DNA from: a virus
Virus record (IMG/VR): IMGVR_UViG_3300025141_000378
Location: 1 to 34,439 of that record
DNA length: 34,439 bases
Direction: 5' to 3' (one strand)
In this document: piece by piece, positions 1 through 34,439 of the stretch
Layout of the letters: the number at the start of each line of letters is the position of its first letter
Numbering within the stretch: position 1 is the stretch's first letter
Notes under the pieces: generated by a model
What the model was told of the DNA's origin: nothing
Databases searched by the model: none
What the model saw: only the letters and a program-made list of their open reading frames with translations
Translations under genes and position numbers: made by a program

Positions 1-636
1 CCCAAGGCTCGCCAACGGGAGCTGCCCGCTGGTGGTAACAGTATCTAACGCAAGAGGGGCCGAGGCGTGGTCAAGGTCAGTAAACAATGGCTGCCTCCAA
101 GCCATCCCGTTAGGAGCTGTGCTGTCCGTAAAGAGTGACTGGGTATCGGCAGAGCCGATTGCTTGAGCGGAGTAGGTTAATGGCCCGTTGAGGGTCAGCA
201 AATCGCCTTTCCCAGCGAACCCAGCTGGGTAGGTGATGCCAGCTGAACCGTCATCACCTTTGACGCCCGCCGAAACAATCAGCCGGTTGGTGGCGATGGC
301 TGTGGTCGGGGCCGCGTTCCCCGTGTAACCGAGATTCTTGGCGTTGATTGTGCCACCAGATGTGCCAGTCACTTCGTAATAGCCAGCGACTTGGACGTAG
401 ATTGTCTGGCCAGTGGCCCAAGGGGTTGCGTTGTCAACATACAAGGCCACGCCCACACCGACAGCCGGAACTGTAAAACCGGCGTTGGTAAATGCGTATG
501 AGTTAACCCCATCTGTGCCGTTTGTACCGGCTGCACCAGTGGCTCCAGTTGCGCCAGCTGGCCCAGCAACATTGACGGTTGAGTTGGTGCAGCTGGTTTT
601 GCAGCAGTCTGTGTTTTGATTTAATGTGACACCCAT
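1..636 (-). CDS. Collagen-like tail fibre/virion protein, partial (C-terminus beyond left edge)
   Basis: The reverse strand is open from an ATG at 636 to the window edge, giving 212 codons without a stop. The N-terminus holds four cysteines (CCKTSC within residues 11-16), then a short collagen-like stretch of GPAGATGATGAAGTNG type at about residues 26-45. A Gly/Thr/Ala-rich beta-type region follows, typical of phage fibres and appendages, with a second short GVKGDDGSAG collagen-like segment. Collagen-like triplets in phage proteins usually form trimeric shafts. The gene diverges from the terminase and may head a leftward tail module lying outside the window. No Shine-Dalgarno is seen before the ATG. 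The fibre role is inferred from composition; the reading frame itself is secure. Confidence 0.75.
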   Translation of the reverse strand, partial: MGVTLNQNTDCCKTSCTNSTVNVAGPAGATGATGAAGTNGTDGVNSYAFTNAGFTVPAVGVGVALYVDNATPWATGQTIYVQVAGYYEVTGTSGGTINAKNLGYTGNAAPTTAIATNRLIVSAGVKGDDGSAGITYPAGFAGKGDLLTLNGPLTYSAQAIGSADTQSLFTDSTAPNGMAWRQPLFTDLDHASAPLALDTVTTSGQLPLASLG

Positions 637-719
637 CGTTTGACAGTCCGTTAAATTTGTGCGGGATTACTAACCCCTAAGAGGCATATACCTCCAGTAT
701 ATGCCTTGACTGTCAAACG
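637..719. repeat. Inverted repeat flanking the divergent fibre/terminase starts
   Basis: CGTTTGACAG at 637-646 is perfectly inverted as CTGTCAAACG at 710-719. The same 10-mer therefore lies immediately upstream of both divergent start codons. Each copy contains TTGAC-N-GTC, and the right copy is an 11-bp odd palindrome, TTGACTGTCAA (706-716). It could be an operator pair. On the minus strand 716-711 reads TTGACA, a possible -35 for the leftward gene, but no convincing -10 follows. Function is inferred. Confidence 0.5.
682..706. other. Perfect 10-bp stem-loop between divergent genes
   Basis: AGGCATATAC (682-691) and GTATATGCCT (697-706) form a perfect hairpin with a 5-nt loop. There is no T-run on either side, so it does not look like an intrinsic terminator. 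Its place between the two CTGTCAAACG copies suggests a regulatory site or a structured 5' leader for one of the divergent genes. Confidence 0.5.
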
Positions 720-721
720 GT

Positions 722-2398
722 TTGATAAAACACAAGTACGGCTTGGCGTTTGACGTGCAACTAAATGAGATCGAGCTAGAGTTGTACGCCTTCCGCATTA
801 ACCACTCACCCGAACGGGGTGGGCTGGGTGCATTCCAGCATTTTAAGAACGCTGCAAACCTTCTGTGGCCCAAGCTGATCTGGAACTCTTGGCTGGAAAA
901 ACAGATCGAGTCACTGTGCGAGAACCAGTGGGTGTGCTGGGCTGGTTGCGGTGCGAGCGGCAAAACCTACGCTGCCAGCCTCTACACGATGGTTTACTTT
1001 CTGGCTGCCCCTCTCCAGACATCAATCATCCTCACCTCCACCACCGCCAAGATGATCCGAAAGCGTGCTTGGCCAGTGATCCAAGACCTCTACCGAACGT
1101 GCAAGGGCGGTTATCCGGCTCATATGGTGGACAGCAAGACCACTCTCCAAGCCATACGGGGTGACGATAAACACGCTGTATTTGCCATCCCCGTGCTGGA
1201 CGGGGCCACTTCCAAGGCGGTTGCCAACATACAAGGCATCCGTTCACCGCGCACAATGGTGATTGTGGATGAGGCCACCGACACGCCGGAGGCGGCGTTC
1301 GAGGCGTGCTCCAATCTACAGAAGGGAACCAAGGAGTTTAAGTTTCTGGCGATTGGAAACCCTCACAGCAAGTTCGACCAGCACGGGAGGTTCGCCACAC
1401 CGGCCAAGGGGTGGGCCTCTGTCAGCATTGAGGACGAGGAGTGGGAGACAGAGCGCGGCGTCTGCGTTCGTTTCGACGGGATGAAGTCTCCCAACATCCT
1501 AGCTGGGAAAGAGAAGTACAGCTTCCTCATTAACGACGATCAAGTGCGCCAAGCCCAGAAGTATGATGGCGTGGATAGTCCGCAGTTCTGGAAGTACACG
1601 AGAGGGATGTGGTCGCCCGAAGGGGTGTGCAAAACCGTGTTAAGCGAGAGTTTGGTCGAGAAGTATCGGGTAATGTTTCCAGCTGTTTTCCTTAAAAAGA
1701 GCCATATGATGGCCGGTTTAGACCCTGCTTTCAATGGGGGCGACCGCTGTGTAATCCAGCTGGCTAGGTACGGCGATTTCGACAATGGCAAGATGGGCAT
1801 TCAGCTGGAGAAGAACGAGGTGATCGAGATCGATGCCCAGTCTTCCGAGCCGGTACACTTCCAGATTGCCAAGCGGGTACAGACGATCTGTGAGGAGAAC
1901 GCCGTGCTGCCCCAACACTTGGCGGTGGACGCCACAGGTGAGGGTGGTGGCCTCTGCGACATCCTCGCTAAAACGTGGAGTCCGTCCATCCAGCGGGTGG
2001 AGTTTGGCGGGAAGGCAAGTGATCGCCCCGTCTCGCCAGAGGATCACCGCAAGAGCTGCGAGGTGTACGCCAACAAAGTGACCGAGTTGTGGTTCAGCGT
2101 GAGGCAGTGGGTGATTAACGAGCAGCTGCGAGGAATGCAGCACGATGCGGTGATTGAGTTTTGTGGACGGATGTTCGATGACGAGAAGAGAATGACCATC
2201 ATCGAGCGCAAGGTTGAGATGAAATCACGCACCGGCAAATCCCCAGACTTCGCCGACGCCATCACTCTGGTGGTGGAAATGGCCCGTCGACTGGGCGGTT
2301 ACGCCACCGCAATTGCCTCGTCACGCGGTTTGACGAGCTGGGATAAGATGGTTAGGGAGTACGACAGTGTCTATCACGACACATTTGCTGGGGTATGA
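722..2398 (+). CDS. terL: Terminase large subunit (packaging ATPase/nuclease)
   Basis: This is the motor that pumps DNA into the prohead and cuts the concatemer. The N-terminal ATPase shows a Walker A-like P-loop AGCGASGKT (residues 74-82), a Walker B with catalytic Glu (IVDEA, 181-185) and a coupling motif LAIGNPHS (209-216). The C-terminal RNase H-like nuclease has acidic residues at D334 (GLDPAFNGGD), D403 (AVDATG) and D509/D512 (PDFADA). At 558 aa it has the usual TerL length. The start is a TTG at 722 without a visible Shine-Dalgarno; an in-frame stop at 707-709 limits extension. No small terminase subunit is recognisable nearby. It overlaps the next gene by ATGA. Confidence 0.93.
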   Translation: MIKHKYGLAFDVQLNEIELELYAFRINHSPERGGLGAFQHFKNAANLLWPKLIWNSWLEKQIESLCENQWVCWAGCGASGKTYAASLYTMVYFLAAPLQTSIILTSTTAKMIRKRAWPVIQDLYRTCKGGYPAHMVDSKTTLQAIRGDDKHAVFAIPVLDGATSKAVANIQGIRSPRTMVIVDEATDTPEAAFEACSNLQKGTKEFKFLAIGNPHSKFDQHGRFATPAKGWASVSIEDEEWETERGVCVRFDGMKSPNILAGKEKYSFLINDDQVRQAQKYDGVDSPQFWKYTRGMWSPEGVCKTVLSESLVEKYRVMFPAVFLKKSHMMAGLDPAFNGGDRCVIQLARYGDFDNGKMGIQLEKNEVIEIDAQSSEPVHFQIAKRVQTICEENAVLPQHLAVDATGEGGGLCDILAKTWSPSIQRVEFGGKASDRPVSPEDHRKSCEVYANKVTELWFSVRQWVINEQLRGMQHDAVIEFCGRMFDDEKRMTIIERKVEMKSRTGKSPDFADAITLVVEMARRLGGYATAIASSRGLTSWDKMVREYDSVYHDTFAGV

Positions 2399-2985
2399 AA
2401 AGACTGGTGGAGACAAGCATTGTTCCGAGTGGCGGCTATCAGTACACGCAAGAAGAAACAGGCCACACCGAGTCAGCTGACAGCTTTCACCAGCTGGTGA
2501 CACGGGTTGCCGCCCATCGCCGAGCCAACAATCTTCCCGTTCCCTTCAACATCGCCGACATCGTCGAGGCGCAAGTCTGCGAGAACCGCAAGGAGCTATG
2601 CACGGAGTACATCCCGAAGCCGCCGCCCAACCGTGCGCTGACGATTGAGCTTGCGCTGCGATTCACCCGCACACTGGTCGCAGCTGGCGGCAAACGGGTG
2701 GAGGTTCAAGCCGAGGCAGACCAGCGGGCAGCGATCTGTGCGATGTGCCAAGACAACATCGAGCCACAAGGCTGCACCGGCTGCACGGGTGGTCTTGTGA
2801 GGAAGGCGGTCGAGTTTATCGCGGGCAGCAGGAAAACTCCGTATGACAAACTGCTCAAGTCGTGCAAACATTGCGGGTGCTTTAATGCGGCGCAAATCTG
2901 GATGCCGCTCGAAGCACTGCAAACAACAATTTCAGATGATGAGAATAGTGCGTTACCCGACCATTGCTGGAAGAGGAAGCTATGA
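2395..2985 (+). CDS. Cys-rich, probably zinc-binding protein of unknown function
   Basis: A 196-aa protein coupled by ATGA overlaps to terminase upstream and portal downstream. The N-terminal 100 residues are charged and helical-looking. The C-terminal half carries paired cysteines: CAMC (115-118), CTGC (127-130), CKHCGC (157-162) and C191, with C62 and C69 upstream. The spacing suggests one or two zinc ribbons. The position between TerL and portal is compatible with a packaging or head-assembly accessory role, but I do not recognise the family and assign no function. Confidence 0.8.
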   Translation: MKRLVETSIVPSGGYQYTQEETGHTESADSFHQLVTRVAAHRRANNLPVPFNIADIVEAQVCENRKELCTEYIPKPPPNRALTIELALRFTRTLVAAGGKRVEVQAEADQRAAICAMCQDNIEPQGCTGCTGGLVRKAVEFIAGSRKTPYDKLLKSCKHCGCFNAAQIWMPLEALQTTISDDENSALPDHCWKRKL

Positions 2986-5168
2986 TTAACAACAATTCCC
3001 TGCCGCTCGACAACATCGACGAGGCGGGTACACCACCCAAAGCCAGACTCTCTTCACCCGAAGCTGTGGTCGATTTGGTGAAGATGCTGACCCGATCCGA
3101 CGAGGAGCGCAACCGTGTCCGGTCGAAGGTCAAGGGGCTGATCGACGGCAACCCGCCGTACAGTGCCAGCCAGCTCAAGCGCACGGGGCAAGCCTACCGA
3201 ACCAACGTCAACTTTAGGGAGGCCGAGGCTTTCTTCTCGGTGGCATTGACCGCTTTCTACGACATCTTCTCCGAAACACCCACCTACGCCACGGTCAAAA
3301 CCAACACCGGCAACGACGCCGAGCGTGTCCATTATTCCCGCATAATCACTGAGGAATTTGATCGGTTACAAAAAAAGGATAGGGAGTTTGACTACACGAT
3401 GCAGCTGTCCCAGCACGAGATGGTGCTGTTTGGCTCCGGCCCGCTGACCTTTGAAAGCCCGACCAGCTGGAGAGCCAGAGCCTTGAAGGCGGGCGACTTG
3501 CTGTTGCCGGAAGGGACGCGCAGTAATCCCTCCGACTGGGAGGTGGCTGTGGTGCGCAGACGCTACCAAGCGCACGAGCTTTATGGCTACATTCGTGACC
3601 CGCAAGCAGCGGCCAAAGTGGGCTGGGACGTTGAGGCGACCCGTAATTCGATCATCGCTTCTGGGCCGGAGAGCTACCGAAGGCACGACAACTGGGAATG
3701 GCATCAGCAGCGCATCCGAAACAACGATCTCCACTATTCAGCGCAATGCAGCCTAATCAACGCGGCCCACGTTTATGTGCGAGAGTACCCGCAAGGGGAT
3801 GAGGCAGAGGGCAAGATCAGCTGCTACATCGTCAAGGAGGACGGGCAAGAATTTTTATACAAGTACGTCGGCAAGTACGACAGCTGGGAGGAGATACTGC
3901 ACCCGATGTACTACGACAAGGGGGATGGACAGCATCACAGCGTCAAGGGTCTTGGCGTCAAGATGTACCCCGTGATCGAGCTGAAGAACCGCCAGAAGTG
4001 TCATATGGTTGACGTAGCCGCCACGGCCAGCTCGATGCAGCTGCAAGCTGAAACGCCGGAGGCGATGCAGAAAGCCAGCGTTGTCCAGATGGGGCCGTAC
4101 TCGATTCTTCCGAGTGGTTACAAAATTGTTCAGCGACAGTTTAGCGGGATAGCTGACGCACCGATGGCGGTGGATCGTGAGCTGGAGAACGTGATGCAGT
4201 CCAACCTGTCGCAGTACCGGCAACGACTGGACAAGGCGGGGGGCAACCCGAAGACAGCCACCGAGGTTCAAGCCAACGTGCAGCAAGCCAGCGTTCTGGG
4301 CAAGACCCAGATCGCACGCTACTACCAACAGCTGGATCGGTTCTTTGAGGAGAGATACCGGCGTGCCTCGGACAAGAGTGTTACCGACAAGGAAGCCGTC
4401 GAGTTCCAGAAGAGGGTGCGCGACAGAGGCGTTCCCGCCGAGGCACTGAACGACGTGGACTACGTCCAAGCCTCCCGCAACTACGGTCAAGGTTCTGCTT
4501 TTCTCCGTCTGCAAACGATTAACGGCCTTATGCAAATCAGCGGCCAGCTGCCGGAGTCGGGCCGCAACGCGCTACTGCGTGACTACGTCGCTGCGCTGGC
4601 TGGGCAACAGCAAGTGGGCCGCTATGTGGTGGAGCCGGAGCAAGATGTTTACGCCAAGGATCAGATGGCCGAGGCCAACATCGAGAATGCCGTGATGCAG
4701 ACCGGCAACCCCGTTATTATTACCGACTCACAGAACCACCTTCTGCACTCACAGACTCACTTGGCCAAGGGAAGCGAAGTGGCTCAAGCCATCCAGCAAG
4801 GAGGCAACGCCGCTGCCGCTGCCGACTTTTTCGGGATACTGATTCCTCACATCGAGGAACATATCGGCCAGCTGTCAGCTGACGAGAACCGCAAGCAAGA
4901 AGTGAAGATGCTCTCCGACCAGCTCGGTGAGCTGGCTGGTTTCGCTAACGAGGTGGCCAACCAAGTTGCCCAAGAGATGCAGCAACAGCAGGAGGCCCAG
5001 ATGCAAGCCGAGGCGGGGCCGTCAGCTGACGAGCAGATCAAGGCAGCTGTGATGGAGAGGGACGAGGCAAGGAAAGACGCCGCCCTACAAGCGGAAATAC
5101 AGCGCAGCGACATCAAACTAAAACAAGAAATGGCTTTAGCTGACGCGAAGGCGGCGGCTGCAATATAG
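2982..5168 (+). CDS. Portal (head-tail connector) protein
   Basis: This forms the dodecameric channel at the capsid vertex through which DNA enters and to which the tail attaches. It is 728 aa from the ATG at 2982, chosen because GAGGAAGC precedes it and it forms an ATGA overlap with the upstream stop; the TTG at 2964 is less likely. The central region has the podoviral portal signature of a proline/threonine-containing segment (GGNPKTATEV, about 420-430) followed by a long helix. The last 120 residues are Gln/Ala/Glu-rich coiled coil. The length suits short-tailed phage portals. The family call comes from overall pattern and position after TerL. Confidence 0.85.
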   Translation: MINNNSLPLDNIDEAGTPPKARLSSPEAVVDLVKMLTRSDEERNRVRSKVKGLIDGNPPYSASQLKRTGQAYRTNVNFREAEAFFSVALTAFYDIFSETPTYATVKTNTGNDAERVHYSRIITEEFDRLQKKDREFDYTMQLSQHEMVLFGSGPLTFESPTSWRARALKAGDLLLPEGTRSNPSDWEVAVVRRRYQAHELYGYIRDPQAAAKVGWDVEATRNSIIASGPESYRRHDNWEWHQQRIRNNDLHYSAQCSLINAAHVYVREYPQGDEAEGKISCYIVKEDGQEFLYKYVGKYDSWEEILHPMYYDKGDGQHHSVKGLGVKMYPVIELKNRQKCHMVDVAATASSMQLQAETPEAMQKASVVQMGPYSILPSGYKIVQRQFSGIADAPMAVDRELENVMQSNLSQYRQRLDKAGGNPKTATEVQANVQQASVLGKTQIARYYQQLDRFFEERYRRASDKSVTDKEAVEFQKRVRDRGVPAEALNDVDYVQASRNYGQGSAFLRLQTINGLMQISGQLPESGRNALLRDYVAALAGQQQVGRYVVEPEQDVYAKDQMAEANIENAVMQTGNPVIITDSQNHLLHSQTHLAKGSEVAQAIQQGGNAAAAADFFGILIPHIEEHIGQLSADENRKQEVKMLSDQLGELAGFANEVANQVAQEMQQQQEAQMQAEAGPSADEQIKAAVMERDEARKDAALQAEIQRSDIKLKQEMALADAKAAAAI

Positions 5169-5192
5169 TGACCACAACAAAACCAGAGACAA

Positions 5193-5975
5193 ATGATATT
5201 AGTTATTCCTTTTTGCATAAAGGACTGTAAATCCGCTTGGCAAAATATCACTTGGGCGCACGAGTTGGATGGCAAGCTGCCGTTCAAGGCACTGTTAGCC
5301 TATGACACCGACGTTCCCGAAAAGGAACTGTCCGAGATAAAAGAGGTAGCTGAACACGCCTTCGAGGGCGTGATTGATATGTGCTACCCCGAATGGATGG
5401 GCAACCCCAGCTGGCCCAACCCGCAGAACTACGCCTTTCAGAAGGTGGCGTGGGAGGTGATCGAGAACCTCAAGGAACCGTTCCTCTTCTGGGAACCCGA
5501 TGCCGTCCCGATCCGCAAGCGGTGGGCGCACGACATATGGGATGCGTATCAAGGATGCGGCAAGCCGTTTATGGGCCACGTTGTTCACGGCGCATTCAAG
5601 CCTAACTCGATGCACCTTAACGGGGTGGCGGTTTATCCCGCTGACCTACACATCTACTCCACGGCGATGATGATCCCGCCGGAAGGGTTGGCGTGGGACG
5701 TGGCTGGTGCGGATGGGTGTGTGCAGAACGCACGCCATAGCGAGCTGATTACCAACGTCTGGGAGATCGACGGATGGAACAAGGTGGTCACATCCGGCGG
5801 GATTGTTCCCAGCTTTCCAGACCAGAAAGTGGTGGACGATGTCGTGGACTTTAGTGCGGCACTGTTCCACAGAAACAAGGACTGCTCGCTGGTTCACCGC
5901 CTCCGAGAGAGAGTGTCTGCCGCCACCGAACATAAACCTTTTAAGGCCAAGAAGAGGAGAAAAGCCGTAAGGTGA
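5193..5975 (+). CDS. Putative glycosyltransferase (GT-A-like), first of three
   Basis: A 260-aa protein with an alternating strand/helix N-terminus (MILVIPFCIKD, KALLAYDTD) and LFWEPDAVPI at residues 98-107. EPDA sits where GT-A enzymes carry the metal-binding DxD, after a hydrophobic strand. The C-terminus is basic (KAKKRRKAVR). It starts 24 nt after the portal stop, with a CA-rich leader (CCACAACAAAACC) and a weak ribosome binding site. It overlaps the next glycosyltransferase gene by GTGA, so the two are coupled. The sugar donor and acceptor cannot be read from sequence. Moderately confident of the fold, not of the substrate. Confidence 0.6.
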   Translation: MILVIPFCIKDCKSAWQNITWAHELDGKLPFKALLAYDTDVPEKELSEIKEVAEHAFEGVIDMCYPEWMGNPSWPNPQNYAFQKVAWEVIENLKEPFLFWEPDAVPIRKRWAHDIWDAYQGCGKPFMGHVVHGAFKPNSMHLNGVAVYPADLHIYSTAMMIPPEGLAWDVAGADGCVQNARHSELITNVWEIDGWNKVVTSGGIVPSFPDQKVVDDVVDFSAALFHRNKDCSLVHRLRERVSAATEHKPFKAKKRRKAVR

Positions 5976-6622
5976 AGCACCCAGTTTATACTTACTATGT
6001 GCCGATTGGCACTGAGAAGGAGGAGGCTTCGCAGACCGCGATGATTCACCACTGGCGCAGCAGTTGGGCCACGCAAGGGTGGGAGGCAGTGGTGCTGGGT
6101 ATTGATGACGCCGAGGCTCACCCTTTCTTTGAGGAGTACAATGCGGCAGTACAGCGGCTTCCCACAACCAACTCGCAAGATTACGAGATGGCTTGCTATC
6201 ACCGATGGCTGGCGGTGGCGCACCGAGGGGGAGGGTTTATGTCGGATTACGACGTTGTTAATTACAGCTTCAGCGCACGCCCCCCTCACACTCGGCTCGC
6301 TGTGTACGAACAGACTTACGACACAAAGGGTGTCACCCCTTCTGTGGTCGGTGGTGATGCAGCTGGCTTTTACGATATGTGCCTATGCTTCGCCACTTGT
6401 GATGTTCAAGGCGTGCTGGGCGAAGAGAAAGGTCGGCCCCACACCAGCGATATGATTGCTCTCCAGAAAATGTACCACCGGTTCGCCTACCAAGTTGTTC
6501 CCTTGTGCAAGCAGTACGGCGTGCCGAACTGGGAGGATGCGCCGCTGGTTCACTTTAGCCACCACGCAACCAGCCAGACGGATCGTGTGGCGTGTATGAA
6601 AACATCGAGGCCCATCAGCTGA
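5972..6622 (+). CDS. Glycosyltransferase with DxD motif, second of three
   Basis: A 216-aa protein. Residues 84-100 read HRGGGFMSDYDVVNYSF. The GG-x-(Y/F)-x-(S/A)DxD pattern, with D92 and D94, is the nucleotide-sugar and metal site of DxD sugar transferases such as those grouped with GT32. The N-terminus (YTYYVPIG...MIHHWRSSW) fits the first strand and helix of a GT-A fold. The GTG start at 5972 overlaps the TGA of the upstream gene. The third transferase follows 4 nt after the stop. The product is likely cytoplasmic, as there is no signal peptide or membrane segment. Substrate unknown. Confidence 0.75.
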   Translation: MKHPVYTYYVPIGTEKEEASQTAMIHHWRSSWATQGWEAVVLGIDDAEAHPFFEEYNAAVQRLPTTNSQDYEMACYHRWLAVAHRGGGFMSDYDVVNYSFSARPPHTRLAVYEQTYDTKGVTPSVVGGDAAGFYDMCLCFATCDVQGVLGEEKGRPHTSDMIALQKMYHRFAYQVVPLCKQYGVPNWEDAPLVHFSHHATSQTDRVACMKTSRPIS

Positions 6623-6626
6623 AACC

Positions 6627-7352
6627 GTGATAGAAAAAAACATCATACAAACTCACCGCTCCTACGAGGCTTTAAGGCCGTATGAGCGAGTGTGCCTTGA
6701 GAGGTGGAAGTGGATGAACCCAGACTGGAACTATCGGTTCTTCAGCAACGACGAAGGCGACCTTATCGTCAAGGAAGTGCTGGGTGAGAGGTTTGATGCC
6801 TTTGGTCGGTTTCACTTTGGGGCGAGAAACAACATCAGAAGGGCGTGCCTTATTTACCAACTCGGCGGGCTGTTCGCAGATTGTGACCTTTATCCCGTCA
6901 AGCCGTTGGGCGATTACCTTCCAACCGACAGAGCGAGGGTGTTGTTCAAATACGACGGTCGCCCTCTTTTTCTGAACGGCCTCTTCGCTTCATCAGCGGG
7001 TGATCCTATGGTGATGGAAATTATTAACCTCGCAGTTGAGAGGCTTACGGATGGCAAGCGAACACAGCCTCCAACGAGCGAGCGCGACACTTGGCTTGGG
7101 TGGCATTTTGACACTTGCGGCGTGCATTGTTTTAACGATGTTTTCCTCAAATACGAAAAGGTAGAGGACGGCGTATTGGGAGGTGACTCTCACCCCACCT
7201 TGGCGGGTAAGGAGGGGCATACTGCGGTGGATGAAATCAAGTGCCTCCATCTGGGAACCGCGTGCTGGCATCCCGACGCAAAGGCAGACAACGGAACATT
7301 TGAGAAAGACTTGGCGTTGCTGGATTTAGCCAAGAAGACTTGGGGTATTTAA
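6627..7352 (+). CDS. GT32-type glycosyltransferase (DxD sugar-binding), third of three
   Basis: A 241-aa protein with the classic landmarks of Gly_transf_sug proteins: KNIIQTH near the N-terminus (4-10), NPDWNYRFFS (31-40), and the nucleotide-sugar site RRACLIYQLGGLFADCDLYP (71-90) with DxD at D85/D87. Family members transfer hexoses from nucleotide donors to glycan, lipid or protein acceptors. The start is a GTG at 6627, 4 nt after the previous gene, so the three transferases form one translational block inside the head-assembly operon. This is the clearest of the three calls. Acceptor unknown; a capsid or host-envelope target is inferred from context. Confidence 0.88.
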   Translation: MIEKNIIQTHRSYEALRPYERVCLERWKWMNPDWNYRFFSNDEGDLIVKEVLGERFDAFGRFHFGARNNIRRACLIYQLGGLFADCDLYPVKPLGDYLPTDRARVLFKYDGRPLFLNGLFASSAGDPMVMEIINLAVERLTDGKRTQPPTSERDTWLGWHFDTCGVHCFNDVFLKYEKVEDGVLGGDSHPTLAGKEGHTAVDEIKCLHLGTACWHPDAKADNGTFEKDLALLDLAKKTWGI

Positions 7353-7363
7353 GATTTACCAAT

Positions 7364-7645
7364 ATGACACTAACAGAATGGACAAGCACAACCTCCGCAG
7401 TCGGCCAAGCAAAGGCATTGATGGCGGGGGAGACGTTTAAGGAAATGATGGGGGTGATGGCAGAAGAGATGCCACTGGTGCGCGTGCCGCTGCCGTTCGG
7501 ATCGACGGCAACCGATTACGCCTACGCCCACGGGATGCAGAAAGGATACGAATTTGCGCTGAAGGTGATAAGAGCGATGGGGCAAGCTGCTCCAGAGATG
7601 CCACAAGAGCCGGAAGCGACATTTAGCCCACAGAACAATGAGTGA
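7364..7645 (+). CDS. Small protein of unknown function upstream of scaffold
   Basis: A 93-aa protein beginning MTLTEWTSTT. The ATG at 7364 is preferred to the TTG at 7340. The C-terminal half contains AYAHGMQKGYEFALKVI, a helical Gly/Tyr-rich segment, and a proline-rich tail. Its 3' end overlaps the scaffold start by 8 nt. No family is recognised. Its position between portal and scaffold suggests a role in or near head assembly, but nothing in the sequence proves it. Confidence 0.65.
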   Translation: MTLTEWTSTTSAVGQAKALMAGETFKEMMGVMAEEMPLVRVPLPFGSTATDYAYAHGMQKGYEFALKVIRAMGQAAPEMPQEPEATFSPQNNE

Positions 7646-8747
7646 AGAAACAGTAGTCGAAGCCAATCCGGCGGCTATTCAAGGCAAGACAGGCTTGTTG
7701 CCGGAGACAAACAAGCATATCGGAAGTATGGCAGACGCCTTTAAGGCGGCAATGTCAGATGACCCCGCACCCGCCCCAGCTGGAGAACCAGCTGCGGACG
7801 CGGTGGAGACACCAACAGAAACAGCACCCGCTCCAGCTGAAGAGGCCAAGGAGTCCAGAAGCGCGAAGGACTTCAAGCTGATTAAGCAGGAGAGGGACGA
7901 GGCCAAGGGTCGCATTGACGAGCTGGTGGCCAAGGTTTCTGAACTGGAATCCTCCGCCTCTCCCGCAGAGGATTACGACCGGCTCAAGGCTGAGTACGAG
8001 GAGTTGAGCGGGGTGTTAAGCCTCTCGAACCTCGAACGTCACCCGAAGTTTCGGGAGCAGTTTGTGGAGCCAATCAACGGCCAGATCGAGCGGGCGCAAG
8101 CCTATGTGGGCGAGGAGGATCGCGCCCAGCTGGCCAAGATTCTGCGGATGCCGGTGGGCGAGGCACGCTCCAATGCGCTGGACGAGCTGACCGGCGAGCT
8201 GCCAACCTCACGCCAAGCCTACTTGCAGAGCGTGGTCAACCGTATCGACGAGATTGCGTTTGATCGGGACAAGCAGCTGGATAGCAGCAAGGAGAGCTAC
8301 GACAAGCTCTTGGCTGACGAGGCTGCCACGGGCGAGGCCAAGGCTGCCGAGCGGAACACCGCACTGGAGCGGTCGTTCAACTCGACGCTCAAGGAGGCCC
8401 AAGACAACATCCCCATCTACCAGCTGCGCGAGGGTGATGAGGAGTGGAACACGGGCGTAAGGGAGCGGGTCAACCTCGCCAAGCGAATCCTTATGGAGCA
8501 GAACAGCTTCGAGGATGCGGCCACAGCTGCCCTCTGGGCTGCCAGTGGTGGCGCGTTGGTGGAGCAGAATGCTGGGCTGGTGGAACACAACCGCCGGTTG
8601 CAGACCGAAGTCAACCAACTGAAAGGGGCCGAGCCGGACGCCGTCAGCACGGGAGCGGATGGCAGACCGAAGCCAGTCCCGAACAGTTCCTTCAGCGACA
8701 AGGTGATGGGAGAGCTGCGCGATCTGGGGATCAGAGGCGCACAATAA
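7638..8747 (+). CDS. Probable capsid scaffold protein
   Basis: A 369-aa acidic, low-complexity protein. Residues 40-75 are Ala/Pro/Glu-rich (APAPAGEPAA, TAPAPAEEA). Residues 75-130 form a predicted coiled coil (SAKDFKLIKQERDEAKGRIDE onward), and further helical heptad-like segments run to about residue 340. The C-terminus is short and basic-polar, as in scaffolds that dock onto the capsid shell. Its position directly before the capsid gene and after the portal is where scaffolds lie in short-tailed phages. The call rests on composition and gene order, not on a sequence motif. Confidence 0.75.
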   Translation: MSEETVVEANPAAIQGKTGLLPETNKHIGSMADAFKAAMSDDPAPAPAGEPAADAVETPTETAPAPAEEAKESRSAKDFKLIKQERDEAKGRIDELVAKVSELESSASPAEDYDRLKAEYEELSGVLSLSNLERHPKFREQFVEPINGQIERAQAYVGEEDRAQLAKILRMPVGEARSNALDELTGELPTSRQAYLQSVVNRIDEIAFDRDKQLDSSKESYDKLLADEAATGEAKAAERNTALERSFNSTLKEAQDNIPIYQLREGDEEWNTGVRERVNLAKRILMEQNSFEDAATAALWAASGGALVEQNAGLVEHNRRLQTEVNQLKGAEPDAVSTGADGRPKPVPNSSFSDKVMGELRDLGIRGAQ

Positions 8748-8754
8748 TTCACAT

Positions 8755-8872
8755 TGACGGCTGTATGGGGCCGTGGGCGGTGGTGTTGTCTCTGGTCACA
8801 CCTCGATCATCATCGTTAGTTGCACCCCAGCCAGTTGCCCCCACGGGTAAGCTGGTAGCCGTCATTTTTTTT
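8755..8872 (+). terminator. Long nested stem ending in T8: terminator or structured RNA
   Basis: TGACGGCT (8755-8762) pairs with AGCCGTCA (8857-8864), followed directly by eight T residues (8865-8872). Inside, CCGTGGG (8771-8777) pairs with CCCACGG (8840-8846). The result is a roughly 110-nt multi-helix element ending like an intrinsic terminator, between scaffold and capsid. It may attenuate read-through or be a small RNA. Pairings were found by eye. Confidence 0.5.
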
Positions 8873-9091
8873 CACAAACCGTTTGACGAACCGCGAATGG
8901 TTTAGCAGAACAAGACTGCGCTTTGAGTTGGGCGCATAAAACAGACTCACAGTTTCGCCCTACAGCGATTGGCAATCGCACTGGCCATATCGGGATTGGC
9001 CGACCGAGCTAGACAGACATATCCGCTTGCTTCCGAGTGGGAGTGGGGTGGCGTGTCAGAATAATTTAACCTTCAATGGAAAGGATTTATT
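8873..9091 (+). other. Non-coding capsid leader
   Basis: With the preceding structure this completes a 344-nt gap without a credible gene. AAACC and GGTTT arms flank 8876-8903, and this stretch contains TTGACG. GCGATT-GGC-AATCGC forms a perfect hairpin at 8965-8979. An AAAGGA Shine-Dalgarno (9080-9085) precedes the capsid ATG. A capsid promoter probably lies here, but I see no clean -10 after TTGACG, so none is assigned. Confidence 0.4.
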
Positions 9092-10348
9092 ATGGCTTGT
9101 AGTAATGTATTCGATGCGTTTGCGATTGCCACACAGAATCTCGCTGATGAGGTTTATCGCAATGCTTCTTATCGTTCCGTGTGGCTTAATGCTATTCCTC
9201 GCGGAACTTTTGAAACGGGTGTGGGAACCACCAAGACTACGTTCGCTATCGAAAATAGCGAACCAACGGATGACACGGAAACGTGGACGGCAATTACCAA
9301 TACAGAGGTAGTTGGCGGCGGCGACGGCGGTCCATCTGGTTCTTGTGCAAGTACCTACACCGACGTGGAAGTGGGCTATACCAGCCGCACTTATAACCCA
9401 GAGGAATTTGCCCTTCGCGGGCCGGTTCTCTGTAAGGATGATCTGATTTACGATCATAACGTGGACACTTTCCTTCGCGCCTATGTGGAGGAAATGACCA
9501 AGCGGGCGCAGCGCAGCTGGGAAAAACGATACGAGGCTCTCTATATGAAGTTCGCGTCGAAGCTCTCCGCTGGCAACGGCTTGTCAATCGTGGACACCGA
9601 GGGGCTGATTGAGGATGTTGCCTTGACGGTATCCACCTCGACCATCACGCAACAGCTGCTTGACCAAGTGGCGGTTGACTTGATTGATCGTGGAGCCACT
9701 AACCCAGACAGCAATGGCTGGATTAGCTATGGCGCAGACGGCCCCGTGTTCCCGATTCTGATCGGGCTGGAAGCCAGCCAGCAGATTGCGCTGAACAACA
9801 GCGAGCTGCGGGAAGACTTCCGTAACGCTGAATCCGGTAAGGGTGCGGCATCGGAGCTGATGAGTCGGATGGGTGCTACGAGGTCTATCAAGAACTTCCG
9901 GCACGTCCCGAACCTTCGCCCAGCGCGGTTTACCCACGATGGCTCGAAGTACGTTCGTGTTAACCAATACACGATGTCATCGGCCACGAAGGGCAAGAAG
10001 GCGGTTATTAATCCGTCTTGGAACACAGCTCCTTACGAGGCAGCTGTCATACTGAACCCGTCTGTGTACACCTCGGAGATTGTCCCGCCGGTGAACTCAG
10101 CTGGTGGTGTCAGCTGGAACCCCACCTCCTATATGGGTGAGTGGAAATGGGTCACTGGTGGAAGCAAGATTATGGCTGCCAACGCTGACTGTGAAGACCC
10201 GCTGGATAAGCTGGGCCGTCACTACGCAGAGTTTAAACACGCTGCGCGTCCAGAGTTCCCTAGCCACGGGATCACGATCATCTTTAAGCGTGCGTGCGGC
10301 ACTAGCGGCTCCGTAAGCATTACAGATGTGACAGCTTGCAGTAGCTAA
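9092..10348 (+). CDS. Major capsid protein
   Basis: A 418-aa protein with a strong AAGGA site 6 nt before its ATG, its own leader and a strong terminator after it, as expected for the most abundant virion protein. The N-terminus is helical (FDAFAIATQNLADEVYRNAS) with no obvious cleavage site. The rest mixes beta-rich segments and a long helical stretch (VDTFLRAYVEEMTKRAQRSWEK, near 129-150) that could be the HK97-fold spine helix. It follows the scaffold in canonical order. There are several cysteines, including two near the C-terminus. The call is from order, length and expression signals; no family motif was matched. Confidence 0.82.
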   Translation: MACSNVFDAFAIATQNLADEVYRNASYRSVWLNAIPRGTFETGVGTTKTTFAIENSEPTDDTETWTAITNTEVVGGGDGGPSGSCASTYTDVEVGYTSRTYNPEEFALRGPVLCKDDLIYDHNVDTFLRAYVEEMTKRAQRSWEKRYEALYMKFASKLSAGNGLSIVDTEGLIEDVALTVSTSTITQQLLDQVAVDLIDRGATNPDSNGWISYGADGPVFPILIGLEASQQIALNNSELREDFRNAESGKGAASELMSRMGATRSIKNFRHVPNLRPARFTHDGSKYVRVNQYTMSSATKGKKAVINPSWNTAPYEAAVILNPSVYTSEIVPPVNSAGGVSWNPTSYMGEWKWVTGGSKIMAANADCEDPLDKLGRHYAEFKHAARPEFPSHGITIIFKRACGTSGSVSITDVTACSS

Positions 10349-10364
10349 AAACTGTCCAACAGCT

Positions 10365-10404
10365 GGCGGCCCGTTCAATGACGGGCGGGTCGCCGGTTTT
10401 TTTT
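10365..10404 (+). terminator. Rho-independent terminator after the capsid gene
   Basis: GGCG (10365-10368) and CCCGT (10370-10374) pair with ACGGG (10381-10385) and CGCC (10391-10394). Eight T residues follow (10397-10404). It lies 16 nt after the capsid stop and should strip polymerases from the highly expressed capsid transcript. Confidence 0.8.
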
Positions 10405-10436
10405 AATTTAGTAAGTCGAAGCAGTAGAAAACACTT

Positions 10437-10817
10437 ATGAACAATCCAACTATTTATTCTGATGGAGTTTCCAACTCCGTCCAAGACTCCCCTCTCCGCG
10501 TTCAAAACAAGATACTTGGCTCGCTCAAGAACTTGGGTGGAACAGCGCAGTCCGTTGGTGCAGCCAGCGGGTTGAAATCAAACACAGCCTCTATCGGAGC
10601 CAACACGGCCCGCAAGAGTCTGGTGATGCAGAACACCACAGCGACGGCGTTGTACGTCAAGCTGGGCAGCGGAGCCAGCTCGACCGACTACCACTTTGAA
10701 GTCGCCGGAGGCGGCGGGGTGGTGGGGATGGGTGCGACATTGAACGTCACCGGCTATACGGGTGTGGTTTCAATCGACCCAGCCACAAACGGATTCACTT
10801 TGGTTGAGTTTGAATAA
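10437..10817 (+). CDS. Small putative virion (decoration/connector) protein
   Basis: A 126-aa protein. The central part reads ANTARKSLVMQNTTATALYVKLG (from about residue 55) and then a beta-rich, Gly-rich end (YTGVVSIDPA). This ARKxLxxQNxxxxxLYVKLG pattern is common in small structural proteins encoded beside the capsid or fibre genes of marine and other phages. That is family knowledge recalled from memory, not a match made here. It begins about 30 nt after the capsid terminator and lies 12 nt before the fibre gene, so it belongs to the fibre transcription unit. Confidence 0.7.
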   Translation: MNNPTIYSDGVSNSVQDSPLRVQNKILGSLKNLGGTAQSVGAASGLKSNTASIGANTARKSLVMQNTTATALYVKLGSGASSTDYHFEVAGGGGVVGMGATLNVTGYTGVVSIDPATNGFTLVEFE

Positions 10818-10829
10818 GGAGAGACTGAT

Positions 10830-13800
10830 ATGGGAGCTACACTAGGAGGTTCTGGATTAAACGGGGCAACGATTCACGTTGACCAAACTGTCACCGAGGG
10901 TGAAATCGTCACCCAGCTAGTAAACGCCAGCGATGGCCAAGGTCTGCACTTCGACGGTGCGGCTGGAAACATCGACATTCCCGGTTCGGGGAGTGCGCCG
11001 GTTGTTGAGCTTGGAACGAAGTTCAGTTTCGAGTACATACTGCAAGCGGATGAGTGGTCTTCGACAAGCAATGTTTATTTAACAGATTTTGGTAGTTCGG
11101 GCCGTTTTATATTTGGCAGTTCAACGAGTGGCACTTCCAACAATCTTGGGGCGCATACGTCATCGTGGGCCAGTTTTGGAATTAACCCGTTGACCGACTT
11201 AAAAGTGCATCATCTCGTGCTGACTGTCGATGACACGGCGATTGTTTTGTATGACAACGGCAATGAAATTGGGACGGCAACGCTCCCAACTTCTCCGACG
11301 ATTGACTTGGCTGCTGATGCGAGGATTGGGGCATCCAACGATGGGTTTGGCAGTTTCTTCAACGGCACAATCTACCGCTGCCGATTCTGGAACAAGACGC
11401 TTTCCCAACCGGAGGTCACGGATGCCTACGAGAATGCGACCGTGCCGTTTGCCGACCAGTATGGGAGTCAGACCGAGAAGGTGACGAATGGAACATTCGC
11501 AAGCGATACTGGTTGGACTAAAAATTCAGCTTGGTCGATTGGTTCGGGCGTTGCAACTGCTGACGGTTCTGCGTCAAATTCTCTTTACCAGAGCGGGGTG
11601 ATTTCATCGACGGGCGGTAAGCGGTATCGTTATTCGTTCGACTATACCCGAACGTCTGGAACCTCGCTGGGGGTGCAATATCACAACGGCAGCAGTTACG
11701 TTGACATCGCAACCGGCGCGGAAACTGGAACCAACACCGCAACCGGCGAATTTGTCACCACCGGCACTCCGGATGGATACATTTATTTCACAGCCAACGG
11801 CAATTGGGCTGGCACTCTGGATAATGTGACACTAGTCGCCGCTGGCTGCGTGGCTGACTACGACCTAGCGTTTAGCAATCCAGAAATTTCGTTTATGGTG
11901 CAAGACCGCGCTGGTGCAGCGGACGGCGAAGCTTCCAATGACGGGACGAACCCAACTGGAATTTCGCAAGTCACGCCTCTTGTCCAAGTGAATGCCACGG
12001 CGGCTCGCATTGGAACGACTGCGGCGACACCGGCTGATGGTGAGTTGTTGGTGAGTGGGAACGTGGGGGTTGGAACCGCCACGCCGGGAACTTACGATTC
12101 CCGTGCAGAACGACTAGTAATTCACGAAGCTGGAGACGGTGGCATTACCATTGCAACCGGCGCGGCATCCGATGGGAGACTTGTTTTTGCGCAGTCTGGT
12201 GATACGGGATTAGACCACGGTGAGATTTCGTACGACCAGAACACTGAAGCAATGGGTTTCGCAACCGCTGGTACTGGTCGCCTCACCATCGACTCGGATG
12301 GCAACGTGGGGATTGGGGCGTCAGCGGCAGACTACGAAGCAGATGCGGACAATCTTGTGGTCTGCGGGGCTGCCCACGCCGGTTTAACTATTGCTACCGG
12401 CACAGCGCACAGAGGTTCAATCTATTTTGCTGATGGAACAACCGGCACTGACCAATACGATGGGTTCATCGACTACAACCACAGCACCAGAGCTATGCGG
12501 TTGGGAACTGGCGGCGGCAACGCTCGCCTCACCATCGACTCGGATGGCAACGTGGGCGTGGGCGTGACGCCAAATGCCAACTGGAGTGGGACGGGAGTTG
12601 CGCTGCAATTGGGCAACGCCGCGCATATTGTGTCATCGGGCGAATATTTATACAGCGGTAGCAACTACTATTACAATTCGGGATGGAAGTATGCCACCTC
12701 CGCTGCGGCAACAAAGTATGCACAAGGCGCGGGGGCTCATACATTTTCTGTCGCGGCCAGCGGGACGGCAGATGGTGATATAAATACAACGGGGACTTGG
12801 ACAGACGCGCTCACCATCGACTCGGCTGGCGCAGTCTCCATAACGACAAGTGCCGCTGCCACAAACCAATTAAAAGTTACGTCTACCGACGGGACGGCGA
12901 CGGTAAAAACATATTCAACAGCAGACGGCAGCGGTTTAATCATTAACCAGAATTACGCCGTGGGCGGACCACCGTACTTGCGGAACGCTGATTTCGTGGC
13001 CTCGGTGGAGGATGCGTCTGCGTCACAGATGCGGTTCTTTACCAAAGCGGCGAGTGCTAACCCAGCACTCGCGCTCACCATCTACAGCACGGGCCTCGCA
13101 GCGTTTGAAGCCGAAGCTGAAATTGTTGGCGACATTCGCCACCGCGCAAATCTTAACGTGCTGAATGCTGCTGCTGACGGCTGGAACGCTTGGGCCACGC
13201 GCCACGCAGCAACCGGCACGGTTGAGTTGAGCAACATTCGGTTCACGGACAAGCAGAACTTGCTGACCAACTCCGGCTTCGATGTGTGGAGCAACTCGAC
13301 GCTGGAGGATGTTGGGAGTGATTTAGTTACTAACGGAACTTTCGCATCCGACACTGGATGGACTAAAAACGCTGGCTGGACTATTACGGGAGGCAAAGGT
13401 GTAGCAACCAGTGCCACTTCGGGTTACGCTATTCTTCAGACAATCCCAACCACGGTAGTTGGCAAGCTGTATAAATTTACCGTAACTGTGTCCGATTTTT
13501 CTGCTGGCGGCATATCCCTCTATAATCCTAGTTATTTTTCACCCGACATCAGCATTACCGCAGATGGCACATACACATTCACTGTTGAGGCGTTGGCTGC
13601 GTTCACAAGTTTTCAAATTCGCGCGTCTGGCACAACCACACTAAAAATTGATGATGTTACATTCACAGAAGTCACGCCGGGGTGCGTGGAGGACACTGAT
13701 ACGCTGGCGATGGATGGGTGGCGTAAAGCCGGAGGTATTGACTTATTTCGCGACCAAACCACCACGAAAGACGGCAGTTTATATTCGCTGAAAATCGACA

Positions 13801-14522
13801 ATACCGCTGGCGAGGCGTGGGACGTTGCTTGGCCGGCGCAAGGCGGCAGTTCACTTGGCAGTAAACCGGAAATTCTGGCCAAGTTCAAAAATCGAACGGT
13901 GACGCTTGGTGCGTGGATTAAAGCGGACGGGTCTAACGAGGCGTGGTTGTCGGTGCAGTCAAGCGCGGGGACAGCCAACTCGACCAAAACAAGCTCCTCG
14001 GATTGGACTTGGGTGGAGGTTACGGCAACCACAGCGGCAGTAATGACAACTGGAATGACTTGGTTTGCTTGTTATGTAGTGTCCGATTCGGGAAGTGTTC
14101 ATCACGTTTCCCAACCGATGCTTGTATTCGGCTCCGCAATCGGCTCGGGGAATTATTCGCGACCGAGCGGGGAGATTGTTTGGTGTGAGGGTAACGCAAC
14201 AACGGCTTTGCCGAATTATAACTCTGTAACCGTATCGTCAGACGCATCGTGGAACTTGGAGGTTGAGACTAATGGGCGCGTTCCCAAAGGCGCAAAAGCA
14301 GTTCATTTGACTTATTATGGAATTGCCGGAACGGCAGATTCCTACTTTGGGTTCGGCCCAGAAGATGGACAACGAACAACGTGGGGAACAGGTTGGGACA
14401 CCACAAACCGTTTGAGGAACTCTGGATGGGTAAACTGCGATTCAAACGGGGATATTTATCTAGACCGGAACAACACTTGGACGGCTGTTACTGTTCTGCT
14501 GAATGCAGTCGAACTTCGATAA
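10830..14522 (+). CDS. Large tail fibre / receptor-binding protein with lectin-like modules
   Basis: A 1230-aa beta-rich protein. Residues about 30-190 resemble a LamG/concanavalin jelly-roll (FSFEYILQAD..., HHLVLTVDDTAIVLYDNGN, IYRCRFWNKTLSQPEVTDAY). Two copies of an NGTFASDTGWTKN module (near 218 and 833) begin CBM4/9-like galactose-binding-type folds. Between them lie repeats of LTIDSDGNVGIG type, common in phage fibre shafts. No S74 intramolecular chaperone is seen at the C-terminus. The protein probably binds glycans on the host surface. The gene contains no CAGCTG although the rest of the window is full of it. AAGGAGAG precedes the ATG. Confidence 0.85.
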   Translation: MGATLGGSGLNGATIHVDQTVTEGEIVTQLVNASDGQGLHFDGAAGNIDIPGSGSAPVVELGTKFSFEYILQADEWSSTSNVYLTDFGSSGRFIFGSSTSGTSNNLGAHTSSWASFGINPLTDLKVHHLVLTVDDTAIVLYDNGNEIGTATLPTSPTIDLAADARIGASNDGFGSFFNGTIYRCRFWNKTLSQPEVTDAYENATVPFADQYGSQTEKVTNGTFASDTGWTKNSAWSIGSGVATADGSASNSLYQSGVISSTGGKRYRYSFDYTRTSGTSLGVQYHNGSSYVDIATGAETGTNTATGEFVTTGTPDGYIYFTANGNWAGTLDNVTLVAAGCVADYDLAFSNPEISFMVQDRAGAADGEASNDGTNPTGISQVTPLVQVNATAARIGTTAATPADGELLVSGNVGVGTATPGTYDSRAERLVIHEAGDGGITIATGAASDGRLVFAQSGDTGLDHGEISYDQNTEAMGFATAGTGRLTIDSDGNVGIGASAADYEADADNLVVCGAAHAGLTIATGTAHRGSIYFADGTTGTDQYDGFIDYNHSTRAMRLGTGGGNARLTIDSDGNVGVGVTPNANWSGTGVALQLGNAAHIVSSGEYLYSGSNYYYNSGWKYATSAAATKYAQGAGAHTFSVAASGTADGDINTTGTWTDALTIDSAGAVSITTSAAATNQLKVTSTDGTATVKTYSTADGSGLIINQNYAVGGPPYLRNADFVASVEDASASQMRFFTKAASANPALALTIYSTGLAAFEAEAEIVGDIRHRANLNVLNAAADGWNAWATRHAATGTVELSNIRFTDKQNLLTNSGFDVWSNSTLEDVGSDLVTNGTFASDTGWTKNAGWTITGGKGVATSATSGYAILQTIPTTVVGKLYKFTVTVSDFSAGGISLYNPSYFSPDISITADGTYTFTVEALAAFTSFQIRASGTTTLKIDDVTFTEVTPGCVEDTDTLAMDGWRKAGGIDLFRDQTTTKDGSLYSLKIDNTAGEAWDVAWPAQGGSSLGSKPEILAKFKNRTVTLGAWIKADGSNEAWLSVQSSAGTANSTKTSSSDWTWVEVTATTAAVMTTGMTWFACYVVSDSGSVHHVSQPMLVFGSAIGSGNYSRPSGEIVWCEGNATTALPNYNSVTVSSDASWNLEVETNGRVPKGAKAVHLTYYGIAGTADSYFGFGPEDGQRTTWGTGWDTTNRLRNSGWVNCDSNGDIYLDRNNTWTAVTVLLNAVELR
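12279..12556 (+). repeat. Internal direct repeats in the fibre gene
   Basis: CGCCTCACCATCGACTCGG begins a near-identical 31-32 bp unit at 12279-12310 and 12525-12556, encoding RLTIDSDGNVG. A more diverged third copy starts near 12808. The nucleotide identity exceeds what shared protein sequence needs, so recent duplication or gene conversion within the shaft is likely. Confidence 0.7.
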
Positions 14523-14531
14523 GGTTTTAAA

Positions 14532-15161
14532 ATGGCAATTACATTAAATTCAACAACACCACTCGACGAGACGCAGAAGTGGGTTTCCGTTCAAGTCGAG
14601 GCAGACGGTGATAAGTGCAATTTCAACCACGTTGCACCGGCAGACTTGGAAGGCGATGACTTGCAAGCGTTCGTTGACGGCAAAGAAGATTTCTACCAGC
14701 GCGAACTGCTTCGCAATATGTATCCAAGTGCCGACTGCTACAATAGCGGCTTGGAGGATTGGGATGCGTGGATTGCCGCCGGTTGCAAGAACGCTGAAAT
14801 CACCAAGACAACCGTAACGCCAGCGCAACCCGCAGTTGATGCGGTGATGGGCGAGCGGCAAGTGGTTGTTGAAAGCGAAGTTGATGAGGAAGTTTCGACA
14901 ACTGAAATCGTCGAGGTTGACGGCAAGTTTGTTGAAAAGACAACGACCGAGACAGTCACCAAGACGGTCAGCACTCCGCAAGTGACTAAGCATAAATTAT
15001 ACAACGAAGCCGGTGAGGAAATTGGCGAACACGCTGTGCCGGTGATGGAATCTTACGAGGTTAGCCCCGCCGTTGAAGCGGTAGCCGAGAAGACGGAGAC
15101 GGTAGTCACGCGAGCCGAAAGCGTAGTAGAAAAAGTAGCTTGGAAAGACACAGTAGAATGA
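14532..15161 (+). CDS. Fibre-associated protein of unknown function
   Basis: A 209-aa protein directly after the fibre with an AAGG site before its ATG. Residues 1-95 are a compact mixed domain (with DWDAWIAAGCKN). Residues 95-209 are Val/Thr/Glu-rich and repetitive (VVVESEVDEEVSTTEIVEVDG..., TTTETVTKTVS), probably extended or fibrous. The position after a fibre gene suits a fibre chaperone or a secondary fibre protein, but no known assembly family is recognised. Like the fibre it lacks CAGCTG, so the two probably moved together. It overlaps the next gene by ATGA. Confidence 0.65.
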   Translation: MAITLNSTTPLDETQKWVSVQVEADGDKCNFNHVAPADLEGDDLQAFVDGKEDFYQRELLRNMYPSADCYNSGLEDWDAWIAAGCKNAEITKTTVTPAQPAVDAVMGERQVVVESEVDEEVSTTEIVEVDGKFVEKTTTETVTKTVSTPQVTKHKLYNEAGEEIGEHAVPVMESYEVSPAVEAVAEKTETVVTRAESVVEKVAWKDTVE

Positions 15162-15484
15162 TAGAGGTAAACACAATACCGAAACCAGAGGCGGGGCTTA
15201 ATGTCTCGAAAGTAGCCATCAGCTTAAACAGCGCGGCAGAGTTCAATATGCAGTTCAACGTGGTTGGCTGGGGTAAATACACCGACGCAGAAGGCAATGA
15301 GATATGGGGCAACTCGCCGCTCGTCTCGACGCTGCTGCGCGTGGACGGCGATGCTTGGCGCAACTGGACACCCGATGCGGCTGGCAGCGACGCCGACTAC
15401 ATTGCGGCACTCGCCCTCCAACAGCTTGGTCTTGAGAAAGACGAGACGGTTGTTGCGGTGGAACCAGAAGCATCCGCTGAATAG
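15158..15484 (+). CDS. Small protein of unknown function in the fibre cluster
   Basis: A 108-aa acidic protein starting MIEVNTIPKP. The ATG at 15158 is chosen because it forms an ATGA overlap with the upstream stop; the TTG at 15140 is less likely. It has a central beta-like stretch (FNMQFNVVGWGKYTDAEGNEI) and a C-terminal helix. Probably a virion or assembly factor by context. No family is recognised. Confidence 0.65.
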   Translation: MIEVNTIPKPEAGLNVSKVAISLNSAAEFNMQFNVVGWGKYTDAEGNEIWGNSPLVSTLLRVDGDAWRNWTPDAAGSDADYIAALALQQLGLEKDETVVAVEPEASAE

Positions 15485-15489
15485 GCGGT

Positions 15490-15585
15490 ATGCCGATTGT
15501 CAACGCGAGTGACAAACGTCCTAGAGAGTTTGGGCAGGGGCATTCTGGCCAGCTTCGCAGCTGGCTTGAAGGGGGTTTTGTATGA
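15490..15585 (+). CDS. Possible 31-aa leader peptide of the lysis cluster
   Basis: ATG at 15490 follows an AGGCGG site. The frame encodes 31 residues beginning MPIVNASDKRPREFG and ends in a TGA that overlaps the start of the holin-like gene as ATGA. The coupling and spacing support translation; the peptide has no recognised function. Confidence 0.45.
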   Translation: MPIVNASDKRPREFGQGHSGQLRSWLEGGFV

Positions 15586-15764
15586 GGGAGATTCTGACAT
15601 TAGACACATTAAAGGTGGGGCTGGCCTCGGCGACGGGGCTGGGGAACTGGCTGGTCGAGATCGAGCTGGCACTACAGATCACAATATCGTTGGCCAGCTT
15701 GTTCTACATTGTGCTAAAGATTAAGGAGCAGCTGGACAAGACCGGCGGCAAGGGGGGGAAATAA
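15582..15764 (+). CDS. Small holin-like membrane protein
   Basis: A 60-aa protein with one or two hydrophobic segments (GLASATGLGNWLVEIELALQ and ITISLASLFYIVLKI) followed by a charged C-terminus KEQLDKTGGKGGK. A short membrane protein with a basic tail after the fibre genes, followed by another membrane protein and a lipoprotein, fits a holin or pinholin. The start is coupled to the upstream mini-ORF and preceded by AGGGGG. Identification is by topology and context only. Confidence 0.6.
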   Translation: MREILTLDTLKVGLASATGLGNWLVEIELALQITISLASLFYIVLKIKEQLDKTGGKGGK

Positions 15765-15771
15765 TTTTATT

Positions 15772-15999
15772 ATGTTGACGGGAAAAAAGACCTATATGAC
15801 GGCAGCTGGCGGGATACTCGCGGCTGTGGGAGCGTACCTATCTGGTGATATGGAGATGGGGGCGTTGCTGAACATTGTGGTGACGGCTCTGCTGGCGGTG
15901 TTTCTTCGCAAAGGTGTGAAGACGGACACGGGCAGTGGTGGTGGCTCGGCAGCTCCAGCTGAGAGCTACAGCTACAGCTACAAGGGCCAAGGCGAGTAA
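15772..15999 (+). CDS. Small membrane protein, holin or antiholin candidate
   Basis: A 75-aa protein with an N-terminal hydrophobic helix (YMTAAGGILAAVGAYL), a short acidic turn and a second helix (LLNIVVTALLAVFL), then a Gly/Ser-rich hydrophilic tail ending in repeated SYSY. The two-helix hairpin with a soluble C-terminus matches class II holins. It lies 7 nt after the preceding membrane gene, so the two could be a holin/antiholin pair. No motif separates the roles. Confidence 0.6.
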   Translation: MLTGKKTYMTAAGGILAAVGAYLSGDMEMGALLNIVVTALLAVFLRKGVKTDTGSGGGSAAPAESYSYSYKGQGE

Positions 16000-16001
16000 G
16001 T

Positions 16002-16220
16002 GTGGGCTGGCTGATTAAGCTGCTGGGGTTGCTGGGTGGCTGGGGCGATCTGAAGAAGCTGGCTGTTCGGCTGCTGAAGATTGCCAAGGACAGCACGGCC
16101 AACACGAGGCAAAAGAAAAAGGATGACGCGGTTGAGGACGCTATTGCTGCTGCTCTTGCTGATGATGGCAGCCAGCTGCACGACAACGGTCGAGCTGAAG
16201 AACGCGGAGAGGCTGATTGA
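16002..16220 (+). CDS. Small amphipathic protein overlapping the lipoprotein gene
   Basis: A 72-aa protein starting at a GTG two nt after the upstream stop. The N-terminus (GWLIKLLGLLGGW) is hydrophobic, and the remainder is a charged helix (LKKLAVRLLKIAK, QKKKDDAVEDAIAAALADD). The lipoprotein gene starts inside it in another frame, the nested arrangement seen for Rz/Rz1 spanins. On that basis it could be an inner-membrane spanin partner, but its hydrophobic segment is short, so this is tentative. Confidence 0.5.
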   Translation: MGWLIKLLGLLGGWGDLKKLAVRLLKIAKDSTANTRQKKKDDAVEDAIAAALADDGSQLHDNGRAEERGEAD

Positions 16221-16335
16221 ACGCCACCCGCAAGGATTCACGGATGCGGTTCGCGCCTCCACCAACTCGGTGGTCTTCGTGCGGGACGCCCTCAAGACGA
16301 TCAACCGGCTGGAGGCCGTGATCGAGCGGCAGTAG
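16123..16335 (+). CDS. Short lipoprotein, Rz1-like o-spanin candidate
   Basis: A 70-aa protein from the ATG at 16123, with AAAAAGG just before it. A signal peptide (MTRLRTLLLLLLLMMAAS) ends in a lipidation cysteine at residue 19. A mature chain of about 50 residues with helical, coiled-coil potential follows (VVFVRDALKTINRLEAVIE). A tiny outer-membrane lipoprotein nested out of frame at the end of a holin cluster is the hallmark of o-spanins, which help disrupt the outer membrane. It implies a Gram-negative-type envelope. It lacks the proline richness of lambda Rz1. Confidence 0.65.
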   Translation: MTRLRTLLLLLLLMMAASCTTTVELKNAERLIERHPQGFTDAVRASTNSVVFVRDALKTINRLEAVIERQ

Positions 16336-16381
16336 GGCGGGGCGAGTCCTCACTCTTTGGCGAGTCCCTCGCGCCCGCCCT
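16334..16381. terminator. Bidirectional hairpin between convergent genes
   Basis: AGGGCGGGGCGAG (16334-16346) pairs with CTCGCGCCCGCCCT (16368-16381), a 13-bp GC-rich stem with a single bulge, exactly between the rightward lysis genes and the leftward integrase cluster. No T-run is present, so it may act as a roadblock or a weak terminator for both strands. Confidence 0.5.
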
Positions 16382-16608
16382 CATTCCCACCAACGCTCCT
16401 TCTTGCTTCCTCCCCAGAACCCGTCCCAATAGCCCTTCTGCCTCCACTTATCACCGTCCATCCGCTCTTTGACTTGCTCTGGAGTGTCTGACAAGTGCGG
16501 CCAGATTGGCGACCAATCATCATATTCCTCACTAGACCGTTGTTCCTCTTGGAAGATCGCGTGACATTCTGGTGAACGCTTGATGAGTTGTTGTTTATTT
16601 GTACCCAT
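16381..16608 (-). CDS. Small hypothetical protein downstream of the integrase
   Basis: A 75-aa charged protein (MGTNKQQLIKRSPECHAIFQ...) rich in Trp, Glu and Lys, ending KKERWWE. The ATG at 16608 has a good AGGTGG site just upstream; a GTG at 16614 is an alternative. It lies 53 nt downstream of the integrase on the same strand, so it could be a recombination directionality factor or a simple passenger. No DNA-binding motif is clear. Confidence 0.5.
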   Translation of the reverse strand: MGTNKQQLIKRSPECHAIFQEEQRSSEEYDDWSPIWPHLSDTPEQVKERMDGDKWRQKGYWDGFWGGSKKERWWE

Positions 16609-16661
16609 AACCACCTATGCAAAAACCTCCCATTTTTGTGGGGTTATCCATTTGCCTAAAT

Positions 16662-17489
16662 TTAGCTTGTGAGGCCCTCGCGTCCAAACCCTGCCAGACT
16701 GGGGCAAACCACCTTCGCATTCTTGGCATACACTCGGTGGATCGCAGCTGAGTTATGCCCCAGAGCCACCATTGCCAGCCGCTCCGGCATCCCCAGTAAG
16801 AACGCCCTCTCGGCCCAAGCGTAGCGGTAGCTGTGCAGCGTGATGCCGCTGATCCCAAGGGTGAGGCATTTTCGCCGAAAGATGTTGGCTCGCTCCTTCT
16901 GGCCCAGAGCGTGGATGGCGGGTAGATACAACCCGTGCGACCTCCCAGCTGCCACGCCTAGCAGCACCCGCTGCAATTCTGGGCTGATCGCTTGGGCTGC
17001 CCGTACCCCAGTCTTACATCGGTGATAGGTAATCACCCCGCTGGCCAGCTCCTCGATGCGAAAGCTGGCCGCATCGGACTGAGCCGCGCCCGTTTCCCAG
17101 AGGATGTCGAGGTAACATTTCCAGCGTGTGGTGCGAAGGTTAGAGTGCAACCGGCGATGCTCGCTTTCGGTGATCGCTCTGACCGGTCGCTTGGGTAGTT
17201 TTGGCCAGAGCCGCTTGGGTAGGACGGGGTGGGTGAGTAGGCCCATCTCGATGGCAAGGTTTTGAAGTGTGCCGAGGTAGACCTTGGTCTTCGTGCCACC
17301 GGCCTTGAGCAGCTGAAGGAAGTCGCAGCCGTTGGTCGCTGCGATGGGCAGCGATTTGAGTTTATCCCAGCGTTTGTTGCCTAATTCGCGCAGCTTGCGC
17401 TCCACGGTGGTAGCACATCCGGTCTGTATGAATGTGGATATAAGGGTGTCCCAAGTGACAGTGTTCGCGGTCGGTGTCGTGGTGGTCAT
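16662..17489 (-). CDS. int: Tyrosine recombinase (integrase) with an atypical active site
   Basis: A 275-aa protein from the ATG at 17489; a TTG at 17561 would add 24 basic residues overlapping the tRNA-like element. The C-terminal catalytic domain shows TGAAQSD (133-139), K159 in the beta-hairpin, HSYR (H219, R222), GH (H245) and the nucleophile Y254 nine residues later. Arg I, normally in a TGxR motif, is Ala136 here. The N-terminal 100 residues suit a SAM-like core-binding domain. It would integrate or excise the phage, probably at a tRNA-Cys gene given the adjacent element. The family is clear despite the substitution. Confidence 0.88.
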   Translation of the reverse strand: MTTTTPTANTVTWDTLISTFIQTGCATTVERKLRELGNKRWDKLKSLPIAATNGCDFLQLLKAGGTKTKVYLGTLQNLAIEMGLLTHPVLPKRLWPKLPKRPVRAITESEHRRLHSNLRTTRWKCYLDILWETGAAQSDAASFRIEELASGVITYHRCKTGVRAAQAISPELQRVLLGVAAGRSHGLYLPAIHALGQKERANIFRRKCLTLGISGITLHSYRYAWAERAFLLGMPERLAMVALGHNSAAIHRVYAKNAKVVCPSLAGFGREGLTS

Positions 17490-17547
17490 AGTGTTTTTAG
17501 TTGTCGCTGCCCCCCGCTTATGGTTCCTTGCTCGCCGTTCGCTGGGT

Positions 17548-17618
17548 GGCGGGGTAGCCAAGTGGTAAGGCAGGGCTCTGCAAAAGCTCTATCGCCGGTT
17601 CGATTCCGGCCCTTTGAA
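17548..17618 (+). tRNA. tRNA-Cys(GCA)-like sequence with a broken acceptor stem; possible attP
   Basis: The strand folds as a tRNA: 5' acceptor GGCGGGG (17548-17554), D arm GCC/GGC, anticodon stem GGGCT/AGCTC with loop CTGCAAA (anticodon GCA at 17580-17582), variable TATC, and T arm GCCGG-TTCGATT-CCGGC (17594-17610). The expected 3' strand CCCCGCC is replaced by CCTTTGA, leaving only two C-G and two G-U pairs. The molecule is unlikely to be charged. Beside the integrase start, it may be an attachment site sharing most of a host tRNA-Cys. CTCTGCAA from the anticodon arm (17576-17583) recurs at 17622-17629. Confidence 0.6.
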
Positions 17619-17705
17619 CAACTCTGCAAGACCCCTAACGCGCCCACTGGCGGCGACCAATATAGACCACACAAAATCTTTTTCAACTTTTTTTCAAAAA
17701 AATTG

Positions 17706-17734
17706 TTGACAGTTTTATGGGTGGGGTCTACCTT
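17706..17734 (+). promoter_or_regulatory. Candidate early rightward promoter
   Basis: A perfect -35 TTGACA (17706-17711) is followed after 17 nt by TACCTT (17729-17734), a weak -10. Upstream lies a T/A-rich stretch (17681-17705) that could serve as an UP element. The first early gene starts 20 nt downstream. The -10 matches the consensus at only three positions. Confidence 0.4.
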
Positions 17735-17754
17735 GCTCGCCGTGACCGACAGCA

Positions 17755-17934
17755 ATGCCTAACCAGAGACACCCAGACAAGGACAGACTGCGAACTTGGA
17801 TGTTCGCCAAGGACATCCAGACGCTGAAGGCTATCGCTGACCGTGAAGGCGTTGAGATGGGCGATCTATTATCGGCGTTAACAAAACTACACAAGGACGA
17901 GAAGAAGGGGTTTATTTCTAAATGGCTAAAGTAA
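17755..17934 (+). CDS. 59-aa charged protein, first gene of the early region
   Basis: ATG at 17755 opens a 59-residue frame (MPNQRHPDKDRLRTWMFAKD...) that is strongly charged and helical (TLKAIADREGVEMGDLLSALTKLH). The helix-turn-helix-like spacing is reminiscent of RHH-type small regulators but lacks the N-terminal strand pattern. It overlaps the next gene by 13 nt. Lying just behind the candidate promoter and opposite the integrase, it may be an immediate-early regulator; function is not established. Confidence 0.55.
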   Translation: MPNQRHPDKDRLRTWMFAKDIQTLKAIADREGVEMGDLLSALTKLHKDEKKGFISKWLK

Positions 17935-18257
17935 CAGCAACGAACGGAGAGTTAGGATTTGCGGAGGCGCAAATGGAGAACGATCGCAAGCACCACGATG
18001 ATGGCAGCAAATGCTTGTGCTACGTGAAGGTGCTGCTGGCGGTCGTGTTAACATATTGCTGCACAAAAATGTACAGCCACTACGTCGGCAGCAACAACCC
18101 GCTGGCCGAATCGCGCAGTATAGTTGAGCTGCGACAGGTCATCGCCTACCAAGCGGAGGTCATCGGTGGGTTGAGGCACGAGCAGCTGGGACACGGGCAG
18201 CACGCAGAAAACTGTCCCAAATGCCGAGGCAACATTACCTCGACGCCAGCCCAATAA
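17922..18257 (+). CDS. Small single-pass membrane protein with a C-terminal CxxC
   Basis: A 111-aa protein. A charged N-terminus is followed by a hydrophobic segment (YVKVLLAVVLTYCCTKMY, about 33-51). A helical stretch (IVELRQVIAYQAEVIGGLRHEQL) and NCPKCRG near the end follow, probably half of a zinc site. It overlaps the preceding small ORF. No family is recognised; the product is likely inner-membrane with its tail in the cytoplasm or periplasm. Confidence 0.6.
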   Translation: MAKVTATNGELGFAEAQMENDRKHHDDGSKCLCYVKVLLAVVLTYCCTKMYSHYVGSNNPLAESRSIVELRQVIAYQAEVIGGLRHEQLGHGQHAENCPKCRGNITSTPAQ

Positions 18258-18269
18258 TTTTTTTTACCC

Positions 18270-18334
18270 AAGGTGAGGCCCACCCGATATTGTACTTCAA
18301 TAATCTTTTTTTGCCAAAGGTGAGGCCCACCCGA
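18270..18334 (+). repeat. Two 18-bp direct repeats upstream of the RHH gene
   Basis: AAGGTGAGGCCCACCCGA occurs at 18270-18287 and 18317-18334, spaced 47 bp. Each copy is preceded by a run of seven or eight T residues and contains a small hairpin (GGTG/CACC). The second ends 5 nt before the RHH start codon. They look like operator sites, possibly for autoregulation by the RHH protein. They could alternatively control translation. Confidence 0.6.
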
Positions 18335-18339
18335 GAAGA

Positions 18340-18507
18340 ATGAACCAACAACAGACAAGCACCGTGGTTATCGGCAGCAAATCCCACGCTGCGCTCAAGC
18401 GTTTGTGTGCCGAGCGCGGCCTCAAGCTAGGGGCATTGGCCACACGGATTATCGAGGAATACCTAAATGAAAATTTTCGGACTAGCAGGAAAAAAACGAG
18501 CCGGTAA
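18340..18507 (+). CDS. Ribbon-helix-helix DNA-binding regulator
   Basis: A 55-aa protein beginning MNQQQTSTVVIG. The layout is that of Arc/CopG proteins: a beta-strand (STVVIGS, 7-13), helix A (HAALKRLCAERG), a turn at LKLG, helix B (ALATRIIEEYLNEN), then a basic tail. GAGAAG precedes the ATG. Such proteins dimerise and bind short repeated operators; the two 18-bp repeats upstream are natural candidates. The 3' end overlaps the dNMP kinase gene by 41 nt. It may act as an early-gene repressor. Confidence 0.7.
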   Translation: MNQQQTSTVVIGSKSHAALKRLCAERGLKLGALATRIIEEYLNENFRTSRKKTSR

Positions 18508-19033
18508 GGACACCGTTTTCTCGATCGCCCGTGATCTGGTGGACGGTCAAGCGGGGCGTGTGGCGTTCGCCGACCCCCTCAAGCGTGAGGTAGCTGCGGC
18601 AACGGGTATGCCGGAGACGTTCGTCGAGGCAAACAAGTCGCAGTTTCGTCCCGTCCTCCAGTGGTGGGGTACAGAATTTCGGCGGCAATATTTTGGAGCT
18701 GATTATTGGATCAATCAGATGGCCGAGGAAATCCGAGTGATGCGCCGAGTGGTGGACGTGCTGTTCATCACTGACGTGCGCTTCCCCAACGAAGGAGACT
18801 GGGTGCGCGATATGGGCGGCGCGATGGTGCGTGTCGAGAGGGATGTGGCGGGTACGAGGGACGGTCATTCCACCGAGGTGGAGATGGACAGCTACCGCCA
18901 CTACGACCACACACTCGACAACCACGGCACGGTGCAAGAGCTGGCAATGGGTGTCGGTGAAATGCTCAGAAAATTTCTATCCGCGAGTGCGGAAACAGAA
19001 AACACGATAACAACAACAGAAAAGGAAAACTAA
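18467..19033 (+). CDS. Deoxynucleoside monophosphate kinase
   Basis: A 188-aa P-loop kinase resembling T4 gp1-type dNMP kinases, which phosphorylate dNMPs to dNDPs for phage DNA synthesis. The N-terminus IFGLAGKKRAGKDT (3-16) holds the Walker A. ADPLKREV follows the first helix, and the segments LQWWGTEFRR and VLFITDVRFPNE are typical of the family's substrate and LID regions (TDVRFPNE is a characteristic signature). The last 20 residues are a disordered Thr/Glu tail. It is followed 5 nt later by the next gene, forming a nucleotide and DNA metabolism operon. Confidence 0.85.
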   Translation: MKIFGLAGKKRAGKDTVFSIARDLVDGQAGRVAFADPLKREVAAATGMPETFVEANKSQFRPVLQWWGTEFRRQYFGADYWINQMAEEIRVMRRVVDVLFITDVRFPNEGDWVRDMGGAMVRVERDVAGTRDGHSTEVEMDSYRHYDHTLDNHGTVQELAMGVGEMLRKFLSASAETENTITTTEKEN

Positions 19034-19038
19034 ATATT
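19003..19038 (+). promoter_or_regulatory. CAA-rich leader before the 19039 start
   Basis: ATAACAACAACAG is followed by AAAGGAAAAC and the ATG at 19039. The same CAA-rich element precedes five start codons in the leftward operon. It is a possible unstructured translation enhancer or Hfq/sRNA site. Confidence 0.4.
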
Positions 19039-19536
19039 ATGTTTCTATCTGCAACGGAAGCCCCCGCCAAAGGGGGATTTGAGCCACACCCGAAAGGGTT
19101 GGCTAACGGCGTGTGTGTCGAAGTGGTTACACACAACAAGAAAACCGGCGACCCATTCACACGAATGGTGGAAGGTGACACAAAAAACCGGATCATTCTG
19201 GTTTTTCAAACGGACAAGACGGCCACCAAAGAGGACGGCTCCGAGGTGAACTGCGTCTACTGGGACTGGCACAACGTGCCGCAGTCAATCGCCAACGAGA
19301 GTGCATCGCTGCACAAGCGGCTGAAGGGCTGGGAGGTTGACACGACGAAGGATTTCGCCACGAAGGAGGATTTCGAGGCGGCGGTGGTCGGGCGTGCAGC
19401 TACGCTGATGTTCACGCACAACGAGTCTAACGGCAAAACCTACGCCAACCTCGACGTTTGCACCCCGCTGGAGGATGCGAGCAAGGCGTTCGTGGCGAAG
19501 GATTATCAAACCTACAACGAGGTCGCACCTTTCTGA
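19039..19536 (+). CDS. Putative ssDNA-binding/recombination accessory protein
   Basis: A 165-aa protein with a beta-rich core (ANGVCVEVVTHNKKTG, RIILVFQTDK, CVYWDWHNVP, AATLMFTHNESNGKTYANLD) and an acidic C-terminus ending in Pro-Phe. OB-like beta content, an aromatic-rich centre and an acidic Phe tail, next to a RecB-like nuclease, fit phage single-strand binding or annealing-accessory proteins. The exact family is not recognised. It starts MFLSA, as does the next gene. AAAGGA upstream serves as the ribosome binding site. Confidence 0.55.
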   Translation: MFLSATEAPAKGGFEPHPKGLANGVCVEVVTHNKKTGDPFTRMVEGDTKNRIILVFQTDKTATKEDGSEVNCVYWDWHNVPQSIANESASLHKRLKGWEVDTTKDFATKEDFEAAVVGRAATLMFTHNESNGKTYANLDVCTPLEDASKAFVAKDYQTYNEVAPF

Positions 19537-19537
19537 T

Positions 19538-20401
19538 ATGTTCCTCTCAGCTCAACCGCAACAACGCGAGCTGAACCAAGATGGTGGTGGCCATTGGTAT
19601 TACCCCGATGGTCGCCCCCTTCACACTGTTGACAAGAAAGACGGCAGTGGGAAGAGGAACACCACGAAGGCAGACGCTCGGACGCTGGGACTCTTTCCCA
19701 GTGTCACCACAATCACGAAGGTTGTGGCCAACCTATCGCTCGACCGCTGGAAGCAGAATCAAATGCTGAAAGCGTGTGTCGCCAACCCCATCAGTGAGGG
19801 TGAGGCGGTGTCCGAGTACGAGGGCAGGATGCTCCAGCTGGCACAGAAGAAAATGGTGGACGCCCGTGCATTTGGGTCGCTGTTTCACGCTGCCATCGAC
19901 GAGCTTAACGTCACCGGCTACCTCGACTCCAGCTACGACGAGGTCAAGCCGTTTGTGAAATATTATATCGAGTGGACTCGTGACCATAAGGTTTCGTTTG
20001 TTGGGACAGAGTTTGTCTGCGTCAACGAGAAGCTGGGCTACGCTGGCCAAGTGGATGGACTCGCCATCGTTGATGGCAAGCTGACGCTGCTCGATTACAA
20101 GACGCAAGATGTTAAGAAAACCAACGCCAAGGGCGAACTGAAACCAAACTTCTACGACAGTTGGGGGTGGCAGTTGGCAGCATACAAGAATGCCAGCTGG
20201 GACAATAAGCCTCCACGCATACAGCAAGTGATGAGCGTGGTGCTGTGTTCGCAATCACCGTGCTACCCAATCACCAAGGTGTGGACTCGGTCGGAGATAG
20301 CCAATGCGTGGAAGGTGTTCAAGGCAAGTTGCGCGATCTGGCAGCTGACCAACAAGTTCAATCCAGCGGTCAACGCCAAGATGATCCACAACAATGGGTA
20401 A
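19538..20401 (+). CDS. PD-(D/E)XK exonuclease, RecB/Cas4-like
   Basis: A 287-aa protein from the ATG at 19538, 2 nt after the upstream stop. The catalytic core is complete: GSLFHAAID with H117, E158 in TEFVCVNEKLGYAGQVDG, D173 in QVDG, and LDYKT with D186 and K188. A later QLAAYK helix binds the substrate strand in this family. These enzymes resect DNA ends for phage recombination, often with an ssDNA-binding partner, here probably the upstream gene. It overlaps the resolvase-like gene by 8 nt. The family is clear; the substrate polarity is not. Confidence 0.85.
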   Translation: MFLSAQPQQRELNQDGGGHWYYPDGRPLHTVDKKDGSGKRNTTKADARTLGLFPSVTTITKVVANLSLDRWKQNQMLKACVANPISEGEAVSEYEGRMLQLAQKKMVDARAFGSLFHAAIDELNVTGYLDSSYDEVKPFVKYYIEWTRDHKVSFVGTEFVCVNEKLGYAGQVDGLAIVDGKLTLLDYKTQDVKKTNAKGELKPNFYDSWGWQLAAYKNASWDNKPPRIQQVMSVVLCSQSPCYPITKVWTRSEIANAWKVFKASCAIWQLTNKFNPAVNAKMIHNNG

Positions 20402-20765
20402 GGCGCAGCGAGAAAAGGGCAAGCGAGGGGAGCGTTTGTGGCGCGATCTATTGCGCGACTTTGGGTTCCACACGGCATACCGCACGCAACAATTCAGCGG
20501 TAAATGTCCGGAGGGTTCTGCGGACGTAAACTGTCCGCAGCTCCCCTCCCTACACTTCGAGGTGAAAAACGTCGAGAGGCTATCAATATGGCCTTCTATG
20601 ACCCAAGCCTCAGTCGATGCTCCAGCTGGCAAAATACCCGTGGTGGCTCACACAAAGAAACGCCACGGGTTTCTGGTCACGCTGACGGGGGAAGATTTCC
20701 TCAACATCATACGACGCAGCGATCTGGTTGCCAGTGTGCTCGAACGCGAGGAGGTGGTGGAGTGA
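20394..20765 (+). CDS. Holliday-junction-resolvase-like PD-(D/E)XK nuclease
   Basis: A 123-aa protein with the Hjc-type pattern: KGKRGERLWRDLL (E13), RTQQFSG, SADVNCP (D44) and HFEVKNVERLSIW (E56-V-K58). A beta strand GFLVTLTGEDFL follows. Such small nucleases cut branched DNA before packaging or during recombination. It is coupled to the RecB-like nuclease upstream and by GTGA to the replication gene downstream. Family call is good; resolvase specificity is inferred. Confidence 0.78.
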   Translation: MGKAQREKGKRGERLWRDLLRDFGFHTAYRTQQFSGKCPEGSADVNCPQLPSLHFEVKNVERLSIWPSMTQASVDAPAGKIPVVAHTKKRHGFLVTLTGEDFLNIIRRSDLVASVLEREEVVE

Positions 20766-21310
20766 CTCTCAGCATCCCCGACGAGGTGATGGCGTCCAGC
20801 CTTTCGGTGTCCACGAAAATGACCGTCGCTGTGGCAATGAACCACCCTCTGCACACCAGAGCCGAGGTTGCAAAGCTGCTGAACATCACCCGTGGGAGTG
20901 TCAACAATGCGATAAAAAAGGCTAAACTTGAGGGTATCGATATTGATACAAAGAGTATCGATATCGATACAAAGTGTATCGATATCGATACTCCATACCT
21001 AGTAGGTAGTAGTAGTAGTAGTGGAGAGGGGGAAAGGAAGGCTCAAACCCTCGAAGCAAAACCTCCGACACGGGAAGAGGTCGCGGCTCACGCTGTGACG
21101 GTGGGAGCGGAGGCAATCGTAGATGAATTTTATGACACCTACTCGGAGCGGGGTTGGATGTCGAAGGGGGAGCCGCTCCAAAACTGGAAGGCTATGTTCC
21201 GGTGGTGGACGAAGAACAAGGCAGCTGCCCCGTGCGTCGCAAGTCGCGGCAAGAAGCGGATGTCAGCTGAAGACGCTCGCTACGCTATGGACGCCGCGAC
21301 ATACGAATGA
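20762..21310 (+). CDS. Replication protein with HTH (lambda O-like or helicase-loader role)
   Basis: A 182-aa protein starting at a GTG overlapping the upstream TGA. Residues 31-54 form a helix-turn-helix (HTRAEVAKLLNITRGSVNNAI). Residues 59-77 repeat IDIDTK three times because the DNA underneath holds three 21-bp iterons. A Ser/Gly linker follows, then a C-terminal domain with FYDTYSERGW and NWKAMFRWWTKNK, like helicase-recruiting domains of phage replication proteins. It lies directly before DnaB with an ATGA overlap. An initiator that binds iterons inside its own gene and loads DnaB is the likely role, as in lambda O. Inferred from layout. Confidence 0.7.
   Translation: MTLSIPDEVMASSLSVSTKMTVAVAMNHPLHTRAEVAKLLNITRGSVNNAIKKAKLEGIDIDTKSIDIDTKCIDIDTPYLVGSSSSSGEGERKAQTLEAKPPTREEVAAHAVTVGAEAIVDEFYDTYSERGWMSKGEPLQNWKAMFRWWTKNKAAAPCVASRGKKRMSAEDARYAMDAATYE
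20934..20991. repeat. Three 21-bp iterons with 16-bp palindromes: candidate replication origin
   Basis: GTATCGATATCGATAC, a perfect palindrome, occurs at 20955-20970 and 20976-20991, with a one-mismatch copy at 20934-20949. The period is exactly 21 bp, two helical turns, joined by AAAGA and AAAGT spacers. The array lies in frame within the replication gene and is followed by a TAG/GTA-rich stretch. This matches origins embedded in initiator genes. Confidence 0.7.
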
Positions 21311-22686
21311 ACATCACCGCCACAATTCTAATTCTAATGAACCTAATACCAACCATACCGAACGACCGTAACGCCGAGCTGGGCCTACTGGGTGCAGCTA
21401 TTCAAGGCAAATTCGACGACATCTACGCCGCTGGCGTGAGCGACGATTTCTTCCACGACACTCAGTGCCGAAAAATGTGGAAGAAGCTAGAGGAACTGGG
21501 GGCAAATGGCATACCCATAAAACTGGACACGCTGGCTCACGCTGGTAGCGACACTGCAACAGTCGGCGACTGGATGGAGGCTGAGTCAGCGTGTCCGTCT
21601 GTGGTGAACTGGCCGTACTGGGCCGAGGTCTGCGACGAGAAACGCAAGGCGAGGGTGGCACAAGAGACTGGCCTAGAGCTGGCTCAAAGTGCGGCGACGT
21701 GCGAGAGCATCGAGGAGCTGGTAGCCAAGGCCGAGTCGGCAATGTTCGCGCTGTCCGAAAAGGTTTCCACAAAAGAGGACACCCGCGCCGAGTCATTCCA
21801 TCGAATCGTTGACACGCTGGAGGAGGCACACAAAGGGGGCAGGGTGGGTATCTCCACCGGCTTCCCAGCTGTTGACCGAATCGTCGGGGGTCTTCGTGGT
21901 GGCCAGCTCATCACCATCGCGGCACGTCCAGCCGTTGGTAAGTCTGCGCTGGCTGGCAACATTGCCGAGAAGCTGGTGATGGAAGGCACGCCGGTCGCGT
22001 TCTTCAGCTACGAGATGACGCAAGACGAGCTGAATCTGCGGATGCTCTGTTCGCTGTCCGACACAAACCTAATCGGCGATGTGATTAACGGCGGGGTGCA
22101 AGAGCCAAGCAACCGCCTTCGCGTTATGAGCCAAGCAGCGCAGTGGGTTCCAAAGCTAAAGGCCGCACCCATTCACATCATCGACAACGGCAACCTCACT
22201 GTCTCCCAGATTCGCAGCAACGCTCGCCGCTTGGTCAAGGACAACGGGGTGAAATTGATTGTCGTCGATTACATCCAACTCATTAAGCCAGCTGCCGAGG
22301 ATCGACGAGCGCAGCGACACGTCCAAGTTGGCAACATCACCGCCGAGCTAAAGCAGATGGCGATGGAGCTGAAGGTTCCGGTCATCGGGTTGGCCCAGCT
22401 GAACCGAGGTATCGAGGGTGAGGCAAGGAGGCCGCGCCTGTCGGATTTGAGAGAATCGGGGAGCATCGAGCAGGACAGTGATTTGGTGGCCTTCCTTTAC
22501 ATCGACGACCCCGCGATGATGGACGGCCCGAATATGCTGCTCAAGCTGGCCATCGGGAAGAACCGAGCGGGTCGACAAGGCGAGGTCGATCTGGTTTTCG
22601 TGCGAAACAAAATTAGATTCGAGGATGCGTACCAACCGAAACACGAAGCGTGGCTGAACGAGAAAAAGAAACAGCTGGCGAACTAG
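21307..22686 (+). CDS. dnaB: Replicative DNA helicase, DnaB family
   Basis: A 459-aa hexameric helicase for the phage fork. An N-terminal DnaB-type helical domain (AELGLLGAAIQGK) leads through a linker to the RecA-like domain. It has the Walker A ARPAVGKSA (206-214), the strand AFFSYEMT carrying the conserved Glu, the Walker B LIVVDYIQL (317-325) and LRESGSIEQDSD, a DnaB signature. The length matches bacterial DnaB. The start at 21307 is coupled by ATGA; a Met ten codons downstream is possible. It follows the putative initiator, completing the replication pair. Confidence 0.94.
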   Translation: MNITATILILMNLIPTIPNDRNAELGLLGAAIQGKFDDIYAAGVSDDFFHDTQCRKMWKKLEELGANGIPIKLDTLAHAGSDTATVGDWMEAESACPSVVNWPYWAEVCDEKRKARVAQETGLELAQSAATCESIEELVAKAESAMFALSEKVSTKEDTRAESFHRIVDTLEEAHKGGRVGISTGFPAVDRIVGGLRGGQLITIAARPAVGKSALAGNIAEKLVMEGTPVAFFSYEMTQDELNLRMLCSLSDTNLIGDVINGGVQEPSNRLRVMSQAAQWVPKLKAAPIHIIDNGNLTVSQIRSNARRLVKDNGVKLIVVDYIQLIKPAAEDRRAQRHVQVGNITAELKQMAMELKVPVIGLAQLNRGIEGEARRPRLSDLRESGSIEQDSDLVAFLYIDDPAMMDGPNMLLKLAIGKNRAGRQGEVDLVFVRNKIRFEDAYQPKHEAWLNEKKKQLAN

Positions 22687-22696
22687 TTGCAATGAT

Positions 22697-22793
22697 TTTA
22701 GCGGGACATTTAATACTAACCACAACCCGTCTGTTAGAAAGGCAGACGCTATGCTGTTTAGGACAAATGCTGGGCTGCAACCTACCCGCTAAA
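22697..22793 (+). ncRNA. Structured leader candidate (riboswitch-like) before an HTH gene
   Basis: A perfect 9-bp closing stem, TTTAGCGGG (22697-22705) with CCCGCTAAA (22785-22793), encloses 79 nt. Inside, CGTCTG/CAGACG (22728-22733, 22743-22748) makes a 6-bp hairpin, and CATTT/AAATG can also pair. It is followed without a gap by an intrinsic terminator and then a gene. The arrangement resembles an aptamer plus expression platform. It is not a tRNA and matches no riboswitch class I know. Confidence 0.5.
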
Positions 22794-22829
22794 CCCCGAC
22801 CCGCGCTAGTGGTGTTCGGGGGAATTTTT
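22794..22829 (+). terminator. Intrinsic terminator/attenuator after dnaB
   Basis: CCCCGA (22794-22799) pairs with TCGGGG (22816-22821), followed by GAA and five T residues (22825-22829). It ends 8 nt before the next start codon, so it probably attenuates the downstream genes as well as ending the dnaB message. CCCGC at 22800-22804 could compete with CCCGCTAAA for the leader's 5' strand. Confidence 0.65.
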
Positions 22830-22837
22830 AATAGAAG

Positions 22838-23029
22838 ATGGACAGGGAAATGATTAGCAATGATAAATATTGTACGAGAGCGGAAGTGGCAAAGCTCCTG
22901 CGGATCACCCCCCGCTGTGTGGCTGAGATCAAAGAATTGAAGCCGATAAGAATCAACTCGAGGCTTCTTCGGTATAGAGTGAGAGATGTGGAGTTATGGC
23001 TAAAGGAGTTGGCGGGAAGGAATCGATGA
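22838..23029 (+). CDS. Excisionase/MerR-type helix-turn-helix protein
   Basis: A 63-aa protein of the HTH_17 kind: TRAEVAKLLRITPRCVAEIK forms the winged-helix recognition part, then LLRYRVRDVELWLKEL, the typical wing and last helix of excisionase-like proteins. The start is ATG 22838 or 22850; neither has a clearly better site. It is directly behind the structured leader and terminator. It could be the recombination directionality factor, a transcription regulator or an origin-binding protein. It overlaps the next gene by ATGA. Confidence 0.7.
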   Translation: MDREMISNDKYCTRAEVAKLLRITPRCVAEIKELKPIRINSRLLRYRVRDVELWLKELAGRNR

Positions 23030-23361
23030 AGAAGTACGGGGAGGAAGAGTGGATCGACTTTGCCTGTCGATTATTTGAGGGGAAACGTGTCAGCTATTGG
23101 CAGATGAAACACCCACCCAACTACAAGCAGCTGGAGGAGAGCTTCAATGGTGGTAAGGAGCTGAGTAAGGAGGAGCAAGAGAGAGCCGAGGCAATCAAGG
23201 AAGACGCACGCCGACGGGAGTGGTGGAAGAACAAAGCGAAGGCTCTGCTCGCCGACCACAACGCAAAGCGCAACGACCTAGAGGCCGCCGAGATCGGCAC
23301 AAGGAACAACGCTCAACTCAACCAACAGTTGAAGGAGCGGATCAAAGAGACGAGGAGATAA
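23026..23361 (+). CDS. Charged coiled-coil protein of unknown function
   Basis: A 111-aa protein. The ATG at 23026 has an AAGGA site five nt upstream and an ATGA overlap with the HTH gene; an in-frame ATG at 22996 is rejected for that reason. About 45% of residues are Lys, Arg, Glu or Asp. An N-terminal aromatic part (EEWIDFACRLFEGKRVSYWQM) precedes a long helix from about residue 45 to the end. Coupling suggests it works with the HTH protein. No family is recognised. Confidence 0.65.
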   Translation: MKKYGEEEWIDFACRLFEGKRVSYWQMKHPPNYKQLEESFNGGKELSKEEQERAEAIKEDARRREWWKNKAKALLADHNAKRNDLEAAEIGTRNNAQLNQQLKERIKETRR

Positions 23362-23388
23362 TTTTACAGCTGGGCATAGAGCCGGTGG

Positions 23389-23808
23389 ATGTTGCCGGAC
23401 AGGGTGGTTGATCGTGGTTGGTTTGCACCTTTAGTGAACACCAGCTGTCTTTTTTTTGTGAAAGATGAGGCAGCCATTTACGAGTTGGTTAGCGCAGTCA
23501 TCGTCCAAGCTGCCATCGACTTCGTCGATGCCCACAAAAGTGGAATCATCTACGGCCACCACACCGTCGATCCCGACAGAATGCAGCGCATCGTACAAAA
23601 AAACCACCCATCCCGATGCTCGCTGCCAAAGTGGATGGAGCCGTCGGACGTGTATTCGTGTGTGTCGTTCCTGTTTCTCTCAACAACGCTCGAAGACATC
23701 ATCCCCACGGCTTGGGAGGTCAGTCCCGATGCTGTGCGGAGTGCCATTATTGAAGCTGCTCAAACGGGAGCCGAGATGAGACTGAATTATCGCCAAGAAG
23801 GTTTATAG
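23389..23808 (+). CDS. Hypothetical protein upstream of gmd
   Basis: A 139-aa protein; the start is uncertain (ATG 23389, or GTG 23458 giving 116 aa). The well-formed part begins KDEAAIYELVSAVIVQAAIDFVDAHKSG and continues with mixed helices and four cysteines. It ends 2 nt before the gmd start, so the two are likely translated together. Nothing links it to sugar chemistry, and no family is recognised. Confidence 0.55.
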   Translation: MLPDRVVDRGWFAPLVNTSCLFFVKDEAAIYELVSAVIVQAAIDFVDAHKSGIIYGHHTVDPDRMQRIVQKNHPSRCSLPKWMEPSDVYSCVSFLFLSTTLEDIIPTAWEVSPDAVRSAIIEAAQTGAEMRLNYRQEGL

Positions 23809-23810
23809 CT

Positions 23811-24797
23811 GTGAGTAAAGTACTAATCACTGGAATAACTGGGCAAGACGGCAGCTGGCTTGCGGAGAAGTTGCTGGCCAAGGAGTACGAGGTGCACGGC
23901 GTGGTTCGTCGAGCCAGCACAATCAGCACCGACAGAGTCGACCACATTTACGAGCGCATCCAGCTGCACCGTGGAGATGTCACCGACTTCCGCTCGCTGG
24001 CGGGTATCGTCAAGAGGGTGCAACCTAATTGCGTCTACAATCTGGCAGCTCAGTCGCAAGTGCGCGACTCGTTCGACGTGCCGGACTCGACGCACGGCAT
24101 CACGTTTGGCGGGGCAGTCAACGTGTACGAGGCGGTGAGGCTGTTCGCGCCGGAGGCAGCTGTCTATCAAGCCAGCTCGTCGGAGATGTTCGGCAACGAA
24201 CTGCGCGACGGGGAGGCTCTGAAGGAGAGCACATCACTGGCTCCCGTCTCCCCCTACGGGATAGCCAAGACGGCTGCACACCATACCGCTGCGCTGTATC
24301 GGGACGCCTACGGTATGGACATCTCGTGCGGCATCCTCTTCAACCACGAGAGCGAGCGTAGAGGTGAGACGTTTGTCACCCAAAAAATTGCCAAGGCAGT
24401 CGCCGAGTTTGTCATCAAGCGACGTGACGTGGAGCGCAACCCGCTGAAGCTGGGCAACCTCTCCGCAGCGAGGGACTGGGGGTACGCGCCAGACTATATG
24501 GACGCTGCCATACTGATGGTCGAGTCGGGCAACCCAAGCGACTACGTCGTGGCAACTGGTCGCAGCTGGAGCGTGAAGGACTTCCTAGTCAAAGCATTCA
24601 AATACGCCAACGTCGGACACTGGAGTGACTACGTCGTGGTGGATCAAAGACTCAAGCGGCCCAACGAATTGCACACGCTGATCGGTGACGCCTCCAAGAT
24701 AAAGAAGGAGCTGAAGTGGCAGCCCACTGTCAAGTTTGCCAAGCTCGTGGAGAAAATGGTGGATTATCAAATAGACCAGATTTACAGCAAGCGATGA
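23811..24797 (+). CDS. gmd: GDP-mannose 4,6-dehydratase
   Basis: It converts GDP-D-mannose to GDP-4-keto-6-deoxy-D-mannose using bound NADP+, the first step to GDP-L-fucose. The 328-aa short-chain dehydrogenase carries GITGQDG (8-14) for the cofactor, NLAAQS (77-82), the catalytic SSSE segment (122-125) and YGIAK (Y149, K153). The GMD-specific stretches FNHESERRGETFVT (177-190) and GNLSAARDWGYAPDYM (215-230) are also present. All catalytic residues are in place. It is slightly shorter than the bacterial enzyme of about 370 aa. The start is a GTG. Its partner fcl lies 0.9 kb downstream in the same operon. Confidence 0.95.
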   Translation: MSKVLITGITGQDGSWLAEKLLAKEYEVHGVVRRASTISTDRVDHIYERIQLHRGDVTDFRSLAGIVKRVQPNCVYNLAAQSQVRDSFDVPDSTHGITFGGAVNVYEAVRLFAPEAAVYQASSSEMFGNELRDGEALKESTSLAPVSPYGIAKTAAHHTAALYRDAYGMDISCGILFNHESERRGETFVTQKIAKAVAEFVIKRRDVERNPLKLGNLSAARDWGYAPDYMDAAILMVESGNPSDYVVATGRSWSVKDFLVKAFKYANVGHWSDYVVVDQRLKRPNELHTLIGDASKIKKELKWQPTVKFAKLVEKMVDYQIDQIYSKR

Positions 24798-24991
24798 ACA
24801 TCTTGAAAGAGGATACCCATATGGACGCTGACCTTGGAGGGGCATACATCAGCGCACGCATCGTCAAGCTGAAGTTCAGCGGCCAAGAGCTGGCTCACAT
24901 CCTAGCTATAAACAAAGAAGACATACCCGAAGAACTGGTGGAGGTGGTCGAGGTCATCCTTGGCCCAGCTTGCCAGTACAACACGCTGTGA
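24794..24991 (+). CDS. 65-aa hypothetical protein coupled to gmd
   Basis: It starts at an ATGA overlap with the gmd stop and ends at a GTGA overlap with the DnaA-like gene. It is acidic, with a helix (ARIVKLKFSGQELAHILAI) and a Val/Glu-rich end (ELVEVVEVILGP). An internal ATG at 24821 is an alternative start. No family is recognised. Confidence 0.55.
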   Translation: MNILKEDTHMDADLGGAYISARIVKLKFSGQELAHILAINKEDIPEELVEVVEVILGPACQYNTL

Positions 24992-25293
24992 AAAACAAAA
25001 TGAAAAACAATTTACGACAGCTGGCACAAGCTGCCTCTGCGTATTGGAAAATACCAATGGATCAGCTGCAAAGCACATCACGCAAACCGTCGCTGGCTTG
25101 GCCTCGGTGGGTGTGTATGTACCTCGCAATCGATGCGGGTTATAGGCGCGTCGATATAGGCAACTGGTGGAGGCGGGATCACTCCACCGTGACACACGGG
25201 AACAAGAAAGTCGGCGAGGCGATCCAGCTGTACCCCGCTGACAAGCAAGACGTACTCGATTTCGTGGATTTTTGGAGAGACTCCCTCCGATGA
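24988..25293 (+). CDS. Stand-alone DnaA domain IV-like DNA-binding protein
   Basis: A 101-aa protein. RRDHSTVTHGNKKVGEAI (62-79) is the DnaA signature helix (consensus GRDHTTVLHA..KI), and the upstream part (AASAYWKIPMDQLQSTSRK, WPRWVCMYLAIDAGY, VDIGNWW) matches the preceding helices of DnaA domain IV in order. The AAA+ domain III is absent, so it cannot form an initiator filament. It may bind DnaA boxes to recruit or block host DnaA, or act at the phage origin. The start is a GTG at 24988 by overlap, with ATG 25000 as alternative. Confidence 0.8.
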   Translation: MKNKMKNNLRQLAQAASAYWKIPMDQLQSTSRKPSLAWPRWVCMYLAIDAGYRRVDIGNWWRRDHSTVTHGNKKVGEAIQLYPADKQDVLDFVDFWRDSLR

Positions 25294-25778
25294 CAGACAG
25301 AGAGAAAAAGGCTAAAGAGTACGAGGGTCACGTCATCCAGCTGGTGAGGGCAAAGGATCGGTGCGCGTGGAGTTCGCCGCCCAACCAGTACGCCAACATT
25401 GACGGTATCACCTACGACTCGGTGACTCACGAAATGATAAGCGCGTATGAAATTAAATGCCGCAACCTCTCGTTGCCCCAGCTGTTGCTGGACTACGGTG
25501 GCGAGCTGATTGTCGATGCCTCCAAGGTGGAGGTGCTTCAAAGCATCAGCCGCTCGCTGCGTATCCCCAGCTATCTACTGTGCTACTGTTTGAAGGACGG
25601 GGTGGTGTTGAAGTCGAAGATAACGAACGACAGCGGCCTCTTCGTCTGCGATAAAAAAGACACCACGAGAGAAATCTCAGCTGGAATGGACAAACCGACC
25701 ACGACCAAGAAGGTGTCACATATCAAGCTAGATGGAACAATTATTCTCTCCACCAAGGAACCTCAAGGAACAGTCTAG
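25290..25778 (+). CDS. Putative PD-(D/E)XK-like nuclease
   Basis: A 162-aa protein from the ATG at 25290 (ATGA overlap). SAYEIKCRNL (E54-I-K56) after a strand resembles the ExK half of a PD-(D/E)XK site, preceded by ITYDSVT with D43 as a possible metal ligand. A helix-strand pair follows (LQSISRSLRIPSYLLCYCL). The C-terminal 40 residues are Lys/Thr-rich and overlap fcl by 47 nt. The fold assignment is plausible but not certain; specificity is unknown. Confidence 0.5.
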   Translation: MTDREKKAKEYEGHVIQLVRAKDRCAWSSPPNQYANIDGITYDSVTHEMISAYEIKCRNLSLPQLLLDYGGELIVDASKVEVLQSISRSLRIPSYLLCYCLKDGVVLKSKITNDSGLFVCDKKDTTREISAGMDKPTTTKKVSHIKLDGTIILSTKEPQGTV

Positions 25779-26718
25779 GCGCAAGGTATTCGTCGCTGGC
25801 CACAACGGAATGGTTGGGCGTGCCGTGATCCGTCGCCTCCAGCTGGATGACAGCTGCGCAGTCGTGCTCCCCGATGAGCGCAGCGATTACCGTGCGCTGC
25901 ACAATGTTGTTCGTGATATACAGCGAGCCAAGCCGGACGTGGTTGTGCTATGCGCCGCCAAGGTTGGGGGTATACACGCCAACAACACTCAGCGAGCGGA
26001 CTTCATACGGGACAACCTACTCATCGAGCTGAACTGGATCGAAGCCGCACGCCAGTTTGGAATCGAGAAGCTAATTCTACTGGGGAGCAGCTGCATCTAC
26101 CCTCGCAACGCACCGCAACCAATGGCCGAGGAGTCGCTGCTTACTGGCACGTTTGAGCCAACCAATCAACCCTACGCCATCGCCAAGGTGGCTGGCATTG
26201 AACTGTGCGACAGCTATCACCAACAGCACGGCTGTAATTTCTTTGCGCTGATGCCGCCCAACCAGTACGGCCCCTTCGATAACTTTCGGGAAGGTGAATC
26301 GCACGCTGTAGCTGCGTTCCTACGGCGAGCTTACGAGGCCAGCGACACCGACACCGCAGAGCTGTGGGGTAGCGGCTCACCCAAGCGTGAGTTTATGCAC
26401 GTTGACAATCTGGCCGACGCCGTTAGGTTTGCAATCGAGAATGTAAACGCAACCGACTGCACCAACGGATTCCTAAACGTGGGAACCGGCGAGGAGTGTA
26501 CCATTCGCCAGCTGTGGGAGCTGGTCGTGAAGATCAGCGGCAAGACAATTGCCACCACATACGACACGTCCAAGCCGGACGGCGCACCAAGAAAACTGAT
26601 GGACTCCAGTCGGATCAACCAGCTGGGCTGGCGTCACTCGATCCAACTGGAGGACGGACTACAATCAACGTGGCAGTGGATGAAAGACAACTGGAACGAC
26701 CAGACTGTACGGCGATAA
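25732..26718 (+). CDS. fcl: GDP-L-fucose synthase (GDP-4-keto-6-deoxymannose epimerase/reductase)
   Basis: It catalyses the 3,5-epimerisation and NADPH reduction that complete GDP-L-fucose after GMD. The 328-aa protein has GHNGMVG (23-29), AAKVGGIHAN (75-84), LGSSCIYP (117-124) with S119 and C121, PYAIAK with Y148 and K152, and H191. These sit at the same spacings as Ser107, Cys109, Tyr136, Lys140 and His179 of the E. coli enzyme. KREFMHVDNLADA and KPDGAPRKL are further family marks. An N-terminal extension of about 16 residues overlaps the upstream gene. Predicted active. Confidence 0.95.
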   Translation: MEQLFSPPRNLKEQSRRKVFVAGHNGMVGRAVIRRLQLDDSCAVVLPDERSDYRALHNVVRDIQRAKPDVVVLCAAKVGGIHANNTQRADFIRDNLLIELNWIEAARQFGIEKLILLGSSCIYPRNAPQPMAEESLLTGTFEPTNQPYAIAKVAGIELCDSYHQQHGCNFFALMPPNQYGPFDNFREGESHAVAAFLRRAYEASDTDTAELWGSGSPKREFMHVDNLADAVRFAIENVNATDCTNGFLNVGTGEECTIRQLWELVVKISGKTIATTYDTSKPDGAPRKLMDSSRINQLGWRHSIQLEDGLQSTWQWMKDNWNDQTVRR

Positions 26719-27092
26719 ACACCGGCAACCTCGGCGAGCTGCTTGTGTCCAAGGAGCTGGCTGTTCGAGGCTGGTCGGTGTGCCTCCCAATATTTAACGG
26801 CAACGTCAGCCGGTTCGATGTGATCGCAGCCAAGAACCAACAGCTGCACCGCATACAAGTGAAAGCCAGCGGCCAGCGCAATGCCGTTCACAACTTTACC
26901 ACCGGCCACGGCCTACGCAGCAAGGTGCGGTACGACATAGGCGACTTCGACTTTATGGTGCTGGTCGCCGTACCCGTTGAAGACTTTTTTATCCTGCCTG
27001 TCGATGTTGCCACGCAACACGTCGGCATAAAGGTTGCAGTCGGCGGTAAATACTGGCAGTACCGCAATCGCTGGGACTTGATCGAGGAGTGA
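26670..27092 (+). CDS. PD-(D/E)XK endonuclease-like protein
   Basis: A 140-aa protein starting at a GTG (26670 or 26676) inside the end of fcl. NTGNLGELLVSKEL (E23), SRFDVIAA (D50) and HRIQVKAS (Q63-V-K65) match the small PD-(D/E)XK group in which Q replaces the first acidic residue of ExK. A beta strand YDIGDFDFMVLVAV follows. It is the fourth nuclease-like gene in this early operon. Restriction-like, resolvase-like or homing roles cannot be separated from sequence. Confidence 0.7.
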   Translation: MAVDERQLERPDCTAINTGNLGELLVSKELAVRGWSVCLPIFNGNVSRFDVIAAKNQQLHRIQVKASGQRNAVHNFTTGHGLRSKVRYDIGDFDFMVLVAVPVEDFFILPVDVATQHVGIKVAVGGKYWQYRNRWDLIEE

Positions 27093-27379
27093 AGCACGCA
27101 GCTGAGAGTGCGGCCAACGTGGTCGCCGGTTATTTTATCAACCTCGCGCTGTTGTATGTGCTGATGCACTGGTTTGGATATGCAGTCCAACTGCACGAGA
27201 GTGCATCGATGGGCGCAGTCTTCGCCGTGGTCGCATTCGTGCGGGGCTACTCCATCCGCCGATTGTTCCATAGGCTGAACGACAGCCACAAAAAAACCCC
27301 ACCGACCGAAGTCGATGGGGCCACGAAAGGAACTACGAGTACAAGACGCATTGTTCCCGCCGCAAAAGTAGCTCAGTAA
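27089..27379 (+). CDS. Small membrane protein, last gene of the rightward early operon
   Basis: A 96-aa protein from a GTG overlapping the upstream TGA. It has two hydrophobic segments (VVAGYFINLALLYVLMHWFGY and SMGAVFAVVAFVRGYS) followed by RRLFHRLND. The VRGYSIRRLFHR ending resembles the two-helix phage membrane proteins grouped, from memory, as DUF7220. The C-terminal 30 residues are polar and overlap a hairpin that serves as a terminator on the other strand. Function unknown. Confidence 0.65.
   Translation: MKHAAESAANVVAGYFINLALLYVLMHWFGYAVQLHESASMGAVFAVVAFVRGYSIRRLFHRLNDSHKKTPPTEVDGATKGTTSTRRIVPAAKVAQ
27290..27320 (-). terminator. Second leftward terminator, inside the 27089 gene
   Basis: Read leftward, CCCCATCGAC-TTCG-GTCGGTGGGG (27320 to 27297) has a UUCG tetraloop and one mismatch and is followed by seven T residues (27296-27290). 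It backs up the terminator at 27382-27412 for transcripts of the leftward operon. Confidence 0.75.
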
Positions 27380-27381
27380 AT

Positions 27382-27412
27382 AAAAAAAGGCCAGCCGGTT
27401 TCCCAGCTGGCC
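27382..27412 (-). terminator. Main terminator of the leftward operon
   Basis: Leftward, GGCCAGCTGG-GAAA-CCGGCTGGCC (27412-27389) forms a 10-bp stem with one mismatch and a GNRA loop, then seven T residues (27388-27382). It may also work weakly rightward (followed by CTTGTT). It marks the convergence of the two early operons. The 145 nt up to 27557 hold no clear gene. Confidence 0.8.
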
Positions 27413-27557
27413 CTTGTTAACATATTACTCTAGCTCCTATTTTGTATGCCGCCCCGCTCTCTCAACGAGGATGGAGGGTTACTCGATTTGGTGTTTGCAA
27501 CCACCACACGCCTTCTTACCTTCAGCCCCCTCGGCAATCTTCCATTACCAGCCTAAT

Positions 27558-27623
27558 CTAGCTGGACGCTTTGTTGAGCAGCTGATAGCTGCCCCCGCTG
27601 TGGTGAGGTATCGGTTGTTTCAT
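27558..27623 (-). CDS. Possible 21-aa ORF after the RlpA-like gene, maybe a gene remnant
   Basis: It starts at an ATGA overlap with the RlpA-like stop and encodes MKQPIPHHSG... before a TAG. About 20 nt further, in another frame without a start codon, follows a Lys/Gly/Cys-rich stretch KKACGGCKHQIE (about 27530-27475) like the end of small phage CxxC proteins. The two together could be a frameshifted small gene. Confidence 0.3.
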   Translation of the reverse strand: MKQPIPHHSGGSYQLLNKASS

Positions 27624-27994
27624 CGCAGCACCTCCATCTTAATCTGAATCAGCCCCGCATCGGTGTGTGCCAGCTGGCGAAAGGCTGCACGAGATAAATC
27701 AATCTCGCGCCCCTTCACGAACGGGCCTCGGTCTGTGATTGTGACCACCACAAAGCGCGGCCCCAGTCTGCACCTAACCCGTGTGCCGAATGGCAGCTTG
27801 CGGTGCGCAGCTGTTAGTTTGTCGGGATCAAACAGCGAACCGCTTGCGGTCGGCTTGCCCCGATACTTCTCGCCATACCAGCTGGCTGTGACCAGCCCCG
27901 CCTTGTCGCCGATCGCTTTGCCAACGACGATCAGCGGGATGGCTGCGACCATTGCGACAGCTGCCGCCCACTCTAGGATAAACAGCTGTTTCAT
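27620..27994 (-). CDS. RlpA-like lytic transglycosylase (double-psi beta-barrel)
   Basis: A 124-aa protein from the ATG at 27994 with an AAGGAG site. An N-terminal hydrophobic segment (WAAAVAMVAAIPLIVVGKAIG) is a signal anchor. The RlpA domain follows: ASWYGEKYRGKPTASG (37-52), LTAAHRKLPFGTRVR (60-74), TDRGPF (87-92) with the conserved Asp, and GREIDLSRAAF (95-105). RlpA enzymes cleave peptidoglycan strands lacking stem peptides or only bind them. In a phage it may aid lysis or modify the wall. There is no SPOR domain. The fold is secure, the role is not. Confidence 0.88.
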   Translation of the reverse strand: MKQLFILEWAAAVAMVAAIPLIVVGKAIGDKAGLVTASWYGEKYRGKPTASGSLFDPDKLTAAHRKLPFGTRVRCRLGPRFVVVTITDRGPFVKGREIDLSRAAFRQLAHTDAGLIQIKMEVLR

Positions 27995-28146
27995 ATGTTG
28001 CTCCTTTCCAGCGACTCCTTTGGCGTGCGCCAAGGTTCGCGCTTCATAACTAACTGCTTAACATTCCAACCCTGAACCCCTTTAACCGCCTTCGATTTCG
28101 TCGCCGTCGTGTGTCGGCGTTTGCGTTGTTTCGGTTTCTGTTTCAT
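27991..28146 (-). CDS. 51-aa basic protein upstream of the RlpA-like gene
   Basis: It starts MKQKPKQRKRRHTTATKSK, with GGGAAAG upstream, and ends at an ATGA overlap with the RlpA-like gene. A third of the residues are Lys or Arg, which suggests nucleic-acid binding. It is joined by ATGA overlaps to genes on both sides. No family is recognised. Confidence 0.55.
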   Translation of the reverse strand: MKQKPKQRKRRHTTATKSKAVKGVQGWNVKQLVMKREPWRTPKESLERSNI

Positions 28147-28316
28147 TTGATTGTCTTTCCCTTGGACGGCAGCTCGCGCACACGTCGCTGCACGTTGATG
28201 ATATGCTCGGCCTCCATCTGATCGAGGAAGGCAGCTGACACTCGGCTGAACTTGTGCGCTCGCTGTGTGCCGAGAGCGATTGCAGCGGTGCGCTTGCGGT
28301 TGATTGCACTGCTCAT
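28143..28316 (-). CDS. 57-aa helical hypothetical protein
   Basis: It starts MSSAINRKRTAAIALGTQ, is Arg-rich with a predicted helix (FLDQMEAEHIINVQRRVREL), and has ATGA overlaps at both ends. The coupling in a dense operon supports expression. Function unknown. Confidence 0.55.
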   Translation of the reverse strand: MSSAINRKRTAAIALGTQRAHKFSRVSAAFLDQMEAEHIINVQRRVRELPSKGKTIK

Positions 28317-28534
28317 CGCTCCACCTCCCCGTAGTAGTTGCGGTGCTGATATTTGCCTTTGTAAAACGTGACCAGCTTGTAGTCAGCCGTTGTCCAGTGC
28401 GGGTTGTCATCCCGCACCAGCACAACGCCGCCACGCCTCACTGCTTCGCGCTCGCCAGCTGTTAGGCTGCTCACCCAACGATAGCCAGAGCCGCGCCCGT
28501 TTATCACTCCAGTGCTTGATATTATTGGACTCAC
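28313..28534 (-). CDS. 73-aa hypothetical protein
   Basis: The start is GTG 28534, which overlaps the upstream TGA and has GGAGGTG six nt before it; the upstream GTG at 28558 is less likely. The sequence ends in an aromatic, basic segment (YKLVTFYKGKYQHRNYYGEVER). The middle (GGVVLVRDDNPHW) is beta-like. Function unknown. Confidence 0.6.
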   Translation of the reverse strand: MSPIISSTGVINGRGSGYRWVSSLTAGEREAVRRGGVVLVRDDNPHWTTADYKLVTFYKGKYQHRNYYGEVER

Positions 28535-28842
28535 GACTGCACCTCCAGTCTTGCCCACGAAGGGGTAGGGATTGTGTTGTCATCGAAGTCGGTAGCTGAC
28601 AGCTGGCCGTTGGATACAGTCAGCCGCACCCACTGGCCTCGCGGCGCACTCCATCGAGAGCGACCGTCGCCGCCGAGGAACTCGCTGCCCCTCGCGTCCA
28701 CCTTGTCTCCCTCGTTCACGTCAGCTGAGAAGCGTCGGTGATTTTTGGAACTGCCAATCTCCTCGGCAAACTTGCCGTTGACTCGCAAATATCCGCGCTT
28801 GTATTCGCTACGCTTGTAGCTTGTTGTTGTTAGTTGCATCAT
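28531..28842 (-). CDS. 103-aa hypothetical protein
   Basis: The ATG at 28842 overlaps the upstream stop (ATGA). It is polar, with Ser/Arg-rich sequence (KRSEYKRGYLRVNGKFAEEI, RSRWSAPRGQWVRLTV) and strands at the C-terminus. An acidic segment, DVNEGDKVDARGSEF, lies in the middle. No family is recognised; probably a small host-interaction or DNA-metabolism accessory as elsewhere in such operons. Confidence 0.6.
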   Translation of the reverse strand: MMQLTTTSYKRSEYKRGYLRVNGKFAEEIGSSKNHRRFSADVNEGDKVDARGSEFLGGDGRSRWSAPRGQWVRLTVSNGQLSATDFDDNTIPTPSWARLEVQS

Positions 28843-29282
28843 ACTACTACGATCTCCGTTCTAGCTGCTTGCCCGCGAGCTGCCGCGCTTACATCGAACA
28901 GCACCTCGCCACGTCTATCCATTGCATACACCCAGCGAACCAGCGACGTGATCTCCTCAAGCGAAGTCTTCACATCAGCTGATCCACCCTCGCCGTCACT
29001 CCCCAGCACCACCCCACGCCCAGCTAACGGTTGCCCGCCGTTGACGTTCTTAATGCGGAAGAAATGCGTTGGCCCGTTTAGCAGCCCCTCGTCATCGACG
29101 AATATCACATCGCCGTTGGCGAGGTAGCCGCCAGTTGTGAAGCAGCTGCATCCCAGCTGCCGCTGGATTTCCTTGAAGTCATCAATCGGAATTTCAATCG
29201 GTTGAACCTCGGCCTTGTAAGGATCAACCAGATACCCCCTTGCGGGGGCATCCGATTGGTTGCTGCCGTCGGCGTGACTCAT
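28839..29282 (-). CDS. DUF3846-like phage protein
   Basis: A 147-aa protein. YLVDPYKAEVQPIEI, LANGDVIFVDDEGLLNG (about 56-72) and QPLAGRGVVLGSD are the recurrent blocks of phage proteins of the DUF3846 type, recognised from memory. The family is widespread in phages and mobile elements and its function is unknown. Coupled by ATGA overlaps at both ends. Confidence 0.65.
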   Translation of the reverse strand: MSHADGSNQSDAPARGYLVDPYKAEVQPIEIPIDDFKEIQRQLGCSCFTTGGYLANGDVIFVDDEGLLNGPTHFFRIKNVNGGQPLAGRGVVLGSDGEGGSADVKTSLEEITSLVRWVYAMDRRGEVLFDVSAAARGQAARTEIVVV

Positions 29283-29797
29283 AGAGTCACCTCCGAACGG
29301 CCATTGGTTAGCGCCAAGCTGGCTTGGCGTGCTCCGGCCCGCCGGTTGCGCTCGTACCGGCGATTCAACATCAAGCTGCGCTTGACGGTGTATTCCAGCG
29401 TGCCGCGCTTGGTCTTGATCGACTCAAGCTCGGCCACTGATAACCCCATACGGCGTAGTGTCGCCGTCACGTCTATCACCTCCTTGTTATGGTTGGTGGT
29501 AGACTTGGCGAACACTGCCCGAGGGTCAGCTTTCGCCACTGCGTGCTTGGAGGAGGAGGCTGGCGCAACCCGAGGCTTCGGGTCAACATCAACAACCGTC
29601 TCGCTGCTCACCGTCGGCTGTGACGGTGTCGTATCCAGCTGCCGAACAGCTGGCCTTTGTGGCCGCTTATTACCGAACTTGTCGGTAGCGGTGTGGACGA
29701 TAACCGCCCCGTCTACCAGCGCAATCGCTGCATAGAGGTCGGTCAGATTGGCCACGTCCAGCGTGACCCCTGCGTATATGCGTGTTTGCATATTCAT
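29279..29797 (-). CDS. Hypothetical protein with disordered centre and basic C-terminus
   Basis: A 172-aa protein from the ATG at 29797, with AAAGGA and a CAACAACAACG leader upstream. The N-terminal domain (MNMQTRIYAGVTLDVANLTDLYAAIALVDGA) is followed by a Pro/Ser/Thr/Ala-rich linker and a Lys/Arg-rich C-terminal region (RSLMLNRRYERNRRAGARQ). The two-part design with a basic tail suggests nucleic-acid binding. An upstream extension to 29896 is rejected because of the leader. Confidence 0.55.
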   Translation of the reverse strand: MNMQTRIYAGVTLDVANLTDLYAAIALVDGAVIVHTATDKFGNKRPQRPAVRQLDTTPSQPTVSSETVVDVDPKPRVAPASSSKHAVAKADPRAVFAKSTTNHNKEVIDVTATLRRMGLSVAELESIKTKRGTLEYTVKRSLMLNRRYERNRRAGARQASLALTNGRSEVTL

Positions 29798-29825
29798 ATT
29801 TATTCCTTTCGTTGTTGTTGTTAAT
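29798..29825 (-). promoter_or_regulatory. CAA-repeat leader of the 29797 gene
   Basis: Leftward, AACAACAACAACGAAAGGAAT precedes the ATG at 29797. The element recurs before 30222, 31229, 33073 and 34274, always at non-coupled starts. Confidence 0.5.
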
Positions 29826-30222
29826 TGCGACCAAAACTGGCCCCAAATTTTTCCTCTGTCGCCTCGCCGATTGGCGAGCCTAGACACTGACCGCACGCTG
29901 CCTTCGCCAGCTCATCAATGTAACGCTTGGTAAAACCCAGCGCGTCCAGCAGCTCGTCCGTCGATCCTTCTTCCTTCAACTTGGCCTTGAACAGCTGGCT
30001 CCAGCTGTCGAAGCCCGCGCTGTCTTCGCCCTCCGCTTCTGCCGCCGCTGCCAGCGCGGTCATCGCCACTGAATGTGTCATCGTGGCTAACAGCGTGGTG
30101 AATTGGCTGGCCACTATCCCCGCTGCCAATGCCAGCGGAGTCTTGTCCTTGTCACTGAACAGCTCGTCCGCGTTTGCGATTGCGGTTTCATAAGCTGCCT
30201 GCCTCATCTTATCTGTATTCAT
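29821..30222 (-). CDS. Hypothetical acidic helical protein
   Basis: A 133-aa protein (MNTDKMRQAAYETAIANADE...). Ala/Glu-rich helices run through most of it, including LALAAGIVASQFTTLLATMTHSVAMTALAAAAEAEGE, whose hydrophobicity is helical rather than clearly transmembrane. CGQC near the C-terminus is a possible metal or redox pair. An AGGGA site lies 12 nt upstream. Unknown function; it follows a CAA-rich leader. Confidence 0.6.
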   Translation of the reverse strand: MNTDKMRQAAYETAIANADELFSDKDKTPLALAAGIVASQFTTLLATMTHSVAMTALAAAAEAEGEDSAGFDSWSQLFKAKLKEEGSTDELLDALGFTKRYIDELAKAACGQCLGSPIGEATEEKFGASFGRN

Positions 30223-30258
30223 AATGTTGTTATCCCTTTCAAATTTTTGTTGTTGTTT
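30223..30258 (-). promoter_or_regulatory. CAA-repeat leader of the 30222 gene
   Basis: Leftward, AAAACAACAACAAAAATTTG is followed by AAAGGGATAACAACATT and the ATG. It is A-rich and unstructured, with two CAA-type clusters. No clear promoter is seen. Confidence 0.45.
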
Positions 30259-30285
30259 TTTTAGGTCGATTGAAAAAAGTTTTCT

Positions 30286-30546
30286 TCACCAAGGTCTTTG
30301 TTCGGGGAAGCGTGCATAATAGGCGTTCAGCACCGGCCACTTGAAGTCCAGCTTTTCCGCAACCTCTGCCAGCTCCAGCCCCCCGCGTAGAGACTCGTCG
30401 CTGTCCTCCATAAACCCGCCCCATTTGTTTAGCTCGTCCATCAGATTCTGGATTGCCTTGCAACGCGGGTCTGTGTGTGGGTCTGCGCCGTAGTTAATCA
30501 CCAGCTCGTTGCCAAGCTCCATCATTAGTCTTTTTAGGTTAGTCAT
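30286..30546 (-). CDS. 86-aa hypothetical protein
   Basis: It begins MTNLKRLMMELGNELV and starts 1 nt after the upstream stop. It is acidic and helical, with Trp and Tyr residues near the end (FKWPVLNAYYARFPEQRPW). Co-translation with the upstream mini-membrane protein is likely. No family is recognised. Confidence 0.6.
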   Translation of the reverse strand: MTNLKRLMMELGNELVINYGADPHTDPRCKAIQNLMDELNKWGGFMEDSDESLRGGLELAEVAEKLDFKWPVLNAYYARFPEQRPW

Positions 30547-30547
30547 A

Positions 30548-30658
30548 TCAGTTGAAAAATATCTGCAATATTTCTTCGCCGAAACAGTAGGCCATCAAGC
30601 CAGCTGCCAGAATGACAGCTGCGCCAGCTGTCTCGATTAGTAGGGTGATGAGTTTCAT
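30548..30658 (-). CDS. 36-aa single-pass membrane peptide
   Basis: The ATG at 30658 overlaps the upstream TGA. Nearly all of the product is one hydrophobic helix (LLIETAGAAVILAAGLMAYC) with an acidic end GEEILQ. Coupling supports expression; such peptides often modulate membrane proteins of the host, but no function is assigned. Confidence 0.5.
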   Translation of the reverse strand: MKLITLLIETAGAAVILAAGLMAYCFGEEILQIFFN

Positions 30659-31014
30659 ATTATCACCCCCTCGCCCTCGCAGGCTTTGCACTCGGGGTTG
30701 ATTGCCTTTCCTCGCTCGGTTTCTATGCCGCACTCATCGCAACCGTGGGTTGCTTTCCAAATTTCGTCAGCTTCATCCTCTACCTCTTTGAGCGCGTCCC
30801 AAAATTCATCAATGCTAAAGGGGAAAGATAGCGCACGGTGTTCCGTGCCATAGTCTACCCCTTCAACTATTGACCCAACCGCAACCGTTTCGCCGGTGTA
30901 TATGAAATAAGCCCCGCAGCTTGTGTGCTTGTATGTGTTTCGCTCAACATCAACCAAGCACCTTTCACCCAGCTGCCGCGCTTCCAAAAACTCGTCAAAA
31001 TTATTTACCTTCAT
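30655..31014 (-). CDS. Hypothetical protein with C-terminal zinc ribbon
   Basis: A 119-aa protein. An N-terminal mixed domain (MKVNNFDEFLEARQLGERC..., AYFIYTGETVAVGS) and an acidic helix (DEFWDALKEVEDEADEIW) lead to CDEC...CKAC (from about residue 92), a four-cysteine zinc ribbon. ATGA overlaps join it to both neighbours. Function unknown. Confidence 0.6.
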   Translation of the reverse strand: MKVNNFDEFLEARQLGERCLVDVERNTYKHTSCGAYFIYTGETVAVGSIVEGVDYGTEHRALSFPFSIDEFWDALKEVEDEADEIWKATHGCDECGIETERGKAINPECKACEGEGVII

Positions 31015-31229
31015 AGCTCGCCCTCCGCGATTACTTGGCGTTCACCCACGCCCTGCCACGGGATGCGGTTCACGGTGAATAGGTCTTTGCCGTCAACGTG
31101 CCGAAGCTCGACACGGATGGCCCCTTTGTAGCTGGCAGCTATCGTCGCCAGCCCCGTTGTCTTATGGCCACGCGCCGTCGGCGTGGTCTTGCGCCCGCTC
31201 TGCGGGATTGTTGCGTAGTAGTGACTCAT
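31011..31229 (-). CDS. Small conserved-type phage protein
   Basis: A 72-aa protein. MSHYYATIPQSGRKTTPTARGHKTTGLATIAASYKGAIRVEL is the layout of a small beta protein seen in many phages (G-x-ATR-G-x-K-x-x-G-L...SWxGxIRV), recalled from memory. Function unknown. The start follows a long CAA-rich leader. Confidence 0.65.
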   Translation of the reverse strand: MSHYYATIPQSGRKTTPTARGHKTTGLATIAASYKGAIRVELRHVDGKDLFTVNRIPWQGVGERQVIAEGEL

Positions 31230-31268
31230 AATTTCGTTGCGTTGTTGTTGTTGGCGTTGTTGCCGTTG
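31230..31268 (-). promoter_or_regulatory. Long CAA-repeat leader of the 31229 gene
   Basis: Leftward, GCAACAACGCCAACAACAAC is followed by AACGCAACGAAATT and the ATG at 31229. This is the longest of the CAA-rich leaders, and no Shine-Dalgarno is present, so the repeat itself may promote ribosome entry. Confidence 0.5.
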
Positions 31269-31276
31269 CTACCTAT

Positions 31277-31486
31277 TCAAGAAACGCCCCCCGCTTTTTT
31301 AGGTTGGGCGAAAGTTTTTTTTCCTCGGAGCCACTCGTCCCGTAAGTTGCCCTCGCAAATATTACTCACGGGCGTGGCGCTGGGGTTATCCTTGGCGTGC
31401 TGCTCTAGTCTGTCCTTCAGCTGCTCCAGACTGTCGGCGCGATGCCCGAGTCTTGCGGTTCCTCGTGTTACGATAAAATGCTTCAT
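31277..31486 (-). CDS. 69-aa hypothetical protein
   Basis: It begins MKHFIVTRGTARLGHRADS and contains a helix (LEQLKDRLEQHAKDN) and a basic C-terminus. The start forms an ATGA overlap with the 52-aa gene upstream. No family is recognised. Confidence 0.55.
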   Translation of the reverse strand: MKHFIVTRGTARLGHRADSLEQLKDRLEQHAKDNPSATPVSNICEGNLRDEWLRGKKTFAQPKKAGGVS

Positions 31487-31641
31487 CGGTTTCGGTTCAA
31501 TATTTCAACCTCCTTTTTTAGGTCGTGCCTAATCTTTTTGCGCTCGCGTGCATACGCGCCCGCGCCTTTGCTCTGTTTGTGTACGCGCTGGCCGGTATTC
31601 CAACCGACCAACGCCCGCGCCTTTATTTTTTTAGCTGGCAT
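31483..31641 (-). CDS. 52-aa basic protein
   Basis: It starts MPAKKIKARALVGWNTGQRV and is Lys/Arg-rich. The middle KQSKGAGAYARERKK loosely recalls the KGKGSYxR motif of ArfA-type ribosome-rescue factors and of small phage proteins, but the glycine and serine positions are not all kept. It overlaps the 3' end of the upstream gene and is coupled to the next by ATGA. Confidence 0.55.
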   Translation of the reverse strand: MPAKKIKARALVGWNTGQRVHKQSKGAGAYARERKKIRHDLKKEVEILNRNR

Positions 31642-31960
31642 ATTCGTAGGGGCAGGCAATCACCATTCCCATCGTTATCGTGTTACCGTGCCGGATCGCT
31701 TCATCATAGGCGCTCGCGTCTGTGCTGTCGTGCGCGTCATCTCGGCACTTGGCAACGTACACCTTGACGGGATCGGCGCTTAGATCGTGGATTTGCACCC
31801 ACTGCTTTTGCTCCAGCTTTACAGCTATCAGCTCGCGCAACGTGTCAATCCTACCGTGCAAGATGCTCGGCGGTTTGCGGTGCGCGGCCTTTTTCTCCAG
31901 CTGGCCGAGTTCGTGGCGCAGCTGGCCCAGTGTTTTGTCGTCGTCGTTATGTAGTTTCAT
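31631..31960 (-). CDS. 109-aa hypothetical protein
   Basis: It begins MKLHNDDDKTLGQLRHELGQ. The first half is helical coiled-coil (LRHELGQLEKKAAHRK, RIDTLRELIAVKLEQKQW), the second a small domain with a cysteine pair far apart (VAKCRDD, IACPYEY). A GCAGAAAAAA stretch lies before the ATG. No family is recognised. Confidence 0.6.
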   Translation of the reverse strand: MKLHNDDDKTLGQLRHELGQLEKKAAHRKPPSILHGRIDTLRELIAVKLEQKQWVQIHDLSADPVKVYVAKCRDDAHDSTDASAYDEAIRHGNTITMGMVIACPYEYAS

Positions 31961-32033
31961 TTTTTTCTGCGCTCTCGCGCTATCGATTGTCCAACTGGCC
32001 GCCAGACAACCGAAAGCGGGGGAGGGCTGGCAG

Positions 32034-32180
32034 CTAATCCGCCAGCTGTACCCACTGCATTAATAGTCTATCCGCTCGCCGTTCCTGCGCCCGCGTAGGC
32101 TCGGCTCTTTGGTTGGTAACGTGGCGGGCTGCCCGCCTACGCTGCGCCGGTTTGCGTTTGGTGCGCGGTCTGTTATTCAC
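32034..32180 (-). CDS. 48-aa arginine-rich protein
   Basis: A GTG at 32180 overlaps the upstream TGA. The product (starting MNNRPRTKRKPAQRRRAARH) is about one third Arg/Lys and ends in MQWVQLAD. Coupling to the larger gene upstream supports expression. RNA or DNA binding is likely from charge alone. The 73 nt to the next gene contain no feature. Confidence 0.5.
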   Translation of the reverse strand: MNNRPRTKRKPAQRRRAARHVTNQRAEPTRAQERRADRLLMQWVQLAD

Positions 32181-33073
32181 AGTTGCACCTCCGATCCCTT
32201 TTGCTCGGCCTGCTCGTTGTACAGTCGGCGCACCTCTTCCATCGCCTTTGCGGGCGTGCGGTACTTGGTTTGCTCCCGCAAAACCCCAAGGTGAATCACG
32301 TCGGACGGTATAGCTGCTGCTGGTATAGTCGCGGCGCTGCCATAGCCGCACTCATAGCCCGCGCCGTCCGTGAACGGATCATTCTCTACAATCCCAAAAA
32401 GGATACGGCGCAGCATTGAGGGATGCCCCATTGCAAAAGCCACTGTATCAATATCGAGTACATTTTCAGCGCGCTTGGCGCAGACCATCGGCGCGTAAAA
32501 CTTGCCGCCCGTGGCAGTGGCGAAAGTCACCCAAATTTCACAACGAGCGCCGCTGCTCTCGATTTGATCGACCAGCGCCGCGACAGCTGCGCCACGGTTA
32601 GCAATAACGTCCGCATCAACGTGTGCGCTTGCCGTGCTGTTAATCAAAAACTTGACCAGTGGCTTTTCGCCAAGCTGATCGCCGTCGTTTACCATATGGC
32701 ACACTTCGCCTGCCACAAAGAGCGGTACGTCCGGATAAGCGCCGCCTACTGAATGTTCCAAGGCTGCGCCGCTGGTTAGCTCAGCTGCGCCGCTGGTGAA
32801 TATGTCGGTTAAATTAGCCGCGACCTTTTCGCGACCCTCATCCCAACCGGTCAGCGCCAGCTGCTCAGCAGCTGCGAAGTTGGCAGACATTGTCCACTTG
32901 GCGTAGTAATCGCCCGCCCTGCGACTGGACACGCTGTCGGCGCTGGTCTTCCATCCCGCCGACGGTTTGCCGCCCGCGAACGATACGGCCTCTGCCACGC
33001 TTGGCCACTCTGGTTGGCTGAGTGTTAATTTTCCGAAACCGCTCGGATCAAGTAAATCGGATTGATTTAGCAT
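32177..33073 (-). CDS. Partner protein of the MoxR-type ATPase (DUF7192-like)
   Basis: A 298-aa protein from the ATG at 33073 with an AAGGAAAAG site. It has an N-terminal region with FAAAEQLALTGWDEGREK (about 88-105) and a C-terminal alpha/beta region, VKFLINSTASAHVDADVIANRGAAVAALVDQIESSG..., laid out like a von Willebrand A-like fold: a strand, then a helix, then EIWVTFA. Phages often pair such proteins with MoxR/CobS-type ATPases. The resemblance to DUF7192 is from memory. It lacks a clear DxSxS metal site (it has INSTAS). Function unknown. Confidence 0.65.
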   Translation of the reverse strand: MLNQSDLLDPSGFGKLTLSQPEWPSVAEAVSFAGGKPSAGWKTSADSVSSRRAGDYYAKWTMSANFAAAEQLALTGWDEGREKVAANLTDIFTSGAAELTSGAALEHSVGGAYPDVPLFVAGEVCHMVNDGDQLGEKPLVKFLINSTASAHVDADVIANRGAAVAALVDQIESSGARCEIWVTFATATGGKFYAPMVCAKRAENVLDIDTVAFAMGHPSMLRRILFGIVENDPFTDGAGYECGYGSAATIPAAAIPSDVIHLGVLREQTKYRTPAKAMEEVRRLYNEQAEQKGSEVQL

Positions 33074-33106
33074 TGTTCTTTTCCTTTCCTTTTGTTGTTG
33101 TGGTTT
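33074..33106 (-). promoter_or_regulatory. CAA-rich leader of the 33073 gene
   Basis: Leftward, AAACCACAACAACAAAAGGA precedes AAGGAAAAGAACA and the ATG at 33073. It combines the CAA element with a good Shine-Dalgarno. Confidence 0.5.
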
Positions 33107-34274
33107 ATGCGTTGGATTTAATATCAGCTTCAATTTTTGCAATTGTCGCAGAATCTAGCGCCTTCCAAACCGCGGCAGATTCGGCCTCTTTTTGTGTTTC
33201 CCCAATCGCTAACAATTTGGCCAGCTTGACAGTGGCGCGCATTGAAACGGTATGGCGTATTTTGAGGCGCTCGACGGCCCGCCGGACAGCCTGCACGCGC
33301 TCAGCTGCTGCCAAGCCGTTCTCGTAAACACCGGCGATGCTGCGCTCGAGCTTTTCGTCGTACCCAACCGGAACGAATAAAAACCGATCGATCAGAGCGG
33401 AATCCTGCTGCTGGCGAGCGTTGTGTTCGCGGGACGCGCCGCCAAGCGCCGTGTTACCGGCCCCGAGGCAGACAAAGTCTTTATGAGCTTCAAAAATGCC
33501 GTGCGGAAAGTCGCACCGACGGTTAGCAAGCGACCCGTTTAAGCGCGTTAGCACGTTGGGATTGCTGGCGTCCATCTCATCAAAAAGAAACAGTCCGCCA
33601 CGAGTAAATGCCTTGAAAAAAGGTGTTTCGTGGTACTGGCCGCCGCCATCAACGAATCCTTGGAAATGGTGCTCGGCGCTAATTTTCGACGTGAAATAAA
33701 AATTCAACTCCAAAGCCTCGGCCAGCTGTTTGCCAAGCTCAGTTTTACCAGTGCCAGCGGGGCCGTGGCAGTAAACATCCTCGCCAGCTGCCAACTTGCG
33801 GAGCAGTGACGGGAAAACGCTGTGCGTCGGGGCGGTGATCTTTCGCGTTTTCGCGCCGCGAATAATGATTTTCTCAGTGGGCAGCTCAGTTGGCACGCGG
33901 TCGGCGATTATCTCGTTGCAAATCGCAACACACTCGTCGCGGTCGATGCCGTTCAGCAGTGATTCAACAAGTGCTTTTCTGTCAACCGGCGTAGTGGTAA
34001 CAACCGGCGCAGTGGACGGCTTCGCGTCGGCGCTGGCAGCTGCCCCGCCTACAGCTGGCAGCTGCCAGCCTTCCAGCGGGAACCGGCGCTGAATCGCCAC
34101 GGCGCGGTAGTCGCTCAGTTTATATCCTTTGACTTGGCCATTGATCCAGTCGGCAAACACTGCCCGCCAGTCGGCGCTCGGCATTGCGAGGCAGCTTGCC
34201 TTGTTGAGCTGTCTGATATAGCTGCGCAGCTCAGTTTGCTTGAGCTGCATAATATCGTTTTTGTGTTTTAGCAT
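33105..34274 (-). CDS. AAA+ ATPase, MoxR/CobS-like
   Basis: A 389-aa protein from the ATG at 34274. The N-terminal 140 residues are a helical, possibly DNA- or partner-binding domain with a Pro/Ala/Thr linker. The AAA+ core has Walker A GPAGTGKT (171-178), Walker B LFLFDEMDA (228-236), sensor-1-like GAGNTALGG (271-279) and an arginine finger in ALIDRF (R297). MoxR/CobS ATPases remodel metal-chelatase or von Willebrand A partners, and the next gene is probably that partner. As first gene of the leftward operon it is likely immediate early. Confidence 0.88.
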   Translation of the reverse strand: MLKHKNDIMQLKQTELRSYIRQLNKASCLAMPSADWRAVFADWINGQVKGYKLSDYRAVAIQRRFPLEGWQLPAVGGAAASADAKPSTAPVVTTTPVDRKALVESLLNGIDRDECVAICNEIIADRVPTELPTEKIIIRGAKTRKITAPTHSVFPSLLRKLAAGEDVYCHGPAGTGKTELGKQLAEALELNFYFTSKISAEHHFQGFVDGGGQYHETPFFKAFTRGGLFLFDEMDASNPNVLTRLNGSLANRRCDFPHGIFEAHKDFVCLGAGNTALGGASREHNARQQQDSALIDRFLFVPVGYDEKLERSIAGVYENGLAAAERVQAVRRAVERLKIRHTVSMRATVKLAKLLAIGETQKEAESAAVWKALDSATIAKIEADIKSNA

Positions 34275-34298
34275 TGTTTTATTTTGTTGTGTTGTGGC
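34275..34298 (-). promoter_or_regulatory. CAA-rich leader of the AAA+ gene
   Basis: Leftward, CCACAACACAACAAAATAAA precedes ACA and the ATG at 34274. There is no Shine-Dalgarno. TATACAAT at 34307-34314 (leftward) could be a -10 for the leftward operon, with no clear -35. Confidence 0.4.
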
Positions 34299-34371
34299 GT
34301 GATTGCCATTGTATAGTTCAACAAACAGCTGGCGCATTTGCGGTTGGGATGGCAAAAAGGTTGCCGGTTTT

Positions 34372-34439
34372 ATGTCAAAGAGAATTGATGCCGCGCAACT
34401 GAAGTTGGCGAAGGCGATGCGAAAAGAGGGCAAAAGCTG
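34372..34439 (+). CDS. Start of a rightward gene, perhaps helix-turn-helix; cut by the right edge
   Basis: ATG at 34372 opens a frame MSKRIDAAQLKLAKAMRKEG... that runs to the window end (22 codons). The helix followed by KEGKS resembles the first helix of resolvase or transposase-type HTH domains (R-EGKS-ysxIA). An AAGG lies 14 nt upstream. It diverges from the AAA+ gene, so 34275-34371 would be a divergent promoter region. Too short for certainty. Confidence 0.4.
   Translation, partial: MSKRIDAAQLKLAKAMRKEGKS

Follow-up and report, generated by a model that had tools for sequence, protein, structure and literature searches.

The window analysed here is the whole 34,439-nt stretch (34.4 kb) of IMG/VR virus record IMGVR_UViG_3300025141_000378, derived from a marine bacterial virus of an uncultured lineage; the genes given with coordinates below lie on its plus strand. 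A GDP-mannose 4,6-dehydratase (GMD; 23811..24797, GTG start, 328 aa) was identified by its PF16363 and PDB matches and its invariant catalytic residues. The PF16363 match runs end to end (positions 1-332 of 332, E 6e-102), the top solved relatives are all GMDs (220-278 bits, 1n7g scoring 278 bits), and the next enzyme class, GDP-6-deoxy-D-lyxo-4-hexulose reductase, reaches just 119 bits. In a phylogenetic tree, the window copy nests among GMDs. The Ser/Thr-Ser-Glu and Tyr-x3-Lys catalytic residues (S124, E125, Y149 and K153) are intact and invariant in 10/10 aligned sequences, and the protein carries both a GxxGxxG nucleotide motif (GITGQDG) and the GMD signature LFNHESERRGETFVTQKI. Its score against NCBIfam TIGR01472 was 337 bits, compared with an equivalog cut-off of 415, with gmd still the top-scoring family by 240 bits; cyanophage GMDs score 539-569 bits, marking the window enzyme as divergent.

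The second enzyme, a GDP-L-fucose synthase (GFS, also called GMER or Fcl; 25732..26718, 328 aa), aligns over its full length with the E. coli GDP-fucose synthase (E 5e-93). Its catalytic residues S119, C121, Y148, K152 and H191 are all invariant in relatives, including one that is 53% identical. The score against NF047922 was 382 bits, below the equivalog cut-off of 500, as are the scores of accepted cyanophage GFS proteins (455-462 bits); both NCBIfam cut-offs are conservative naming thresholds, that of TIGR01472 being no mechanistic feature. The E-values, together with the purifying selection described below, exclude chance matches. Thus, the preliminary description was correct that both enzymes retain all catalytic residues, and the full-length pair likely constitutes a complete predicted two-step route from GDP-mannose to GDP-L-fucose with intact active sites.

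The two genes are embedded in a collinear run of DNA-metabolism genes. Upstream lie a DnaB-like replicative helicase gene (21307..22686; PF03796, E 6.5e-72) and a conserved ORF, g22 (23389..23808), which forms the left border of a first insertion site and is separated from the GMD start by a 2-nt gap. The GMD stop overlaps, through an ATGA at 24794, a small 65-aa ORF (24794..24991), which gave no match in a Pfam search; in L113, L068 and L008, small homologues of it lie ahead of the Hjc-like nuclease gene. A protein with a DnaA C-terminal, DNA-binding domain (24988..25293; PF08299, E 2.3e-12) starts at a GTGA overlap at 24988, within an ORF listed from 24970. An ATGA overlap at 25290 leads into a PD-(D/E)XK-type nuclease ORF (25290..25778), for which profile searches gave no family match. 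Its D..ExK motif (D38, E54, K56) is invariant across relatives, and the AlphaFold model (pLDDT 92) has an Hjc-like predicted fold, with Foldseek matches chiefly to Hjc resolvases and SPARDA nuclease chains. GFS begins at 25732, overlapping the preceding ORF by 47 nt, and is followed by a PDDEXK_5 nuclease gene (26496..27092, domain ~26721-27023; PF11645, E 3.5e-11), the right border of a second insertion site. A promoter scan of the window found 5 candidates, compared with 4.9 expected.

The interleaving of GMD and GFS with DnaA-like and nuclease genes through start/stop overlaps is therefore as first described. The further proposal, that this arrangement exists instead of a sugar cassette, did not survive comparison with related phages, nor did an embedding by chance, for the sugar genes were found to be an insert there. 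In this lineage, they occupy two sites around the conserved Hjc-like nuclease gene. GMD, a glycosyltransferase (GT) and a phosphomannose isomerase (PMI) are found at site 1, which extends from g22 to that gene, and GFS is found at site 2, which is enclosed by the two nuclease genes. Sugar genes are absent from L104, L106, L107 and L114. The empty site is best seen in L107, which aligns with L105 (86%) until the end of g22 and then continues directly with the Hjc-like gene followed by PDDEXK_b; at these positions, L105 has GT-DnaA_C-GMD-PMI and GFS. Correspondingly, relatives with an empty site have the PDDEXK_5 nuclease gene immediately after the Hjc-like gene, and in the window it comes after GFS. 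Because the DNA genes, including the Hjc-like nuclease gene, stay where the sugar genes are absent, they represent a constant backbone, and the idea that sugar and DNA genes are functionally coupled, as the interleaving might suggest, was ruled out.

The content of the insert varies. The GMD gene is adjoined by a GT gene in 8 relatives, by a DnaA C-terminal domain gene in 8, and by a PMI cupin gene in L105, L108, L006, L007 and L008 (PF01050, 97-118 bits, two scored); a search for PMI in the window found none, ruling out a copy there. The slot of L118 holds other sugar genes instead (three GTs and WcbI), L113 and L068 have GMD and GFS with no GT in the slot, on short contigs, and GFS persists without GMD in L121 and L122. 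Among the 12 contigs whose slot could be read after de-duplication, both genes were present in seven, neither in four, GFS alone in one and GMD alone in none, counts that are biased toward carriers because the relatives were retrieved by similarity to the window. The resulting linkage of GMD and GFS (Fisher p 0.01) is indicative only, since the 12 contigs are related. GFS similarity retrieved 31 further loci from IMG/VR, 28 of which also include a GMD, some of them on 34-47 kb contigs.

Between close relatives, dN/dS ratios were 0.04-0.11 for GMD and 0.03-0.06 for GFS, compared with 0.10-0.17 for DnaB, indicating that both sugar genes are under strong purifying selection. Each forms one clade (SH-aLRT 100), and the nearest sampled bacterial homologues are less than 50% identical. 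Recent capture of the pair from Planctomycetes was unsupported, given these long separate clades.

GMD and GFS occur in the window together with a GT32/Och1-like GT-A glycosyltransferase (6627..7352), located in the structural gene module, unlike relatives in which the GT lies beside GMD. The preliminary description mentioned glycosyltransferases in the plural; one is detectable in the window, and its match to PF04488 (Gly_transf_sug; 19.8 bits, E 0.0013) falls under the Pfam cut-off of 23, which several GTs of relatives, located via synteny, exceed (27-37 bits). The assignment is also consistent with a DXD motif (GGLFADCDLYP), a GT-A predicted fold (AlphaFold pLDDT 83.6), a profile-search match to Och1, which was also the best Foldseek match (TMq 0.62), and 53% identity to a GT encoded in the L118 sugar slot. 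The yeast Och1 alpha-1,6-mannosyltransferase (Gly_transf_sug, GT32) has the GT-A fold and DXD in common with the phage protein, whereas sequence identity between the two is very low. No hydrophobic or membrane segment was found in the window GT, and a viral scan with it as query returned no stretch. Fucosyltransferase families were not recognisable among the scanned ORFs of the window (pfam/phrogs), in a record that is probably incomplete. To our knowledge, no GT32-like enzyme transfers fucose; for this reason, a host GT may be the consumer of the GDP-fucose, or the window GT may act with a different sugar.

Viral GDP-fucose pathways are not new. The view that phages are known for single sugar genes only, and that both steps would be unusual or novel, is ruled out by the adjacent GMD and GFS genes of many Synechococcus and Prochlorococcus phages and the pairs of chloroviruses (PMC9602691, PMC5408694). 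Cyanomyoviruses carry adjacent gmd-fcl pairs, in one case with PMI and fucosyltransferases (PMC9602691). The sugar cluster of cyanophage S-SCSM1, a 229-kb myovirus, encodes MPI, GMD, GFS, GDP-mannose 3,5-epimerase, fucosyltransferases and GTs (PMC9602691). It resembles the present system in its consecutive, overlapping GMD and GFS genes, nearby type II PMI, clustered GTs and annotated GDP-L-fucose synthesis. It differs in its large T4-like genome, where GMD and GFS are immediate neighbors within one uninterrupted sugar island and fucosyltransferases are recognised, in protein identities of only ~45% to the window, and in having no nuclease or DnaA genes interleaved in the S-SCSM1 stretch read. 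A wcaG-type RNA element, as annotated near the S-SCSM1 GMD, was ruled out for the window, where an Rfam search returned a tRNA as its sole match and no wcaG motif. Prochlorococcus phage P-SSM2 likewise has GMD followed by a GFS-type gene, with nucleotide-sugar epimerases and GTs, but in a large T4-like genome, with contiguous genes and GTs of family 2 that are not GT32-like. In the chlorovirus PBCV-1, the virus-encoded two-step route was shown by experiment: GMD and GMER produce GDP-L-fucose in vitro, the capsid glycans contain fucose, and gmd and gmer are jointly present or absent between virus types (PMC5408694). PBCV-1 differs in being a eukaryotic giant virus, with the genes outside one cassette and the enzyme activity experimentally established. 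The E. coli colanic-acid gmd-fcl enzymes (1db3/1bsv) belong to the same families, with full length and the same catalytic residues, but are encoded by adjacent genes of a chromosomal polysaccharide operon. What is new here is the anatomy and variation of the cassette in an uncultured phage lineage, namely, its modularity and its two sites around the Hjc-like gene.

We favor, with a probability of roughly two in three, the interpretation that the phage encodes a modular glycosylation cassette, of which GMD and GFS are the GDP-L-fucose branch. During infection, GMD would convert host GDP-mannose to GDP-4-keto-6-deoxymannose, GFS would convert this product to GDP-L-fucose, and the phage PMI of relatives would boost the supply. 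The soluble GT could then transfer the sugar from GDP-fucose, or from a different GDP-sugar, to an acceptor in the cytoplasm. Exchange between related phages, taking place at gene borders, seems to account for the gain and loss of sugar genes around a DnaB/nuclease backbone that stays in place. Points that weigh against this interpretation are the failure to find a known fucosyltransferase family in the window, the GT32-like type of the GT, the scores of both enzymes below the NCBIfam equivalog cut-offs and the GT-free slots of L113 and L068. The purposeful fucosylation route proposed earlier thus stands in part: a purposeful GDP-fucose route is likely because of the intact active sites, selection and the link to a phage GT, whereas fucose transfer, with no recognisable fucosyltransferase, is not upheld. 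The most likely acceptor, at somewhat less than even odds, is a virion protein, given that the window GT is encoded among the structural genes and lacks any membrane segment; glycans of the host envelope come second and are somewhat less probable. It is more doubtful that uncultured, temperate-looking marine phages supply themselves (through PMI, GMD, GFS and GT) with a deoxyhexose glycan on their virions, exchanging cassettes on both sides of the Holliday-junction-resolvase-like gene, with the vicinity of this gene serving as a hot spot of recombination that diversifies the glycans.

The closest competitor of the cassette interpretation, which we regard as possible at about one chance in three, is modification of the host surface, in which GDP-fucose made by the phage lets its own or a host GT change LPS or some other glycan of the envelope during infection or lysogeny, so that superinfection is blocked or receptor traits are restored. 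Slot genes of relatives do resemble envelope-polysaccharide genes (WcbI, Caps_synth-like GTs), an integrase gene adjoining a tRNA-Cys-like gene in the window suggests a temperate life, and cyanophage GMD and GFS have been described as cell-wall modification genes (PMC9602691). However, the scanned window ORFs include no membrane GT, flippase or polymerase of the Gtr/Wzx/Wzy type, nor, as Gtr-type serotype conversion would involve, GtrA, GtrB or a membrane Gtr family, and the window GT is soluble and lies within the structural module. An unlikely alternative is that the GMD-like enzyme chiefly makes another product, such as GDP-D-rhamnose, or that the pair drains GDP-mannose, fucose being incidental. 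In PBCV-1, GMD also acts as a reductase, with GDP-D-rhamnose as a further product (PMC5408694), and the low TIGR01472 score of the divergent window GMD points the same way; against this, GFS is co-conserved with all catalytic residues under equal constraint, and persists alone in L121/L122.

The remaining explanations are weaker still. The sugar genes are flanked by replication and nuclease genes, the window encodes a dNMP kinase, and DNA glycosylation has a precedent in phages elsewhere, for example with a pentose in phage Thanatos (PMC12838424). These points would suit the placement of a GDP-sugar on phage DNA, which would explain the DNA-metabolism neighbors. This is improbable: the scanned window ORFs contain no thymidylate-synthase-like protein, dCMP hydroxymethylase or DNA glucosyltransferase, and the DNA genes remain in relatives without sugar genes. 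Least probable of all, and very much so, is that recently captured host sugar genes are carried as passengers with no benefit to the phage. Their absence from four relatives would fit such a history, but the phage clades are long-standing and distant from sampled bacterial homologues, dN/dS is low, and the sugar genes are inserted at gene borders with translational overlaps, all of which argues against it. The lineage places a complete predicted nucleotide-sugar route outside the large cyanomyoviruses. Its members offer a natural comparison, since the same site holds GMD, GFS, PMI and GT in some relatives, different sugar genes in others and no sugar genes in still others; the purpose of viral sugar genes can be probed in this way, as can the question whether selection acts on virion glycosylation or on host-surface change.

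The preliminary description also assigned the genes to an early operon and to a genome of compact type. The first label was unsupported, and the second is unsafe because a same-species contig extends ~9.3 kb beyond the left end of the window and one relative is 48.9 kb long. A TerL 83% identical to that of the window was found in a Planctomycetes MAG, on a contig of 9.5 kb, a kind of contig for which binning is unsafe. The window tRNA-Cys had no match in that MAG, and its best match among 392 Planctomycetes genomes was 86% over 65 bases; on these grounds, Planctomycetes were dropped as a named host. Such a host, if confirmed, might already make GDP-fucose, because 81 of 119 sampled Planctomycetes genomes carry a strong GMD.

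The GDP-mannose 4,6-dehydratase gene (GMD, 23811-24797) was found to be full length, matching PF16363 across the whole profile, as was the GDP-L-fucose synthase gene (GFS, 25732-26718), which matched the E. coli enzyme with an E-value of 5e-93. The catalytic residues of both, described earlier as retained, are all present, and alignment showed them to be invariant across relatives. The solved structures nearest to the window GMD are all GDP-mannose 4,6-dehydratases. Both window proteins score under the NCBI conservative equivalog cut-offs; accepted cyanophage GFS proteins also fall under theirs, whereas cyanophage GMDs clear it, which the window GMD does not, making it, by sequence, a divergent member of its family.

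From left to right, the genes are g22 (a conserved ORF, 23389-23808, plus strand), GMD, a 65-aa ORF, a DnaA C-terminal-domain gene, a nuclease-like ORF (25290-25778, plus strand), GFS and a PDDEXK_5 nuclease. A 2-nt gap separates g22 from GMD; ATGA overlaps join GMD to the 65-aa ORF and the DnaA-type gene to the nuclease-like ORF, a GTGA overlap lies between the 65-aa ORF and the DnaA-type gene, and the nuclease-like ORF overlaps GFS by 47 nt. This arrangement confirmed the interleaving of sugar and DNA-metabolism genes through start/stop overlaps proposed in the preliminary description. The nuclease-like ORF matched no family; its D..ExK motif is invariant in 11 relatives, its predicted fold is confident (pLDDT 92), and the Foldseek matches are dominated by Hjc Holliday-junction resolvases of archaea and chains of SPARDA nucleases. 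The plus-strand run (dNMP kinase, ssDNA-binding protein, exonuclease, DnaB) continues to 27379, stopping at hairpins between convergent genes, and its gene content makes "early" timing plausible. Convergent with it is a DPBB/RlpA-like lytic transglycosylase-type gene (27620-28033, minus strand), a possible lysis gene, whose product has a hydrophobic N-terminus and is conserved across the lineage.

The fucose genes appear interleaved because, as judged from related loci, two insertion sites flank the single Hjc-like nuclease gene. These loci were retrieved by DnaB, GMD and GFS similarity and mapped using window genes. In those without sugar genes (L104, L106/L107, L114), g22, the Hjc-like gene and PDDEXK_b, the right border of the second site, are consecutive, except that L104 has a small ORF between the first two. 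L107 and L105 share 86% identity as far as the final bases of g22; from there L105 has a glycosyltransferase (GT), DnaA_C, GMD and a phosphomannose isomerase (PMI) cupin ahead of the Hjc-like gene, with GFS beyond it, and L107 lacks both inserts. In other relatives this slot contains three GTs and a WcbI-like gene (L118/L119), or a GT, then an ORF that resembles a methyltransferase by eye, with no Pfam or PHROGs match, and GFS (L121/L122). Among 12 de-duplicated readable slots, seven have both GMD and GFS, four neither, one GFS alone and none GMD alone, frequencies biased by the choice of relatives for similarity to the window. In three relatives (L113:9959-10441, L068:2893-3375, L115:6266-7078), GMD is immediately followed by an inserted HNH gene whose C-terminal stretch resembles a recombinase, possibly a mobile element aiding sugar-gene movement.

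The PMI cupin (PF01050) immediately follows GMD in five relatives (L105, L108, L006, L007, L008), taking their route back to fructose-6-phosphate, from which host phosphomannomutase and GDP-mannose pyrophosphorylase are still required. No PMI was found in the window.

The pairing of GMD with GFS, previously thought unusual in phages, is of a known kind, since adjacent copies are common in cyanomyoviruses, cyanophage S-SCSM1 combines MPI, GMD and GFS genes with those for fucosyltransferases and GTs (PMC9602691), epimerases and GTs come after GMD in P-SSM2, and relatives of GMD are encoded on at least 556 IMG/VR stretches. The PBCV-1 GMD and GMER (GFS) produce GDP-L-fucose in vitro, and its capsid glycans contain fucose (PMC5408694). 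What is new is the lineage itself, whose portal-like protein (named from position only) matched none of 50,697 phage records, together with the mobility of the GT and a cassette built on two sites around the Hjc-like gene, sites that are naturally empty in some relatives.

Among close relatives, dN/dS was 0.04-0.11 for GMD, 0.03-0.06 for GFS and 0.10-0.17 for DnaB. The lineage copies of each sugar gene form one clade (SH-aLRT 100, long stem), separate from other viral copies and from those of Planctomycetes, the one phylum sampled for bacteria. In L113/L068, GFS is 80% identical to that of the window, exceeding DnaB (59-67%) and GMD (61%), which suggests piecewise gene exchange among relatives. 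L116:1-10353 is 99.7% identical to the window until just before the dNMP kinase, then carries the L113-type allele, the mark of either recombination at that junction or a chimeric assembly.

Of the glycosyltransferases described elsewhere in the genome, a single one was detectable in the window, among structural genes (6627-7352, plus strand). Alone it scores below the Pfam cut-off; it has a DXD motif and 53% identity to a GT in the L118 sugar slot, and its predicted structure (pLDDT 83.6) gave Och1 the best TM-score among significant matches. A GT adjoins GMD in eight relatives, and in L152-L155 a related GT separates TerL from the gene that follows. These differing positions indicate that the GT is mobile, located in the sugar slot in some phages and in the structural module in others. 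The window GT has no hydrophobic segment, and the ORFs scanned included no membrane protein of the Gtr/Wzx type, which favours an acceptor in the cytoplasm, perhaps a virion protein. GT32 enzymes are not known to transfer fucose, so this final step is the weakest part of the reading. A 1230-aa tail-fibre-like protein (10830-14522), with a concanavalin A/laminin G-like domain (PF13385) near its N-terminus, is a possible glycan binder.

The 34,439-base IMG/VR record is probably incomplete, because a same-species contig extends ~9.3 kb past its left end, carrying tail-type genes. A minus-strand tyrosine integrase gene runs over the start of a tRNA-Cys-like gene (17547-17617), the two together spanning 16662-17617. 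The tRNA-like gene has an unpaired 3' acceptor strand, and 45 of its bases are identical in L113, whose integrase is 76% identical to that of the window. This junction looks like an attachment site, and the lineage is probably temperate. The sole host lead is Planctomycetes, through a 9.5-kb phage contig (NHEC01000087.1) that was assigned to a MAG of that phylum (TMED75) and whose TerL shows 83% identity. The tRNA-Cys of the window had no match in this MAG, and its best hit in 392 genomes of the phylum reached 86% over 65 bases. At the right end, a DUF7192 protein lies beside an AAA (MoxR/CobS-like) ATPase (32177-34433, minus strand), a pair kept at the same genome end in L108, L118 and L119.
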